In this document: piece by piece, positions 1 to 64,000 of the stretch
How positions within the stretch are numbered: the first letter of the stretch is position 1
Layout: each line of letters begins with the position of its first letter
Assembly (NCBI GenBank): GCA_900258555.1
Contig: LT984857.1
Location: forward strand, 385,795 to 449,794
DNA: 64,000 nucleotides
Direction of reading: 5' to 3'
DNA from: an uncultured Desulfobacterium sp.
Lineage (GTDB): Bacteria; Desulfobacterota; DSM-4660; Desulfatiglandales; Desulfatiglandaceae
Notes under the pieces: model-generated
Databases searched by the model: none
Seen by the model: the letters and a program-made list of their open reading frames with translations, nothing else
Told to the model about the DNA's origin: nothing
Made by a program: the position numbers and the translations under genes

Positions 1-197
1 CTGGTCGCCTGTATGCCGGGGTGGTCCTCCTCTATCATACGCCTAAGAAATTCAAATCCCCGGAAATGCCATTTGATGGAGGCAAATTTTTCAAGTATAT
101 TAAGCGCCTTAATAAGATTACCGTTTGAAGCATTGGCGGTTATCTTAAGAAGCTCATCAGATACGATCTTTGGGATTTTAAGATTATTCAGATTCAT
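1..197 (-). CDS. Partial gene of unknown function, cut by the window edge
   Basis: Reading from an ATG at 197 toward 1, an open frame of 65 codons runs off the left edge. It begins MNLNNLKIPKIVSDELLK and continues with a charged, mostly helical segment without a signal peptide or membrane span. It starts 43 bases after the acyl carrier protein gene on the same strand, so the two are probably co-transcribed and this product may act with that carrier protein. I do not recognise the family from the 65 residues visible. A weak purine-rich stretch (aggaaa) lies about 17 bases upstream of the ATG. Confidence 0.55.
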   Translation of the reverse strand, partial: MNLNNLKIPKIVSDELLKITANASNGNLIKALNILEKFASIKWHFRGFEFLRRMIEEDHPGIQAT

Positions 198-240
198 ATA
201 ATTTAGACCAATAATTTCCTGAATGCTGCCTAAGAACCCA

Positions 241-501
241 TCATGATCGTTTTTTTATGATAAAATCGGCCAGTGCATCAATCGAGGCAAATGCCTCCAT
301 TCCCACCTCTTCGTCCTCAATAAGGACGCCGTATTTTTTCTCTATGGCGACAACCAGCTCCAAGGCGTCAATGGAATCAAGGCCCAGACCATCGCCGAAG
401 ATCGGATCCTTATCCACAATGGAATCCGGGTTTACATCCTCCAGCCGGAGGGTCTCGACAATGAGCAGTTTAAGTTCTGATTTTAAAGCTTCCTTATCCA
501 A
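241..501 (-). CDS. Acyl carrier protein
   Basis: This 86-residue protein has the helical acyl carrier fold and the phosphopantetheine attachment site in GLDSIDALEL, where the Ser of DSID carries the prosthetic group. It would shuttle acyl thioesters in the cytoplasm. The start is a TTG at 501, chosen because GGAGG lies ten bases upstream; no ATG fits. The DSID form (rather than DSLE/DSLD) is frequent in specialised carrier proteins outside the main fatty acid cycle, and no fab genes are adjacent, so a dedicated secondary pathway is likely (inference). It is followed after 43 bases by an unidentified gene on the same strand. Confidence 0.88.
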   Translation of the reverse strand: MDKEALKSELKLLIVETLRLEDVNPDSIVDKDPIFGDGLGLDSIDALELVVAIEKKYGVLIEDEEVGMEAFASIDALADFIIKKRS

Positions 502-926
502 ACCTGGCGTTCCTCCACTGCCTTAATATTTCTCAAGCCTGAGTTTGTATGCGATCCTGCCGGCGCCTCGGCGTTTTTTTTGATGTCGCCGATTGAGGTC
601 ATCTTTATTGAATAAGTCGCCGGGGTCTTTTCCCCAGAGATCCTGATTCAAAAGAGATTATCTCTATTATACGGATGCCATAATGTCAATAAATGAAAAG
701 TTGAGATTAAGGCCTTGAGAAAGCGTTGATTTCATACTCCCGCTGATTTTAAAATACCAATGTAAGATAAGGTCTTGGAAGACTTTTTCTGTTTACCGCC
801 GTTCTCCGGCCTTACTTTTCGCCCGATTTAAAGTCAACTGGTTTTAATGGTTAAGCTTTTGCCGGAAACTGCCGATAGACAGGGACAGGAAGTCATGAAA
901 GTTATCACCAATAAGAGGTTGAAATC
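502..926. other. Intergenic region between divergent genes
   Basis: This 425-base stretch separates the minus-strand carrier protein gene from the plus-strand lipoprotein gene and must carry promoters for both. On the minus strand a TATAAT lies at 671-666 and a TTGACA at 689-684, but they are only 12 bases apart, too close to form one standard sigma-70 promoter. On the plus strand a GG-N10-GC arrangement is annotated separately. No further open frame or RNA gene was recognised. Confidence 0.5.
848..862 (+). promoter_or_regulatory. Possible sigma-54 promoter (weak match)
   Basis: TGG at 848-850 is followed by ten bases and then GC at 861-862, inside TTGC. This keeps the strict GG-N10-GC spacing of sigma-54 promoters, but the CAC normally following the TGG is TTA here. 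It lies about 65 bases upstream of the lipoprotein start at 927. A chance match is quite possible. Confidence 0.22.
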
Positions 927-1574
927 ATGGGCATAAATAGAGTGTTTATTCTGGCTGCCTTGTGCGCAATCCTGTCATTGTCCGGCTGTCTTTATCAGCG
1001 ATATAGTGTGCCGGTTTGGGAATCGTTTATAATGGATCTGCCTGAGGAGACCTACCTGTGCCCTGAAGCCAATACGTTTAGCCGGTCCAATGTGGCGGTG
1101 TTTACTTTCAGCGAACCTGACCACGCCCCCGGCACTGGAAAGGTTGCTGCCGAGGCCATGTTTTACGCCCTGCTAAAAGATGAGGCGTTCTCACGTATCT
1201 ACAAAGAAACACAAGAGGAATATGTCGGTATTTCAAATTGCCTGGATGTGGCGCGTCAGAAGGGCTATCAGCTCATACTCACAGGTGAGGTCCTCTACTA
1301 TTTTGAGGGGAGCATGTCACTGTCCTCAACTGTAAAGGAGAGGATAAGCGTTATTGATGTTTCAACCAGGCGTGTAATATGGTCCGCGTTATCTTCCACC
1401 AAGGCGGACCCCGCTCCTATGAAATATTATTATATCTCAAGCACCAAGGGCTCCCCTGCAAGACCGGCAAGCGAATTAATTGAGAAAAATGCCGAAAAGT
1501 TCTGCAACATGCTTCAAAGGCACTCCATAGATCAGGCCGAAATAGAGGCAGAGGGCCTCACATCAGGCTCCTGA
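927..1574 (+). CDS. Predicted lipoprotein of unknown function
   Basis: The 215-residue product starts with a lipoprotein signal peptide: a hydrophobic run ending in the lipobox LSGC at about residue 21, so it should be acylated and membrane-anchored on the periplasmic side. The mature part is soluble, with an alternating pattern (VAVFTF, YQLILTGEVLYYFEGS, ERISVIDVSTRRVIWS) resembling small periplasmic lipoproteins of the GNA1162/CsgG-like kind, but I cannot assign a family. GAGG lies eight bases before the ATG. The gene stands alone on the plus strand and converges on phoR. Function is not known. Confidence 0.75.
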   Translation: MGINRVFILAALCAILSLSGCLYQRYSVPVWESFIMDLPEETYLCPEANTFSRSNVAVFTFSEPDHAPGTGKVAAEAMFYALLKDEAFSRIYKETQEEYVGISNCLDVARQKGYQLILTGEVLYYFEGSMSLSSTVKERISVIDVSTRRVIWSALSSTKADPAPMKYYYISSTKGSPARPASELIEKNAEKFCNMLQRHSIDQAEIEAEGLTSGS

Positions 1575-1637
1575 AGACCGGCATCGCTCAGCATTACAGC
1601 GACTTAACGCCCGGATGGTCGGCAAAAAAGGCAGGGA

Positions 1638-3413
1638 TTATCCCTTGGGCAGATGAATGGAGAAGGTGCTCCCTTTTCCAGGGCTGCTGTCAACTGTAAC
1701 ATTCCCGCCATGGGCCTGAATGATGTGTTTTACAATCGAGAGGCCCAGACCCGTCCCCCCCAGATTTCTGCTCCTTGCCTTATCCACACGATAAAACCTT
1801 TCGAAAAGACGGTCCAGGTGCTTCCTTTCTATTCCGCATCCCTGGTCAACTACCTCTATGACTATTTCATCTCCCTTTGCCCCCGCCTTAAGCAGCACGG
1901 TTCCCCCCTCTTCACTGTACTTAACGGCATTATCCAGAAGATTAATTATGGCCTGTTCGAGCAGGGCGCGGTTTATGTTACATGTTAGACCATACTCGCA
2001 TACTATCTCGATCCTGATTTTCCTTTGAGAGGCCTTGGCTTCGCATAATTGCCCGGCTGAGTAAATAATATCTTCTATGTGGCCGGCCTGTAAAACGATC
2101 TCATCCTTTTCTGTACCCTCTTCAACCCTGGAAAGGCTCAGGAGGTCGTCAATGATGGTAATGAGGCGATCGGTGTGCTTTTCTATTATTTCAAGAAAAC
2201 GTTCTCTGCTGTCTTCGTCCTTTACGCCGTCTCTCAGGGTCTGCGCAAAGCCTTTAATAGCCGTAACAGGTGTCTTGATCTCATGGGATACATTGGCGAC
2301 AAAATCCCTTCTGATGTTTTCCAGCCTTCTTAAACGTGTAACGTCATTTAAGACTATCAGTGCACCGTCACATTTGCCCGAGCTATCGCAGATTGCAGTT
2401 CCGTGGCAGTTGATGACCCTGTCATCAAACGGAAAATGGAGCAGTATATCCTCTTCAATCAGATCATTGCTTTTAACAGCCTCTTTTATAAATCTTTGAA
2501 GATCAACGTTTCTTATTAATTCCTGTATACTGAGGCCCTGGACATTATTCTGACTGCAATCAAGCAGGAGTTTTGCTGAATTATTCATATGAATAATGCG
2601 CTCGTCCAAATCCACTGCAAGCACCCCCTCGACCATCCCGGAAAATACCTGCTCCAGTTGATTTCTCTGCTGTGTGATAATGTTAATCCGATCGTTTAGT
2701 TCCTTTGCTATCTGAGTTACCGCCTGAGCCAGACCTTCCATCTCCCTGGAGCTGAAGTCTGGGAGCCTGTAAGTCAGTTCACCGCGTGCCAGACTCTCCA
2801 CCCCTTTCCTGATCTCTTCAATCGGCCTGCTGATGCGTTGCGACATCAGAAGACAGATGATTGCAGAGAGTATGGAAATGATGATCCCACTAATGATAAT
2901 CTTTTCACGGATATTCCCTATTGCATCATCTACAGATTTTGAAAGTGTCCCTGTCCTTAATACGCCCAGAATATCTGACCCGTCTCTTATCGGGACGGCC
3001 AGATAGATCATGTCCTTCTTAAGTGTCAGGCTGAACCTGATGGAAACGCCGAGCTCTCCTTTAATCGCCTGAATGACCTCCGGACGATCCAGATGGTTGT
3101 CCATTTTTTTCGGATCCTGATCCGAATCCCCGGCAACCTGACCGGATGGAAGTATAATTGTGATATGTGTTCCGTCCTTTTCGCCGATCCTCTTGCACAA
3201 CCGGTCAATCTGCACCATATCAGGCGGTGAAAGAAGAGCCTTGAACTGCGACTCGAATACATGGGCAAGGGTATTAAGATCCGAGGTATAATGTTCGATG
3301 ATAAATGACTTAAGCGTTCTTGATGCAACCCATATTGTTGCAGTCAGGGACAAAAGGATTATCAAAAGAAAGGATGGATAGATCTGCCAGATAAGGCGTT
3401 TTTTATTGATCAT
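1638..3413 (-). CDS. phoR: PhoR-type sensor histidine kinase
   Basis: A 591-residue membrane kinase with two N-terminal transmembrane segments (about 10-32 and 172-192), a periplasmic sensor domain between them, a HAMP linker (about 190-245), a PAS domain (about 255-355), and the dimerisation/phosphoacceptor site FVANVSHEIKTP with His377. The ATP-binding domain shows an N box, DQGCGI and GTGLGLSIVKH. It should phosphorylate the response regulator encoded three bases upstream. The long periplasmic domain is typical of PhoR outside the enteric bacteria, where PhoR has almost no periplasmic part. No pst or phoU genes are adjacent, so phosphate as the signal is inferred from family resemblance only. 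Confidence 0.85.
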   Translation of the reverse strand: MINKKRLIWQIYPSFLLIILLSLTATIWVASRTLKSFIIEHYTSDLNTLAHVFESQFKALLSPPDMVQIDRLCKRIGEKDGTHITIILPSGQVAGDSDQDPKKMDNHLDRPEVIQAIKGELGVSIRFSLTLKKDMIYLAVPIRDGSDILGVLRTGTLSKSVDDAIGNIREKIIISGIIISILSAIICLLMSQRISRPIEEIRKGVESLARGELTYRLPDFSSREMEGLAQAVTQIAKELNDRINIITQQRNQLEQVFSGMVEGVLAVDLDERIIHMNNSAKLLLDCSQNNVQGLSIQELIRNVDLQRFIKEAVKSNDLIEEDILLHFPFDDRVINCHGTAICDSSGKCDGALIVLNDVTRLRRLENIRRDFVANVSHEIKTPVTAIKGFAQTLRDGVKDEDSRERFLEIIEKHTDRLITIIDDLLSLSRVEEGTEKDEIVLQAGHIEDIIYSAGQLCEAKASQRKIRIEIVCEYGLTCNINRALLEQAIINLLDNAVKYSEEGGTVLLKAGAKGDEIVIEVVDQGCGIERKHLDRLFERFYRVDKARSRNLGGTGLGLSIVKHIIQAHGGNVTVDSSPGKGSTFSIHLPKG

Positions 3414-3416
3414 TGC

Positions 3417-4106
3417 CTACTCTTTGAAGCGGTAGCCTACCCCGCGGACTGTCTCAATGTATTGACCGGCCTTTCCCAGCTTTTTTCTCAGACCGACGAT
3501 TTGGACATCAACAGAGCGGTCGGTTACAGGGTATTCGTCCCCCCTGACCGCATCAACGATCTTGTAACGGGTAAATACCCACCCCGGGCGTCTTGCAAGG
3601 GTATATAGTATGCCGAATTCGGTAAAGGTCAGGTCCACCCTTTCTCCTTCAACCAGCACCTCCCTGCGGCCGGGGTGGATCAGCATGTTGTGGATCTTCA
3701 GATACTCGGTCTCCTCCGCTTCACCATCCGATTTTCTGCGCAGCACGGCCTTGACCCTTGCTGTCATTACCCTGGGACTGAAAGGCTTGGTAATATAGTC
3801 ATCAGCACCCATTTCAAGTCCTGTCACAATATCCGCTTCTTCACCCTTGGCTGTAAGCATGATGATAGGGATGGCCCTGGTCAGGGAATCCGTTTTTAAA
3901 ATCCTGGTGATCTCCAGACCATCCATGTCAGGGAGCATAAGATCCAGCAGCAGCAGGGCAGGAATTGACTTGCGGACGGATTTTAATGCCTCATCGCCGT
4001 TGGTGACACAGGTGACATCATAACCTCCCCTTTCCAGGTTGTATTTGACCAGTTCGAGGATATCTTCTTCATCATCTACAACAAGTATCCGTTCTTTTGT
4101 TTTCAT
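3417..4106 (-). CDS. phoB: PhoB-type response regulator
   Basis: OmpR/PhoB-family regulator. Starting at the ATG at 4106, the receiver domain shows the acidic pair D11/D12, phosphoacceptor D55 (LLLLDLMLPDMDGLE), T85 and K107 (YITKPFS); a winged-helix DNA-binding domain follows, ending in RGVGYRFKE. This start is preferred to the upstream in-frame ATG at 4136 because GGAG sits eight bases before it and the receiver begins right after it. The stop is three bases before phoR, so they form an operon. It should bind direct repeats upstream of phosphate-regulated genes; TTAACA-like hexamers in its own upstream region would fit autoregulation. Confidence 0.87.
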   Translation of the reverse strand: MKTKERILVVDDEEDILELVKYNLERGGYDVTCVTNGDEALKSVRKSIPALLLLDLMLPDMDGLEITRILKTDSLTRAIPIIMLTAKGEEADIVTGLEMGADDYITKPFSPRVMTARVKAVLRRKSDGEAEETEYLKIHNMLIHPGRREVLVEGERVDLTFTEFGILYTLARRPGWVFTRYKIVDAVRGDEYPVTDRSVDVQIVGLRKKLGKAGQYIETVRGVGYRFKE

Positions 4107-4161
4107 CAGGCTCCGACTAAAACTGTTCCAAGACAATATTAAGATTCCAATTTCACAATAT

Positions 4162-4209
4162 TGTTAAGATGTTAGCATTGTATTAGAATTTTGTAAAGAT
4201 TTTGTTTAA
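4162..4209 (-). promoter_or_regulatory. Cluster of TTAACA-like hexamers upstream of phoB
   Basis: On the minus strand, ACA-ending hexamers occur in series: TTTACA at 4197-4192, AATACA at 4184-4179, CTAACA at 4175-4170, TTAACA at 4167-4162, and TTAAACA at the far end. They resemble the repeated half-sites of PhoB/PhoP-family regulators. The region is AT-rich and the spacing is uneven (8 to 13 bases), so this is only a candidate. Confidence 0.25.
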
Positions 4210-4260
4210 GGGGATGCGGATCTGGAAAATGATTACAGCAGAGAAAGAGGTGCTTCCGGT

Positions 4261-4331
4261 GGAGTAATGGAGTATTTATGAAAAGGGTTCCAACGGTCCT
4301 TTTTTACAGCAAGTGTATACTCCATTACTCC
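4261..4331. repeat. Perfect 15-bp inverted repeat with nested hairpin
   Basis: GGAGTAATGGAGTAT at 4261-4275 is exactly repeated in inverse orientation at 4317-4331, separated by 41 bases. Inside the loop a second weak hairpin pairs AAAAGGG with TCCTTTT near 4280-4302. The structure lies just downstream of the cytidylate-kinase-like gene and upstream of phoB on the same strand, so it may terminate the upstream transcript or be the remnant of a small mobile element. Confidence 0.65.
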
Positions 4332-4354
4332 TGATAAAATTCGGGGCAAGGGCC

Positions 4355-5110
4355 TTATTTCTTCTTGGCCGCTGCACCATGTTTTTGCTGAAAGGCCGCT
4401 GCTACGATCTCTGCCACCATCTTCGGCTCCTTGATATAGTCGCAGTTTATGACCATATCAAATTCGTAAGGGGAAAAGGCGTCCTTTTTGCCGAACACGC
4501 GTTTAAAGAAGTTCTTTTGTTCCTTATCCAGTTGATCCAACTTCGCCTCAATTTCTTTTTCCTTTGCCTTGAGGATCTTGGCAAGACGCTTTACACGATA
4601 TTGTCTTGAACATATCAGCCTGACTGCAAAGACGTCTTCCCGCGGCAGGACCAGATGGGCGCCCCTGCCTACGAAGATTGTGGGGCCAAGACCTGCGATG
4701 GCAAAGATGCCACTGAACAGGTGCCTGGAATAGTCACTCTTAATAAAGGCCTTTTCTCCAAACAGATAGGTAAGACACTCATTCAACTTGCCCGGATAAC
4801 GCTCGTCAAAGATATTGACGGTCTTTTCACTCAGTCTGGCCTCTTTTGATATGTGCTCAATTAATTGACGGTCAACAACGCGGTAACCCAGCATTTCACC
4901 AAGTATATCAGCAACCTCCAAGGCACCCACCCCTATTTCACGGGAAAAGCAGATGGTGGGATAGATGACCTCTTTGGCCTTCTTCTTTTTGTCTTCAATC
5001 TTCTTCCCTTCCCATTCGCGGATGCACTTGTCCGCGATTTCCTCGGCCCCGGGTCTCTTTTTTGCATAGAAGCCGGGGACATATTTTAACCCTTCATCTT
5101 GAGCCTTCAT
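4355..5110 (-). CDS. Cytidylate kinase-like family protein
   Basis: The 251-residue protein has about 50 charged N-terminal residues, then YPTICFSREIGVGALEVADIL, the start of a P-loop kinase core typical of the cytidylate kinase-like family, in which a modified loop replaces the usual Walker A motif. FVGRGAHLVL and the arginine-rich VRLICSRQYRVKRL lid-like segment follow. The family is related to CMP kinase by fold, but members of this group are of uncertain substrate, so it should not be called Cmk. AGGAGG lies six bases before the ATG. Its upstream neighbour encodes a universal stress protein 73 bases away on the same strand; together they suggest a stress-linked operon (inference). Confidence 0.75.
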   Translation of the reverse strand: MKAQDEGLKYVPGFYAKKRPGAEEIADKCIREWEGKKIEDKKKKAKEVIYPTICFSREIGVGALEVADILGEMLGYRVVDRQLIEHISKEARLSEKTVNIFDERYPGKLNECLTYLFGEKAFIKSDYSRHLFSGIFAIAGLGPTIFVGRGAHLVLPREDVFAVRLICSRQYRVKRLAKILKAKEKEIEAKLDQLDKEQKNFFKRVFGKKDAFSPYEFDMVINCDYIKEPKMVAEIVAAAFQQKHGAAAKKK

Positions 5111-5183
5111 AATTATCCTCCTTTACAATATGTTGAGTTCCATCTCAAAAATCAGACCGCAGGGCATATTACACTGCGAAGGC

Positions 5184-6122
5184 TTAGTTGACAACCCAAA
5201 CCGCCATTTCCTTTGCAAGACTGATCACTTTATTGCTGACCCGTCCCATAAAGAATTCCTCCACCCTGGAGATCCCTCTTCGGCCGATAACAATGGTGCC
5301 GTATCCGCCGCGTCTGGCCTCATCTACAATGGTACCCGCCCTGCTCATTACCCCTGTAATCAGATTTGTGGTTATCTGGTCTTCGGCAAAACCCGACTCA
5401 GTCAAAACCCCTTTGGCTGTGTTAAAAACCGGTTCCACGTCATCCTTTGCAAGGCTAAAGATTTCCTTTTGTTTGTCGGGTGAAAGGGTTTCGAGTTCGG
5501 GCACAAACATACTGGGTGTTCTCAGAACGTTCAGCAGGGTTATTTCCTTGCCTCTGCCTCCCAGTATGTCTCCGACATGATCTACAGCCCTCATGGCCCC
5601 TTGGGAATGATCTACCGCAACAAGCACCTTGCTAGAAGTGGGCGCACCGCCCACCACCCATACAGGGACGTTTGCAAGCCTTTCTACCAGCTTGTAGGCA
5701 ACGCTGCCCATCATGATATCCATCAACCTGCTGAGCCCCCTGCGACCAACAACCACCGCGCTGTAACCTTTCTTTGATTCCTCTATGATGTCTCTGGCGA
5801 CCCCTACTTGGCTTTTAAATATCTTTATTTCGACGGAGTCCTGGTGAAAACCGTTGTCGGTTAACACCTTAAGACCTTCATCCATAAATTTTTTGAGCAT
5901 ATTTTCCTGTGTCAACTGCCATTGAGATATATCCGCGATCCTGCTGTGGAAGGTGGGATCAGCGCCCACGTCCCGAAACGCATCCGTTATGTCTCTCATC
6001 ACGTTAAACAGGACAATCTCCGACGTCTCAGGCCTCAACATCCTGCCGATATAACCAACCGCATCAAGCGACTGATTTGAGCCGTCAACAGCCACCAGTA
6101 TCCTATGCCTTTTTTCATCCAT
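5184..6122 (-). CDS. Tandem universal stress protein
   Basis: Two UspA domains are fused head to tail (about residues 5-150 and 160-312). The first contains the ATP-binding pattern G-2x-G-9x-G-S as GRRGLSRLMDIMMGS; the second has GRRGISRVEEFFMGR, where the final Ser is Arg, so the second domain may bind nucleotide differently. The start is the ATG at 6122, with AGGAGG about eight bases upstream; an in-frame GTG at 6131 overlaps that ribosome binding site and is unlikely. A good sigma-54-like promoter lies about 150 bases upstream. Cytoplasmic; the family is linked to stress survival and energy limitation. Confidence 0.85.
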   Translation of the reverse strand: MDEKRHRILVAVDGSNQSLDAVGYIGRMLRPETSEIVLFNVMRDITDAFRDVGADPTFHSRIADISQWQLTQENMLKKFMDEGLKVLTDNGFHQDSVEIKIFKSQVGVARDIIEESKKGYSAVVVGRRGLSRLMDIMMGSVAYKLVERLANVPVWVVGGAPTSSKVLVAVDHSQGAMRAVDHVGDILGGRGKEITLLNVLRTPSMFVPELETLSPDKQKEIFSLAKDDVEPVFNTAKGVLTESGFAEDQITTNLITGVMSRAGTIVDEARRGGYGTIVIGRRGISRVEEFFMGRVSNKVISLAKEMAVWVVN

Positions 6123-6269
6123 CAAACACACCTCCTTTTTTTGCCAAGGTGGTGAATTTGTAACGGTTCATGGTTAAGTTTTTACGGGTTACGACTCACC
6201 TGAAAACTCATGCGCTGCTACCTTGCTTAAAAATAATCCGAGAATTTTCAGGCCCTTGCCAATATGCTA

Positions 6270-6285
6270 AGCAGGAACTGTGCCA
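6270..6285 (-). promoter_or_regulatory. Candidate sigma-54 promoter for the universal stress protein
   Basis: The minus strand reads TGGCACAGTTCCTGCT. TGGCAC matches the -24 consensus exactly, the GG-N10-GC spacing is exact, and CTGC differs from the -12 element TTGC by one base. It would start transcription near 6258, about 135 bases upstream of the universal stress protein start. Confidence 0.5.
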
Positions 6286-6507
6286 CAAGACAGTAAAGCT
6301 ATTTTAGCCTATAAATACAAAATGTTAAAGCTAAATTATCTGTAGGCTTGCAACTAGTTAAGCACAATTTAGAAGAATTTCAAAGCCAAGCTTCTCAAAA
6401 CTTCAAAGCTCATCGGCCTAAAAAAACTGTCGGCCTCGAATATATTCTTTCCTTTTTTATAAGCTTGTATTAGTCTCCACCAAACTTGTCGAGAGGTTGT
6501 TGAATAA

Positions 6508-6585
6508 ACCCTAACGTTGCAGAAAATTTGAGGTCAAAACGCTCAAGAAGCGGTTTTGGCCCAAAGATTTATGCAACGTTAGGGT
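6508..6585. repeat. Long palindrome in the corA leader
   Basis: ACCCTAACGTTGCA at 6508-6521 is perfectly inverted at 6572-6585. Within the 50-base loop a second stem pairs CAAAACGCT with AGCGGTTTTG (one bulged G), flanked by GG and CC pairs. The resulting two-part hairpin spans 78 bases. It lies 55 bases before the CorA start and directly before a terminator-like hairpin. It may be a leader RNA structure or a short palindromic repeat element; I do not match it to a known riboswitch. Confidence 0.6.
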
Positions 6586-6590
6586 AAAGT

Positions 6591-6615
6591 AAAGAGAAGC
6601 CATTTCTCTTTTTTT
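6591..6615 (+). terminator. AT-rich terminator-like hairpin before corA
   Basis: AAAGAGAA at 6591-6598 pairs perfectly with TTCTCTTT at 6604-6611 across the loop GCCAT, followed by more T. The stem has only two G-C pairs, so it would be a weak terminator. Its position 25 bases upstream of the CorA start would suit attenuation by the preceding hairpin (inference). Confidence 0.35.
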
Positions 6616-6640
6616 ATATTGTTCCAGGGGGGCTCAATAA

Positions 6641-7573
6641 ATGATAAGTATATTCAAAGGGCTTGAAAATAAATTTATTACATCCGCTACGATTGAAAAG
6701 AACTGCTGGGTCAATGTCTTCAATCCCGAAAGAGATGAATTAGACAGGCTGGCGGAAGAATTGAGTATCCCTCCTGATTTTCTGACCGACCCGTTGGATA
6801 TTGATGAAAGGGCAAGGATAGAAATTGAAGGCAAAACCATATTGATTGTGCTGAGGGTGCCCAAAGCTGACCAGCACAACTCCGAAGTCCCTTATTCAAC
6901 ACTGCCTGTCGGTATTATACTGGCCAATAATGTGATAGTTACGGTCTGCTCATCGGATATTAATATCATTTTGGAATTATTTAACGGCAAGAGCAAAAGT
7001 TTTTCCTTTGAAAACAAAAGCCGTTTTATTTTAAATGTTTTTTATAAAACAGCCCTATTATATTTAAATTATCTGAAAGATATAAACAAAAGAACAAATG
7101 AAGTTGAGAAAGAATTACAGAAGTCAATGAAAAATGAGGAGTTGATCAAGCTCCTTAACATAGAAAAGAGCCTTGTTTTTTTCACTACTTCATTGAAGTC
7201 CAATGAATTGATGATGGAGCGGTTTCAGAGAATTCAGACGCTGAAACTTAATGTTGACGAAATTGATCTGTTGGATGACGTTATTATTGACAATAAACAG
7301 GCCATTGAAATGGCAAATATTTACAGCAACATCTTGAGCGGAATGATGGATGCATTTGCCTCTGTAATATCAAATAACCTCAATATCGTTATGAAGTTTT
7401 TGACATCTGTCACCATACTTCTGATGATCCCCACATTAATTGCAAGCATTTATGGCATGAATGTTGACTTGCCTTTCCAACATGTTTCTCACGCCTTTTT
7501 TGTTGTTATGGGAATTTGCCTTATCCTTTCGATAATCAGTGTGCTGATTTTTCTAAAGAACAAATGGTTCTGA
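6641..7573 (+). CDS. corA: CorA-family divalent cation transporter
   Basis: The 310-residue protein has a large acidic, helical cytoplasmic domain and two C-terminal membrane helices (about 250-275 and 285-305). The family signature GMN appears as IYGMNVDLPF just after the first helix, forming the pore mouth selective for magnesium. CorA works as a homopentamer in the inner membrane, taking up Mg2+ (sometimes Co2+ or Ni2+). A G-rich sequence lies about ten bases upstream of the ATG. It is the only plus-strand gene between 1.6 and 25.8 kb and converges on the acyltransferase gene with 13 bases between stops. Its leader has notable secondary structure. Confidence 0.88.
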   Translation: MISIFKGLENKFITSATIEKNCWVNVFNPERDELDRLAEELSIPPDFLTDPLDIDERARIEIEGKTILIVLRVPKADQHNSEVPYSTLPVGIILANNVIVTVCSSDINIILELFNGKSKSFSFENKSRFILNVFYKTALLYLNYLKDINKRTNEVEKELQKSMKNEELIKLLNIEKSLVFFTTSLKSNELMMERFQRIQTLKLNVDEIDLLDDVIIDNKQAIEMANIYSNILSGMMDAFASVISNNLNIVMKFLTSVTILLMIPTLIASIYGMNVDLPFQHVSHAFFVVMGICLILSIISVLIFLKNKWF

Positions 7574-7586
7574 TAGGCGGAGGCCA

Positions 7587-8540
7587 TTAATTCACGGCCT
7601 GGGGCTGTTTTTTCCACCTTCTGTGCATCCAGACCCACTGCTCGGGGAAACGCCTTATGATCCGTTCATATATATCAGAGATTTTTTGAGTATTTATAAC
7701 CAGGTCATGATCTTTGTTGTCTGTAAAATTCAGATCAATAGGTTCCTGGACTTCTATGTGATAGGTAAACTGGCCGTTCAGTCTAATAAAAATAGGTATT
7801 ATACTGAGGCCATATTTTCTTGCGAGCACAACCGGGCCTACAGCCGTGTGCGCCCACTGGTTGAAAAACTTTACAAATACCCCTTCTACCTTTGTATCCT
7901 GATCAATTAATATGCCCATGGAATAGCCATTACGAATCCCATCAAGAATTTCCCTTGTGTTGGTTTTTCGGGTGATGCTGGTATAACCGGCCTCATTTCG
8001 CGTCTGAACAATCAGCCTGTCAATCCATGGATTATGGTTCGGCGCGCCTATCACCTTTACCTTGTAGCCTTTTTGGGCAAACCATGCCGCCATCAGCTCC
8101 CAGTTTCCAAGGTGGGCGGTCAGAAGAATGGCGGGTTTGCCGTTAGCCAGGACCTGATCCAGGCGATCACAGCCTTCAACAGTAACAATATCCTCCATGC
8201 CGTTTCCAACGATCTGGGGGAGGCGGATGGCATCGGCGGCAAAGATGCCTATGTTTAAAAATACCTCTTTTGAAATCCGTTTGATCTCGCTTAATGACTT
8301 TTCATTACCAAAGGCCATGGTCAGGTGATTTATCATCCTTTTGCGTCTGGACCCTATAAGAAGATATGCGGCCCTTCCGATTCCCCTCATTATCGCTATG
8401 GCAAACCGCCTGGGTATGGCGCGCAGCAGTTTCACAATGAGGCAGACTATGACATAAATTAACCACCGTCTAATCTGCTTTGTGCCTTTTTTTACAGTCA
8501 TTCTTAACGCCTTTCCAACATGTCTCGTGTTATTGCCCAT
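7587..8540 (-). CDS. Lipid A late acyltransferase (LpxL/HtrB family)
   Basis: Membrane-anchored acyltransferase that adds a secondary acyl chain to Kdo2-lipid A. An N-terminal membrane helix (RRWLIYVIVCLIVKLLRAI) is followed by AILLTAHLGNWELMAAW, which holds the catalytic His-x4-Glu motif, and later GILIDQDTKVEGVFVKFF and WVWMHRRWK, the family's conserved tail. I choose the ATG at 8540, which has AGGAGG 13 bases upstream and overlaps the preceding gene by 11 bases; the ATG at 8501, with GAAAGG eight bases upstream, is an equally reasonable start. It is the last gene of the arn operon, linking lipid A acylation with aminoarabinose addition. Confidence 0.85.
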   Translation of the reverse strand: MGNNTRHVGKALRMTVKKGTKQIRRWLIYVIVCLIVKLLRAIPRRFAIAIMRGIGRAAYLLIGSRRKRMINHLTMAFGNEKSLSEIKRISKEVFLNIGIFAADAIRLPQIVGNGMEDIVTVEGCDRLDQVLANGKPAILLTAHLGNWELMAAWFAQKGYKVKVIGAPNHNPWIDRLIVQTRNEAGYTSITRKTNTREILDGIRNGYSMGILIDQDTKVEGVFVKFFNQWAHTAVGPVVLARKYGLSIIPIFIRLNGQFTYHIEVQEPIDLNFTDNKDHDLVINTQKISDIYERIIRRFPEQWVWMHRRWKKQPQAVN

Positions 8541-9552
8541 GTAAACCAGGATGCCTCCTTTTGCGTGTTTCCAGTCTGTAGAGGCCTCCCGCCAGAATAA
8601 CGGCAACAACAAACAAGGCCATTTCTACTATATTTATGCTTAAAATGGAAAGAATCTTTTCAGGATCGAAAACAGAATCTTCCTTGCAGGCCCTTCCACT
8701 GTCAGAAACAGGCCTTGCCTCGACATTAATCCTGTTGTTAGAGATGTTTATTTTTAGGGAGTGAAACATATAATGATCCGGATCATCATCAGACAATGAA
8801 CTCCCGGCGCCCCCGGTTATCGTGTAGGGGATTCCTTGCCATTGTCCGGTAAAAAGGCCTGCAATCCCTGAAGCAAATATGTGGGTGACACGGTATTGCT
8901 GGAAGAGTTTAAGCAGGCCGGCAGCGGATTGTTCGGGCAGACATTCATGGAAGGGTGCACCACGGGGATCAAAAAGGGGTACATGCATAAATACAATCCG
9001 GATGCCGTATCCCTGGGATGAAACTAGTTGATTTTCAAGCCATCTGTTTTGCTCAGGATCAACTCCCTGTCCATTGGCGTCATTCAGGATGATAAACCAG
9101 GTGTTTCCTATTGGAAAAGAATAATACAGGGGGCCGAATATGTCCTGGTAAAGGTTCTCGCCCTTTCCCTTGAGTTCATGTGCCCCGACTACGGTCAACA
9201 GGGGCATGCCCAGATTATCTCTTATCTGCCTCAGAAGATAGCGGTAATCTTCCTTATTACCTGAATGGACGGAGTTGCCTAGACTGACGGCAAAGAGGAT
9301 GTCCGGATCATGATCTATCATTTTCAGCATATTTACAAAGACATTGGCTGTGTCATTACTTTCCCCGAATGCCGAAAAGATAAAATTGTCCGGGTCAGCG
9401 ACATGGATCATTTTTAGATTCCGCTTATTCCATTTTTGACATGGAAGGGGTGAAAAATAGTCCCATACCCCAACCCCAACCATCAAAAGGATTATCAGCG
9501 CCAGGACTGAAGACATGACAGGGAAATCTCTTATGATAACCCCTGTTTTCAT
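8530..9552 (-). CDS. Degenerate calcineurin-like metallophosphoesterase, membrane-anchored
   Basis: The 340-residue protein has one membrane helix near each end (about 13-30 and 310-328) and a periplasmic domain with the layout of calcineurin-like phosphoesterases. Key motifs are altered: the first motif reads FSAFGESND instead of GD-x-H, the second FAVSLGNSVHSG has GN instead of GD, the third VVGAHELKGKG has GAHE instead of GNHE, the fourth keeps His in FMHVPLFDP, and the final GHxH is IFASGIAGLF. Most metal ligands are therefore missing, and the protein may bind rather than cleave its target. It sits between the second ArnT-like gene and the late acyltransferase in the arn operon. A different, unusual metal site cannot be excluded. 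Confidence 0.65.
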   Translation of the reverse strand: MKTGVIIRDFPVMSSVLALIILLMVGVGVWDYFSPLPCQKWNKRNLKMIHVADPDNFIFSAFGESNDTANVFVNMLKMIDHDPDILFAVSLGNSVHSGNKEDYRYLLRQIRDNLGMPLLTVVGAHELKGKGENLYQDIFGPLYYSFPIGNTWFIILNDANGQGVDPEQNRWLENQLVSSQGYGIRIVFMHVPLFDPRGAPFHECLPEQSAAGLLKLFQQYRVTHIFASGIAGLFTGQWQGIPYTITGGAGSSLSDDDPDHYMFHSLKINISNNRINVEARPVSDSGRACKEDSVFDPEKILSILSINIVEMALFVVAVILAGGLYRLETRKRRHPGLHGQ

Positions 9553-9589
9553 GGCCGTTTTCTATCCTGAAATAAATCAGCTTGTTGCG

Positions 9590-11332
9590 TCACGATTCAA
9601 CCTCTTTTTCTATCTTCCAGGCTACAAATTTTTTTGACGTCTTTCTCTCCCAGGGATATGCCTTTTCTGTCAACTCGGGCTTGCCCGCTGCTTCTAGTGC
9701 AGAAAGTAGAGAGGCAAGATCAGAAATATGCTTTTGCTCAGATACCAGGATCTTAGGTTCCGGTCCTGCTGCCAGGAATTTCGCCAGAGAGTCCTGGTTT
9801 TTCACCACCCTCACCGGTCCCTCCATATCCAGGTAGAAAAGGACATTTGGCGACGCATCATGGTAAAAGGCGATTTGCCCCGGTGAAATCCCGGTCATCA
9901 TTGTCTTCAGTCCCATTGCAAAAGGTTTTTCCGTGCGATAGTTATCCAGGGTAAGCTGTTGCCGGAAAAAGATCCCAATAAGTATGGCAGAGGTCAATAT
10001 TACGGCTGTAGTATTGGGTGCGGCCCCGCCGATGACTCCGATGAGATTCGGCCGCACTGCGCATAAGGTCATGGGGACCAGTGCAAATATACCCGATAGG
10101 ACCAGGCCGTATCCGAAACAGTCAGGGACAGACAATGCCAAGGATTTTTCAATCAAGGGCCGGACAAAAGGGACAATAATGAGCAGGATCGCACAAAGGA
10201 TAAAACCGAAATACTGAAGGCCAAGACCCAGCCGTTTCCACCTTTCATCTCCCTTGGAATTTAAAAACACCGAGGTCAGAATCGCACAAAAAGGCAGCAT
10301 GGGAAGGATATAATAACCCCGCCTTGAACCGGAGGCAGTGAAAAAGACAAAGATCAGGGCAGTAAAGTCAATTAACCACCTTGTCCTCTGATCCAGGTGT
10401 TTTCGTTCCTTAAAAAAATTGAGGAGTGCTATTATAACTAGTGGGGACCAGGGCAAAAGCAGTGACGGCAGATAATAGAGATAAATGTAAAAGGGCTCTA
10501 TATGGTCAAATGGGGTGAAGTAACGGAGGATGTTTTCCTTGAATACCAGTGTCAGACCGTTTGCCTGATAGCCTTCACGTGTAAAGGCCGCATACAGTAA
10601 AGGGGCAAGATATATGCAAAGGTTAATGGCCGCGGCCATCAGATGTGGAGGCCTAAACAGTGAAGACAAACGGCGCTCCCGCCCCAGGTCAGCCGACATC
10701 GCTAATACAGGCACCGCCACTGCGGCAAGCCCCTTTGTCTGAGCCCCGGTAAAGCAGATGAGATAAAAGACAAAAAAGGTAAAAAAGTTGTGTCTGTTCT
10801 TATGGGCGCAGTACCAGGCGACGGCCAGCGTAATGGCGGCGAGGTTTTCCATGTCGGCTGTGCCTGTCCTGGCCCAAAAGAGCATGCCGAATGTGGTAAG
10901 CAGTATCCAACCCGCAGTCCTTCCCACCTGCTCCGACCACAGCTTCCGGCCGATAAAGACCGTCGCCCAAATGGCCGAAAGTGCTGAAATTGCGCTTGGG
11001 AGTCTTATCACCAATTCATCCAACCTTCCGGTGAGCGCGGAGACAATTGCTATTAACCAGTAGCTTAACAGGGGCTTGTCAAAGTAAGGCTCTCCGTTGA
11101 TGGCAGGATGAAAAAAGTTCCCTGCAGCGAGCATCTGCCTTGTGACCTCGGCCCAGCGGCCCTCACAGGTCCAAAGAGCCCTGTCGCCAAGCCCATAGAA
11201 TAATAGTACCAATGCTGCTGTCCATAACACCATGTCAGCGGTTTTGACACCCGCAGACGTGGAATTAATCCCATCCTGCGGCATATTCCGGGCTGAGCAA
11301 AGGCCGGCTAAAACCGTGCGAACACAAAACAT
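9590..11332 (-). CDS. ArnT-like GT-C glycosyltransferase (second in operon)
   Basis: The 580-residue integral membrane protein has about 11-12 hydrophobic helices and the ArnT/PMT fold. The first periplasmic loop reads ALWTCEGRWAEV, followed by PYFDKPLLSYWL, aligning with the DE-x-RYAEI and YFEKP-x2-GYW of ArnT; the first acidic residue of the pair is Cys here. Such enzymes transfer a sugar from undecaprenyl phosphate to an envelope acceptor on the periplasmic face. It overlaps the bona fide arnT by 25 bases, so the two are translated together. A start at the ATG at 11284 is also possible. The substrate is unknown; the loop change suggests a donor or acceptor different from ArnT's. Confidence 0.75.
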   Translation of the reverse strand: MFCVRTVLAGLCSARNMPQDGINSTSAGVKTADMVLWTAALVLLFYGLGDRALWTCEGRWAEVTRQMLAAGNFFHPAINGEPYFDKPLLSYWLIAIVSALTGRLDELVIRLPSAISALSAIWATVFIGRKLWSEQVGRTAGWILLTTFGMLFWARTGTADMENLAAITLAVAWYCAHKNRHNFFTFFVFYLICFTGAQTKGLAAVAVPVLAMSADLGRERRLSSLFRPPHLMAAAINLCIYLAPLLYAAFTREGYQANGLTLVFKENILRYFTPFDHIEPFYIYLYYLPSLLLPWSPLVIIALLNFFKERKHLDQRTRWLIDFTALIFVFFTASGSRRGYYILPMLPFCAILTSVFLNSKGDERWKRLGLGLQYFGFILCAILLIIVPFVRPLIEKSLALSVPDCFGYGLVLSGIFALVPMTLCAVRPNLIGVIGGAAPNTTAVILTSAILIGIFFRQQLTLDNYRTEKPFAMGLKTMMTGISPGQIAFYHDASPNVLFYLDMEGPVRVVKNQDSLAKFLAAGPEPKILVSEQKHISDLASLLSALEAAGKPELTEKAYPWERKTSKKFVAWKIEKEVES

Positions 11333-12957
11333 GGACCGATATCCTCAATAAGTGGTTTGGGAATTTTGTCCCTGTACTTCAAATACCTTCTGGTCTGTGT
11401 AATTATGGTCACAGGTTGTTTTTTCGATACCTCGTTGATCAAGGCATTTAGCCGGTCAATGGTCAAAAGTCTGTACCCTGAATCATCATAGTCCAGACCG
11501 TATTGGAACTCACCGGCATGCTCAAGCAGGTATATGCCATTGCGCTTATAAGTCCAGCATACATGGTGCGACATATTACAGTCCGATACTATGAACCCAT
11601 CAGCAGGGATATCCTTTTGATGGCTCAGCAGAAAACCTTGGGGCGCCAATTTTGCGATTGCCTTATCTGGGATCACAAAGTGAGCGCAAAAAAGTATTAA
11701 TACCTGGGCCGCTGCATAAGAAATGAGACGTTTATTGATATCTGTTTTTTTCGAGGAAATGAATATAATCATGGCGGAAATCAGAACCGCTGATGCTGCC
11801 GACATCCATTTCCACCCTTCGGCATGTTGGTATAGAATAAGACCTGCAGGCCGTATCACCTGCACAACAATAAGCGTCAGTGCCGTGATTGAGATCAAGG
11901 CGGCAAAGACCAGCGCGCCCAGATTAACCGCCCGGACTCTTCCCTGTTGTAGATAATTTCTGACCCCGATCATAATGAATATTGCAAAAGGGGGAAAACA
12001 TGGCAGTATGTAAGTCCCGAGCTTGCCCGATGAAAGGGAAAAAAATACAAAGGGGAATACAAACCAGCAGATGAGAAACCTTATGAAAGAGTCTTTTATC
12101 CGTATCTCTTTTATCCATAATACAGCGGATGGCAGCAACATTGTCAATGGCATGGCCCCCACAATCATAACCGGGATAAAAAACCAGAACGGATGGGGAT
12201 GCTGGGCTGCGCTGGAGAGAAACCTCCTGACATGCTCTTCCCAGAAAAAGTAATTCCAGAAATCAGGCTCTTTCAGGTGTATAGCAACCGCCCACGGCAC
12301 TGAAACGAGGACCGCGGCCACAATCGGCAGCCAGGCAATCTTAAAGAGCTCCTTCCACCTGCCTTCCCATATCATAAAGGGCACAATCGCCGCCACCGGC
12401 ACTGCAAAGGCGACAAATCCCTTGGTCAAAAAGCCAAACCCGCAGACAGCCCCAAACAGGGCAAAAAGTGCCGTCCTTTTTTTCCTGTGTGCCTCTGTAT
12501 GGGCAAGAAAGAATAAAACCATGGACATGGTTGTGAACATGGAAAATACGCTGTCCAGCACATTGTAGACTCCTACGGCGCAGACCTCTACACAGGTGAT
12601 AAACGCGATTGCCGCGGAAAGTCCCACAGAATCAGGCTCATCTAATGAGAACTTTCTTACAAAGAAAAATATGAAAAGCGCGGATATCCCGACAGATATG
12701 GCTGATGGAAGGCGAACGGCAAATGGGTTTTCCCCGAAGAGTTTAATCGCCAAGGCGTTCAGCCAATAGCCCAGGACGGGCTTTTCAAAATAGCGCACAC
12801 CGTCCAACCTTGGAACGATCCAGTCGCCCGTTGCGATCATCTCCCGCGGGATCTCGGCGTAGCGGGACTCATCACGAATAAAGAGGGGACGCATGCCCAG
12901 GGGGATAATGTAGATGAGTAAAAAACAAAAAACTGCCAGGATGTAACCCTTTTTCAT
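11308..12957 (-). CDS. arnT: Undecaprenyl phosphate-aminoarabinose:lipid A transferase
   Basis: The 549-residue GT-C membrane enzyme transfers 4-amino-4-deoxy-L-arabinose from undecaprenyl phosphate to lipid A phosphates on the periplasmic face, lowering affinity for cationic peptides. The loop RDESRYAEIPREMIATGDW and RYFEKPVLGYWLNAL carry the conserved acidic pair, and EPDFWNYFFWEEHVRRF plus PHPFWFFIPV match ArnT closely along the length. The size is that of the enteric enzyme (550 residues). It starts one codon after the arnD stop and is the fifth gene of the arnBCADT order, which strongly supports the assignment. Confidence 0.88.
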   Translation of the reverse strand: MKKGYILAVFCFLLIYIIPLGMRPLFIRDESRYAEIPREMIATGDWIVPRLDGVRYFEKPVLGYWLNALAIKLFGENPFAVRLPSAISVGISALFIFFFVRKFSLDEPDSVGLSAAIAFITCVEVCAVGVYNVLDSVFSMFTTMSMVLFFLAHTEAHRKKRTALFALFGAVCGFGFLTKGFVAFAVPVAAIVPFMIWEGRWKELFKIAWLPIVAAVLVSVPWAVAIHLKEPDFWNYFFWEEHVRRFLSSAAQHPHPFWFFIPVMIVGAMPLTMLLPSAVLWIKEIRIKDSFIRFLICWFVFPFVFFSLSSGKLGTYILPCFPPFAIFIMIGVRNYLQQGRVRAVNLGALVFAALISITALTLIVVQVIRPAGLILYQHAEGWKWMSAASAVLISAMIIFISSKKTDINKRLISYAAAQVLILFCAHFVIPDKAIAKLAPQGFLLSHQKDIPADGFIVSDCNMSHHVCWTYKRNGIYLLEHAGEFQYGLDYDDSGYRLLTIDRLNALINEVSKKQPVTIITQTRRYLKYRDKIPKPLIEDIGPCFVFARF

Positions 12958-12960
12958 AAC

Positions 12961-13869
12961 CTAATTCATTTCCCGTGAAATATGTGCAGAGGCCTGGCAG
13001 GCGACCCAACCCTCGCGGCCGGGGATTTCCCTTTGTAAAATTGCTGAATTTCCGATTCTATCCGACGATTCAAGCAGACTGCCCAAGGGCCTAAAAGACA
13101 CACCCAATGACCGGGCGGCAGTTATAAAGCGCCCAAACATTTTCTGACAGGAAATGCCCTCGACCTCTGCGTGTATGGTCAGGACATTGGGCCTGTCCTG
13201 GTCGAGGAGGGACAGGATATAATCATTGTAGTTTTCATCTGATAAACCGTTGTGTCCGATCACCTCGTCATAGGTGGGCAGTGTCACCGGAATCTGGGGT
13301 TGCCTGAGCGCCGCTCCGTTTACAACAGGCAGGAAGACGGTCTTTCCACGGCAGTCACTGTTGTAGACAAATGGAAAGCCGGCCTTTGACTGGAGGACGA
13401 GATCGTTACACTTCCATCCAGGTACTGCGGAACATGTCGGAGGCCGACCTATGATATCAGTCAATGCGTCAAGGCCCTGCCTTATGGAGGAGTAGATCTC
13501 AAGCGACGACATCCTGTCTATTGCCGCCTGCCATTTGTAGTGATCCCATGCATGAAGCCCTATTTCATGTCCGTCCGCCGCTGTGTTTCTAAGGACATGG
13601 CCAAGCCTCCTGCCTATATTCGGCCCAGGGCCCAATGTCCCTTTGAAAATAATGTCCCAGCCATAGAGGCCGGCGGATCTGCTGCGTAACATCTTCCAGA
13701 AAAAGGCGGGTCTAATTAAGCGCATGACATGTCTGCCCATGTTATCCGGGCCGACTGAAAAAAAGAAGGTCGCCAGGATATTGTTGTCTCCAAGGAGTCG
13801 CAACAGATTGGGTACACCGTCCCTGGTTCCCCTGTAAGTATCTACGTCAATTCTAAGCCCTATGATCAT
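12961..13869 (-). CDS. arnD: 4-deoxy-4-formamido-L-arabinose-phosphoundecaprenol deformylase
   Basis: NodB-type polysaccharide deacetylase that removes the formyl group from undecaprenyl-phosphate-linked formamido-arabinose in the inner membrane, committing it to export. [20 protein letters not shown] at the start carries the metal-binding Asp, [12 protein letters not shown] and [15 protein letters not shown] supply the paired His and further family residues, and LTIHAEVEG the last catalytic His. The ATG at 13869 gives 302 residues, the family's normal length, and overlaps the arnA stop as ATGA; a longer open frame upstream lies inside arnA and is not used. Fourth gene of the arn operon. Confidence 0.9.
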
Positions 13870-15935
13870 GTAGTGCTTCCGGTGCTCAGGAGCATTTTTA
13901 AAAATGACGCAAACTCCTTGTTGTCCTGGCTTTCGCAGGCCACATCCGGCCTTTCGCACCGTAAGGCCTCCTTGAGAAAGAAATCCAGGGTCTGCTCTAC
14001 TGAGTGCTCCATCGCTACGGTAGGACTCCAGTTCAACAATCTCATTGCGTTTCGGATGCTGGGCCTCCTGTGCTGTACATCCTGATATCCCTTACCGTAG
14101 TAAGACATGCTCTCAACCTCTTTATATCCCGCAAATGGGGGAAAATTTGACCTGAGCGGATGGACCTGAAATTTTGCAACCAGCATTTCAGCCAGTTCCC
14201 TGATGCTGAGCTCGTTTGTCGGATTTCCAATGTTGATTATCTGTCCGTTACAAACCCCGCCCTTATTCTCTATTATGCGAAAAAGGCACTCCACTCCGTC
14301 GCTCACGTCCGTAAAACATCTCTTCTGCCTGCCGCCGTCAATGAGCTGGATTGGGGTCCCTTCCACCAGGTTCAAAATCAGTTGTGTAATGGCCCGCGAG
14401 CTCCCGATGCGCGCAGAGGTAAGGCTGTCAAGCCTGGGGCCGATCCAATTGAAGGGCCGGAACAGGGTAAACTCAAGACCATGCTGATGACCATATGCCC
14501 ATATAACCCTGTCCAGCAGTTGCTTGGAACAGGAATATATCCATCTCTGCATACGTATGGGGCCAAGGACCAGCCTGGAATGGTCTTCATTGAATTCATC
14601 TTCCTCGCACATACCATAGACTTCAGAGGTTGAGGGAAAGATGATCCTTTTGTTGTATTTCACGCAATAGCGCACCACCCTGAGGTTTTCCTCGAAATCC
14701 AGCTCAAACACCCTTAAGGGATTGCGTGTATATTCTATGGGTGTGGCAATAGCGACCAGAGGCAGGACGATATCGCACTTTCTGATGTGATATTCTATCC
14801 ATTCGCGGTGTATTGATATGTCACCCTCATCAAAATGAAACCCCGGCCTGTCTACAAAACGACCAATACTGTCTGCGTTGAGATCCATGCCGTGGACCTC
14901 GTATCTGTTGCTTTCAAGAAGGCGCTCGCTCAAGGCATTGCCGATGAATCCGTTTACACCCAGGATCAGGACACTCTTCTTTTCTACAGGAGTAAACCTT
15001 TCCACACGCCTGCCAAGGATCATGCCGGGGACAAGGCCGAGCTCCCTGGCAAGCTGTGCTCCTGTCATATACACCCCGCCTTCAATCTGTCCGAAATCCA
15101 CCCTCACAGCCCCTCTTCCGCAGACGATTACCAGAGGGTCTGCCGTCAGGACTGCGCCGGGGCTTAACACCGGGTTGTCATCTTCTGTTTCACTTTCACT
15201 GACAGCCCATACCAGGTATTTCCGGTCCCCCGCGTGACTGAATGCGCCAGGATAGGGTCTGGTGACTGCACGGACAAGATCCCTTATCTCCTGCGCAGAG
15301 CGTCTCCAGTCTATCTTGCCGTCTTCCGGACCACGGCCTCCGTAATAACTTGCCTGTGAATGATCCTGGGGCTGTCTTGGGGCTGCACCCTTCTTTATTA
15401 AGGGCAGGACCTCATCCAGCATGACGGAAGAGGCCTGGGCCGCCTTCCGGTGAAGAGACCTGGCAGTGTCATCAGCCGATATCATTATCTTTTTCTGGGC
15501 GACGATATCGCCGTCATCGGGCCGCGGGGTCATGTAATGAAGCGTCACCCCGGTTTCCTCTTCACCGTTTACCAGCACCCAGTTGATCGGACAGCGGCCG
15601 CGATACCTGGGCAGAAGCGAGCCGTGGAGATTCAGGCATCCGACAGGGGGGATATTAAGGATCTCTTTCTTCACCATGTTGCGATAATAAAAGGAAAATA
15701 TGATATCAGGCGCAATATCCCTGATCTTTTGGACCCAGATGGGATGATTGATATCCTCCGGCGCAAATACCGGGATGCCCCTGGATGCGGCAAGCTCGGA
15801 GACGGAATCAAACCAGATGGTTTCACCCGGATCTTCCGTGTGGGTAAAGACTGCTGCGATCTCAAAGCCGTTTCTTAAAAGGGCCTCGATACCGATGCAG
15901 CCGATGTTGTGATAGGCCAGGACAATAGCTTTCAT
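13866..15935 (-). CDS. arnA: Bifunctional UDP-L-Ara4N formyltransferase / UDP-glucuronate decarboxylase
   Basis: The 689-residue fusion has an N-terminal formyltransferase domain (about 1-305), with [19 protein letters not shown] and the [13 protein letters not shown] motif for formyl-tetrahydrofolate-dependent formylation, and a C-terminal short-chain dehydrogenase domain (about 315-660) that oxidatively decarboxylates UDP-glucuronate, with the NAD motif [11 protein letters not shown], Ser in FPSTSEVYG and the Tyr-x3-Lys pair in [11 protein letters not shown]. Both activities act in the cytoplasm on either side of ArnB. About 30 residues longer than the enteric ArnA, at the C-terminus. It begins 26 bases after arnC and overlaps arnD by ATGA. 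Confidence 0.92.
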
Positions 15936-15961
15936 CTGTCATACCCCCGTATTTGGTCAGA

Positions 15962-16966
15962 TCAGGCGGACCTGCGGCTTTTGTTGTTCAATAATTCAAG
16001 GCTTGAACCCTGTTTCTGTATGCCTCTTCCCAATACCTGCTGAACGAAATATCTGGGACGGGCCCTTACGTCTTTGTAGATCCGGCCGATGTATTCACCC
16101 ATCAATCCCATACCGATGAACTGGGCACCGATAAATATGAAAAGAATCGCAAAAAGGGTGAAGACACCCTGGGCTGACCAGCGCGGACCGTATATGAGCC
16201 TCATAAGGAAGAGAAATGCGCCGAAGCCCATGCCTGTGATGGATATGACAGCGCCTATCACACTCAACAGACGCAGTGGGAATGTGGTCATGCTGGTCAT
16301 GAGATCGAACTGGAGGTTGACAAGCTTCCACAGACTATACTTTGATTTTCCATTGGAACGCTTGTCATGCCTGACCTCGATCTCTGTGGTGTTTCTGGCA
16401 AAGCTGTTGGCAAGTATCGGGATAAATGTGCTCCGCTCATGACACATCAGCATGGCGTCCACAACATGCCTGCGGTAAGATCTAAGCATACACCCGTAAT
16501 CGTGCATCATAACGCCTGTGGCCTTCTGCACGGTCTTGTTGACCAGAAAAGAACTTAGCTTACGGAAAATGGTATCGGCCCTGTTCAGCCGCACGCTTCC
16601 GACCACATCAAATCCCTTTTCGATTTCATTTATCAGTTTGGGGATCTCTTCAGGCGGGTTTTGCAAGTCTGCATCAAGTGTAACAATGACTTCGCCCTTT
16701 GACTCTTCAAACCCTGCCATCACAGCCGCGTGCTGGCCGTAGTTCCTGTTCAGAAACACGCCTATGACCTTTCCCTGGTTTTCAAAGACCGCATTTGAAA
16801 TTATCTCCGGAGATCTGTCGCGGCTGCCGTCGTCTACAAGGATAAGCTCGTATGGCCTTTCAATGCTGTTGCACACCAAAAGGCACTTGCAGATCAGTTC
16901 ATCCAGGTTTTCCTGCTCATTATATACAGGGACAACAACTGATAAGTACGGGCCGTTTTTTGTCAT
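15962..16966 (-). CDS. arnC: Undecaprenyl-phosphate 4-deoxy-4-formamido-L-arabinose transferase
   Basis: The 334-residue family 2 glycosyltransferase has an N-terminal catalytic domain ([17 protein letters not shown], then [10 protein letters not shown] and the DxD-type [16 protein letters not shown]) and two C-terminal membrane helices (about 230-255 and 265-290). It loads UDP-formamido-arabinose onto undecaprenyl phosphate at the cytoplasmic face. AAGGAGG lies seven bases before the ATG, within the 3' end of arnB, and the genes overlap by four bases. Its place between arnB and arnA matches the enteric order; by itself the sequence would also fit other undecaprenyl-phosphate GT2 enzymes. Confidence 0.9.
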
Positions 16967-18111
16967 ACCAGCACCTCCTTTATGGTTTTAACCACATCGT
17001 CCACATCATCGTCCGTCATGTCCGGGAAAAGCGGCAAAGAGCATATCCTGTCGGAATTCCATTCAGTATAGGGCAGCATGCCGCGACGCATACCCATATG
17101 CTCCGTGTAATACCTCTGAAGATGCACGGCCAGGAAGTGGATGCCTGTGCCGATATTTCTCTGCTTCATTCTCTCCATGAATTCATCCCTGCCAAGGCCT
17201 GCCCTTTCAGTGTTAAGGCGGATGATGAACAGGTGCCAGGAGTGTTTTATGGGATAAGGTGGGTCTGCAAGGGGCAGGATTTCATCTATCTCTGAGAGCC
17301 GCTCGCGGTATCTCATCGCAAGCTCGGTCCTCTTTGCGTTAAACTGATCTACGCGCGCAAGCTGGCTCAGCCCAAGGGCTGCCGAGATGTCCGTCAAATT
17401 ATACTTGTAGCCCGGCTCCAGGACCTGGGCCTGGGGTGAGCGGCCCTGCATGTCCCTGTCATAGGCGTCCACGCCGAGGCCGTGAAACTTAAGCCTGCGA
17501 ATACGATCAAGCAGCCCCTGATCATTGGAGCAGAACATGCCCCCTTCGCCTGTTGTAATATTCTTGATCGGGTGAAAGGAGAATATGGAAGTACCCTCCC
17601 TGCCTACACGCACACCCCTGTATTCCGTACCCACTGCATGGGCCGCATCCTCTACAAGCATGAGTCCTTTTTCCGCGGCCATCTTGCGGATAGGCCCCAT
17701 ATCCGCTGCTGAGCCTGCAAAGTGCACCGGGATGATAAGCCTTGTGCGGTCGCTCAGGCACGGTTTTATGGTATCGGATGATACCATCAGTGTGTCCCTG
17801 TCAATATCGGCGAATACGGGGGTTGCGCCTGCAAGGACGATCAGGTTTACGGTCGAAACCCAGGTCATGGAGGGCGTTATCACCTCATCTCCCGGCCCGA
17901 TGCCGAGGGCCTGCAACACTAAGTGCATCCCCGCCGTGGCTGAGGTGAGCGCAACTGAGCCGGGGCAGCCTATGTAATCTGAAAATCTATTTTCAAACTC
18001 CGCTGCCTTTTGGCCTGTGGTGACCCACTTGGAGCGGAGAACATCACAGACTGCTGCTATATCTGCGTCAGAAATCGCAGGACGTGAAAAAGGTAGAAAC
18101 GTTTTTCTCAT
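16963..18111 (-). CDS. arnB: UDP-4-amino-4-deoxy-L-arabinose aminotransferase
   Basis: The 382-residue PLP enzyme of the DegT/DnrJ/EryC1 family uses glutamate to aminate the UDP-4-keto sugar made by ArnA. The cofactor lysine lies in [15 protein letters not shown], with [12 protein letters not shown] forming the ring-stacking part of the site. Its length matches the enteric ArnB (about 380). It is the first arn gene after a 226-base gap that carries a palindrome and repeats, so the operon promoter is probably there. Confidence 0.9.
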
Positions 18112-18182
18112 GATTAACCCGCTATCTTACATCATAGAGTCAGCGTGAAACCTCAATGCCGACCAACTCCCGCCCGATCCGT

Positions 18183-18210
18183 AACACGCAACTCGTAACT
18201 CGTAACTCGT
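18183..18210. repeat. Tandem heptanucleotide repeat upstream of arnB
   Basis: Three exact copies of AACTCGT lie at 18190-18210, preceded by a degenerate copy AACACGC at 18183-18189. It sits in the arnB 5' region, about 75-100 bases before the start codon. Confidence 0.7.
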
Positions 18211-18263
18211 TAACAAATCCTGGGGCATGATACACACAAAACCCTTCAGGAATATTTCAATAT

Positions 18264-18281
18264 TATTACAAATATGTAATA
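18264..18281. promoter_or_regulatory. Palindrome, candidate operator for the arn operon
   Basis: TATTACA at 18264-18270 is inverted as TGTAATA at 18275-18281 across four bases. On the minus strand a TATAAT sequence at 18286-18281 touches its upstream edge, so a regulator bound here could block or aid a promoter for arnB. The -35 region is not convincing, and the stretch is AT-rich. Confidence 0.35.
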
Positions 18282-18337
18282 TTATAACGACTTGAGATGA
18301 TAGCAAATTTGCCGATAAACTTCAGGACGATCTAATA

Positions 18338-19417
18338 TCAATCCACATGCATCATCAAGTAGGTGCCGACCAGGGTGAAGATCGCATTAGCCATCCATAC
18401 CGAGACAACCGGAGGAATGACACCTGCCATACCAAGTGACCTGAAAAACCCCAGAAAAGACATATAGATCACACAGAAAAACAGGCCTATGGCCACGGCC
18501 AGGGACGGCCCCCCTTTTTTCAGGATAAGTGAAATGGGGACGCCTATCACCACCATGAGCAGAACTATAAATGGAAATGCCGTTTTTAAATGTAGATCAA
18601 CCGAGTATTGCGTGACATCAACACCTTCTTGTTTCATCCTTTCAACAAACCGCTTCAACTGCCAGTAACCCATCTCTTCCGGGTCTTTTTCTTCCCTTAA
18701 AAATGTATCCGGCGTTTCTGGTAATTCCAGCTCAAATTGATCGAATTTATTGGTGCTGTATTCCTTATTACCCGATTTTGACTGTAGAATAATTCCATCT
18801 GTAATATTCCATTTTCCATTTTCCCATATTCCTTCCCTGCCGTCAATTTTTCTTATCAACTTAAACGAATCGTCAAAGAAATACAGGCTCGGCTCGACCA
18901 TTACCTGTCTGCGTCTGTCAAAGTGCCTCATCCAGTAAATGCACTTTTTACCTCTGTACCATATGTCAGAGCATTTTCTGGAGCTTCCCTGATCCTGCTT
19001 TTTGACCTCAACCCTCCAAATCTTATTGGACCTGGAACTGGTATAAGGGACGATAACCTCCGAACATAGAAACAGACCGACAGCCAGTATCATAGATGTA
19101 ATGATGATCGGTCTGGAGATTATCCATATGTTGAGTCCACAGCCGTTTAGGAGCATGATATGGTTATTCTTTTTCATTAAAGAAAACATAATAATTATAG
19201 ACATAAGTGTGGCAGGGGGCAGCATCTGTACGATTATCAGGGGTATCTTAAAGGCAAAGTAGGTAAGGGCCGGGCTTATTCCGACATTCGCCTCTATCAG
19301 GTTATCAATGGCCCCGATAGAATCAATCAACAGGTAAAGGAATACAAAGATCACCTCACAGATAGTCAGAAGCTTTAAGAATTCCCTGACCAGATATTTG
19401 CTCAGTGTGCTTTGCAT
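18338..19417 (-). CDS. lptG: LPS export ABC transporter permease LptG
   Basis: The 359-residue membrane protein of the LptF/LptG family has three N-terminal helices, a periplasmic beta-jellyroll (about 125-265) and three C-terminal helices. With LptF and LptB it extracts lipopolysaccharide from the inner membrane and passes it to LptC. The periplasmic part shows GIWENGKWNITDGIILQ, typical of LptG. Usually lptF lies just upstream; here the upstream gene, 36 bases away, is an ArnT-like glycosyltransferase, so this permease is uncoupled from lptF. That could be reordering, or a dedicated permease for a glycolipid made by the upstream genes. Confidence 0.82.
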   Translation of the reverse strand: MQSTLSKYLVREFLKLLTICEVIFVFLYLLIDSIGAIDNLIEANVGISPALTYFAFKIPLIIVQMLPPATLMSIIIMFSLMKKNNHIMLLNGCGLNIWIISRPIIITSMILAVGLFLCSEVIVPYTSSRSNKIWRVEVKKQDQGSSRKCSDIWYRGKKCIYWMRHFDRRRQVMVEPSLYFFDDSFKLIRKIDGREGIWENGKWNITDGIILQSKSGNKEYSTNKFDQFELELPETPDTFLREEKDPEEMGYWQLKRFVERMKQEGVDVTQYSVDLHLKTAFPFIVLLMVVIGVPISLILKKGGPSLAVAIGLFFCVIYMSFLGFFRSLGMAGVIPPVVSVWMANAIFTLVGTYLMMHVD

Positions 19418-19453
19418 AGTTTAAAGTCCAAAAAGAAGTGTTTGGCTGAATCC

Positions 19454-21274
19454 TTATCCTTTGCGTGCCTTACGGGGCAACAGAAGCAATGGAGGGGATG
19501 TCAATGCCTCCTCCGGCCAGGGTTCAAGGGCTGTTCTGGAAAAGAATTCCTTATTGGCGACCATGAGATTTGTCCTGTTTGCCGCGACAGGAAATAAGAT
19601 ACCCCATTTTTTTATTCTGGACCAGTACTTATGGCTCATATTTACCAGAAGGGGGCCGTCAGAGGCAAGGGATCTGAGGCTATCCTCTCCCTTAAGGAAA
19701 AAAAGTGTATGGTCTTTGGATGTGTCGCTGTGCGCCAGCTCCCCTACCTCGTCTACAAGTATTATCCTGCGCCTGGTGTAAAAGCTCAGGCTCTGGTCAT
19801 AGGTGTGCCATTCTGCGATTTTTATATCAGCAGGCAGGGGGTCGGGCATGGCCTTGACAAGGCCGCTGACTTTCCTGTGCGTGGTGATAAGCCCGGCGCT
19901 CTTACCCAACGTGGGCATGATGAGCACCAGGATCAGTCCTACGGACACAAGGGCCAGCCTTCTCCTAAAAATGGAAAGGATTACCAGACCGCATCCTGCT
20001 GACAATAAGCACTGGTTCAGGAAAACTAATGCTTCTATCTTTGAAAAAGGCACGGTATCCTGGTACCTGGCTGCATAAGGTAAAGATATAATCAGTCCGA
20101 CAATACAGACCACCGTGATTGCAAGACACCAGCCAGTGGCCGGGCCAAACAGTTCCTTTCCGTTGAAGTGCCGGGCCGTCAGAATAGCCAGGGCAGGGTA
20201 AGAGGGGAGGATGTAAGGAAGGAGCTTGCATTTGCTCAGGCTGAAAAGGCCCACTACTGCGATAACCCATATGACCAGGAACAGGATAGCCTGGGATTGC
20301 CGTTTATCCGCAAGCTGATCAGAAAGAGCCGGATTCTGCCTGTTTTCTCGGGTCCGGGCTGATACTGTGAGAGGAGATTTTAATATATCAAGACCAGATC
20401 TTATGGCATGGACCATAACCGGGAATAAAAATGCTCCCCAGAACATCATGCCCAATGGCAGGGTGGCGGGAAAGAACCAGAAGGGTTTAAGGTGCTCTTC
20501 TCCTGAAAGGCGGGCAAAATGCTGTACGACTATGTAAAAGTGCCAGAATTCAGGGTTTCGTTGTACTACTAAAAAATGCCATGGCGCGACAATGACTGCA
20601 AAGATCACAGGGCCAGGCCACCAGGCCATGCGGCCCATGGCGTCCAGGTTTCGAAGGGCCGATAAAAACAGCAGTAAGATAACTACCGTCAGTACTATGG
20701 CCGCAAGGCCCTTTGCCATGGTCGCCAGACCCAGGCAGGCCCATGCCAGGGTGTACCAGCGTCTGGCGGTGGTAGCTGCCTCTGTTGTATAACCCAGCCA
20801 CCATGCCCCCCAGGTTGCTGTAAGGCAGAGGCTGAAGACCATATCAATAATAGGGAGGCGCGCCAGCACAAAAGGCTCTAGACTGGTAAGATAAATCCAT
20901 CCGGCGGTCAGCCCTATCCGGCGCCCCAAAACGCGCCGACCAAGGCTGATTACAAGTAAGACACTTAGAAGACCGGCAACTGCCGGAACCGCACGCACAG
21001 CAAGCTCTTTTTCGCCTAGCAGGGCAATGGATGCGGCCACCAGCCAGTAAAACAGGGGTGGCTTTTCAAGATACTTTACATAGTTAAGATGAGGGGTAAC
21101 AAAATCTCCGCTCTCCAGCATCTCCCTTGCGATCTCTGCATAACGGCCTTCATCAGGATCGGCCAATGGGTACTCTCCCAGAAAACCGAAGTACATGAGG
21201 ACCGCTAAAAGTAAAATAAAGCAAATGCCTGTGGCCCAGCGGCAATTCGCAGGAATGAATAAGTTAGACGTCAT
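19454..21274 (-). CDS. ArnT-like GT-C glycosyltransferase (third copy)
   Basis: The 606-residue membrane protein has about 12 hydrophobic helices and the first-loop signature LADPDEGRYAEIAREMLESG, then KYLEKPPLFYWL, keeping the catalytic acidic pair of the ArnT/PMT superfamily. FWHFYIVVQHFARL and KPFWFFPATLPLGM correspond to the ArnT region EPDFW...PFWF. It probably transfers a sugar from a polyprenyl phosphate to a lipid or polysaccharide on the periplasmic face. No clear ribosome binding site precedes the ATG. It lies between an MMPL exporter and lptG on the same strand, suggesting modification of an exported lipid. The substrate cannot be deduced. Confidence 0.8.
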   Translation of the reverse strand: MTSNLFIPANCRWATGICFILLLAVLMYFGFLGEYPLADPDEGRYAEIAREMLESGDFVTPHLNYVKYLEKPPLFYWLVAASIALLGEKELAVRAVPAVAGLLSVLLVISLGRRVLGRRIGLTAGWIYLTSLEPFVLARLPIIDMVFSLCLTATWGAWWLGYTTEAATTARRWYTLAWACLGLATMAKGLAAIVLTVVILLLFLSALRNLDAMGRMAWWPGPVIFAVIVAPWHFLVVQRNPEFWHFYIVVQHFARLSGEEHLKPFWFFPATLPLGMMFWGAFLFPVMVHAIRSGLDILKSPLTVSARTRENRQNPALSDQLADKRQSQAILFLVIWVIAVVGLFSLSKCKLLPYILPSYPALAILTARHFNGKELFGPATGWCLAITVVCIVGLIISLPYAARYQDTVPFSKIEALVFLNQCLLSAGCGLVILSIFRRRLALVSVGLILVLIMPTLGKSAGLITTHRKVSGLVKAMPDPLPADIKIAEWHTYDQSLSFYTRRRIILVDEVGELAHSDTSKDHTLFFLKGEDSLRSLASDGPLLVNMSHKYWSRIKKWGILFPVAANRTNLMVANKEFFSRTALEPWPEEALTSPPLLLLPRKARKG

Positions 21275-21331
21275 TTTTTTGTGTCATGAGTTAGAGGATA
21301 ATTTGAAGGGAATTTTTATAACTCAATATCG

Positions 21332-23494
21332 TTATTTGTCAAACAGTGCTGCTATCTCAGCCTCAATTTCGGCCTCTCCCTTAATATGCTCAGCAGGGAG
21401 CACCCTATCCAACCAGCGCGGCACCCACCAGTTGACATCTCCTAGCAGTTCCATGGTAGCCGGCACCAGCACAATACGCACTACTGTGGCATCAACCAGT
21501 ATGGCGCTTGCAAGCCCCAGCCCTATCTGCTTTATGTATACATTGGGATCAAAGATGAAGACCCCGAACACAAACACCATGATCGCAGCCGCTGCGGTGA
21601 TGACGCGCGCTGTAACAGCTAATCCGTCTGCCACGGCAAGACTGTTGTCTCTGGTTCGCATGTATTCTTCTCGAATCCGGGAAAGTAGAAAGACCTCATA
21701 GTCCATTGAAAGACCGAATAAAATGGCAAACATTATCATCGGCACAAATGCAGGCACAGGTGTTTCGGGGATGTTCAACAGACGGCCCAGCCAGGTGCCG
21801 TTAACCGCGTATGACATCACGCCGTAAGCTGCGGCGATAGACAAAAGATTCATAATGCCTGCCTTAAGCGCCACCAATGGAGACCGGAAAACAGTGGTAA
21901 GAAGTAGAAATGACAGGAGCACCACGGTAATAATAAATAAAGGCAGGCGCCTTAAGATGTAATCTGCATGGTCAATGGAGATCGCCGTGAATCCGCCGAC
22001 CAAGACCTTTACCCCGGTGCCCGCAACAACCCCTGGAATAATATCGTTTCGCAGTGTCTTTACGAGCTGTTGAGTCTGCTTTGACTGCGGCTTTGATGCG
22101 GGATAAATGTTTACAAGGAAGGTATCCGCCGTCTGATTGAAACCGACCGGCAACACAAAAGCGATGTCGTCAGTGGTCTGAAGCTTTGCGCTCAGCTTCA
22201 TGAGGGTGGACTGAATATTGCCTGCGCCCCGCGCATCAACCAGCAGTAACAGAGGGCCGTTAAAGCCCGGCCCGAAGCCTGCGGTCATCATGTCGTAGGC
22301 CCGGCGTGATGTTTCTTTTTTTGGGTTGTTACCGTCATCCGGGAATCCGAAGCGCAGGTTTAAAAGCGGTAGTGTAATGATCAACAGCACAAACGCACCG
22401 GCAAAAAAGATCATCCATGGCCGGCGTTGAACTACACGGCTCCAGCGATACCAAAAGCCGTGATCTTCGCCTTCGCCTCTTGCTCTGATGGAGGGGATAC
22501 GGAATCTGTCAATGTTGCGCCCGACAAAACCGAGGATAGCCGGAAGCAGTGTAAGGGAGGCGGCCAGCATGACAACCACCGCAATCATTGACAGGCAAAG
22601 CACTCCATACAGATATCCCAGTTTCATTGCCAGCATGCCAAGCAGCGAGATAACCACGGTGCATCCGGCAAACAGTACGGCGCGACCGGCTGTAGCCATG
22701 GCCGTGATCGCGGCCACCCGAGGAGATAAGCCTTGATCTAAGGCGTTACGATAGCGGGTGATGATGAAGAGCGCATAGTCAATGCCTACGCCCAGACCGA
22801 TCATGGTTGCAACGGTCACCGCCCAGTCCGGTGTTTCGAAAACGCGCGACAGGATGCCGCCAAGGGCTGAGCCGATTCCAAGACCGAAAAGCGCTGTCAG
22901 TATTGGCAGTCCCATTGCAAGCACTGAACCAAAGGCAACAAGCAGAATGAGTGCGGAAAAGCCGAGAGCAATGGTCTCGCCGCCTAAGGACCGTGAATCA
23001 ACGAATGTTGACACCTCGATCTCAAGTCCGTTTCGCGTGCCCGGATTAACCAGGGCCAGAAACTTTTTTTGGTAGTCGGCATCAAGGTTTGCAATCTTGT
23101 CTATGGTGCGGTCCAAATTGACTACGGCAAATGCCGTGGCGCCGTTTTTTGCAATCTGGTTGGCCCCTTCAGGTGTAAGTGGGCTTACCACTGAAGAGAC
23201 ATGAGGAAATTCCGCGACTTTTTTGAGCAAAGCCTCAATAGTCTCTTTGTTTACTTGCGTATTAAGCTTGCTGCCGGCAGAGAAAACAATGTTTATGGAA
23301 TCGCCCTTACGGGCGGGAAAGCGCTCATCAAGAAGATCAAAGACTTTTGTGGCCTCTTCTTGAGGGGTCTGATAGTCGGCACGGTATTTAGAGGGATATT
23401 TTCCATGGAAGGCGATAACTGTCCCAAGAACGATAATCCATATTGCGAGAACCAACCAGCGCCGGCGAAGGCATATGTCAGCAAGATAGATCAA
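21332..23494 (-). CDS. MMPL/RND-type lipid exporter
   Basis: The 720-residue protein is built as two repeats, each with one membrane helix, a periplasmic domain and five further helices. Signatures are GLGVGIDYALFIITRYR in the first half and LFGLSMDYEVFLLSRIREEY in the second; the Asp/Tyr positions serve proton coupling in this family. MMPL proteins move lipids or glycolipids out of the inner membrane. The start codon is TTG at 23494, overlapping the stop of the acyltransferase gene (TTGA), so the two are translationally coupled. The pairing with an acyltransferase and glycosyltransferases recalls mycobacterial glycolipid loci, though homology to those was not tested. Confidence 0.85.
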   Translation of the reverse strand: MIYLADICLRRRWLVLAIWIIVLGTVIAFHGKYPSKYRADYQTPQEEATKVFDLLDERFPARKGDSINIVFSAGSKLNTQVNKETIEALLKKVAEFPHVSSVVSPLTPEGANQIAKNGATAFAVVNLDRTIDKIANLDADYQKKFLALVNPGTRNGLEIEVSTFVDSRSLGGETIALGFSALILLVAFGSVLAMGLPILTALFGLGIGSALGGILSRVFETPDWAVTVATMIGLGVGIDYALFIITRYRNALDQGLSPRVAAITAMATAGRAVLFAGCTVVISLLGMLAMKLGYLYGVLCLSMIAVVVMLAASLTLLPAILGFVGRNIDRFRIPSIRARGEGEDHGFWYRWSRVVQRRPWMIFFAGAFVLLIITLPLLNLRFGFPDDGNNPKKETSRRAYDMMTAGFGPGFNGPLLLLVDARGAGNIQSTLMKLSAKLQTTDDIAFVLPVGFNQTADTFLVNIYPASKPQSKQTQQLVKTLRNDIIPGVVAGTGVKVLVGGFTAISIDHADYILRRLPLFIITVVLLSFLLLTTVFRSPLVALKAGIMNLLSIAAAYGVMSYAVNGTWLGRLLNIPETPVPAFVPMIMFAILFGLSMDYEVFLLSRIREEYMRTRDNSLAVADGLAVTARVITAAAAIMVFVFGVFIFDPNVYIKQIGLGLASAILVDATVVRIVLVPATMELLGDVNWWVPRWLDRVLPAEHIKGEAEIEAEIAALFDK

Positions 23495-24264
23495 CTATCG
23501 GCCCCGTGGTGAGCGGCTATGGTCTGTTCCATCCATGAAGCGGCCCTTTCAGACATTTCGGCCAACTCCTCCTTCGGGAAACCTTTTTCTCCGTTGGGTA
23601 CCGGGGGAAATATCGGCTCACCAATGACCAATCTTACTGTTATCCAGTTGGGCCTCATCTGTTTTCCGAAAAGACGCCGGCGTTTCAGGATATAAACCAT
23701 CGGGACTATCGGGGCCTGGTGCAGATAAGACTGATAGAATGCGCCGGGACGGAAACGGTGAATGGTCTGACTTAAGTGCACCAGTTCTCCTTCAGGAAGA
23801 AAATGGACATGATGACCTTGAGCCAAGGCCTCTCCAATAGGTCTTGTTATCATATTAAAACCCATTGAAGTTGCAGGGATGGGGAAGGCCCTTAGGAATC
23901 TTAGTATCCTGCGGATAAAGGGAACTTCATAATTTCGCTGGGCAACAGTGATGTACAGGCGCTTGGGGAAAAATACATAACTGGCAAAGACGGTATCAAA
24001 ATAATGGCAGTGGTTTGAAATTGTAATGCAGCCTCTTTTACCAAATATCTTTTTATTCTTGCGGCCTTCAATACGAAAGCTGAAAAAGATACCACAGAAT
24101 GTCACTATAACGAAACAAATGACAAATAATGGAAAAATCAGCAGCTCGAACCAGAAGTCAAGGTATATGAACCTGAAGGGCTTAGTGAAATCTATCTTTT
24201 TTGTGTTTTTTCGAATTTGTATGATCTTATCTTCAGGAATCTCCGGTCTTAATTTCAGCTCCAT
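23491..24264 (-). CDS. PlsC-type 1-acylglycerol-3-phosphate acyltransferase family protein
   Basis: The 257-residue acyltransferase has an N-terminal membrane helix (ELLIFPLFVICFVIVTF), the catalytic NH-x4-D motif in ISNHCHYFDTVFAS, and the substrate motif FLPEGELVHLS. It should transfer an acyl chain to a lysophospholipid or a glycolipid on the cytoplasmic face. It lies between a GT4 glycosyltransferase (39 bases upstream) and the MMPL exporter (overlapping), so it more likely acylates a special lipid than makes bulk phosphatidic acid (inference). Confidence 0.83.
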   Translation of the reverse strand: MELKLRPEIPEDKIIQIRKNTKKIDFTKPFRFIYLDFWFELLIFPLFVICFVIVTFCGIFFSFRIEGRKNKKIFGKRGCITISNHCHYFDTVFASYVFFPKRLYITVAQRNYEVPFIRRILRFLRAFPIPATSMGFNMITRPIGEALAQGHHVHFLPEGELVHLSQTIHRFRPGAFYQSYLHQAPIVPMVYILKRRRLFGKQMRPNWITVRLVIGEPIFPPVPNGEKGFPKEELAEMSERAASWMEQTIAAHHGADS

Positions 24265-24303
24265 AAATATAAACCTAAATCATACCAGTAGGCTGTCCGG
24301 GAA

Positions 24304-25467
24304 TTAAAATCTTCGGACTACAACCGTGTTTGGAAAAATGGCAAATTCCGGACGGGTTCTCAATACTTCCCTGTGAAACGCCTCCATGTCGTCCATGCAC
24401 TTATCAAATCTGTATTGCTCAGCCATCTGCAATACATCCTGTTTCAATTCGCGAAGAAGCACCCTTCTTTCATACCAGAAATCAATCTTTGCTGCCAGCG
24501 CGTCCGCATCATCCATTTCAAAGATAAAACGCTCATCTAAAGCAAACTGAGTTGATTGACTATGTGGAGAATTTCCAATAAGGCAAGGAAGCCCGCATCC
24601 GACGGCCTCCAAACAGGACAGGCCCTCCAGTTCTATTATGGAAGGATGAATATATATATCTGAAGTATTCAAATAGAGAAGCTTGTCTCCTTCGGTGACA
24701 TATTCAATTAAAGGCGTAAGGGGAAGTTCAGCACCCATCTTTCTGAGTTGTTCGGTATTATTACCTTTTCCACATAGAAGGAGTTGTATATTGTCTTTGT
24801 ATTTTGATCTTTGAACTGCTTCAATAAGCAGTACCTGCCTTTTTTCATTTGAATGTCTGCCTACATTAACAATGACGAAATGATCCGAAAACCAGTCAGG
24901 CCTGGGTTTGTCCACATGATGGTATGTCTTTGGTATGCCATTGGAAATAATTTTGAAATCGGCCTTGCTCCCATGGTCTCTCAGTATATTTGCTGCATGT
25001 TTTGAGGGGCAGTGAACCGCATCCACATGTTTAAAGAGACAGAAATTAAAAATACAATAGAGCATCTTCTCTATCAAAGGCCTATCCTTCTTCCCCATAG
25101 CCGCTATTATGTTCTCAGGCTGGATATGACAGGCACCTATGACAGGAATTCCCATTCCTTTGGCAATTTTTACAGCATTACGGGCCAATAAAAACGGAAA
25201 CTGTATTTGGACAAGATCAGCCCCTTCAAAGGCCTTTTTTAGAATATCTCTTTTGCCTATCCCAAATAGGAAGCCCATACTTTCTAAAGATTGCCGGACA
25301 AAAGGGAGATAAAATCCCGGAATGGTGTAAAAATCACCGTCATATTCACCGGTGGTCACAATAGTAATCTTATGCCCTCGCTTTTTGAGCTCTTCGACCA
25401 TCCGTTTTGTGGAAACGACCGCGCCGTTTCCCTCAGTCCAACTGTCTATAACAATAACTATTTTCAT
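24304..25467 (-). CDS. Family 4 glycosyltransferase, possibly glycolipid-forming
   Basis: The 387-residue GT-B enzyme has an N-terminal acceptor domain beginning MKIVIVIDSWTEGNGAVVST, a donor domain beginning at FVIVNVGRHSNEKRQ, and the donor-binding stretch IYIHPSIIELEGLSCLEA with the E-x7-E type motif. The segment GNSPHSQSTQFALDERFIFE resembles that of diacylglycerol glucosyltransferases (recalled resemblance, not a search). It would add a hexose from a nucleotide sugar to a membrane lipid. It is the first gene of the minus-strand unit GT4-PlsC-MMPL-ArnT-like-LptG and is divergent from mprF. Confidence 0.78.
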   Translation of the reverse strand: MKIVIVIDSWTEGNGAVVSTKRMVEELKKRGHKITIVTTGEYDGDFYTIPGFYLPFVRQSLESMGFLFGIGKRDILKKAFEGADLVQIQFPFLLARNAVKIAKGMGIPVIGACHIQPENIIAAMGKKDRPLIEKMLYCIFNFCLFKHVDAVHCPSKHAANILRDHGSKADFKIISNGIPKTYHHVDKPRPDWFSDHFVIVNVGRHSNEKRQVLLIEAVQRSKYKDNIQLLLCGKGNNTEQLRKMGAELPLTPLIEYVTEGDKLLYLNTSDIYIHPSIIELEGLSCLEAVGCGLPCLIGNSPHSQSTQFALDERFIFEMDDADALAAKIDFWYERRVLLRELKQDVLQMAEQYRFDKCMDDMEAFHREVLRTRPEFAIFPNTVVVRRF

Positions 25468-25846
25468 TATGATGACTTGGGCTTGGAGAGCAACATCCCA
25501 TAGAAACTCCGTATAAAGATTATGTTCAGATTCGAGGTGGTAAGATACACGTCTATGATTTCAAAAATCTTTCAGAAGTATTACAAGTTGGTAATATTAT
25601 GCCGGGAACTAATATGGCAGGGAATTGCCTGCAGGCAGATAGGCTGTGAATATGAATATCCGCAGACATATAAGTTGAAGGCTATCGTTTATTCATATAT
25701 ATTTTGTGATCAAACAATACATTGACAAGCAAGCGGGCGAGGGCCAGATGATGCAAGCCGTGATGCGGCCTTTTAAATATTGAAACCGCCTGCCTCAGCC
25801 TTCTACCTGAGCGGCTGAGCATTTACCACAAGGGTTTCGGATTGGC
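25468..25846. other. Divergent intergenic region between GT4 gene and mprF
   Basis: This 379-base AT-rich stretch must hold promoters for both membrane-lipid units. It contains a perfect 12-bp palindrome TGCCTGCAGGCA at 25626-25637, a TTGACA at 25722-25727 on the plus strand with only a poor -10 match after it, and a hairpin in the mprF leader pairing CTCAGCC (25794-25800) with GGCTGAG (25813-25819). A 67-codon open frame at 25522-25725 lacks a ribosome binding site and is not accepted as a gene. Confidence 0.5.
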
Positions 25847-28402
25847 ATGAAAAAGAAGCTGTTTTCATTCATTGGTCCTGCTGTAGGCCTTGTGGTCTTT
25901 TCCGCAGCCCTGTGGGTGCTGGAGCGTGAGCTCAGCAGGTTCCACCTTCGCGATATCCTAAACGAGATGCGATCCATACCCGCCTCACAGATAGCGCTTG
26001 CAATGCTCTTGACAGGGCTTAATTATGCGGTGCTTACAGCATATGACATGCTGGGATTCAGCTATATCGGAAAGACACTTAGCAAGGCGCGTATAGCTCT
26101 GGCCTCATTTATCGCTTATGCCTTCAGCAATAATCTCGGCTTCATGTCTCTTTCCGGCAACGCCATACGCTTCAGACTTTATACTGCATGGGGGCTTTCG
26201 GCCCTGGATATCACAAGGCTCGTCTCCTTCATCAGCATATTGACCTTCTGGCTGGGCCTGATCGCCATATGCGCTGTTGTCTTTATAATAGAGCCGGTTC
26301 CGATTCCGCCGTCATTTGATCTGCCCTTTTCTTCTATACGCTTTATTGGTGTTTTTTTTGCCGGTGTGCTTGTGGCCTATCTGTTATGGACAGGTCTTCG
26401 CAAAAGGCCTTTAACCATCAGGGACTGGGAGCTTGAGATCCCCCGTGTCAGGCTTTCCCTGCCGCTGATTATCACCGCCTGCACTGACTGGGTGCTCTAT
26501 GGTTCGGTTCTCTATGTGCTGATGCCTGTTAACCATTCTGTTTCCTTCATGGTTTTTTTAAGCGTCATCCTGGTGGCGCAGTTGGCAGGGATGCTCAGTA
26601 ATGTTCCAGGGGGGATCGGTGTCTTTGAGACCGCAATAATCCTGCTCATGCCTGGCATTGAAACCTCTAGGGTCATAGGAATACTGCTGGTCTTCCGGGC
26701 CATCTACTATCTGATGCCTCTTGCGATTGCAGCACTGCTTTTCGGGGGTTATGAACTGCTGCAACGCAAGGAGAAGGTTGCGGGTTTTGCCCTTGTGATC
26801 CGGCAGGCGGGGGCTGCGATTATGCCCCATGTGGCGTCCCTAATCACATTTCTTTCAGGCGCGGTGCTGCTGTTCTCAGGTGCGACACCTGCAATTGAAT
26901 CACGCCTTAAATGGCTCATGCTTTTCATGCCATTGCCGGTGATGGAAATTTCGCACCTGCTGGGGAGCATTGTGGGTATGGCGCTGTTAATCCTCGCCTG
27001 GGGCATATACCGCAGGCTTGACGCCGCCTATCACATGGTGCTTTATCTGTTTTGCGCAGGCATTGCCTTGTCCCTGATAAAGGGGGCGGACTATGAAGAG
27101 GCCGTTATCATTTTGGTGATGACTGTCCTGTTTATCCCATGCCGCAGGCATTTCTACCGGAAGACGGCCTTTATGCATGAGCCCTTTTCTCCGGGCTGGG
27201 CCATGGCAATAGTGCTTGTGCTTTTATCCTCCATCTGGGTGGGGATGCTCTCATACCGGCATGTGGACTATTCCAATGATCTGTGGTGGCAGTTCAGTTT
27301 TCACGGTCATGCCTCCCGTTTCATGCGGGCCTGTGTGGGAGTGATTGCCTTGCTGCTTATTTTCGGCCTGCTCAGACTACTTCGCGGCCCAAGGCTTAAG
27401 GATATAACGCCCAGGCCGGATGACCTTGAGAAGGCTCGCCTGGTAGTCAACTCCTTCCCCCGCTCCTATGCACAACTTGCGCTCTTGGGCGATAAATCCT
27501 TTCTGTTCAACGATGAGGGGAGCGCCTTTATCATGTATGCGGTGCAGGGGAGCAGTTGGGTTGCAATGGGCGACCCTGTCGGACCACGCGAGGCGGCATC
27601 AGAGCTCCTCTGGGAGTTTGTCGAAATCTGCGACAAGCACAATGGCAGGGCCGTGTTTTACGAGGTGGGGCAGGAAATTCTCCCTCTATACCTTGACCTC
27701 GGCATGACGCTGTTGAAACTCGGCGAGGAAGGGCGCGTTTATCTGGAGAACTTCAATCTGCAGGGCAGCTCCAAAAGATCTCTTAGAAACACTGTCAACA
27801 GACTTGACAAGGAAGGCTGTGGATTTGAAATCCTGCTTCCGGAAGCGGTTTCAGGTATTATTTCACGCTTACATGAAATATCAGACGCCTGGCTTACAGA
27901 AAAGACTACTCGCGAAAAGCGTTTTTCCCTGGGCTTTTTCAGCCCGGAATATATTCGGCAGTTTCCCGTGGCAGTGGTCAAAAAAGACGGTTTGATCGTG
28001 GCATTTGCAAATATCTGGTCAGGCATGGCAGGAGGGGAGCTTTCAATAGACCTGATGCGCTATCTGCCTTCAGCTCCCCATGGCCTGATGGACTATCTGT
28101 TCATCAAACTGATGGACTGGGGAAGACAAAACGGCTACCGCTATTTTTGCCTGGGCATGGCGCCTTTTTCAGGTTTTGAAGACCGCGCCCTTGCCCCGGT
28201 ATGGAGCAAGATCGGCTCATTTCTATTCAGACATGGTGAGAATTTTTACAACTTCCGCGGGCTGCGTCAATACAAGGAGAAGTTCGATCCTGTCTGGGAG
28301 CCCAGGTATCTGGCGGCCCCAAGCAGGCTCTCGCTCCCTATTGTCCTGAAGGATATCTCTGCCCTGGTCTCCGGCGGTGTAAAAGGTGTGATCGCGAAAT
28401 GA
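25847..28402 (+). CDS. mprF: Bifunctional lysylphosphatidylglycerol synthase/flippase MprF
   Basis: The 851-residue protein is of normal family length: an N-terminal flippase part with about 12-14 membrane helices (GFMSLSGNAIRFRLY, NVPGGIGVFETAI) and a C-terminal cytosolic synthase domain (about residue 525 onward) of the DUF2156 type (GSSWVAMGDPVGP, KRSLRNTVNRL, GMAPFSGFEDRA). It transfers lysine (or alanine) from charged tRNA to phosphatidylglycerol and flips the product outward, reducing the negative charge of the inner membrane. It overlaps acvB by four bases. The amino acid used cannot be read from the sequence; the AcvB partner argues for lysine. Confidence 0.9.
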   Translation: MKKKLFSFIGPAVGLVVFSAALWVLERELSRFHLRDILNEMRSIPASQIALAMLLTGLNYAVLTAYDMLGFSYIGKTLSKARIALASFIAYAFSNNLGFMSLSGNAIRFRLYTAWGLSALDITRLVSFISILTFWLGLIAICAVVFIIEPVPIPPSFDLPFSSIRFIGVFFAGVLVAYLLWTGLRKRPLTIRDWELEIPRVRLSLPLIITACTDWVLYGSVLYVLMPVNHSVSFMVFLSVILVAQLAGMLSNVPGGIGVFETAIILLMPGIETSRVIGILLVFRAIYYLMPLAIAALLFGGYELLQRKEKVAGFALVIRQAGAAIMPHVASLITFLSGAVLLFSGATPAIESRLKWLMLFMPLPVMEISHLLGSIVGMALLILAWGIYRRLDAAYHMVLYLFCAGIALSLIKGADYEEAVIILVMTVLFIPCRRHFYRKTAFMHEPFSPGWAMAIVLVLLSSIWVGMLSYRHVDYSNDLWWQFSFHGHASRFMRACVGVIALLLIFGLLRLLRGPRLKDITPRPDDLEKARLVVNSFPRSYAQLALLGDKSFLFNDEGSAFIMYAVQGSSWVAMGDPVGPREAASELLWEFVEICDKHNGRAVFYEVGQEILPLYLDLGMTLLKLGEEGRVYLENFNLQGSSKRSLRNTVNRLDKEGCGFEILLPEAVSGIISRLHEISDAWLTEKTTREKRFSLGFFSPEYIRQFPVAVVKKDGLIVAFANIWSGMAGGELSIDLMRYLPSAPHGLMDYLFIKLMDWGRQNGYRYFCLGMAPFSGFEDRALAPVWSKIGSFLFRHGENFYNFRGLRQYKEKFDPVWEPRYLAAPSRLSLPIVLKDISALVSGGVKGVIAK

Positions 28403-29808
28403 AGTCCTTTCGAAATATTGCATATGCAGCGTTTGTGATTTGTGCGGTTTTGCTGGTGAGTTGTTGCGGGTGCAGGGATGTGTGTCGGATCAGCCGACAC
28501 GACAGCGGCGAGTGGGGACCTTACGAACTCTGGGAACCAGCAGGCACTGTGAGGGGACTCATCTTTTTCTTCTCCGACTCGCAAGGCCTGATACCCGCTG
28601 ACAGGGATGCTGCCCGCGAACTTGCAAGGCTTGGCGCTGCGGTCGCGCTTGTGCCTACGGATGTCTATCTTTCACGTATAGACAATGATACTGACCCCGA
28701 TGGCTGTCTTTATCTGCCGGGCCCGGTGGAATGGACCAGCCATTATCTACAAGAGTATCTCGCTGTGCCGGAGTATAAAAGGCCCCTGCTGCTCGGTCGG
28801 GCCCTTGGCGCAGGCATTGTATACGCCTTACTCGCACAGGGCTCTTCGCAATCATTTGCAGGCGGCATGAGTGTTGACCTCTCATCTGTGATCACCATCA
28901 AACACCCCTTGTGCAGTCTCGCGCCCATTTACCGCTCAGAAAAAGGACTGGCTCTGGACAGCAATGCACACCTGTGCGGGTGGTGGTGCGCTGCTGTGAC
29001 CAAAACCCCCGACAGGGACACCACGGATTTTGTCAAGGCCGTTTCAGGGAGAAATAAAGAAGTGAAGCCGGAAATAGAAGGTCCTGGGACATTGGCCTCC
29101 CTTGTATCCCGGGTCTTCGCCCCTTGCCTGGCAGAAAAGCCAAACGGAAAAGATGCAACCGTTGCCGGTGCTCTTGTAGAGGTGTCAGGGAAAAGTACGC
29201 AAAAGGCCCTTGCCGTTATCTACTCAGGTGACGGCGGCTGGAGCGATATAGACCGGGAGCTCGCCGATTATCTTGCCGCCCATGACATTGCGGTAGTGGG
29301 TGTTAATTGCCTGAGTTATTTCTGGAAAAAACGCACTCCGGATCAGGTGGGTCAAGACCTTGCCTGGCTACTTGAGAGATATTTTTCAAATTGGGGAATG
29401 GAACAAGCCGTGATTGTGGGCTATTCATTCGGCGCGGATATCCTCCCCCCTGCATATAACAGACTACCCCAATACCTGAAGGCAAAGGTGGTGCAGATCA
29501 GTCTACTTGCTCCCAGCAGGGATGCCGATTTTGAATTTCATATCTCAGGTTGGCTCGACTCCGGCCCGTCAAAGGAATCCATTCCCCTTGGGCCTGAAAT
29601 TACAGGTATAGACAAAGGACTCTTACAGTGCTTTTACGGTGAAGAAGAGGAGGCGGATACCCTCTGCACAGATCCTGAGATGAAGGGTGCTGAGACCATG
29701 AGGACCGCGGGCAGCCATCACTTTGACGGCAATTACAGCGCACTGGGAGATAAGATTATTGAAGGGTTCTACCGTCGTGCGGAAGCGCTGAAAATCAGGG
29801 GCCGGTAA
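28399..29808 (+). CDS. acvB: AcvB/VirJ-family lysylphosphatidylglycerol hydrolase
   Basis: The 469-residue periplasmic protein has an N-terminal signal with a lipobox-like LVSC near residue 18-21. It has two alpha/beta-hydrolase-like halves; the C-terminal VirJ-like half holds LAVIYSGDGGWSDIDREL, the nucleophile elbow GYSFGADILPPAYNRL with catalytic Ser, and a late His in AGSHHFDGNY. AcvB-family proteins in Agrobacterium and Rhizobium hydrolyse lysylphosphatidylglycerol made by the adjacent lysyltransferase, and the same pairing with ATGA overlap is present here. The N-terminal half looks less conserved. The gene's 3' end is followed at once by the remnant of a minus-strand gene. Confidence 0.87.
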   Translation: MKSFRNIAYAAFVICAVLLVSCCGCRDVCRISRHDSGEWGPYELWEPAGTVRGLIFFFSDSQGLIPADRDAARELARLGAAVALVPTDVYLSRIDNDTDPDGCLYLPGPVEWTSHYLQEYLAVPEYKRPLLLGRALGAGIVYALLAQGSSQSFAGGMSVDLSSVITIKHPLCSLAPIYRSEKGLALDSNAHLCGWWCAAVTKTPDRDTTDFVKAVSGRNKEVKPEIEGPGTLASLVSRVFAPCLAEKPNGKDATVAGALVEVSGKSTQKALAVIYSGDGGWSDIDRELADYLAAHDIAVVGVNCLSYFWKKRTPDQVGQDLAWLLERYFSNWGMEQAVIVGYSFGADILPPAYNRLPQYLKAKVVQISLLAPSRDADFEFHISGWLDSGPSKESIPLGPEITGIDKGLLQCFYGEEEEADTLCTDPEMKGAETMRTAGSHHFDGNYSALGDKIIEGFYRRAEALKIRGR

Positions 29809-29814
29809 TACCTG

Positions 29815-29870
29815 AATCATCCTTCAGGCGGTAAATGGCCTTGAGCGTGCCTCCGGCAGTCCATCGGCCC
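29815..29870 (-). pseudogene. Truncated copy of the 3' end of the NlpC/P60-like gene
   Basis: Read on the minus strand this stretch encodes WTAGGTLKAIYRLKDD, matching WTAGRTLKAIYRLRED at the C-terminus of the NlpC/P60-like protein encoded at 36003-36788. By hand alignment about 50 bases (29821-29872 against 36069-36120) agree with roughly eight mismatches. Upstream sequence of that gene is missing: the similarity stops at the edge of the palindromic repeat at 29871. The intact gene lies just beyond the efflux cassette in the same orientation, so this is a leftover of duplication or insertion. Confidence 0.75.
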
Positions 29871-29964
29871 AAGATTTTGGACTGCGTTATCGGTCGGAAT
29901 TCCTTGTACGACGTGTTGGTAATACGCCTCCGCGGATTCTTCCCTCTGGCCTTGCCAAAATCTT
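29871..29964. repeat. Palindromic intergenic repeat, copy 1
   Basis: AAGATTTTGG at 29871-29880 is perfectly inverted as CCAAAATCTT at 29955-29964. The core contains CTGCGTT, CTTGTACGACGT, ATACGCCTCCGCG and GGCCTTG in the same order as the matching parts of the element at 46541-46653. The left arm abuts the gene remnant exactly. It looks like a member of a dispersed hairpin-forming repeat family. Confidence 0.65.
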
Positions 29965-29987
29965 TTTCTTGAAGTCTATAGTATTTT

Positions 29988-30012
29988 GGTTAATATGTTC
30001 AACACATTAACC
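29988..30012. promoter_or_regulatory. 25-bp palindrome, candidate repressor operator
   Basis: GGTTAAT-A-TGTT-C-AACA-C-ATTAACC is symmetric about base 30000 with a single mismatched pair. Length and symmetry suit a TetR-type operator, and it lies upstream of the first efflux cassette, which has no adjacent regulator gene. Confidence 0.5.
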
Positions 30013-30033
30013 TGACTCACATACAAGGGATTT

Positions 30034-30096
30034 CTCGCCACGCCATAGCTTCAGCGAAGGCGAGGCACCCCGGAAGTTCACGCCCGTGTCGGGCGT
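30034..30096 (+). other. Two stem-loops in the efflux cassette leader
   Basis: CTCGCC (30034-30039) pairs with GGCGAG (30059-30064), and ACGCCCG (30080-30086) pairs perfectly with CGGGCGT (30090-30096) across a TGT loop. They lie between the palindromic operator candidate and the outer-membrane efflux gene. Neither is followed by a T run, so a role as a simple terminator is unlikely. Confidence 0.45.
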
Positions 30097-30202
30097 ACAC
30101 ATAGCGTTCAACTAGATGCGCGGAAAGACCGCCGCGTACTTGTCAACCCGGCCGTTCTGCGTGAGAAAACAACACGAGAAGCCTTGTAAAAGAGATGCTC
30201 AA

Positions 30203-31690
30203 ATGTTGACGGAAAAAACAGTGGCCGTTTTTCGCGGTGGATTCCTCTTCAATTTATGCAAGCACGGTGCTGTGTGGAAAACCTCCCTTGTTGGAGGCGT
30301 TGTTACAGTATCCTTGATTTGTGGTTGCGCTACATATCACCCACTGCCATTAATCCAGGACTCGGTTCGTGCCAAGCTGCAGCCTCCTGACATGGCTCAG
30401 GTATGTATTCTTGCCAGTGAGATTAAACATCCCATTCTCCATCCGGTCGAATTGAAGGCGGATGAGGGGCTTTCTCCTGATGGCGCGGCAGTGCTCGCTG
30501 TCCTGTTGAATCCATCCCTGCGCGCGATCCGGGATCAAAGGGCCGTGACCAGTGCCCAGCTTCTCGATGCCGACCTGTTGCCCAATCCGGAACTGAGTTT
30601 CAGCCTTGACGCGCCGACAGGCGGCGACACGGCAGGGAGAGTAACCGCCTATGGCCTGGGGTTTGATTGGAATGTGTCTTCGCTTATATCCCGAACCGCA
30701 AGAGTAAGCGAGGCAAAGGTCCACAGGGAAGCCGTCGATCTGAATATCGCTTGGCAGGAGTGGCAGGTCGCCCAGGGTGCTAAAGCAGCCGTTTATCAAT
30801 TGTTGAGCCTGCAAAACCAGATTGCGCTGCTTGAACAAGTTCGTCAACGGATGGCGGAACACCTGGTACATATTCAGAAAGCCGTGGCAGAAGGTTCCAT
30901 GACGGCCGCCGCCTTGAATGCGGCCCAGACCGCAAACTCTCGCGCAAATGAGAGTCTGCTCGAACTTGAGAAACAAGCCGATCAACAGCGCTTGCAACTA
31001 AGGCGGTTGCTGGGTTTGCCAACCGACACACAAATCCGCCTGAGTAAGGATATTAATCTGCCATCCCAGGTCGAACTGCCTACCGTAGCAACGCTGCTTG
31101 AAGGACTGGAGCAAAGGCGATTGGATCTCCTCGCCTTGCGTCACGGATACGACAGTCAGGAGGCGGCTCTCCGAGTGGCCATCCTGGAACAGTTCCCGAG
31201 AATTAGGATCGGGCCGACAATAAGCCGTGACACCGACAATATACGGACTACGGGGTTTGGCCTAAATATTGAACTGCCGATATTTAATCGGCGCCAGGGA
31301 AAGATTGCCGTTGAACGAGCGACCCGCCAGAAACTTTTTGATGAGTATGTGAACCGTGTCTTCGAGGCTCGTTCGGATATCGAACAGGTCAAATCCGGTA
31401 TTCATTTTTTGAACGAACAGATTGCCGCGGCTCAAGCGGCGGAAACTGATCTCGAAAGACTGGAGGAGAATTACCGCGCCGCCTTGGCCGATGGGCGAAC
31501 CGATGCACTGCTCTATTACGTTACTTGGAATGATTTTATTAGTGCGCAGACGAAGGTGCTCGCCCTGGAAGGTCAATTGGCCCAGGCCGTGGTTGCTCTC
31601 GAGCTGGCAAGCGGCTTCTATGAAATCCCGAAACCTGACCAGCCGCCGAAAAAAGCGCCAACAGCGCCCAAAGAAGGGAAAGACTCATGA
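30203..31690 (+). CDS. TolC-family outer membrane efflux lipoprotein
   Basis: The product has a signal peptide ending in a lipobox (SLICGC), so it is a lipid-anchored outer membrane factor like CusC/OprM, with two coiled-coil TolC repeats following (for example LNAAQTANSRANESLLELEKQ and AAQAAETDLERLEENYRAA). It forms the exit duct for the adjacent RND pump. I prefer the ATG at 30203 to the one at 30116, since the latter adds about 30 residues without counterpart in the family. It overlaps the adaptor gene by four bases. It is clearly paralogous to the outer membrane factor at 42846-44270 (SFSLD-x-PTG and LLWQEWQV-type segments shared). Confidence 0.85.
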   Translation: MLTEKTVAVFRGGFLFNLCKHGAVWKTSLVGGVVTVSLICGCATYHPLPLIQDSVRAKLQPPDMAQVCILASEIKHPILHPVELKADEGLSPDGAAVLAVLLNPSLRAIRDQRAVTSAQLLDADLLPNPELSFSLDAPTGGDTAGRVTAYGLGFDWNVSSLISRTARVSEAKVHREAVDLNIAWQEWQVAQGAKAAVYQLLSLQNQIALLEQVRQRMAEHLVHIQKAVAEGSMTAAALNAAQTANSRANESLLELEKQADQQRLQLRRLLGLPTDTQIRLSKDINLPSQVELPTVATLLEGLEQRRLDLLALRHGYDSQEAALRVAILEQFPRIRIGPTISRDTDNIRTTGFGLNIELPIFNRRQGKIAVERATRQKLFDEYVNRVFEARSDIEQVKSGIHFLNEQIAAAQAAETDLERLEENYRAALADGRTDALLYYVTWNDFISAQTKVLALEGQLAQAVVALELASGFYEIPKPDQPPKKAPTAPKEGKDS

Positions 31691-32787
31691 AGAGCAAGAA
31701 TTATATCACCCTAATTGTGGCTGTTTTCATTTCCGGCATGGTCCTTGCTTATTGGTATATGAACCACCGGGGGGCGGCCTCCGGAAACCTTGTCTCCTCC
31801 AATTACTCGCCTGCCGCCCAGCCGCTGATTACCACGGCTCAGCCGGCTCTGCGTACATTCACGCTCCGTGTCCCCTGGATCGGCACGGTAGAATCCCAGG
31901 CTTCAGTTGAATTGACTGCTCTCACGGCGGGGCGTATCGAGGTCATCCATGCCGAGGATCAGAGCCATATCGAAAAGGGCAAGCTTGTGATGCGGCTGGG
32001 AGGACCGCAGGTTGATGGGGTACGCGAAAAACTTTCGGCCGAGATCGAATCCCTGGGATCACAAATTGAGCCTGCTCAGCAAACGGTGGAACGGCTCAAA
32101 GAGAGTCTGAAGGCGCAGTTGGCCACCAAGGATCAGGTGGCGGCGGCTCAGGATGCGCAAGCCAGGCTTGAGTTTCAATTGCGCGAAACCCGGCTGAGTT
32201 TGAAAACCTTTGAAAATCAAGTTGGTATATCCGCGCCGATAAGTGGAATCTTTACAAACCGGCGTGTCAGCGTAGGACAGGATGTCAATGCCGGACAGGT
32301 CGTTGGCGAGATCATAGACACTGGTCGGCTGCGCATCGTGGCTTCCATCTTCCCACCGCAGGGCATCAAGCTTCAAGGCAAGGAGGCCACCATTCGCCTG
32401 GACGAAAACCAGTCCTTGACCAGTCTTGTCCGAAGCGTTCTGCCACGGGCTTTGAGCACAGGTGCGGTGACGGTATGGATTGAAGGCCCACAAATTGACA
32501 CACAACTGCGTCCCGGCCAGATGGTCGGTGGGGATATTGTCGTCGAGGTCAGGCCTCATACCCTGGCGGTGCCGGAATCGGCAATCGTTTATGACTCAAA
32601 AGAACATCCTTATCTGTTCGTCAGTAAAGACAGTTCCTATGAGCAGCTCAGCATACAAGTGGGTATGGAGCAAGACGGTTGGGTTGAGGTCCTTTCAGGG
32701 CTGAAACAAGACCAATTCGTGGTCACCCAAGGCGCCTACGAACTTTTCTACAGACAATTCAATGAGCAATTCAAGGTGCAGGATTAG
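31687..32787 (+). CDS. RND efflux periplasmic adaptor (membrane fusion protein)
   Basis: The 366-residue adaptor has an N-terminal membrane anchor (YITLIVAVFISGMVLAYWYM), a barrel-sandwich hybrid domain split by a short helical hairpin (about 110-170), with the second half at ISAPISGIFTNRRVSVGQDV, then a beta-barrel and a membrane-proximal domain. It links the RND permease and the outer membrane factor across the periplasm. It overlaps the upstream gene by ATGA and precedes the permease by three bases, so all three are one transcript. No metal-binding His/Met N-terminus is evident that would mark it as a copper-type adaptor. Confidence 0.87.
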   Translation: MKSKNYITLIVAVFISGMVLAYWYMNHRGAASGNLVSSNYSPAAQPLITTAQPALRTFTLRVPWIGTVESQASVELTALTAGRIEVIHAEDQSHIEKGKLVMRLGGPQVDGVREKLSAEIESLGSQIEPAQQTVERLKESLKAQLATKDQVAAAQDAQARLEFQLRETRLSLKTFENQVGISAPISGIFTNRRVSVGQDVNAGQVVGEIIDTGRLRIVASIFPPQGIKLQGKEATIRLDENQSLTSLVRSVLPRALSTGAVTVWIEGPQIDTQLRPGQMVGGDIVVEVRPHTLAVPESAIVYDSKEHPYLFVSKDSSYEQLSIQVGMEQDGWVEVLSGLKQDQFVVTQGAYELFYRQFNEQFKVQD

Positions 32788-32790
32788 GTC

Positions 32791-35700
32791 ATGCGAAAGT
32801 TCCTACAACCGACCATCGCCAACCCGATCGCGGTCATCATCCTTGTTATGATCGTCGCGTGGGGAGGAGCCTTTGCCCTGCTTCATTTGCCTGTGGGTCT
32901 GTTTCCCGGGCTGGACGTACCGGTGGTGAACGTTGTCTCTCATTATCCCGGCGCGGCCGCTGAGGACATGGAACTGCTCATCACTCGACCTGTCGAGGAT
33001 CGTATTCGGACAATTCCTGGCCTCCGGCGTGTGTCCTCCACGTCCATCGAGGGGGTTTCGCAGGTTACAGCCGAGTTTGAATGGGGGACCCCATTGACCG
33101 ATGCGCGACAGCTTGTTCAGTCGGAGCTGTCGTCCGTGCAAGGTGACCTGCCTGCCGGAGTAAAGCCACGCCTCGAGAACATCGGGACCACGCTTCAGGA
33201 GGTTGCAGGTTACGTGGTGTACGGGGCAGGCAGCCCGGTCGTTCTGCGCACAACGGTACAGATGGAACTGGCCAGTCGGTTGATGGGAGTGGAGGGGGTT
33301 TCCCGAGTGGAGGTCCTGGGAGGCGACGAGCCGGCGTTCATTGTTCAACTCCGGCCTGACGCCTTGTCACTCGAACATTTGACCATACGTGACGTTACAG
33401 CCGCATTGACTACGTATAACCAGGTGACGGCGGCCGACTTCATAAGCCGTGGGGCGCGTGAGTATCTCATTCGCGGCGACAGCCGGCTCCAAACAATTGA
33501 AGATGTCCTATCCGTCCCGGTGGTCAAGGGCGGGGACAAATCTGTCTTGCTTAAGGATATCGCCGTTGTTCGGTCCGGACAAGTGCCGCGACACTACCAG
33601 GTTCATGGCAATGGCGTGACCGCCGTGGCCTTTATCGTAAGCAAGCAGCCCAACGCCAGTACGATTGATGTCGTCCGCGGAATTGATCAGGAATTGACAG
33701 AGTTCAAGACGCTCCTCCCCCCAGGGGTCCAGGTAAGAAAGTACTACGATCAGTCCGACATCGTCACTGAAGCCCGTGACTCCCTCCTCCATGACCTGAT
33801 AGTCGGGGCAATTCTTGCTGCGGCTGTGCTTTTTTTCTTTATGGGAACATTCCGGGCGACTTTGATCGTCGCCGCCACCATCCCGATCACGCTACTGGCA
33901 GCCCTGGCGATGATGCAGACCTTCGGGCAGACGCTCAACGTGATCACCTTATCAGCGCTGACATTGGCGGTCGGCATGGTGGTCGATGATGCCATTGTGG
34001 TCGCTGAAAACGTGGTGCGGCATCTCCAGACGAAGGCAGATCGGCAGGCCGCCAGCCTGGCCGGGGCGGAGGAAATCGCCGGGCCGGATGCCTCCGGAAC
34101 ATTCACCACGGTAGCGGCATTTGCGCCGCTGCTGTTCCTGGGCGGCATAGCCGGGCTCTTTGTGCGGCCATTTGGAATGGTGGTCAGCGTCGCATTGCTG
34201 GCTTCGCTCATTGTCTCCCTGACCTTCGTGCCGATGATGTTCGGCCGCATTGGCTTGACCGGGCCGCGGCACGCAATCGGTTCACGTCTCTTAACTTGTA
34301 TAGACAATGCGTTGCAGAAGACGCTTCGTTTTACCTTTGCACACCGAGGTCTGACGGTGCTGGCGGGCGTAATGATGCTGGGGCTGGGAGGCATTGCCGC
34401 GTGGCTGGGGCCAATAAGCGTCTTGCCGCCGATCGATGAGGGGGCGATCTTGATTGAATACGTCATGCCGCCGGGGACCTCGCTCAAGGAGAGTGATCGA
34501 GTCGGGAACATTCTTGAACGGGTGGCACTGTCTCAAAAGGATGTTGAAACCGTCTATCGGCGCACCGGATCCCCGGAACGAGGATTTCAGATCGAGGGCG
34601 TCAATCGTGGCGAACTCACCATCAAGCTCAAACCGCGTTCACTTCGCACGCGAACGGTAGGGCAGATTATGGAGGGCCTGCGAGACGAATACGGCAAAAT
34701 ACCCGGGGTAGCATTCCTATACCATCAACCGACTCAGGAGAAGATGGACGAAAGTCTCTCGGGGCTGCCGGCGATGTTCGGCGTGACGATCTTCGGCATC
34801 AACATGAACGAATTGGTGTCACTGGCCGCGCAAGTCGAGAATATAATGGCCGACGACCCCTCTCTGACAAACATAGTCAACAACACAAAAATCAAGAGCC
34901 CCCAGATTATTGTCAGGACTAACCCGGTCGAACTCGCACTCTGCGGAATTTCCCCCGGCGACGTCTTCGAGACGATTCAGGCCGGCCGGTTCGGCGTTCA
35001 GGCAACAACCATCGTCCACCAGCGACAACAGGTGCAGGTTCTGATCAAGAAAAACGTTCCATCAGATGAAACAATTGATTGGCTGAAGGGGCTTACCATT
35101 GCAACACCCTCGGGCCAAACGGTCCCTCTGGAGCGGGTGGCTGATATCCTCACGACGCATTTGCCCGCGGCGGTCACTCGTCTCAACGGACAACGCGAAA
35201 TCACGGTCCTGGCAGAGGTTAAAGGGAGTATCCCCGCCGCCGTGAGCCGGCTTCGCCAGAAGTTCTCGGCCATCCCCCTGCCCAGTGGATACAGTATCGC
35301 CTTCACCGGCCAGCATGAGGTGATGCAGCGAACCGTGCTGGATTTTGCCCTGATCGGGTTGGCGGCCGTCATGTTGATCTATCTGATCATGGCCATGCAG
35401 TTTCATTCCTTTCTCCAACCACTGATCATTCTGGTGACCATCCCCGCAGCGCTGGTCGGAGCAATCGTGCTCCTTGCAATCACCCAGGTCGGACTGGACG
35501 TCTCGGTGGGTATGGGGGCTCTAACGCTTATAGGTATAGCAGTCAACAACGCTATCGTGTTGCTCGATTATGCCAATCGGCAGGTTGGCGCTGGTCAGAC
35601 GATATCCGATTCGCTACAGTCAGCCGCTTCCATACGCCTTCGGCCTATCCTAATGACAGCCATAACCACGATTTCCGCCTTGATCCCGGTCGCGGTGAAC

Positions 35701-35856
35701 CCCGCAGTCGGTTCACGGATATTCCAACCATTCGCGATAACCGTAATCGGCGGGCTTATTTCATCAACTGCCGCTACACTCGTATTGGTTCCCGCCCTTG
35801 CAACGATTTCATTTCGTCGCTCGCAGAGCAGCCTTAGAGGATTTGCAGGTTCATGA
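32791..35856 (+). CDS. RND efflux transporter permease
   Basis: The 1021-residue permease has the usual 12 helices with two large periplasmic loops after helices 1 and 7. The proton-relay Asp pair is in helix 4 (LAVGMVVDDAIVVAENV), and helices 10-12 show MGALTLIGIAVNNAIVLLDYA. It exports its substrate by proton antiport together with the preceding two proteins. The sequence sits between the hydrophobe and heavy-metal branches; the helix-4 motif is of the drug/hydrophobe type, so I do not name a substrate. By eye the cassette is richer in G and C than the genes on either side, consistent with separate origin. Confidence 0.88.
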   Translation: MRKFLQPTIANPIAVIILVMIVAWGGAFALLHLPVGLFPGLDVPVVNVVSHYPGAAAEDMELLITRPVEDRIRTIPGLRRVSSTSIEGVSQVTAEFEWGTPLTDARQLVQSELSSVQGDLPAGVKPRLENIGTTLQEVAGYVVYGAGSPVVLRTTVQMELASRLMGVEGVSRVEVLGGDEPAFIVQLRPDALSLEHLTIRDVTAALTTYNQVTAADFISRGAREYLIRGDSRLQTIEDVLSVPVVKGGDKSVLLKDIAVVRSGQVPRHYQVHGNGVTAVAFIVSKQPNASTIDVVRGIDQELTEFKTLLPPGVQVRKYYDQSDIVTEARDSLLHDLIVGAILAAAVLFFFMGTFRATLIVAATIPITLLAALAMMQTFGQTLNVITLSALTLAVGMVVDDAIVVAENVVRHLQTKADRQAASLAGAEEIAGPDASGTFTTVAAFAPLLFLGGIAGLFVRPFGMVVSVALLASLIVSLTFVPMMFGRIGLTGPRHAIGSRLLTCIDNALQKTLRFTFAHRGLTVLAGVMMLGLGGIAAWLGPISVLPPIDEGAILIEYVMPPGTSLKESDRVGNILERVALSQKDVETVYRRTGSPERGFQIEGVNRGELTIKLKPRSLRTRTVGQIMEGLRDEYGKIPGVAFLYHQPTQEKMDESLSGLPAMFGVTIFGINMNELVSLAAQVENIMADDPSLTNIVNNTKIKSPQIIVRTNPVELALCGISPGDVFETIQAGRFGVQATTIVHQRQQVQVLIKKNVPSDETIDWLKGLTIATPSGQTVPLERVADILTTHLPAAVTRLNGQREITVLAEVKGSIPAAVSRLRQKFSAIPLPSGYSIAFTGQHEVMQRTVLDFALIGLAAVMLIYLIMAMQFHSFLQPLIILVTIPAALVGAIVLLAITQVGLDVSVGMGALTLIGIAVNNAIVLLDYANRQVGAGQTISDSLQSAASIRLRPILMTAITTISALIPVAVNPAVGSRIFQPFAITVIGGLISSTAATLVLVPALATISFRRSQSSLRGFAGS

Positions 35857-36002
35857 CAAGAACCGGAGGAAAAGAGAAGACGTCGTAACAGAATCGGGTA
35901 GCCAAGGTACGTGCACAATTCCAAGGGCCTTTACGACTGAGGCTCATGGGAATTGCTACACGTTTGACCGGAGAGGGTTTGTAAGTGCCTGCCAGTAATG
36001 AT

Positions 36003-36788
36003 TTAAGGATACTGTCCCATTGGACGTGCGAATTCCGGGAAATCTTTTATAGACATATTGTAATCTTCCCTCAGGCGGTAGATTGCCTTAAGAGTGCGTC
36101 CGGCAGTCCATTGGCTCCAATCGGTTAAGAGCCTCCTGTAGCCGACCCCGGTCGGCGCACCAAGGGGGGTTGACTCATCGCCGTGGGAGCCTATGACTAT
36201 CTTCTGATCACTAGAGACCACCATGACCGCGTGGCCTGAACGATAGCGGCCTGCCTCTTCCTCCTCCCTGATCAGTTCTTCATCAGGATATTCGTATATC
36301 AGTGTATCTCCGGGCCGCACGGCGGTTGAGGGCCTTAGTTTCACCAGATAAGGTTCATAGACCCCCTTGTCATATGCCATTTCCTTGGTCTCGATGTGAA
36401 AATTACCCAGGTCCAGGCCTGCCGATGAATATATGAGCCAGATGAATTCAGTGCAGGAAAGGTTTTCAGGGGGATGGCCGATGTATGCCCTGGTGAGGGG
36501 GGCATCGCGCTTGTCCGTGCGGTAGCCGATCCTCGAACGGGCAAGGGCATCCGCCTCTTCCAGGATCTTTTTGACCTGGTATCTTTCCTGGGCGAGCTCG
36601 GCATCTTCTAAAGCGGCCAGATTGACCTCATCCGGTGTCATGTATGCAAGCAAGGATGCAGCGTCCCTCTGTAGATCTGTTGACTCGGGCTGCCGATGGC
36701 TTCCACGCCATGCATTACAACCGTAAGTTAACAGTATACTAAGAGCAATTATCGCAAGGTGTGACATGGTGTAAGGTAATATTCGCAT
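36003..36788 (-). CDS. NlpC/P60-like cysteine peptidase, predicted lipoprotein
   Basis: The 261-residue product has a signal peptide with lipobox-like LTYGC, then a helical stretch and a papain-like domain: nucleophile Cys in NLSCTEFIWLIYSSAGLDL, His in RYRSGHAVMVVSSDQK and a following polar residue in IVIGSHGDES. Such enzymes cut peptide bonds in peptidoglycan stems or act on other envelope substrates. The C-terminal segment WTAGRTLKAIYRLRED is duplicated as a fragment at 29815-29870 on the other side of the RND cassette. It is followed (in its own direction) by the cassette, and preceded by a GT-C glycosyltransferase gene 74 bases upstream. Confidence 0.72.
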   Translation of the reverse strand: MRILPYTMSHLAIIALSILLTYGCNAWRGSHRQPESTDLQRDAASLLAYMTPDEVNLAALEDAELAQERYQVKKILEEADALARSRIGYRTDKRDAPLTRAYIGHPPENLSCTEFIWLIYSSAGLDLGNFHIETKEMAYDKGVYEPYLVKLRPSTAVRPGDTLIYEYPDEELIREEEEAGRYRSGHAVMVVSSDQKIVIGSHGDESTPLGAPTGVGYRRLLTDWSQWTAGRTLKAIYRLREDYNMSIKDFPEFARPMGQYP

Positions 36789-36862
36789 TAGTTCCTCTGG
36801 TTCATGGTGTTTTCGGAAGCAGTCCTTTGGCCGCCCATTGCAGGCATGCCATCGAATAGGGA

Positions 36863-38512
36863 TCAGGAACCATTATTTTCCTCAAAATCCTTTATGGTGA
36901 AGATGACGCAATCTCTGTGGCCAACATTCCCCTGAAACTCCAAGGCCACATGGTCGGCAATGTCAGTGGGCAATAGTTTGAATTTCTTTGTCTCTGCAAT
37001 AAAATAGGCAACAGATTGATACGCAAGGATATCAGAGGGGTTTCTAATAAAATCCGGATGTATCAGATTATCCATATTGGCGATCAATCTTATATCTTCT
37101 CCATCAGGGCCAATTTTATAAAAGACTACTTTCCCCGGGCGTTGTTTTGTTAATTCCTTCAACCCTTCTGCGAAGGGCTGCGTTTTCTCACGGCCATAAC
37201 TAATGGCCTCCATAACAAAAACATGCACCACAAAAAAGGCAAGGACTGCAACTGCTGTTATGGAAAGAGAGCGATTTACAGGATCGGCAACCCTGCTTTT
37301 TATGGCCCGGACCATTATGCTCAAAAAGCCAAATGATATTGAGATACCTGTCCAGGGGACTTCCATATCTGGGAAAAAGCGGTGCTCTAAGGCAGCACCA
37401 AAAAGGGATGTGAAGAACAGGATAATTGGAAGAAGAGAAAAAAATCCAAGAAAGACTTTTTTGGTCATCGAAAGTACGGCATTTTCCAATGGGCTGATAA
37501 AGACATAGGCAGCCGCAAGAGAGAGGGCCGGGGCAGCAGGCAGGATGTATCTCATGTGTTTTGTACCGGCAAGGCTCATCCCCAAAATAACAATTGCTAT
37601 CCAGAGGGCAAGATGCCGCAACAGAGCCATGTCTGAATTGCTGTCTCTGAAAAGAGGCCTCAGGTGCAGGGCAATAACGAACAAGGCCAAAGGATAACCG
37701 AGGGCATATGGGCCGAGTCCTTCCAGGATATAGTATGCATACCCCCTTGCAGGTTGACCGGAAATGCGGCCCAGGACCTGAAAGTGCAAGACTCTGTCTA
37801 CAAAGTGCGTCCCTCCTTCCAGGTATGCGCAGTACAGAAGCAATGCACTGCACAGGGCCAGCAAAATAACCCCTGATGACAAAATATACATAAGCCTTCT
37901 GTAGTCCTTTTTAAGCAGGTAGTAGCCGGACAATACGCCGGTGGGAACAACGAGGCCGATAGGCCCTCTGAACAAAAAACCCGCTGCCATAAGAAGTGGT
38001 ATAAGCGCAAGACGGCTTTTTCTGTTAGAGGCATTCTCTGAATAGGCAAGATAAAAAGCCGACACTGTTACAAGGCTCGTATATTGGTCAAGGGAAATAC
38101 TTCGACTCTCCTCTACAACTGAGTGCGTCAAAAGGGAAAACATGGCCCCAAATAACCCCCACATGGTGGAATGGAGTGCACCGATTCTGAAGGTGACGGC
38201 AATAATCAGGGCTGAAACCACTGCTGTCGGCAGCAGAGCGGAAAAGGGAGTAAGATTGCCAAGGGCCAGAGAAGACAGATAAATCAAGAAGGTTGATGTT
38301 GCGGGGTAATCCGGGTACGGTCCCGTGTATGTGTGGGGAAAGAAACTCGGGCCGTCCTGCAACATATATCGTGCAAATAATACCATACGGGTTTGGAATC
38401 CTGTCAGCTCATCACTGAAGTTGCTGGCAAATAAGATTAGAGAGAAACAGAATATCAGGAATGATAACGTCGCTGGTTTGATTTGTCTTGACAAGGTAGA
38501 GTCGTGTTTCAT
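36863..38512 (-). CDS. GT-C glycosyltransferase, ArnT/PMT superfamily (fourth copy, divergent)
   Basis: The 549-residue membrane protein has about 11-12 helices and the overall ArnT/PMT arrangement. The first periplasmic loop is divergent: FQTRMVLFARYMLQDG occupies the place of DEGRYAEIAREMLESG, though a DE pair occurs five residues earlier (SDELTG). The downstream KP-x2-YW element is also replaced (YPDYPATSTFL). The enzyme may use another donor or have lost activity. It lies between the NlpC/P60-like gene and the second RND pump on the same strand, apart from the other three GT-C genes of this window. Confidence 0.7.
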   Translation of the reverse strand: MKHDSTLSRQIKPATLSFLIFCFSLILFASNFSDELTGFQTRMVLFARYMLQDGPSFFPHTYTGPYPDYPATSTFLIYLSSLALGNLTPFSALLPTAVVSALIIAVTFRIGALHSTMWGLFGAMFSLLTHSVVEESRSISLDQYTSLVTVSAFYLAYSENASNRKSRLALIPLLMAAGFLFRGPIGLVVPTGVLSGYYLLKKDYRRLMYILSSGVILLALCSALLLYCAYLEGGTHFVDRVLHFQVLGRISGQPARGYAYYILEGLGPYALGYPLALFVIALHLRPLFRDSNSDMALLRHLALWIAIVILGMSLAGTKHMRYILPAAPALSLAAAYVFISPLENAVLSMTKKVFLGFFSLLPIILFFTSLFGAALEHRFFPDMEVPWTGISISFGFLSIMVRAIKSRVADPVNRSLSITAVAVLAFFVVHVFVMEAISYGREKTQPFAEGLKELTKQRPGKVVFYKIGPDGEDIRLIANMDNLIHPDFIRNPSDILAYQSVAYFIAETKKFKLLPTDIADHVALEFQGNVGHRDCVIFTIKDFEENNGS

Positions 38513-38743
38513 TGCATCAATGTTGGGAATTATATATTACCCGCCTGCCTGACCAAGAAATATTAATCACTAATTACCATTAAAAAATTCCACCCTGAAG
38601 AGTAGCCATGTGGTAAAAAATTTGTTCTATCGAGTCAACCACAATAGCGACTCAAGATGTGAAATCTAATAATCGAACCATATAACATAGCAAAAAGCAA
38701 CTCTCTTAAAGTAAAAATTGCTACCGTCAACAGGTAAAAACTG

Positions 38744-41700
38744 TTACACTAATCGCTCGCCCATTGTGTTTTTGTTTCGCGCCAGTATGTTGTAGATAAT
38801 CGGCATAACGATCAACACCATCGGCAACTGCACCAGAAGCCCCGAGATAATCGCTATTGCCAGCGGCTGCTGCATGGCGGAACCTTGGCCCATCCCCAGG
38901 GCCAGGGGCAAAAGGGCCAGAATCGCCGCAAGGGTGGTCATGGTAATAGGCCTCAACCGGTTTCTTCCCGCCATGACCAGTGCCTCTGAATGTAGAGTGC
39001 CTTTCCCCACCAGATCATGATATTCCGAGAAGTAGAAGATGGAGACCTCGGTTACAATGCCTACGATCATGGTCATACCCATCATGGCCGTGATATTGAG
39101 TTCAATATCGGTCAACCAGAGACCTGCAAAAACCGCGGCGAGGGCCAGCAGAGGCGAGACAAGTATGGCAATGGCGGCGGCGAATTCTTCGTAGAGAAAC
39201 AGCAAGAGCAGAAAGACCAGGGCCAGGGCTGAGACAAAGACGGCTATCAGTCCGCGAAAGGCAATCTGCTGCTGCTTATAAAGTCCCCCAAATTCATAAT
39301 ACATCTCGGCCGGGACAAGACCTTTTCCGGCCAGCACCTGCTTTACATCCCGGATGGTCGAGCCCATGTCACGACCGCTGATGCGGCCTGTGACCGCAAC
39401 CATGGGCTTGAGATTGTCCTGGGTTATCTGCGGCTGACCGTTTTCAATGGAGACTGTGGCGATCCTCTTTAAGGGGAATATGTGTCCGTCCGGGGCGCGA
39501 AGCCTGATCTTATCTATCTGATCGGAGCTGCGGCGTGAAGAATCCGGCGTCCATACCCTTACGCCCACCAGCTTGATATCTTCCTGTACCTGGGTAGTTA
39601 CCTGCCCGGTAAACCAGGCGCTCAGTTGCCTTGTCACTGCGTCCGGATCAATGCCTTCAAGGGCAGCCTTGTCCCGTTCCACTACGATGTTTATCGCATC
39701 ACCTGCCAAGACCACACCGTCTTTGACGTCAACCACGCCGCGAATCCCTGCTACGGCCTGCGCCACCTTTGGTGCGGTTAAGAGCAGTTGATCAAGATTG
39801 TCGCCGTAAAGTTTGATTTCAATGGGTTGGGGCACTGCAGTCAGATCTCCGATCAGGTCTTCCATTAAGAGGGCCATTTCTATTTCAAGCCCGGGGACCT
39901 TTTCTTCCACTGTGTTTCGGATTTCATCCATTACCTGATCAATGGGCGGCCTGGGAAAGGGTTTAAGACGTACGAAAAAGTCCCCCTCATTGGCCTCGGT
40001 CAGGCCGCCGCCAAGTTGCGCCCCGGTGCGTCTGGAATAGGTTTGTACTGCGGGATTGGCCGTGATGATGGCCTCCACCTGCCTTAACAGCCTGTCTGTC
40101 TCAGATAATGAGGTGCCTGCTGGTGCGCGGTAGTCGAGGATAAAGCCCCCTTCGTCCATGTGGGGCATAAAGCCGGATCCGACCCGTTGGTAGGCAATAA
40201 AACCTACAAGCAGCAGTGGAAGAATCCCGGCCAAGAGCAACCAGGGATTTTTTTTAAGCCTGTGCATGAGCCTTGCGTAGCCGTGTTGCAGGCGGCTGAA
40301 TACTGGGCCGATGTCTTCTTTTTTAGCGTCCCCTTTGTGCAGCAGGTGTTCGGCCAACAGCGGCACCGCAAGCCAGGCCAGCAGAAATGATATAAACAGG
40401 CTGCTCGCCATGGTCAGGGACAGGGCCTTAAAGAAGGCACCGGTGACCCCGCTTAAAAAAGCGAGAGGTGCAAAGATAATGATGGTGGCGGCAGAGGAAC
40501 CGGCCAATGGGGGAGTAAACTCAATGGCGGCCTCCCTGATGGTAATGGCCAGATCTTCTCCCCGCTCCCTGATGCGGCGTACGATGTGCTCGATCATGAC
40601 GATGGCGTCATCCACGATCAGACCAACAGCCGCGGCCATGCCGCCCAGGGTCATGATGTTGAAACTCATGTCCAGTTCATTGAGTAACAGTATGGTGCTG
40701 GCCAGGACCGCCGGCACAATCAGTATCCCTACCAGGGTGATCTTTACGCTTCGAAGAAATATAAATAGCAGGATGGCGGCAAGCACCACACCTATGGCAA
40801 TGGCATCCCTAACGCTTGCAGCGGAATCGGTAATAAGCCTGCTCTGATCGTACCAGTTGGCGATGTGCACATCCTTGGGGATTTTGTCTTTGTGGGAGCG
40901 CAGTTGCCTTTTGACACCCTTAACAATATTGACCGTGCTGCCGCCTGGCTGTTGGTAGACCTGCACCAGCACGGCGTCACGGCCGTCCGCGGTAACCCTC
41001 AGCCATTGTAGTGCGGTCGTGGGATAAACCCTGGCGATATCTTCCAGACGCACAAGGCCTGCTTCCCCGCTTCGGAGCACCGTGTTTTCAATATCTCCAA
41101 GCGAGTGGATACGGGTATCCGAGAGGATTAAATAGAGTTTATAATGATCCTCCATACGGCCTACGGCCTGGAGGACATTGCTGGCAGATACAGCATTGGC
41201 CACATCAGTGAAGGTCAGGTCACAGGCGTTCAATTTATCCGGATCAACCTCTATCCGGTACTCGGCCTGGTCTCCCCCCATCACCTCCACCCGGGCCACG
41301 CCGTCTATGGATGAAAGCAGTGGCACCAGTTGGTATTGGGCCAGATCGCGCAGTTTGACCAGCGATTCCTTTTCAGAGGTCAGGCTGTATGCTGCCACCG
41401 GAAACACGGTGGGGTCCATACGCCGTACATTAAATGAAGTACCTGCCGGAAGGGTGGGAAGTACCTGGTTGACTGCGGATTCCACCTGCAGCATGGCAGC
41501 AACCATGTCCCCGCCCCAGGCAAAGTTTATGGACAGGTCCGCGCTGCCCCTGCTGGTGGTGGAGCGCAGTCCGACAACCCCTGGGACCGAACGCACGGCC
41601 TGTTCCACCGGCCGTGTGACGGCAAGGGCCATCTGATCCGCTGGCCGGTCCCCTGCCTCGATGGAGACCACCACGCGGGGAAAGTCCACATGGGGGAACA

Positions 41701-41806
41701 GGGCAACCGGCAGGTTCAGGCCCGCGGCAATGCCTCCGAAGACTAAAACAGCCACCAAAAACAGGATGGAACGACGGTGGGCGGCTGCCCAGTGTGCAAG
41801 GTTCAT
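38744..41806 (-). CDS. RND efflux transporter permease (second pump)
   Basis: The 1020-residue permease has 12 helices and two periplasmic loops, with the proton-relay Asp pair in AAVGLIVDDAIVMIEHI of helix 4. It begins MNLAHWAAAHRRSILFL and belongs to the same general RND group as the permease at 32791-35856, but the two differ over most of their length, so the duplication is not recent. The start overlaps the adaptor stop by ATGA. A two-component system upstream probably controls it. The substrate (drug, bile-like hydrophobe or metal) cannot be decided from the sequence. Confidence 0.88.
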   Translation of the reverse strand: MNLAHWAAAHRRSILFLVAVLVFGGIAAGLNLPVALFPHVDFPRVVVSIEAGDRPADQMALAVTRPVEQAVRSVPGVVGLRSTTSRGSADLSINFAWGGDMVAAMLQVESAVNQVLPTLPAGTSFNVRRMDPTVFPVAAYSLTSEKESLVKLRDLAQYQLVPLLSSIDGVARVEVMGGDQAEYRIEVDPDKLNACDLTFTDVANAVSASNVLQAVGRMEDHYKLYLILSDTRIHSLGDIENTVLRSGEAGLVRLEDIARVYPTTALQWLRVTADGRDAVLVQVYQQPGGSTVNIVKGVKRQLRSHKDKIPKDVHIANWYDQSRLITDSAASVRDAIAIGVVLAAILLFIFLRSVKITLVGILIVPAVLASTILLLNELDMSFNIMTLGGMAAAVGLIVDDAIVMIEHIVRRIRERGEDLAITIREAAIEFTPPLAGSSAATIIIFAPLAFLSGVTGAFFKALSLTMASSLFISFLLAWLAVPLLAEHLLHKGDAKKEDIGPVFSRLQHGYARLMHRLKKNPWLLLAGILPLLLVGFIAYQRVGSGFMPHMDEGGFILDYRAPAGTSLSETDRLLRQVEAIITANPAVQTYSRRTGAQLGGGLTEANEGDFFVRLKPFPRPPIDQVMDEIRNTVEEKVPGLEIEMALLMEDLIGDLTAVPQPIEIKLYGDNLDQLLLTAPKVAQAVAGIRGVVDVKDGVVLAGDAINIVVERDKAALEGIDPDAVTRQLSAWFTGQVTTQVQEDIKLVGVRVWTPDSSRRSSDQIDKIRLRAPDGHIFPLKRIATVSIENGQPQITQDNLKPMVAVTGRISGRDMGSTIRDVKQVLAGKGLVPAEMYYEFGGLYKQQQIAFRGLIAVFVSALALVFLLLLFLYEEFAAAIAILVSPLLALAAVFAGLWLTDIELNITAMMGMTMIVGIVTEVSIFYFSEYHDLVGKGTLHSEALVMAGRNRLRPITMTTLAAILALLPLALGMGQGSAMQQPLAIAIISGLLVQLPMVLIVMPIIYNILARNKNTMGERLV

Positions 41807-42834
41807 TGGGTGATCTCCCTTACCTTCATGCCATCTGAGAGCTGATAATTGCCTTGAAATACTACAGGATCACCGGCCTTGAGTTTGCCCCAAATTTCCA
41901 CCAGGCCTCCTTGCTCAACGCCTGTTTGCACGTCTACCCGTTTGGCCGTTTCATCTGACAGGGTAAACACATAGGCGCCTGCATCATCGCGGAGCACTGC
42001 ACTTCTCGGCACAGTGAGACCCTGGTGGGCCGCAAGGCTAATCCGGCCGATCACCTGGCTGCCCAAGATCAGGTGATCGCCTTGGGATTCCGGGATAGGG
42101 GTCAGTACTTCCACCAGGTGGGTGGTCGGATCAATCATGGCATGGACTTCGCGGATGAGGCTTGTGACCTGAACCCCGGGGACAAATACCGGGACGATGG
42201 TTACGGGATTATCCTCTGAAAGCTTATCCAGGTCCTCAGGCTCCACTCCCAGCCTGGCGATCAGTCGCGTCTCTGAAGCGATCAGCATGGCCGTGGTTTC
42301 GGCCTGCACCCGTTGGCCCTGGTTTACATCAACGCGGGTGATGATCCCATCCATAGGGGCTTGCAGGGTTTCCTCGGCCTTTTCCAGGCCCTGCTGGCGC
42401 AGGGCGTTCAGCGCGGCCTGTGCATCACTCAGGCTTTTTCGCGCGGCATCCACCTGCGATTTGGTCGTAAGCTGTCCGGCCAGCAGGCGTTCCTGGCGGC
42501 TGAGTTCCCGCTGACCAAAGTCCACGGTGCTTTGGGCCTGAAGAAATTGCATGCGGGCATCCGGTGCGGTGATCACCTCAAGCAGTTTGTCGCCGCGCTT
42601 GACCCTCTGGCCTAAGCGCACCCAGACCCTGTTAATCAGTCCTGCATGGGGGAAGGAAAGACTCAGGACCTGGTCCGGGTCCGGTTCAATAGAACCATAG
42701 GCGATAATGTTCTCCGTTAATGTCTTTTCAACGACCTGTGTGACACTGACCGCTACGCTTTGGGAGTCGGCACCTAAAAAACGGGCCGGGATCAAGACCA
42801 ATAACATGGCAAAGGTTAAAGTGATTGCCTTCAT
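41803..42834 (-). CDS. RND efflux periplasmic adaptor (second pump)
   Basis: The 343-residue secreted adaptor has a cleavable-looking signal (AITLTFAMLLVLIPARFLGA), a barrel-sandwich domain with half-motifs GLINRVWVRLGQRVKRGDKL and APMDGIITRVDVNQGQRV around a helical hairpin, then a beta-barrel and a C-terminal domain with VLRDDAGAYVFTL. AGGA lies about six bases before the ATG. It sits 11 bases after the outer membrane factor gene and overlaps the permease by four bases, so the three are one operon. Confidence 0.87.
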   Translation of the reverse strand: MKAITLTFAMLLVLIPARFLGADSQSVAVSVTQVVEKTLTENIIAYGSIEPDPDQVLSLSFPHAGLINRVWVRLGQRVKRGDKLLEVITAPDARMQFLQAQSTVDFGQRELSRQERLLAGQLTTKSQVDAARKSLSDAQAALNALRQQGLEKAEETLQAPMDGIITRVDVNQGQRVQAETTAMLIASETRLIARLGVEPEDLDKLSEDNPVTIVPVFVPGVQVTSLIREVHAMIDPTTHLVEVLTPIPESQGDHLILGSQVIGRISLAAHQGLTVPRSAVLRDDAGAYVFTLSDETAKRVDVQTGVEQGGLVEIWGKLKAGDPVVFQGNYQLSDGMKVREITQ

Positions 42835-42845
42835 GAAATCCTCAA

Positions 42846-44270
42846 CTATTGATGTTGGTTGCGAGCATCCTGTCCTATCCCGACCGGAAGGATCTTGGCT
42901 GGATTGGTTTCCGGTAGTGCCAATAGCGTCTCCAGCGCTATCCGGTTCTCCCAGAGGTTCTGCTCCAGACTGATTCGTTCCAGTTGTTTATTGACACAGG
43001 TGGATTCCATATTGAGAAAGGTCAGTGCCTCGATGTCCCCCTGATCATAGGCCCGGCGAGCACGTTCGACCAGTTCCTTCATCCGGGGAAGGTAATTGTC
43101 CAACACGGCCATCTGGCGCGTAATAATCTCCTGCAGGTCTATAAGTTTCTTTACGTCCATATCGGTCTGGTCCAGCCTTGCCTGGTACTCTTCACACAAC
43201 TGCTCACGGGTGGCCCTCTCAACGGCAATCTGGCCTCGATTGCCGGAAAATATGGGCAGATCCAGGCTGATACTGAGGCCATTGGTATGAACATCACTGG
43301 TGTCGCGGGCACGGTTAATACCGACATTTAAAGAAGGAAACTGCGCCAGGATGGCAGCCCTTAGATTCTCCTCTTGGCTCTGATAACCTGCCTTTAAAGC
43401 CAACAGGTCAGGGCGTCTCAGGGAGAGCGACTGCAACTGTGGTTTTAACAATTCCGGATCAAGGGGCCTTATCTCCGGCAGGGGCGCCAGCGGAAGAACG
43501 GCATCCGCCTCAAGGCCCAAAAGCAAATTGAGGTCATGATGGGTCGTGTTATGGGACTGTTCAAGCTGGCTGATCTGGCTGTAAGTGTCCACCAGGGCGG
43601 TGAGGTCGGTGCCGTTGACATCGAGGGTAATATTGCCGTCAGCCAATCCCTGGGTAGATCGCCTGTAGCGTGATTCGTATAAGGTAAGCATATTTTTTAA
43701 TATACATAGACTCTGTTCTTCGAGTAGGTATTGCACCGACAAGCTGCGGGCCTGCTGCATTACCTGCCACTCCTGCCACAGAAGGTTAAGATTCACCTGG
43801 CGAAGGCCATGACACTCGGCGTCAATCTTTGCCTGGCGGGTGATCAATTTTTGGAGGTCATAGGCCAGCCCAAATCCCCATGCAGTGACCAGACCAGTGG
43901 GGTCACCAGTGGGGTGGTCCAGACTGAAGGAGGTCTGCGGGTCGGGCAAAAGCCCGGCAGAAAACAACTGGGCGCCTGAGACATTCAGGCGTGCGCGCTC
44001 AACCTTGAGATCCGGGTTGTTTAGCACAGCGAGGATTGCGACATCGGTCAGGTCCAGGCCGTCGGCAGGATTGACCTCATGAGCAGCGAGAGCAGGTTGT
44101 TTGCTCGGGTCAACCTGTAGTTGCAAGGCATCAACACTAATTGCCAGTGAAGAATGCTCCGGCAGGACAGAAGGATGATATGCCGAGCAACCGCCGATCA
44201 TGACGATCATTCCCAGAATAATGACGAAAAAGCGCCAAAGAGGTATCCATATGTTAAATAGATAATTCAT
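42846..44270 (-). CDS. TolC-family outer membrane efflux lipoprotein (second pump)
   Basis: The 474-residue outer membrane factor has a lipobox MIGGC near residue 29, followed by two TolC repeats rich in heptad-like helices (LSLRRPDLLALKAGYQSQEE and RMKELVERARRAYDQGDIEA). It shares with the outer membrane factor at 30203-31690 the segments LLPDPQTSFSLDHPTG and LLWQEWQV, so the two pumps are related as whole units. First gene of the pump operon, with a 152-base gap to the kinase gene upstream. Confidence 0.86.
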   Translation of the reverse strand: MNYLFNIWIPLWRFFVIILGMIVMIGGCSAYHPSVLPEHSSLAISVDALQLQVDPSKQPALAAHEVNPADGLDLTDVAILAVLNNPDLKVERARLNVSGAQLFSAGLLPDPQTSFSLDHPTGDPTGLVTAWGFGLAYDLQKLITRQAKIDAECHGLRQVNLNLLWQEWQVMQQARSLSVQYLLEEQSLCILKNMLTLYESRYRRSTQGLADGNITLDVNGTDLTALVDTYSQISQLEQSHNTTHHDLNLLLGLEADAVLPLAPLPEIRPLDPELLKPQLQSLSLRRPDLLALKAGYQSQEENLRAAILAQFPSLNVGINRARDTSDVHTNGLSISLDLPIFSGNRGQIAVERATREQLCEEYQARLDQTDMDVKKLIDLQEIITRQMAVLDNYLPRMKELVERARRAYDQGDIEALTFLNMESTCVNKQLERISLEQNLWENRIALETLLALPETNPAKILPVGIGQDARNQHQ

Positions 44271-44325
44271 AAAAGCAAAGGTTTGCCCCCTTCACTCAGG
44301 TTCTCAGGCTTTATAACCTATTGAT

Positions 44326-44363
44326 CTTTCAAAAACCTTTCCAAAAGATTACATTGTTGAAAG
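44326..44363. promoter_or_regulatory. Inverted repeat upstream of the second pump
   Basis: CTTTCAA at 44326-44332 is inverted as TTGAAAG at 44357-44363 with 24 bases between. It lies in the only gap between the two-component genes and the pump operon, so it is a candidate binding region for the adjacent response regulator. The long spacer makes this weak evidence. Confidence 0.25.
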
Positions 44364-44422
44364 TCTAAAGGTCCTGGCGGGCAAGGGGTCTTGTGATAAG
44401 TAGCGGGCAGTCAGGTAAGGTG

Positions 44423-45844
44423 CTAAGCAATACCGGCCATATCGCTTGCAGGCAGATACATTATAAAGGTGGAGCCTTTTCCGGGTTCGCTTGAAACTTC
44501 AATCCGTCCCTTGTGAGCGGTAATAACAGCCTTGACCAGGCTTAGTCCAAGTCCCAGCCCCTTTTCAGAACGGCTTTGATCGCCCCGATAGAGTCTGTCC
44601 CAGATCCTTGGCAGATCCTCCGGGGGTATTCCTCGTCCTGTGTCTTTTACAGTGATCCCTATTTCTTTATTGTTGCGAAAGGCGTCGAGGTAGATATGGT
44701 TTCCCTCCGGCGTGTATTTAACGGCATTGTCAAGGAGATTGGCCACGGCCTGGCTCAGCCTGGTCTGATCGGCACTGACATGCAAGCCCTTGGGGTATTG
44801 CCTGTGGATGACAATCCCCTTGTCTTCCGCCACATATTGATAGACATCCGCAACCTGCTCCATTACATCTGAGACATCCAGCCCGGTTCGTTTTAGTTTC
44901 ATGATGCCTGTCTCAGCCTCGGATATGTCCAGGATGGTATTTACCATCTGCAGGAGGCGGTCGCATTCTTCTAAGGTGGTCATTGCCAGTGAAATGCTTT
45001 CTTTAGGGTGGTCGGCCCCGATCAGGATCATCTCCGCTGAGCTGCGGATCCTGGTGATAGGGGTTTTTAGATCATGGGCGATATTGTCTGTTACATCCCT
45101 CATGCCTCCAACCAGGGTGTCAATGCGATCCAGCATGGCATTAAATGCCCTCGCAAGTCGCTCTATTTCAACGACCTTTGCCTTGACATTGACCCTCTGA
45201 TCAAATGAGCCCCTTGATATCTCCTGGGCCGTGGCCGTCACCTTTTCAATGCCGAATAAGGCCCACCTGGCAATGCCCCCGCCGACCAGGGCCGCAATGA
45301 TTACCATAGCGGCCATTGTTATGGAGAATATGTGTTTAAATACGGCAACAAATCTTTCATGATCTTCCAGGGACAGGCCGATCTGCAAAACAACCCCGGC
45401 TCCGATCAGGGTATTTAATATCCTCACGGAATATCCACGTCCCGGCAGGGCGATCGTTTCAAAAATATTCTTATCACCCTTTGCCAATTTTTTTAGTGCA
45501 GACTTGCCGAGGCCCAGGTCCGCCCAAGACGACATATTGGTCGAAGCGATCTCCTGGCCTTCCAGGTCGGCCAAACGGAAAAAAATCTTATCCACGCCTT
45601 CGGATTCGGCCTCGATATCCATTGCAGCCTTGACTTCCGCGACCCCTTTTGAAGCAAGGATATTGGAAAACTCCTTTGCCTCACTTAAAAGGTCGCTGTC
45701 TTCACGGTCTTCAACAACTGAAATTATCGTATGGTAAAATGCGAAAAAAGTCGCAAAAACCGATGCGGCGAATATCGCCGAATACCATAAGGCCAGCCTG
45801 AACCAGAGTGTTCGCCCGAGGTTACTCAGATTCCTTAAGGACAT
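44423..45844 (-). CDS. Sensor histidine kinase (CusS/heavy-metal-sensor-like)
   Basis: The 473-residue kinase has membrane helices at about 13-35 and 175-200 with a periplasmic domain between, a HAMP domain, the phosphoacceptor His in DNIAHDLKTPITRIRSSAEM, and an ATP-binding domain with DTGRGIPPEDLPRIWDRLYR and GLGLGLSLVKAV. The AHDLKTP form of the His box is typical of the CusS/IrlS-like kinases next to RND pumps. It overlaps the response regulator by 23 bases and probably senses an envelope stress or toxic compound that the pump exports. Confidence 0.85.
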   Translation of the reverse strand: MSLRNLSNLGRTLWFRLALWYSAIFAASVFATFFAFYHTIISVVEDREDSDLLSEAKEFSNILASKGVAEVKAAMDIEAESEGVDKIFFRLADLEGQEIASTNMSSWADLGLGKSALKKLAKGDKNIFETIALPGRGYSVRILNTLIGAGVVLQIGLSLEDHERFVAVFKHIFSITMAAMVIIAALVGGGIARWALFGIEKVTATAQEISRGSFDQRVNVKAKVVEIERLARAFNAMLDRIDTLVGGMRDVTDNIAHDLKTPITRIRSSAEMILIGADHPKESISLAMTTLEECDRLLQMVNTILDISEAETGIMKLKRTGLDVSDVMEQVADVYQYVAEDKGIVIHRQYPKGLHVSADQTRLSQAVANLLDNAVKYTPEGNHIYLDAFRNNKEIGITVKDTGRGIPPEDLPRIWDRLYRGDQSRSEKGLGLGLSLVKAVITAHKGRIEVSSEPGKGSTFIMYLPASDMAGIA

Positions 45845-46499
45845 AACCTACACCGCGAATGGTATTAATCATCTTTAGGGGAAAATCCTTGTCTACCTTG
45901 TTTCTAAGCCTGCACACCAGGACATCCACCACATTTGTCTGCGGGTCGAATTGATAATCATAAATATGTTCCAGGATCATGGTCTTTGAGACCACGTTTC
46001 CCTTGTTGCGTATGAGATATTCAAGCAGGTTGAATTCACGGGGTTGGAGCTCGATCTTTTTCCCGGATCGTGTGATTTCGCGGTTCAACAGGTTTACGGA
46101 CAGGTCTCCGCATTGAAGGTGCGTGGGCTCATCAGAGATCCTTCCCCTGCGCATTAATGCCCTTACCCTCGCAAGGAGTTCCCCGAAGACGAATGGCTTG
46201 GTCAAATAGTCGTCGCTTCCGATGTGAAGCCCCTTTATACGATCCTCTACAGAGCGTTTGGCGCTCAGGATAATGACCGGGGTCTCAATCTTTCGGGCCC
46301 GCATGGTCTCAATAAGGGTCAGACCATCGAGCTTGGGAAGCATTACATCAATAATCGCCACATCATAGGCCTCCGTAAGGGCCATATGAAGCCCGTCTTC
46401 TCCATCTGCTGCATGATCAGCAGCAAAGCCCGCCTCTTTCAGGCCCTTTAAGACAAACGAGGCGATTTTAAGATCATCTTCCACCAATAGGATACGCAC
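45822..46499 (-). CDS. OmpR-family response regulator (CusR-like)
   Basis: Receiver domain beginning VRILLVEDDLKIASFVLKG, phosphoacceptor Asp in YDVAIIDVMLPKLDGL, Thr/Ser site in VIILSAKRS and Lys in YLTKPFVFGE; the winged-helix domain follows (LQPREFNLLEYLIRN to NTIRGVGYVLKE). The start is taken as the GTG at 46499, since the GAGGTGG before it gives a better spacing than for the in-frame GTG at 46508. It should activate the downstream pump operon together with the kinase gene it overlaps. Confidence 0.86.
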   Translation of the reverse strand: MRILLVEDDLKIASFVLKGLKEAGFAADHAADGEDGLHMALTEAYDVAIIDVMLPKLDGLTLIETMRARKIETPVIILSAKRSVEDRIKGLHIGSDDYLTKPFVFGELLARVRALMRRGRISDEPTHLQCGDLSVNLLNREITRSGKKIELQPREFNLLEYLIRNKGNVVSKTMILEHIYDYQFDPQTNVVDVLVCRLRNKVDKDFPLKMINTIRGVGYVLKESE

Positions 46500-46540
46500 A
46501 ATAGCCACCTCGGGTCACTGGTCGTGAGAGACTTATCCCC

Positions 46541-46653
46541 TTTTGCATTCAAGCGCTACCTGCGTTGACCGCGTCGTCGGCTCCTCGACGTACTACTGAT
46601 GTACGCCTGAGTCGCCTCCTCCTTGTAGCCTTGGTATCATCTTGGATGCAAAA
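46541..46653. repeat. Palindromic intergenic repeat, copy 2
   Basis: TTTTGCATTCAAG at 46541-46553 is inverted as CTTGGATGCAAAA at 46641-46653 with one mismatch. The core carries CTGCGTT, a GACGTAC-TACTGAT-GTACGCC hairpin, TCGCCTCCTCC and AGCCTTGG, in the same order as equivalent parts of the element at 29871-29964. The outer arms differ between copies while the core layout is kept, as in compensated hairpin repeats. Confidence 0.65.
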
Positions 46654-47009
46654 TGGAATTACATTCCCTTGAACAATTAACATAAAAAAATTGTTTAAAA
46701 AAGTAAAAAGGCGATTTCTGACTTTTTACGAGATCATCAAATTTGCGGACGCAATTTTTTCCTTCCATCTCAGAACCGTGCCTGGCTTAAGACGGGTCAG
46801 TGAGAAAGAGTTATAGAATTTTATGGATTTCTTTCAGAATTTCAGGTAATTATTTCCTGCCTTACCGCGGAAGACCTCACGAAAATTAGACGACAGCATT
46901 GGAGAAAAGTTCAGCATGGATAATCGGTTCTTCGAAAAGCCCGTTTTCAAATCTCCTCACGAATACCCTGCCCGGTACTTGACTGGATGCCTTGGGGTGA
47001 AAGGTGAAT
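46654..47009. other. Gene-free AT-rich stretch upstream of korAB and the regulator operon
   Basis: No coding frame with a ribosome binding site was found. GTAAAAAG at 46703-46710 is inverted as CTTTTTAC at 46722-46729, and a small stem around TTGCGGACGCAA at about 46744-46755 is followed by T. These may be parts of the promoter region of the minus-strand two-component genes, but no convincing promoter was recognised. Confidence 0.4.
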
Positions 47010-47250
47010 GGTGAAGAGTGAAGGGCGAAGAGCGAAATTAAATAGTCAAGACGCGACTTGTCGGGTGGTCGTTCGAGTTAGCGAACGCAACCCGCCGCGA
47101 TTACTTTATATATCGAAGAATCATCAAATTATCGACATGTTCTGAAAATATCACGATACTGTCGTATGAATAACATCAGAAGGAGAATGTGAAGTCTAAA
47201 GCCTGAACTGTGAGATTCATAATTTCACTCTTCACCCTTCACTCTTCACC
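47010..47250. repeat. 241-bp element with 31-bp inverted ends (MITE-like)
   Basis: The 31 bases at 47010-47040 are repeated in inverse orientation at 47220-47250 with two mismatches. The ends are made of GGTGAAGAGTGAAGGG-like units. Inside is a hairpin pairing CGGGT..GTCGTTCG with CGAACG..ACCCG at about 47060-47092. No coding frame is present. The structure resembles a non-autonomous transposable element, but the ends are also low-complexity, so a minisatellite-derived origin is possible. Confidence 0.55.
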
Positions 47251-47440
47251 CTTTTTATTTCATGGCCAAGAACAAAACAAATAAAGGATTATCAATAAAA
47301 TGGACAAACCGGTTGGCATATTGTAGGATCTCACGAGAGAAAAATAAGGCCGGGGCATATTCTTGCTCCAGGGGTTTAACCGGAGCCATCATATTTTTCT
47401 TACCACCCTGAATGACTTACCTTTTGGCCTGGAGGATGAT

Positions 47441-49111
47441 ATGGAAGATATAAATATTGTCATTGCAGGTTCTGCTGGTGAAGGAGTGCAGACGGTCGGA
47501 GATGTGCTGGTTGAAACCATCGCAGTGCACGGCTACAGCGTGTTTGCCTGGCAGGAATTTGAATCCAGAATCCGCGGGGGCCAGAACAGTTATTCCATCA
47601 GAATAAGCGACAAACCGGTTAATGCACCACGGATGAAGGCTGATATCCTTCTTGCGTTAAATGAGGGCGCTTGCAATAAATACGAGCCATTGATTAAACA
47701 AGACGGCATACTCATCGCCCAGAAGAAAACCCGCGAGAGGATGATCGCCATTGCCTTTTCAGAAATCGCGCAGAGGGAACTGGGGAACAGGATCTACATA
47801 AACACAATGGTCATAGGGGCATTGGTGGCGGCTGTCGGTATGGAGCTTGAGGTCCTCAATCATGTGCTGACACGGAAGTTCGCTAAAAAAGGTGATAAAG
47901 TTGTTAGTGACAATCTTGTTGCGGCCGGCAAAGGCTACACCCTTGCCAGGGAGGGTTGCAGGGGAATTTGCCCCTGGCTCCTGCCTAAACTTGATACCCA
48001 TTACACTCCCATAGCGGGAAAGGAGGCGCTTTCAACCGCTGCTGCCCTTGCAGGATGTCGTTTTATGGCGGCATACCCCATGTCGCCTTCTACTGATATT
48101 ATCACTATTCTATCTCAGAACGAAAAGGAGTTGGGTGTATTTACCGAGCAGGCGGAAGACGAAATCGCTGCTGTAAACATGGCGATAGGGGCCAGCTTTG
48201 CAGGGGCAAGGGCAATGACGGCCACTTCAGGCGGAGGTTTTGCGCTGATGGTAGAGGCGATCAGTCTGGCCGGGATGACGGAAACCCCGCTGGTTATCAT
48301 CCTGGCCCAGCGGCCCGGCCCGGCTACAGGCCTTCCGACCAGAACCGCGCAAGGGGATCTGTTATTTGCAATCAATGCCGGGCACGGCGAATTTCCAAAA
48401 CTGGTGCTTGCCCCGGCAGATGCCGATGATATATTCAAGAAAATTATGCGCGCCTTTAATCTGGCCGACAAATATCAGATACCGGTCATAGTACTCACAG
48501 ATCAATTCCTTTTGGATTCAATCTTTTCAGTGCAAGATATCAATCTGTCACAGCTTGGTCCCACCTACTATCTTACTGATCCATTTAAAATCCAAGATTA
48601 TAAGCGATATCTGGTGACAGACAACGGCGTATCTCCACGCCTCTATCCCGGACAAGCCACTCATCTGGTAACAGCGGACAGCGACGAACATGACTCCCAT
48701 GGTCACATAACCGAAGACCTTTCCGGAACAGTGATCCGGATGGTTGAAAAACGACTCGCCAAGTATCGCGCCTTGAAGGGGGAAATCAACCCGCCTGAGG
48801 AAGCAGATATAGAGGGGGCGGATAAAATCCTTGTGGGTTGGGGATCTTCGCGTAATGCTATACTGGAGGGAATTGAACTTCTTCGAGAGGATGACATCAG
48901 GGTGGGAATGATCCACTTTACGGAATTATGGCCCCTGCCGGAATATCGCTTCCCGGAAAGTAAACAATACTGGATTGTAGAAAATAACACCACTGCTCAA
49001 CTTGGAAGATTACTGCGCTCTGAGTATGGCATCACCATTGCCGGAGTCATCAATCGTTATGACGGGCTTCCTTTAACAGCGGGTTACATAAGGAGGAACT
49101 TCAATGGTTAG
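47441..49111 (+). CDS. korA: 2-oxoacid:ferredoxin oxidoreductase, fused gamma-alpha subunit
   Basis: The 556-residue subunit has an N-terminal gamma domain (INIVIAGSAGEGVQTVGD, about 1-180) fused to the alpha (pyrimidine-binding) domain (CRFMAAYPMSPSTDII, MTATSGGGFALMVEAISLAG) and a C-terminal domain. Together with KorB it oxidatively decarboxylates a 2-oxoacid (2-oxoglutarate by subfamily) with CoA and ferredoxin, or runs in reverse for CO2 fixation. The ATG at 47441 is chosen for GGAGG five to six bases upstream; an open frame starting at 47363 adds unrelated residues. It overlaps korB by eight bases. Whether the substrate is 2-oxoglutarate or another 2-oxoacid is not certain. Confidence 0.82.
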   Translation: MEDINIVIAGSAGEGVQTVGDVLVETIAVHGYSVFAWQEFESRIRGGQNSYSIRISDKPVNAPRMKADILLALNEGACNKYEPLIKQDGILIAQKKTRERMIAIAFSEIAQRELGNRIYINTMVIGALVAAVGMELEVLNHVLTRKFAKKGDKVVSDNLVAAGKGYTLAREGCRGICPWLLPKLDTHYTPIAGKEALSTAAALAGCRFMAAYPMSPSTDIITILSQNEKELGVFTEQAEDEIAAVNMAIGASFAGARAMTATSGGGFALMVEAISLAGMTETPLVIILAQRPGPATGLPTRTAQGDLLFAINAGHGEFPKLVLAPADADDIFKKIMRAFNLADKYQIPVIVLTDQFLLDSIFSVQDINLSQLGPTYYLTDPFKIQDYKRYLVTDNGVSPRLYPGQATHLVTADSDEHDSHGHITEDLSGTVIRMVEKRLAKYRALKGEINPPEEADIEGADKILVGWGSSRNAILEGIELLREDDIRVGMIHFTELWPLPEYRFPESKQYWIVENNTTAQLGRLLRSEYGITIAGVINRYDGLPLTAGYIRRNFNG

Positions 49112-49982
49112 TATAGAAGACTACAAGGGTAACGTTGAATTCCAGTGGTGTCCCGGATGTTCCAATTTCAGCATCTTAAATGCCATTAAAATGGCCTTTG
49201 TAGAGCTGGAAAAGATGCCTCATGAGCTTTGTCTCGTATCAGGGATCGGGCAGGCCGCAAAACTCCCCCATTATCTTAGATGCAATTTCTTTAATGGGTT
49301 ACATGGAAGGGCCATTCCAGCGGCACTGGGCATACATGTAGCCAATCCACTCCTTACAACAATCGTGGTTACAGGAGAAGGCGATTGTTACGGCGAGGGT
49401 GGCAATCATTTCATCCATGCCCTTCGCCGCAACCCTGACATAACAGCAGTAGTCCATAACAACGAATTCTATGCCCTCACAAAAGGCCAGGCCTCGCCGA
49501 CTACTAGGATAGGGGAGAGACGAACCCTTCAGATTCAAGGGGTGGAAATTGCGCCATTAAATATGCCGGCAATCGCCATTGCACATAATTGCCCTTTTGT
49601 GGCCAGAGGTTTTGCCGGGGACAGCATGCAGTTGAAGTCTCTCTTGGTGGAGGCGATCAAAAATCCGGGCTTGTCCTATGTTGAAGTGATTCAACCTTGT
49701 ATCACATGGGGGACTCACCCCTTAAGCTGGTATAAAGAAAGGGTTTACAAATTAGGAGGTGATTATGACCCGACAAACCGTCAAGCGGCGTTAGAGAAGG
49801 TGTTGGACACGGACGATAAAATTCCCACTGGCATCCTGTTCCGGGGCTCACCGCGCAAGACATTCGCAGAGCGGTTCAGAAAAGAAATCACCAACAGGCC
49901 TCTGGCTGAGCTCGAACCTGTATCAAAAGAAAAAATCTCAGAGTTTATATCCAGACTGCGAATGTCTTCCACTTTGCAGTGA
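49104..49982 (+). CDS. korB: 2-oxoacid:ferredoxin oxidoreductase, beta subunit
   Basis: The 292-residue thiamine-diphosphate subunit has the cofactor motif VTGEGDCYGEGGNHF with VVHNNEFYALTKGQASPTT. Cluster-binding cysteines are visible in QWCPGCSNF and VIQPCITW. The third ligand position, usually Cys in SGIGCS, is Gln here (SGIGQAAKLPHYLRCNFF), though a Cys occurs nine residues further. AAGGAGG precedes the ATG by seven bases. The subunit binds the C2 carbanion intermediate and passes electrons to ferredoxin through its 4Fe-4S cluster. Confidence 0.83.
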   Translation: MVSIEDYKGNVEFQWCPGCSNFSILNAIKMAFVELEKMPHELCLVSGIGQAAKLPHYLRCNFFNGLHGRAIPAALGIHVANPLLTTIVVTGEGDCYGEGGNHFIHALRRNPDITAVVHNNEFYALTKGQASPTTRIGERRTLQIQGVEIAPLNMPAIAIAHNCPFVARGFAGDSMQLKSLLVEAIKNPGLSYVEVIQPCITWGTHPLSWYKERVYKLGGDYDPTNRQAALEKVLDTDDKIPTGILFRGSPRKTFAERFRKEITNRPLAELEPVSKEKISEFISRLRMSSTLQ

Positions 49983-50001
49983 GGAGCGGGATGTGACATG
50001 T

Positions 50002-50020
50002 AGTCATCCAATGGATGACT
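50002..50020. terminator. Hairpin between convergent korB and lipoprotein genes
   Basis: AGTCATCC (50002-50009) pairs perfectly with GGATGACT (50013-50020) across an AAT loop. It fills the 37-base gap between two convergent genes and could stop transcription from both sides; no T run follows it. Confidence 0.4.
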
Positions 50021-50820
50021 CACTGTGCATCAGGAGAAACGTCGTGGTTATTTACACGCTCAAAATCCTGTGGTATTTCCATTTCAAAAATTGAGGGGTC
50101 AAAGTCCTTATTGAAAAAAATCTCTTTGATATTAAGCGTCAGCACAAACTCTGTCTTTTGATCGTAGAGGCGGGTCTTTTTCGCGTACTGTATATCATTG
50201 TTGTTTTGAAAATCAGAGAACGACACCCTTATCTCCTGCTCGGGCATAAAGACATGGCAGGGAAGGGAATCACCGGGACACAGATCAATCAACTGTATTA
50301 TTTCATTGTCCTCTTTTAAGAGGGCAATCTGATTTTCAGCAAAGCACCTTGCCCTGTTGTAATTCATCAATATTGGAAAGCCTCTTCCAAAGGACCATAA
50401 CTGATCGCCATCCACATTTACCCGGAAAAGCATTGATGAGGCCCTGTCGCCGATCTCCCCCTCATAATATCTCTTATCTGGAAATGAAATGATGTGATAG
50501 GCCGTATCGCTTATTAGTATGTAGACAAGCGGCCTTCCCCAAAAGTGTGTGATTTCTATCTTGATCCTTAGAGGATCTTTTGTACCGGCGATGAGGACGG
50601 CCGCCTCGAATTCAGAGCCGTCTCCACCTCTTATGACAATGTCACCTGAGGATACAAAGGAGTGGATCGCATCCTGCTGATTCCTGTAATTAGAGATGAT
50701 ATAAGAGATCTCCTGATCGCTCAGCATGTAACGGGGGTGTTTAGCAGAGATAGGGGCGCAAGAGCTTAGCCCAAGAATTACAAGAAGGGTAACAGCCTGC
50801 CTGAAGTTGAAATAGGTCAC
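50020..50820 (-). CDS. LolB/DUF4292-like outer membrane lipoprotein
   Basis: The 266-residue product has a signal peptide with lipobox LSSC at about residue 18-21. The mature part has the pattern of the LolA/LolB-like beta-barrel half: AIHSFVSSGDIVIRGG, then RIKIEITHFWGRPLVYILIS and YHIISFPDKRYYEG. Proteins of this type bind acyl chains, and LolB receives lipoproteins at the outer membrane, but a LolB role is not proven here. It overlaps the TPR gene by four bases, an arrangement I associate with this bacterial group. Confidence 0.65.
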   Translation of the reverse strand: MTYFNFRQAVTLLVILGLSSCAPISAKHPRYMLSDQEISYIISNYRNQQDAIHSFVSSGDIVIRGGDGSEFEAAVLIAGTKDPLRIKIEITHFWGRPLVYILISDTAYHIISFPDKRYYEGEIGDRASSMLFRVNVDGDQLWSFGRGFPILMNYNRARCFAENQIALLKEDNEIIQLIDLCPGDSLPCHVFMPEQEIRVSFSDFQNNNDIQYAKKTRLYDQKTEFVLTLNIKEIFFNKDFDPSIFEMEIPQDFERVNNHDVSPDAQ

Positions 50821-52604
50821 CTTTTAACCCCCATAAGTCGTCTCACTTCTGATATCTTCTCCTTGAGTTTTTCCGGGCTGGGATGTTCCGATGACAGTGC
50901 CTTTTTGTAATACTTCAGGGCGTTTTCATATTCCATTTTTTTGAGATAGGCGTCTCCCAGGTGTTCATTAATTGTCGGATCATCAGGGGTCAGCTCTGAT
51001 GATTTTTTAAGATACGTGACCGCCTCGTCATACTGTCCCTTCTGAAAGTAGATCCAGCCGAGGCTGTCTATGATATATCCGCTGTCGGGCTTTATCTCCA
51101 ATGCCCTTTTTACCATCTCCATGGCCTCATCCAGTCTTACACCCTGTTCTGCATATGTATAGCCTATGTAATTCAGGGAGTCTGCATGGTCCGGATTGAT
51201 CTCAAGTATCCTATTCATCTGCTCAAGGCATGCTGTCTTGTCCCCTGTCTTGTCGAGGAGCACCCCCAGCCTGAACATCAGATCAATGTCATCCTTAAGT
51301 ATATTCATTCCCTCCTTTACAACGGATATGGCCTTGTCATATTGCTGGAGGTTTTCATAAATGGATGCAAGCATCAGATAAATCTCGGGCCTTTCATTAT
51401 TGAGGGAGATAGCCTTTCTGAGGATGCTTATAGCCTTTTGGTGAAGCTTCTGGGTATCAAGTATAAATGCAATATGCATTTGGGTATCAATGAAGTATTT
51501 TGACCCTTCGGTGATCTGGTAAAAATTTTCAAGGGCCTTTTCAAGATCACCTTTTTCATGATACGCCATGCCAAGGTAGTATCTGGATTTCTGGTCTTCC
51601 GGCCATATTGAAAGTATCAGATTTAACTCCTCGATGGCCTCATCCACCTTTCCCTGTCCAAGATAGATAAGCCCCAGAGACTGCCTTCCTGCCTCACCAG
51701 GTTGGGCATTTTCCTTTATCTGACTAATTTGTTGATCAGCCTTATTTGTAAGTCCAAGCTTTCTGTAGAGCTGAACAAGCCTGACCCTGGCAGACATATT
51801 TTCCGGATTATAATTGAGCAGTCTTTCAAACATCCTGACCGCATCCTTTTTCCGGTTGGTCAACTGATAAAGCATTCCCAGGTCAAACATTGTAGATTCA
51901 TGTCCCTCTTTGAGCCTTAACACCTCAAGCAGTGATTTCTCCGCCGCCTGATAGTTTTTCAATTCCAGCTCAACCTTGCCTCGATAATATCGGGCAATTA
52001 TCGATTCGGGATCCTGTTCGATCATTTTATCAATGATGGAAAGGGCCTCTTTGAATTGGCCCTTTTTGATCTGAAAAGTGGCTAATATGAGCCTTATGCG
52101 CTGATTGCCGGGATCCAGGGCAAGGGCCTTATTATATTGCTCCAAGGCAAGGTCATCCTGTCCGGTCATTGTGTAAAGATCGGCCAGCAATAAGAGATGA
52201 GAGGTGTTTTGAGGCTCAAGCTCTACACACTTGGCAGCGTGTGATATCGCCCCGTTAAAATCCTTCATGCCCTTCAAGAGCATAGCCATCCTCAGATGGA
52301 GGAAGGCTGACTCAGGGTCTTTTTCAATGGCAATTGAGAGATATTCTTGGGCCTTATTATACTCGCCGTTGGTCAGGGCGAGAGAGGCCAAGGTAAAATA
52401 ATTATATGCATCCCGAACCTTGTCCTCTGTCACAGACGGGGCCATTTCTTTTGTAGAGGGGGCCTGTTTTTCCCCGGGCAGGAAATGTGAACACCCGTAA
52501 GACAAGAGTATGACAAATGCGACCATAAACACGGGCTTGAGATATCGGGGGGATAGCATTTTGATGGAAAACTGGTGGATCATAATTATGGGAGATATCC
52601 TCAT
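50817..52604 (-). CDS. TPR-repeat lipoprotein
   Basis: The 595-residue protein has a signal peptide with lipobox LLSYGC near residue 38, a short linker, and then some 13-14 tetratricopeptide repeats running to the C-terminus, with the usual G-x-YDEA-x2-Y and ALEL-P patterns (for example YNKAQEYLSIAIEKDPES, YDEAVTYLKKSSELTPDD). Such solenoids mediate protein contacts in envelope assembly. The ATG at 52604 overlaps the stop of rpoH (ATGA); later in-frame ATG codons at 52583 and 52559 are possible. No enzymatic motif is seen. Confidence 0.78.
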   Translation of the reverse strand: MRISPIIMIHQFSIKMLSPRYLKPVFMVAFVILLSYGCSHFLPGEKQAPSTKEMAPSVTEDKVRDAYNYFTLASLALTNGEYNKAQEYLSIAIEKDPESAFLHLRMAMLLKGMKDFNGAISHAAKCVELEPQNTSHLLLLADLYTMTGQDDLALEQYNKALALDPGNQRIRLILATFQIKKGQFKEALSIIDKMIEQDPESIIARYYRGKVELELKNYQAAEKSLLEVLRLKEGHESTMFDLGMLYQLTNRKKDAVRMFERLLNYNPENMSARVRLVQLYRKLGLTNKADQQISQIKENAQPGEAGRQSLGLIYLGQGKVDEAIEELNLILSIWPEDQKSRYYLGMAYHEKGDLEKALENFYQITEGSKYFIDTQMHIAFILDTQKLHQKAISILRKAISLNNERPEIYLMLASIYENLQQYDKAISVVKEGMNILKDDIDLMFRLGVLLDKTGDKTACLEQMNRILEINPDHADSLNYIGYTYAEQGVRLDEAMEMVKRALEIKPDSGYIIDSLGWIYFQKGQYDEAVTYLKKSSELTPDDPTINEHLGDAYLKKMEYENALKYYKKALSSEHPSPEKLKEKISEVRRLMGVKR

Positions 52605-53581
52605 TTTAAAAAATCGGCGTATTCTTCCTCAAAATTTGGGATTTCCTCTTTCAGCCTTTTCTTTATCTTGCTGACTATCTTTTCCTGTAGCTGGCGGACC
52701 CTCTCTCGTGATATCTTATACTTATCTCCAAGCTCCTGTAATGTCATGGGCTGTTCGGCCATTATCCTGTTGTCGAATATATCCGCCTCTTTTCCGGAAA
52801 GGGTCTTACGGATCTCCCTGAGTTTGTTTGCAAGGGTTTCCCGTGCCTCATGTTCAGACAGCTGAATGTCTGCATCTATTCCGGGATCAGGGAGAAGTGC
52901 ACTGTATGGCTCTCTTGAATCGTCTCCAACAGGGGCGCTTAAGGAGACCTCCCAGCCGCCCAGGCGCTGGCTCATCTCTACGACCTCTTCCTCCTTTACC
53001 TCAAGCCGCTCTGCCAACAGGGCGGGTTCAGGGCTGAAGCCCTGTGATATCAGACGATCTCTTTCCTTTGCCAGATTAAAGAAGAGCTTGCGCTGGGTCT
53101 GGGTGGTTCCGATCTTTACCAGTTTCCAGTTATCCATTATAAACTTGAGCATATATGCCTTGATCCAGAACGAGGCATAGTATGAAAATTTGATTCCCCT
53201 ATAGGGGTCGAATTTCCTGACCGCCTGCAAAAGACCCAGATTTCCCTCCTGGATCAGATCCAGCAGGTTCTTGGTCCAATATCTGTGAAAATCCATGGCG
53301 ATTTTTACTACCAGCCTGAGATTGGAGGTGATCAGGATGTATGCCGCCTTCTCATCATTTCCATCATAAAGCCGCAAGGCAAACTCTCTTTCTTCTTCCC
53401 TGGTCAACAGCCTGTATTGCTTTATTTCATGAAGATACAGCTGCAGGGGGTCATAGGGGACCAGCGCCCTTTCCTCGGCCTTTGCTAAGGGTTGAGTGGC
53501 ATTTTGCCCAGGCACGGAATAATCGTTTTCTGAATATTGGGCGTTTTCTTCCGTAACCAGGTTGTCTTGTTCGTCTTTCAT
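52601..53581 (-). CDS. rpoH: RNA polymerase sigma-32-type factor
   Basis: The 326-residue group 3-like sigma factor has region 1.2/2 (DPLQLYLHEIKQYRLLTREEE, LLDLIQEGNLGLLQAVRKFDP), the RpoH box (TQTQRKLFFNLAKERD) that separates sigma-32 from other sigma factors, and a region 4 helix-turn-helix (TLQELGDKYKISRERVRQL). It directs transcription of heat-shock and envelope-stress genes. It heads an operon with the TPR and LolB-like lipoproteins. The upstream region carries a perfect palindrome. Confidence 0.85.
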   Translation of the reverse strand: MKDEQDNLVTEENAQYSENDYSVPGQNATQPLAKAEERALVPYDPLQLYLHEIKQYRLLTREEEREFALRLYDGNDEKAAYILITSNLRLVVKIAMDFHRYWTKNLLDLIQEGNLGLLQAVRKFDPYRGIKFSYYASFWIKAYMLKFIMDNWKLVKIGTTQTQRKLFFNLAKERDRLISQGFSPEPALLAERLEVKEEEVVEMSQRLGGWEVSLSAPVGDDSREPYSALLPDPGIDADIQLSEHEARETLANKLREIRKTLSGKEADIFDNRIMAEQPMTLQELGDKYKISRERVRQLQEKIVSKIKKRLKEEIPNFEEEYADFLK

Positions 53582-53613
53582 ATAGGCCGGATAAACACCA
53601 AAGAAGCCATTAG

Positions 53614-53629
53614 TCCCGCCATGGCGGGA
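53614..53629. repeat. Perfect 16-bp palindrome upstream of rpoH
   Basis: TCCCGCCATGGCGGGA is its own reverse complement. It lies 33 bases before the rpoH start codon, where it could act as an operator or a leader hairpin. It is unlike the CIRCE element of HrcA. Confidence 0.65.
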
Positions 53630-53637
53630 TTAGCCCT

Positions 53638-53703
53638 TAGCTATTAGCTTGATGAGGATAGAAAATTATATATTTTTTAATATAATCATTCAGCTAAAAG
53701 CTA
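53638..53703. repeat. Imperfect inverted repeat of AGCTATTAGC-like units
   Basis: The 18 bases at 53638-53655 and 53686-53703 are inverse copies with three mismatches, around an AT-rich loop. Further TAGC units continue to about 53720. It may terminate the tyrS transcript or belong to a dispersed repeat. Confidence 0.5.
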
Positions 53704-53728
53704 TTGGCTAATAGCTGACAGTTATTTC

Positions 53729-54979
53729 TCAATCACCCATTAGGATTCTGGTATACCTTTTTTTGCCTGCCCTCAGGAGAATGGCATTGCCGTTAAGGTT
53801 TTCCGTGCTGATCATCTGATCAAACACCTGAATCCTGTCGCCGTTCAGATAGCCGCCTCCCTGGGAGATCAATCTTCGCGCCTCACTTCTTGTGCCACAA
53901 AGCCCGGCCATTTCGAATAGAACATAGGCCGGGATGCCCTGCTCAAGCCTTCCTCTGGTGATGTTGTAACTGGGGCCATGATCATCCGAGCCTGTTTCAG
54001 AGGCCTCTTGGGGGAGTCCGGCAGAGAAAAAACTCATGGATTCAGCCCGCGCTCGGTCTGCTGCCTCTTTGCCGTGACACAACATGGTTGCCTCATAGGC
54101 CAGCACGGCCTTTGCCTCTCTGATATCTGCGCCGTCAAGTGCTCCCAAACGCCTGACTTCATCCATCGGAATGAGGGTGAAAAGGGCTAGAAAACGCTCC
54201 ACATCGCGGTCATCCTGGTTGATCCAATACTGGTAATAATGATAAGGGGAGGTAAGTTCCGGGTCGAGCCAGACTGCACCCTTGTGAGTTTTTCCCATCT
54301 TGATGCCCGCAGATGTAGTCAACAACGGCAGGGTCAGTCCGTGCACTATTTCCTGTTCCAGTCTCCTTGTCAGGTCAGCGCCGGCAATGATATTTCCCCA
54401 TTGGTCGTTTCCGCCGATCTGCAGACGACAGTCATGATGCTTGAACAGGTACCAGAAGTCATATGACTGGAGTAACATGTAATTGAATTCTATGAAATTA
54501 AGTCCTGTTTCAAGCCTCGCCTTATAACTCTCTGCGGTCAGCATCCGGTTGACGCTGAAATGACGGCCGATGTCCCTTAGAAAATCAATATAGCCAAGGC
54601 CTGTCAGCCAATCGGCATTGTTCACCATTATGGCCTTTCCATTGCTGAAATCAATAAAACGGCTTAGCTGCTTTTTAATACATTCGGCATTCTCATTGAT
54701 TTCTTTACGGTCCATTATGGGCCGCATTTCGGTCTTGCCGCTGGGGTCGCCGATAAGGGCGGTGCCCCCGCCTATTAAGACTATCGGCCTGTGGCCGACC
54801 CGCTGCATATGCACCAGACTCATTATGGGAAGGAGACTCCCTGCGTGCAGACTTCTGGCCGTAGGGTCAAAACCTATGTAACACGTAGTGGGCCTATTCA
54901 ATTGTCCGGCCAGCAGATCCCGGTCGGTCACCTGCTCAATAAAGCCTCTTTCATCAAATATATCAATTATGTTTTCCAA
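53729..54979 (-). CDS. tyrS: Tyrosyl-tRNA synthetase
   Basis: The 416-residue class I enzyme charges tRNA-Tyr. The HIGH-type motif is in FDPTARSLHAGSLLPIM, the tyrosine-binding region in GGTALIGDPSGKTEMRP, the KMSKS-type loop is KMGKTHKGAVW, and a C-terminal S4 RNA-binding domain (from about residue 350, with RSEARRLISQGGGYLNGDRI) is present. The start codon is TTG at 54979 with AGGA five bases upstream, inside the end of rodZ. Housekeeping; normal length. Confidence 0.92.
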   Translation of the reverse strand: MENIIDIFDERGFIEQVTDRDLLAGQLNRPTTCYIGFDPTARSLHAGSLLPIMSLVHMQRVGHRPIVLIGGGTALIGDPSGKTEMRPIMDRKEINENAECIKKQLSRFIDFSNGKAIMVNNADWLTGLGYIDFLRDIGRHFSVNRMLTAESYKARLETGLNFIEFNYMLLQSYDFWYLFKHHDCRLQIGGNDQWGNIIAGADLTRRLEQEIVHGLTLPLLTTSAGIKMGKTHKGAVWLDPELTSPYHYYQYWINQDDRDVERFLALFTLIPMDEVRRLGALDGADIREAKAVLAYEATMLCHGKEAADRARAESMSFFSAGLPQEASETGSDDHGPSYNITRGRLEQGIPAYVLFEMAGLCGTRSEARRLISQGGGYLNGDRIQVFDQMISTENLNGNAILLRAGKKRYTRILMGD

Positions 54980-54980
54980 T

Positions 54981-55973
54981 TTAATCCTGTGCCTGTTCCC
55001 TCTTATAGCCGGAAGGAAGGCTTAGTTTTATAACCTGGCCTGGTGCGCCCAGAGTCTTTATCTGCTGACCGTTCAAATCAAGCTCAATGCCCGCGGCATT
55101 TCCGATCAATAGTTCAAAGCCCTTTTTCCCATTCCAGACAAAATACTCATTGGGCATAAACATATATTCCCTGGGTTCCTGTTCATCCACGAAGACCCTC
55201 ATCCATGTCTTTTCCCTGATATTGGCCTTGAGGGTAAGCGTCTGTTCCGGGACAGCGGCAGGGGATTCAGCCGGGGTCGCAACACTTGCCGGTACAACAA
55301 CATCTTCCTGGACGGCTTTGGGTTGACCGACGTCCTGCGATACAGGTGCAGGTGCAGGATTAGGCTGCAAGATATTGTTTGCTGCCTCGGGCACTGTTTC
55401 CTTTGAAACTTCCTTTTCCTGTGCCGGAGCCGGCGGACTCTGCACGTTCGGCACCTCAACCTCGCCCTGGGGTTGAACAGACAGACTCACGGCCTCCGGG
55501 GCCTTATTTATTTTTAGTATGTCTTTTATATTTATGTAGCCCCTTTTCCAAAGGGCAAAACCAACAGCAACAGCAAGTAAAAGGACCAGTATTAAAACGA
55601 TCAGGGGCCTTTTACTACGGACCGGCTTGGTCAGTGGTCTTGGGGAGTCGGCCTTGACAGGGCAAGCCTTGTGGAACATGTCCAACAACATCACTTCCTT
55701 CAATCCAAGCGCCCGACCATAGGAACGGACAAACCCGCTCACAAAGGCAGGTGGAGGAAGTTTGTCCCATGCCTCGTTTTCCAGCGATTCAATGATATAT
55801 GGCCTCAGCCTGGTAATCTCAGATACCTTGGTCAGACTTAGACCTTTTTTCTGTCTTTCTTCCCTCAACAGGGCACCTATTGACAGGAGGGGCTGGGCCT
55901 TTTCCTGACCCTGGTCGGCAGGCTCCGGTTCACTAGATCCGGCACCCTGTTTATGTGATATTTCTGATTTCAT
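54981..55973 (-). CDS. rodZ: RodZ-like cytoskeletal membrane protein
   Basis: The 330-residue protein has an N-terminal helix-turn-helix domain (about 30-95: LREERQKKGLSLTKVSEIT), one membrane helix (about 124-142), a Pro/Val-rich periplasmic linker and a C-terminal DUF4115 domain (RVFVDEQEPREYMFMPNEYF to GAPGQVIKLSL). RodZ couples MreB filaments to the cell-wall elongation machinery. It starts the unit with tyrS. Its HTH-TM-DUF4115 order is diagnostic, although the linker is variable. Confidence 0.85.
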   Translation of the reverse strand: MKSEISHKQGAGSSEPEPADQGQEKAQPLLSIGALLREERQKKGLSLTKVSEITRLRPYIIESLENEAWDKLPPPAFVSGFVRSYGRALGLKEVMLLDMFHKACPVKADSPRPLTKPVRSKRPLIVLILVLLLAVAVGFALWKRGYINIKDILKINKAPEAVSLSVQPQGEVEVPNVQSPPAPAQEKEVSKETVPEAANNILQPNPAPAPVSQDVGQPKAVQEDVVVPASVATPAESPAAVPEQTLTLKANIREKTWMRVFVDEQEPREYMFMPNEYFVWNGKKGFELLIGNAAGIELDLNGQQIKTLGAPGQVIKLSLPSGYKREQAQD

Positions 55974-56111
55974 AATATCTTCTACAAATGAGGCAGCGTT
56001 AAAGAGTTATATTTTTTCCACGACCGAAGGATGCGATCCCGCTATAGAAAGGATTGATCCTGACCTGCGCAACAGCAACCCGGCGCAGAGACTGGGCAAA
56101 AGGGAAACGTC

Positions 56112-57083
56112 TTAAAAAATGATCTTTATATATGCCTGTTCTCTCAACCCCTTAATCCAAGATGAAAATTTCTTGCTGACCTCTTCTTTATAAAGGGTGT
56201 CGTAGATGGCGTCTCTAACCTCTTCGATTGTCTTAACCCCTGTCTCCTGCTTTTCCAGTACCTTGATGATCTGTATGCCATTTGGGCTGACGAAAGGGCC
56301 ACCGACTTCTCCCGGCGCCATCGTCTCTATTGTCTCCCTCAACTTCGTATCGAGTTGGGCGGGATTAAAAAAACCGAGATCTCCACCCTCATTGGCGCTG
56401 GGCCCTTGAGAATATGTCCTTGCTAGCTCGGCAAAGTCTTCTCCGGCCTTAACTCTTGATATGATCTCATCGGCCTTCATGGAAAGCGATGGGGGAACGG
56501 GCTCATTCGGGTTTTCATTAAAGAGCATGATGATAGCGAGCCTCACCTTCTCGTGACTCTTGAATTCATCGCCGTGATCGTCATAATACTGTTTGACTTC
56601 CTCTTCCCTGACAATAATCTTTGATTTTACCTCAAAGTCTATCAGCCTCATGTGCTCAATTTCTTTTCTGATGTTTTCCATGTAGTGTTCATAGGTAATT
56701 CCCTGAGCAGCAAGACCTGCGACAAGGTCTTCATGGGTCCACTGGTTACGTTCTTTTATCCTCTCAATAGCAGCATCCAGGTCACCTTGGGTGGCCTCGA
56801 TCCCAAGTTCACGGACCTTGTCACTCGCTATCTTTTCGTCAATCAGCAGATCAAGGACCTTTCGCCTCGCATCAATGTATCCCTCTTTATTCTGAGCCTC
56901 CAGGACAGAAGGCTCAACGCCGGAAAGTTCTCTGATCTTTCCATTGAGTTCATACAGGGTAATCACCTCGTTATTTACTATGGCTACGACCCTGTTGCAT
57001 ATCTCGGCCGAAGCAGGCGTGCAGAAAACAGGCCACATGGCATTTATTAAGACAATGATTAAAAACAGCTTGAACCATCTCAT
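56112..57083 (-). CDS. SurA-like periplasmic peptidyl-prolyl isomerase
   Basis: The 323-residue exported chaperone has an N-terminal signal peptide (about 1-26), the SurA N-domain (EICNRVVAIVNNEVITLYEL) and one parvulin domain (about 170-280; HEKVRLAIIMLF, GEDFAELARTYSQGPSANEG, DLGFFNP). It should help outer membrane proteins fold in the periplasm. SurA of enteric bacteria has two parvulin domains; one is common in this bacterial group. It lies 87 bases downstream of mfd on the same strand. Confidence 0.85.
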   Translation of the reverse strand: MRWFKLFLIIVLINAMWPVFCTPASAEICNRVVAIVNNEVITLYELNGKIRELSGVEPSVLEAQNKEGYIDARRKVLDLLIDEKIASDKVRELGIEATQGDLDAAIERIKERNQWTHEDLVAGLAAQGITYEHYMENIRKEIEHMRLIDFEVKSKIIVREEEVKQYYDDHGDEFKSHEKVRLAIIMLFNENPNEPVPPSLSMKADEIISRVKAGEDFAELARTYSQGPSANEGGDLGFFNPAQLDTKLRETIETMAPGEVGGPFVSPNGIQIIKVLEKQETGVKTIEEVRDAIYDTLYKEEVSKKFSSWIKGLREQAYIKIIF

Positions 57084-57170
57084 CTAGGATAACTCCGTTT
57101 GCTTTGATAAATCTTATCCTTTCAGCGTATCAGCAATAGATGAAAATTTAAATAAATTTTTTCATCTCAA

Positions 57171-60100
57171 TCAGGCACTAACGATCTGTTCTATCTCCTG
57201 ATGGATCTTTTTGATGTCGATCGGGTCTTCAAAGGGGCCTGTGCGGACATTCAATTTATTCCTGTCTATGAACTGAAACATTGTAGGCCTCTTGTTTACC
57301 AGATGGACAAGCCTTTCCGTGTCAATGTTGCTTTGATCGGAAAATGTCAGGGTAAGGCTTTTTGGCCCCACATCAAGTCTGGTGATTCCATTGTTTTTCA
57401 AAAGGATTCTCACGGACATCAGATCGAGCAGATTACGCACCTCCCGGGGCGGCTCGCCAAAGCGATCCTTGATTTCCTCTTCCATCTCATTGAGTTCTGA
57501 TTTTTCAATCAGCGCAGAGAGCCTACGGTATAAATTCAGTCTGACATCGGTGTCAAATACATAATCTCCCGGCAGAAAGGCTGGGACATCCACAACGATT
57601 TCAGGGTTGATCTCATCATGCCACTCTTCTCCTTTTAGCTCTGCTATTGCGCGTTCAATCAGCTTGACATAGAGCTCATAGCCCACCGCAGATATGTGCC
57701 CAGACTGGGCAAAGCCCAGTATGTTGCCGGCCCCCCTGATCTTGAGGTCATGCATGGCAAGGTGCAGGCCGGCCCCAAGGTGGGAGAAATCCATCAGGGC
57801 CTTAAGCCTCTTTTCCGCATCCTTTGTAAGCACTGCCCCCTCTGATAGCAAAAGGTATGCATATGCCTTTTCCTTGGCCCTTCCCACCCTTCCCCTCAAT
57901 TGATATATCTGGGCCAGACCCAGCCGGTCCACCTCGTTGATTATAATTGTATTGGCAGATGGGATATCAAGACCGGATTCTATGATTGTAGAACAGGCGA
58001 GGACATCAATTTCCCGGTTTAGAAAACGCATCATGGTTTCTTCAAGGTCCCTGGGCTTCATCTGGCCATGGGCGACCTCGGTCCGGGCCTGCGGAACGAA
58101 TCTTCTAAGCTGATCGGCCGCATGGTCAATGGTCTGCACCCGGTTATGGACAAAAAATACCTGACCTCCCCTTTCAACCTCAAAATTGATTGCCCTGGCG
58201 ATGAGAGACTCGTCGTAGTGGGACATGTGGGTCTGGATGGAAAGCCTGTCTTCCGGGGGGGTTTCGATGATGCTCAGATCCCTCACTCCCATCATGGACA
58301 TCTGTAAGGTCCGAGGTACAGGTGTAGCGGTTATGGCCAGCACATCCACCAGTGCCCTGAATTTCTTTAAGGCCTCCTTTTGCCTTACGCCGAAACGCTG
58401 CTCCTCATCAATCATCAAAAGCCCCAGATCTCCAAACTTCACGTCCTTCTGGATGATCCTGTGGGTGCCTATGAGAATGTCTATCTTACCGGTCCTGAGC
58501 TCCCCCAAAATACGAGTCTGCTCAGCCCTGGACTTGAACCTGCTTAAGATTCCCACCCGGACGGGATAGTCTTGAAATCTCTTTCGGAAGGTCTCGTAAT
58601 GCTGTTCTGCCAGCACAGTGGTAGGCACAAGAAAGGCCACCTGTTTTCCGTCCATTACCGCCTTGAATGCGGCCCTGACCGCTATCTCGGTCTTTCCGAA
58701 GCCCACATCCCCGCATATCAGCCTGTCCATGGGCTTATCCGATGTCATGTCATCCATTACGCTCTCGATCGCCTTGATCTGGTCAGGGGTCTCTTCATGT
58801 TCAAATGTGGCCTCAAATTCCCTGAAGTAGTTGTCCGGAAAGGAATAGGCGTGGCCCTTTCTATGGCTCCTTAAGGCATACAGCTCCACCAGCTGCCTTG
58901 CAATTCTTTTGACCGAATTTTTCGCCTTTTCCTTTGCCACATCAAAGGAGCGTCCTCCCAGTTGATCAAGCTTGGGGTTCCTTTCATCCGCCCCTGCATA
59001 TTTTTGTATAATGTTTATACGGTCGGCAGGGATGTAGAGCCTCGCATTATCTGCATATTCTATCACCACAAAATCATTGGCCTTTCCCCTGATCTCCATG
59101 TTTAAGAGACCTTCATACCTGCCGATGCCATGCTCTTCATGGACCACAAAGTCTCCGGCCTTGAGCTGGCTGAAACTGGTCCAGTTAATGCCCTCCCTCT
59201 TTGCCTTTTCCCGTCTGGCAAGTCCCTTTTTCGGGCCGAAGATCTCGTCTTCGCTGATCACATGGAGGCCGATATCCGACCAGGTAAAACCCTTTGAGAG
59301 CCTTCCGATACACACGGTCAACCCCGGGCCTGAAGGGACCTCGGCCCAACTCTCTACAATCTGAGCGAAATTGACATCGTAATTCTTGAGGATCTTTATT
59401 ATACGGTCCGCCTGCTGCTCTGTGCGGCTTACAAGGACCACCCTGGCCCTGTCCTCCAGCCATTTGGAGATCCTTTCAGCCAAAGGGGCGATTGAAACCC
59501 TGCCTTTTCCGGTAAGACAGACACTAAGGCCTTCTTCCAGAAAAAATTCCCCCTTGATGTGAATCTTTTTTCCCCGCTCGTCATCAGAGTAAAAATCAAT
59601 AGCGCTGAATTCAATTCTCTGTCTGAGGTCGAGGTTTGCTGTTATTTCCTCAAACGGCACAAGGTTGCCTTCAACAATGGGAAAAGGCACACCCCTTTCA
59701 GCCGCCTCTTTTTGGTATCTTTCAACGTCTGCTTGAAACCTCTCCGCAATCCTCTTTGACGCTGAAACGCCTGCATGCTCCAAATCAATGACAGTGACAA
59801 GGCCGTTTGAAGGAAGGTAATTAAAGATGGTGTCAAGACCCTCATAAAAGTGGGCTATCCATGCCTCCTGCCCTGAAAAGCCGGTTCCTTCCTCCTGTGT
59901 CCTGGGGAGCCGGCCCATGGATCTGGCCCTTTTAATGGCTGGCTCATCCATGATTATCTCGTTTGCAGGCAACAGGACCATCTCCTGCAAATGACCCAGA
60001 GACCTTTGGCTCAGGGGATCAAATTGCCGGATGGATTCCAGGCGGTCGCCCCAGAATTCCAGACGCACCGGCATGGGATATATGGGCGAATAGACATCAA

Positions 60101-60647
60101 TTACCCCTCCCCTTACAGAATAATCCCCACGCTCTTCAACTATGGATACCCTCTGATATCCGTTGGCCTCGAGTCTTCTCAGCAGGCTGTCCCTTTCCAC
60201 GTCTTCCCCTGCCTCCAGATACTCCAAAGACCTGACCAGCGCCTCTTTGGGTAATACCCTGAAAGAGACTGCTTCAAGGGAGGTGACCACAATGGAATTT
60301 TCCTCTGTCAACAGGGCATAAAGGGCCTGGAGACGGGCGGCTGCCAATTCCCTGTGAGGGCTTATCCCGGTGAGGGGAGAGATATCATAGGAGGGAAACT
60401 CATAAAGGTGCACCGGCCCCGCCGGTCTGCCGGCTTCTCCTGCGGACAGAAAAAAGGACAACTCGTGATAAAACCTTTGTGCCTCTTTTTTTTCCGCAAG
60501 TATTAGGAGACAAGGCCTTTTAAGACCCAGGCTGAGCCGTGAGAAAAAGTATGACTGAAGAGAGCCGGAAAGGCCGATAACGCTGAGCACCTTTTCGCCG
60601 TCATTAATCCAGCCTTTGAGCGCGGTAAGGTCATCAAGGTATTTCAT
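57171..60647 (-). CDS. mfd: Transcription-repair coupling factor
   Basis: The 1158-residue translocase displaces RNA polymerase stalled at DNA lesions and recruits UvrA. It has UvrB-like N-terminal domains, a CarD-like polymerase-interacting domain (about 490-550; FVVHEEHGIGRYEGL), a RecG-like helicase core with Walker A LICGDVGFGKTEIA, DEEQ in LLMIDEEQRFGVRQ, motif VI QLRGRVGRAKEKAYAY, and a C-terminal TRCF domain. The start overlaps the LD-carboxypeptidase stop by ATGA. Normal length. Confidence 0.94.
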   Translation of the reverse strand: MKYLDDLTALKGWINDGEKVLSVIGLSGSLQSYFFSRLSLGLKRPCLLILAEKKEAQRFYHELSFFLSAGEAGRPAGPVHLYEFPSYDISPLTGISPHRELAAARLQALYALLTEENSIVVTSLEAVSFRVLPKEALVRSLEYLEAGEDVERDSLLRRLEANGYQRVSIVEERGDYSVRGGVIDVYSPIYPMPVRLEFWGDRLESIRQFDPLSQRSLGHLQEMVLLPANEIIMDEPAIKRARSMGRLPRTQEEGTGFSGQEAWIAHFYEGLDTIFNYLPSNGLVTVIDLEHAGVSASKRIAERFQADVERYQKEAAERGVPFPIVEGNLVPFEEITANLDLRQRIEFSAIDFYSDDERGKKIHIKGEFFLEEGLSVCLTGKGRVSIAPLAERISKWLEDRARVVLVSRTEQQADRIIKILKNYDVNFAQIVESWAEVPSGPGLTVCIGRLSKGFTWSDIGLHVISEDEIFGPKKGLARREKAKREGINWTSFSQLKAGDFVVHEEHGIGRYEGLLNMEIRGKANDFVVIEYADNARLYIPADRINIIQKYAGADERNPKLDQLGGRSFDVAKEKAKNSVKRIARQLVELYALRSHRKGHAYSFPDNYFREFEATFEHEETPDQIKAIESVMDDMTSDKPMDRLICGDVGFGKTEIAVRAAFKAVMDGKQVAFLVPTTVLAEQHYETFRKRFQDYPVRVGILSRFKSRAEQTRILGELRTGKIDILIGTHRIIQKDVKFGDLGLLMIDEEQRFGVRQKEALKKFRALVDVLAITATPVPRTLQMSMMGVRDLSIIETPPEDRLSIQTHMSHYDESLIARAINFEVERGGQVFFVHNRVQTIDHAADQLRRFVPQARTEVAHGQMKPRDLEETMMRFLNREIDVLACSTIIESGLDIPSANTIIINEVDRLGLAQIYQLRGRVGRAKEKAYAYLLLSEGAVLTKDAEKRLKALMDFSHLGAGLHLAMHDLKIRGAGNILGFAQSGHISAVGYELYVKLIERAIAELKGEEWHDEINPEIVVDVPAFLPGDYVFDTDVRLNLYRRLSALIEKSELNEMEEEIKDRFGEPPREVRNLLDLMSVRILLKNNGITRLDVGPKSLTLTFSDQSNIDTERLVHLVNKRPTMFQFIDRNKLNVRTGPFEDPIDIKKIHQEIEQIVSA

Positions 60648-61555
60648 AAAACGCAGGATTCCTTGATTGTCAGCGTCATAAGATCGGTATCAAGCAAGGC
60701 GGTCATCCCTATTGGCAGGGCAATGTTTCTATCCCCGTGGCCCACGGGAAAGCCTGCGATCAGCGGGACATTAAGGGCTGAGGCGATGTCGGTCAAGAGG
60801 ACATTCAGGAGGGAGGTGTCCGAACACCCGTCAAAGTCTCCGGCAATGATGCCTGCAATCCCATTCAACACCCCTGCAAGTGAAAGGTGTGTCAGCATCC
60901 TGTCAATCCTGTAAAGGGGTTCATTGGTGTCTTCCATGAACAATATGCAGCCCCTAAGGGACGGCATAAACGGCGTACCCAGCAGGTGACTGATAAGGCT
61001 TAAATTCCCCCCGACTAAGGGACCTGCTGCTTTGCCTGGAATCAATATTTGACATGCCGACAGATCCATTTCTATCGGGCCATCAGGTGTCAACAGCCCG
61101 AGGAGACTTGTCAGGTTTGCCTGATCGGTCAAGGCTAACCCGCGCACCATCGGGCCGTGGAATGTAATCAGCCCGGTCTTCACATATACCGCTGTAAGGA
61201 TGGCGGTGATATCGCTATAGCCCGCCAGGATCTTGGGGTTTTTTGCGATCAGATCATAGCGGATTTTTTCAAGCAGCCTCATACTTCCGTATCCACCCCG
61301 GCCGCAGAAGACCGCCTTGATTTCATTGTCTTCAAACATGGCGTTAAAATCTGCCAGTCTGTCTTCATCCTTGCCTGCCAGATATCCGATCCTGTCTAAT
61401 ATGTGGGGAGCGGTCCGGAAAAGAAACCCCGCCTGTTCCAGGACCTTCAAACCAGCCTTTAGGTCGGATTCTTCTATCGGGCCGGCCGGGGAGACCACCC
61501 CTATAAGGTCTCCCTTTACCAGCCCAGGTGGCTTTATTATGTGTTTTGCGGACAT
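60644..61555 (-). CDS. LD-carboxypeptidase
   Basis: S66-family serine peptidase that removes the terminal D-alanine from tetrapeptide stems during peptidoglycan recycling in the cytoplasm. IGVVSPAGPIEESDL starts the fold, the nucleophile Ser is in FCGRGGYGSMRLLEK, and GGNLSLISHLLGTPF and GFPVGHGDRNIALPIG carry the later Glu/His region. I take the ATG at 61555 (303 residues), where similarity to the family begins; a TTG at 61618 overlapping coaX would add 21 residues. The ribosome binding site is weak for both. Resembles LdcA. Confidence 0.82.
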   Translation of the reverse strand: MSAKHIIKPPGLVKGDLIGVVSPAGPIEESDLKAGLKVLEQAGFLFRTAPHILDRIGYLAGKDEDRLADFNAMFEDNEIKAVFCGRGGYGSMRLLEKIRYDLIAKNPKILAGYSDITAILTAVYVKTGLITFHGPMVRGLALTDQANLTSLLGLLTPDGPIEMDLSACQILIPGKAAGPLVGGNLSLISHLLGTPFMPSLRGCILFMEDTNEPLYRIDRMLTHLSLAGVLNGIAGIIAGDFDGCSDTSLLNVLLTDIASALNVPLIAGFPVGHGDRNIALPIGMTALLDTDLMTLTIKESCVL

Positions 61556-61601
61556 GGTCGGATTTTCAACGCCGGCGAAGACATGGATAAACAAGGAGAG
61601 G

Positions 61602-62369
61602 TTATTTGTTTCTCTCAAAAATGATCATCAATCCCTCAATCGTTAAAAATTCTTCAACATGGTCAATCGTCTCAGAGACGTCACATATCAGGGGTGCGAG
61701 ACCTCCCGTTGCAACAACTTTAGGTTTTTCCCTCGACTCTTTTTTCATCCTGTTTACGATCCCGTCAACCAGTCCCGCATAACCGAATACAATGCCCACA
61801 TTCATGCTGTTGACAGTATCCCTGGCAATTGCACTCTTGGGCCTGGCAAAGATCTCCACCCTTGGGAGTTTTGAGGCCTTCAGAAACAGGGCCTCACAGG
61901 AGATCACCATGCCGGGTGATATGGCGCCGCCTATGTAAGAGCCGTCCTTGGATACGTAGTCAAAGGTTGTGGCTGTGCCGAAATCAATCACTATCAGCGC
62001 GGTGCGGTATTTTTCATATGCGGCAATGGAATTGACTATGCGGTCTGTCCCGACCTCTTTGGGATTATCATAGAGTACGGGCATGCCGATTTTTATTTCC
62101 GGTCCGACAATCAGTGGTTTTGCCTTAAAGTATTTGTCGGAAAAATTTACAAATGTATCCAGGAGAGGTGGAACAACGCATGAGATTATTACATCATTAA
62201 TCCTTGCGGGTTTGATGCCCCCGGACTTGAAAAGGGCATTCACTATTATTGCAAGCTCATCAACAGTGATATCCCTTTCAGTCCTGATGCGCCAGGACTT
62301 TAATATCTTTCCATTATCCGCCACACCCAAGACAATGTTGGTATTGCCTATATCAATACAAAAAAGCAT
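61602..62369 (-). CDS. coaX: Type III pantothenate kinase
   Basis: The 255-residue ASKHA-fold kinase phosphorylates pantothenate, the first step to coenzyme A. Nucleotide-binding motifs are LFCIDIGNTNIVLGV, ALIVIDFGTATTFDYV (with the catalytic Asp) and VVATGGLAPLI; the substrate region includes GTDRIVNSIAAYEKY. Normal length for CoaX. A G-rich ribosome binding site precedes the ATG. It lies 23 bases after folP and overlaps the possible longer start of the LD-carboxypeptidase. Confidence 0.92.
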   Translation of the reverse strand: MLFCIDIGNTNIVLGVADNGKILKSWRIRTERDITVDELAIIVNALFKSGGIKPARINDVIISCVVPPLLDTFVNFSDKYFKAKPLIVGPEIKIGMPVLYDNPKEVGTDRIVNSIAAYEKYRTALIVIDFGTATTFDYVSKDGSYIGGAISPGMVISCEALFLKASKLPRVEIFARPKSAIARDTVNSMNVGIVFGYAGLVDGIVNRMKKESREKPKVVATGGLAPLICDVSETIDHVEEFLTIEGLMIIFERNK

Positions 62370-62392
62370 ACCTTATTCCCCCCTTTACTCCT

Positions 62393-63238
62393 TTAAATAT
62401 ATCCCCTTTTAATGGCATCAGCCACCCTGACCGTATCCGCGGCCTTTTTTACATTATGCACCCTGACAATGTTCGCCCCATTGATTACGGCGCAGGCGAT
62501 TGCCGCCATGGTTCCGACATCTCTTTGATGTGGCCCGGCGTCGAGTATTTGCCCCAGAAATGCCTTATTGGAGACGCCCAACATAATCGGCCTGCCTGCC
62601 TCCAAAAACCGGTTGAGACCCCTTATAATCTGCAGGTTATGGTTAAGCGTCTTTCCAAATCCGATCCCCGGGTCCAGAATGATCATTTCCTCTTTAACGC
62701 CTGCCTTTACAGCGGCCTCTGATGCTGAATTCAGAAAACCGACAATTTCCGCTATGACATCAGAATAGACAGGGTTTTCCTGCATATTTTCAGGTGTACC
62801 CTTCATATGCATGAGGACAAGGGGGACTTCACTGTCTGCGGCAACGGAGACCATGTCCGGGTCAAATCTCAGCGCGCTTATGTCATTGATAATAACCGCA
62901 CCGGCCTTTATGGCCTCTCTTGCAACCGCTGCCTTGTAAGTGTCAATACTGATAGGGATTGATATCTGTCCTGAAAGGGCCTCAATGACGGGAATTACTC
63001 GATCCACTTCCTCATCAACAGATATCTTTTTGGAAAAGGGCCTGGTGGACTCACCGCCCACATCAATGATATCGGCTCCGTCCACGGCCATTTTAATGCC
63101 GTGCGCAACCGCCTTTTCCTCTTCAAGGTATCGGCCCCCATCTGAAAAGGAATCAGGTGTAACATTTAAGATCCCCATCACGTGGGTCCTTTGTCCCAGA
63201 TTAAGGGTGTGCCCCAACCAGCTCAATGACGGATGCAT
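62393..63238 (-). CDS. folP: Dihydropteroate synthase
   Basis: The 281-residue TIM-barrel enzyme joins p-aminobenzoate to dihydropterin pyrophosphate in folate synthesis. The signatures MGILNVTPDSFSDGGRYLEE and DIIDVGGESTRPF bind the substrates, IILDPGIGFGKTLNHN the pterin, and the terminal RVHNVKKAADTVRVADA the phosphate. Loops have normal length. GAGG is nine bases before the ATG, and the gene follows ftsH by 43 bases, an arrangement frequent in this bacterial group. Confidence 0.93.
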   Translation of the reverse strand: MHPSLSWLGHTLNLGQRTHVMGILNVTPDSFSDGGRYLEEEKAVAHGIKMAVDGADIIDVGGESTRPFSKKISVDEEVDRVIPVIEALSGQISIPISIDTYKAAVAREAIKAGAVIINDISALRFDPDMVSVAADSEVPLVLMHMKGTPENMQENPVYSDVIAEIVGFLNSASEAAVKAGVKEEMIILDPGIGFGKTLNHNLQIIRGLNRFLEAGRPIMLGVSNKAFLGQILDAGPHQRDVGTMAAIACAVINGANIVRVHNVKKAADTVRVADAIKRGYI

Positions 63239-63281
63239 GATTCAAGCCTCTTGAGACACGGTGTTGTCGGGTATGTATCCC

Positions 63282-64000
63282 TTAACCATCTGCTTCCTGC
63301 CCTTGCCCCAGTAGGTTATCTTTTTTCTGTTCCATCCCGGCGATTATTTCGTCAATATCAGAACCGGTCAGCGTCTCCCTTTCAAGCAGGGCCTTGGCAA
63401 GATTGTGCAGGGTGTCAATATTGTCGTTAATCAATTGGCATATCCTGCTATAAGCACTGGTTACGATGTTTCTGACCTCCATATCTATCTTTTCCGCGGT
63501 CTGTTCACTGTAATCTCTGTGCTGTGCGATCTCCCTGCCAAGGAATATCTGCTCGTCCGTCTTTCCGAAGCTCAAAGGACCAAGCTCATCACTCATGCCG
63601 TAATCGCAGACCATCCTGCGGGCGATGTCCGACGCCCTTTCGATATCATTGCCGGCACCTGTTGTCTGTGTATGGAGGACTATCTCCTCTGCGGCCCTTC
63701 CACCCATCAAGATTGCGATGGTATTTAGGAGATAGTCTTTGGGGTGGGTGTGCTTTTCATCCATGGGAAGCTGTTGGGTCAGGCCCAATGCCCTTCCCCT
63801 GGGGATAATGGTCACCTTATGTACAGGATCGGTCTTCGGGAGCAGTTTGGCGGCCAGGGCATGACCTGATTCATGATAGGCGGTGAGCCTCTTTTCATCA
63901 TCGCTGATAATCATGGTCCTCCGCTCCGTCCCCATCATTACCTTGTCTTTTGCATCTTCAAACTCCGCCATCTCGACCCTGTCTTTTCCGCGTCTTGCTG
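63282..64000 (-). CDS. ftsH: ATP-dependent zinc metalloprotease FtsH, C-terminal part (cut by window edge)
   Basis: The visible 239 codons are the peptidase domain of FtsH: the frame is open to the right edge (residues [20 protein letters not shown]) and contains the zinc site HESGH and the third ligand Asp in [15 protein letters not shown], ending in the usual helical C-terminus. The AAA+ domain and the two membrane helices must lie to the right of the window. FtsH degrades membrane proteins and regulators such as RpoH and LpxC in other bacteria. Confidence 0.92.

Follow-up and report, generated by a model that had tools for sequence, protein, structure and literature searches.

Gene content and layout of the locus

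The window analyzed here, meaning the whole stretch of 64,000 nucleotides from an uncultured Desulfobacterium sp., carries on its minus strand, between positions 25467 and 18338, a run of five genes whose assignments all agree with their Pfam domains. These are a GT4 glycosyltransferase resembling CapJ and diacylglycerol glucosyltransferases (24304..25467; 387 aa; PF13439 and PF00534), a PlsC-type acyltransferase (23491..24264; 257 aa; PF01553), an MMPL/RND exporter (21332..23494; 720 aa; PF03176, 9e-76), a second ArnT-type GT-C transferase termed ArnT1 (19454..21274; 606 aa; PMT and Arnt_C domains) and an LptG paralogue (18338..19417; 359 aa; PF03739, 1e-76). Neighbouring genes are separated by 39, -4, 57 and 36 bases, and the TTG start of the MMPL gene shares 4 bases with the TGA stop of the acyltransferase gene (TTGA), so that the coordinates, distances and domains bear out the original prediction of a one-strand set with gaps of at most 57 bases and a TTGA coupling. 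The catalytic signatures are whole: HX4D and PEG in the PlsC-type enzyme, EX7E in the GT4 and DExRYAE in ArnT1, which also has an EKP motif. The MMPL protein holds both of its D-Y pairs (GIDY at 237 and SMDY from 596), which together with PF03176 identify it as an MMPL exporter.

The run continues beyond the genes on which the original prediction was made. On the same strand, 226 bases past LptG, lie arnB, arnC, arnA, arnD and a second arnT (18111-11308), which brings the Arn genes B, C, A, D and T together. ArnA, the bifunctional enzyme (13866..15935; PRK08125, 1099.3 bits against a cut-off of 777), and the deformylase ArnD (12961..13959; PRK15394, 397.3 against 382) exceed their equivalog cut-offs. 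The aminotransferase ArnB (16963..18111; PRK11658, 572.9 against 631), the undecaprenyl-phosphate Ara4FN transferase ArnC (15962..16966; PRK10714, 494.8 against 529) and ArnT2, a lipid A 4-amino-4-deoxy-L-arabinose (Ara4N) transferase (11308..12957; PRK13279, 501.9 against 567), find their best matches in Arn models and score below the cut-off. After arnT2 come a GT-C gene, a gene of 340 aa and an LpxL-type lipid A acyltransferase gene. The first of these (9590-11332, minus strand) is ArnT-like and carries CEGRWAE in place of DExRYAE, with the conserved D gone and Y replaced by W, changes that suggest a different substrate or a lost activity. The second (8530-9552, minus strand) has no Pfam match and a counterpart of 66% identity in the sister species (G001); judged by eye, its product resembles a metallophosphoesterase. 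On the other side, 379 bases upstream of GT4, lies a divergent pair (25847-29808, plus strand) in which mprF, whose 851-aa product is a lysyl-phosphatidylglycerol synthase, has 4 bases in common with a virJ-domain gene. Neither the downstream arn genes nor the mprF-virJ pair nor the lptF-lptG pair described below figured in the original prediction.

For the comparison with other genomes, we divide the run into module A (25467-21332; GT4, PlsC and MMPL, hereafter the trio) and module B (21274-11308; ArnT1 to ArnT2), which meet at 21275-21331. A scan of this 57-base gap found no terminator-like site on the minus strand, although promoter and terminator scans performed near chance level. With the short gap and the shared strand, co-transcription of the trio with ArnT1 and some functional link are possible. 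The GC content and codon use of the trio are not clearly distinct from those of its neighbours, with GC3 low in GT4 only, and we rejected composition as proof of a transfer of the trio.

The GT4-PlsC-MMPL trio and its predicted product

A search with the MMPL protein against 84,980 bacterial and archaeal genomes returned five loci, two of which, both from Kiritimatiellota, carry GT4, PlsC and MMPL genes in the order of the window. The orthologues are 51%, 62% and 75% identical, respectively, and the PlsC and MMPL genes likewise share 4 bases. Neither ArnT nor LptG lies near these trios in the stretch read at each locus, and at the longer one the next genes encode LpxA-like and IPP-transferase domains. 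MMPL proteins of 64-66% identity were also seen in three Acidimicrobiia genomes (L015, L016 and L017), there without GT4 or PlsC. Closer to the host, GT4 was absent from the 147 relatives searched at an E-value limit of 1e-30, PlsC from 394 genomes of the host phylum (limit 1e-20) and MMPL from 98 host relatives (limit 1e-20), and among the 241 genomes sampled from the Kiritimatiellota phylum there was no trio besides the one already known. To date, the trio is known from three genomes, the window genome and the two Kiritimatiellota, so the case for its independence is built on few examples.

The pairing of the first two enzymes extends further. A plasmid of Subdoligranulum variabile (OY725840) encodes a GT4 domain (35% identity) followed by a PlsC domain (30%, with HX4D and PEG) in one 629-aa frame, a fusion which indicates that both enzymes very probably work on one product. 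In Lactobacillus ultunensis, the GT4 homologue adjoins an annotated acyltransferase gene in divergent orientation. Given that the trio is conserved and that GT4 and PlsC are fused elsewhere, it is reasonable to expect that these genes produce an acylated glycolipid and that MMPL exports it, and the trio is probably an imported cassette for the synthesis and export of such a lipid. The original prediction of one glycolipid unit thus keeps its GT4, PlsC and MMPL part and loses ArnT and LptG, which occur as a pair without the trio.

As to the lipid that is glycosylated, the catalytic half of the GT4 aligns without gaps over 158 residues, at 40% identity, with PDB 3qhp CapJ, which we take to be Helicobacter pylori HP0421. 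HP0421/CapJ has been described as a cholesterol alpha-glucosyltransferase that resembles diacylglycerol alpha-glucosyltransferases (PMC10489377), and the glucoside it makes is acylated at the 6' position (PMC10489377, PMC7069968). The likeness to diacylglycerol glucosyltransferases noticed at the outset is accordingly upheld, in the wider sense of a kinship with diacylglycerol and sterol alpha-glucosyltransferases. The same match, together with a weak HpnN and BstA similarity of the MMPL protein, raises the alternative that the product of the trio is an acylated glucoside of a sterol or terpenoid, comparable to the cholesteryl 6'-acyl-glucoside of H. pylori and built on an acceptor taken from the environment. 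We regard this as improbable, since the GT4 has relatives in Lactobacillus and Subdoligranulum, where diacylglycerol glycolipids are usual, and since the C-terminal domain of squalene-hopene cyclase was found neither in the host genome nor in the two Kiritimatiellota genomes. The lack of this domain in the three trio carriers makes a self-made hopanoid acceptor unlikely, and a hopanoid as GT4 acceptor was rejected on this ground. Furthermore, acylation in H. pylori is the work of an outer-membrane phospholipase, which is not PlsC-like (PMC7069968). The window enzyme belongs to the PlsC/AGPAT-type superfamily by PF01553 and HX4D; it scores 40.6 bits against the AGPAT model TIGR00530 (cut-off 102.95) and has no match among solved structures.

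The site itself was compared with that of the sister species, in which a block of the window (21224..36885) holding module A, mprF-virJ, an RND efflux operon and a 261-aa gene is absent. DNA of G001 aligns to 17024-21223 and to 36886-37276 of the window, and these segments are 147 bases apart in G001 and 15,662 in the window; the G001 assembly is a draft, 83% complete, in which the contig reaches no further than 495 bases upstream of ArnT1. A GT-C (PMT_2) gene at 36863..38512 on the minus strand has a G001 orthologue of 69% identity located 13 bases upstream of ArnT1, and is therefore the likely old upstream neighbour of ArnT1. As searches of other relatives did not turn up the trio, a gain in the window genome is likelier than a loss in G001. 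A 54-base direct repeat of 85% identity lies at 29815-29868, just after virJ, and at 36062-36115, at the end of the 261-aa gene (36003-36788); it flanks the efflux operon, which may have entered separately.

The presence of the divergent mprF-virJ pair (lysyl-phosphatidylglycerol) and of arnBCADT (Ara4N) in one neighbourhood, the former in the same missing block as the trio, brings up a further explanation, in which module A is a lipid-remodelling set co-expressed with module B that aids peptide resistance. This is compatible with two separate modules, yet we hold it to be somewhat unlikely: the Kiritimatiellota trios adjoin unrelated genes, and a link to peptide resistance would thus be specific to the host lineage.

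The ArnT1-LptG pair and its likely role in LPS export

ArnT1 and LptG are distributed differently from the trio. The ArnT1 orthologue is 75% identical in G001 and 48-53% in other genera, with LptG adjoining each time, and the LptG orthologue in G001 is 83% identical. In G001 the gene order is that of the window (arnT1, lptG, arnB/C, arnA, arnD, arnT2, GT-C, the 340-aa gene and lpxL), and arnB and arnC form a single 717-aa frame (L048:12516-14669, minus strand), a genuine fusion or a sequencing error. ArnT1 and LptG adjoin each other in 13 family genomes (G001, G002, G009, G011, G016, G021, G024, G029, G034, G037, G041, G043 and G045), often with arnBCADT alongside, and never with the trio beside them in the listed family genomes. 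By this comparison, ArnT1-LptG is a resident pair belonging to the aminoarabinose/LPS locus of the lineage.

The original proposal was that a single acylated glycolipid is made, flipped, decorated and exported by the five genes together, LptG serving as the permease, and the single strand, the gaps of at most 57 bases and the lack of a terminator-like site between MMPL and ArnT1 are what speaks for such a pathway. We now consider it very improbable. The trio and ArnT1-LptG are each found without the other, the trio alone in Kiritimatiellota and the pair alone in the host family, so the expected conservation of a five-gene order failed and the five-gene unit was rejected; changing neighbours in relatives are what the original prediction had itself named as evidence against it. 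In addition, arnBCADT follows directly after LptG, and LptG clusters with the only-copy LptGs of relatives that have no trio.

The last point comes from a tree of 56 LptF/LptG proteins, in which the window copy falls into a 24-member clade (clade B; support 100/99) that is separate from, and sister to, the clade of lptF-linked LptGs, and that also contains the ArnT1-linked LptG of G001. The window protein scores 235.0 bits against the LptG model TIGR04408, 5 under the equivalog cut-off of 240, and 115.5 against LptF, and is thus nearer to LptG. An lptG apart from lptF, which had been called unusual, is common in the host family. The proposed search for lptF elsewhere in the genome succeeded, as an ordinary pair of lptF (353869-354951) and a second lptG lies at G000:C4:352682-354951, by which the window LptG was rejected as the sole LPS permease gene of the genome. 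Most family genomes that carry a clade-B lptG have it as the sole lptG found, with lptF on a different contig. From these relationships we infer that the clade-B gene, the window lptG included, most likely serves LPS export, and that the window LptG most likely has the LptF encoded elsewhere as its partner. Additional, highly divergent LptF/LptG-family proteins of 19% identity were noticed in genus g11 (L127:1656-2723 and L128:5080-6147), besides its own LptF and LptG.

One LptG residue may connect this export with aminoarabinose. The position of K34 in Klebsiella was located with an E. coli LptG sequence as reference, and it holds D in both LptGs of the window genome. Within clade B, 15 copies have D at this site, of which 14 adjoin ArnT1 and one (G035) adjoins arnD-arnT, and the remaining nine have H. 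All 15 D copies are in arn-carrying genomes (G035 by virtue of the arnD-arnT on its contig) against 3/9 H copies (Fisher 0.0006), and the genomes of the other six H copies have no arnA match. Klebsiella K34 is equivalent to D31 of Burkholderia cenocepacia, whose LptG exports no LPS without Ara4N unless it carries D31H (PMC5548808). It is therefore conceivable, though in our judgment rather unlikely, that the arnT-adjoining lptG encodes a variant preferring Ara4N-modified LPS, a checkpoint that would couple modification with export. The nine H copies form a single branch, so the D/H split goes back to a single event in evolution. Since lptF-linked LptGs from genomes without an arnA match usually have D as well, D was rejected as a general marker of Ara4N. 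The pattern is thus a lead and not proof. With lptG placed beside arnT and not lptF throughout a family, the question whether LPS export is adjusted to aminoarabinose, for which the genetic demonstration so far comes from Burkholderia, can be put to a natural test.

A probable junction of two modules and its relation to known systems

Taken together, we think it quite probable that the locus is a junction, where an imported acyl-glycolipid cassette abuts a host locus for lipid A aminoarabinose modification and LPS export. The substrates, products and direction of transfer that follow are predictions. On the cytoplasmic face of the inner membrane, the GT4 would glycosylate a lipid alcohol (diacylglycerol or similar), the PlsC-type enzyme would acylate the resulting glycolipid, probably on the sugar, and MMPL would carry the acyl-glycolipid to the periplasmic side by a proton-driven mechanism. 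Separately, ArnB, C, A and D would produce the lipid carrier of Ara4N, ArnT2 and perhaps also ArnT1 would transfer Ara4N or a related sugar to lipid A/core in the periplasm, and the window LptG, most likely joined by the distant LptF, would extract the modified LPS toward the outer membrane.

Read as such, GT4-PlsC(-MMPL) would be a small mobile unit shared by Kiritimatiellota and the host lineage, of which Firmicutes also have the two enzymes, in one case fused, and it predicts an acylated glycolipid with a dedicated exporter that has so far gone unrecognised; our literature searches returned no description of a GT4-PlsC-MMPL cassette or of an arnT-lptG pair. The locus also illustrates how tightly packed same-strand genes can pass for a pathway until genomes are compared.

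Each part resembles a known system and departs from it. Like Mgs and H. pylori CapJ, the window GT4 is a GT4-family enzyme with EX7E and the CapJ-like catalytic half described above, but it is paired with a PlsC-type enzyme and reaches 36.3 bits against the Mgs equivalog NF049988, whose cut-off is 400. The Subdoligranulum fusion matches the window pair in its two domains and in their order, whereas it is a single polypeptide and the 13-kb stretch read around it holds no homologue of the window MMPL. The MMPL protein shares with MmpL3-type exporters both D-Y proton-relay pairs, and its closest solved proteins are MmpL3; in contrast, it is 720 aa long, coupled to GT4 and a PlsC-type enzyme, and scores 236.1 bits against NF052608, the MmpL3 equivalog (trehalose monomycolate exporter), with a cut-off of 1400. 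The arn genes form one run as expected of the lipid A pathway, although here the operon is preceded by a second ArnT and an LptG paralogue, has two more GT-C genes nearby and is followed by an LpxL-type acyltransferase. Finally, the window LptG covers PF03739 in full length and has LptG chains as its nearest solved relatives, as befits the LptG subunit of LptB2FG, but it does not lie beside lptF, and what is an extra copy in this genome is the sole copy found in many of its relatives.
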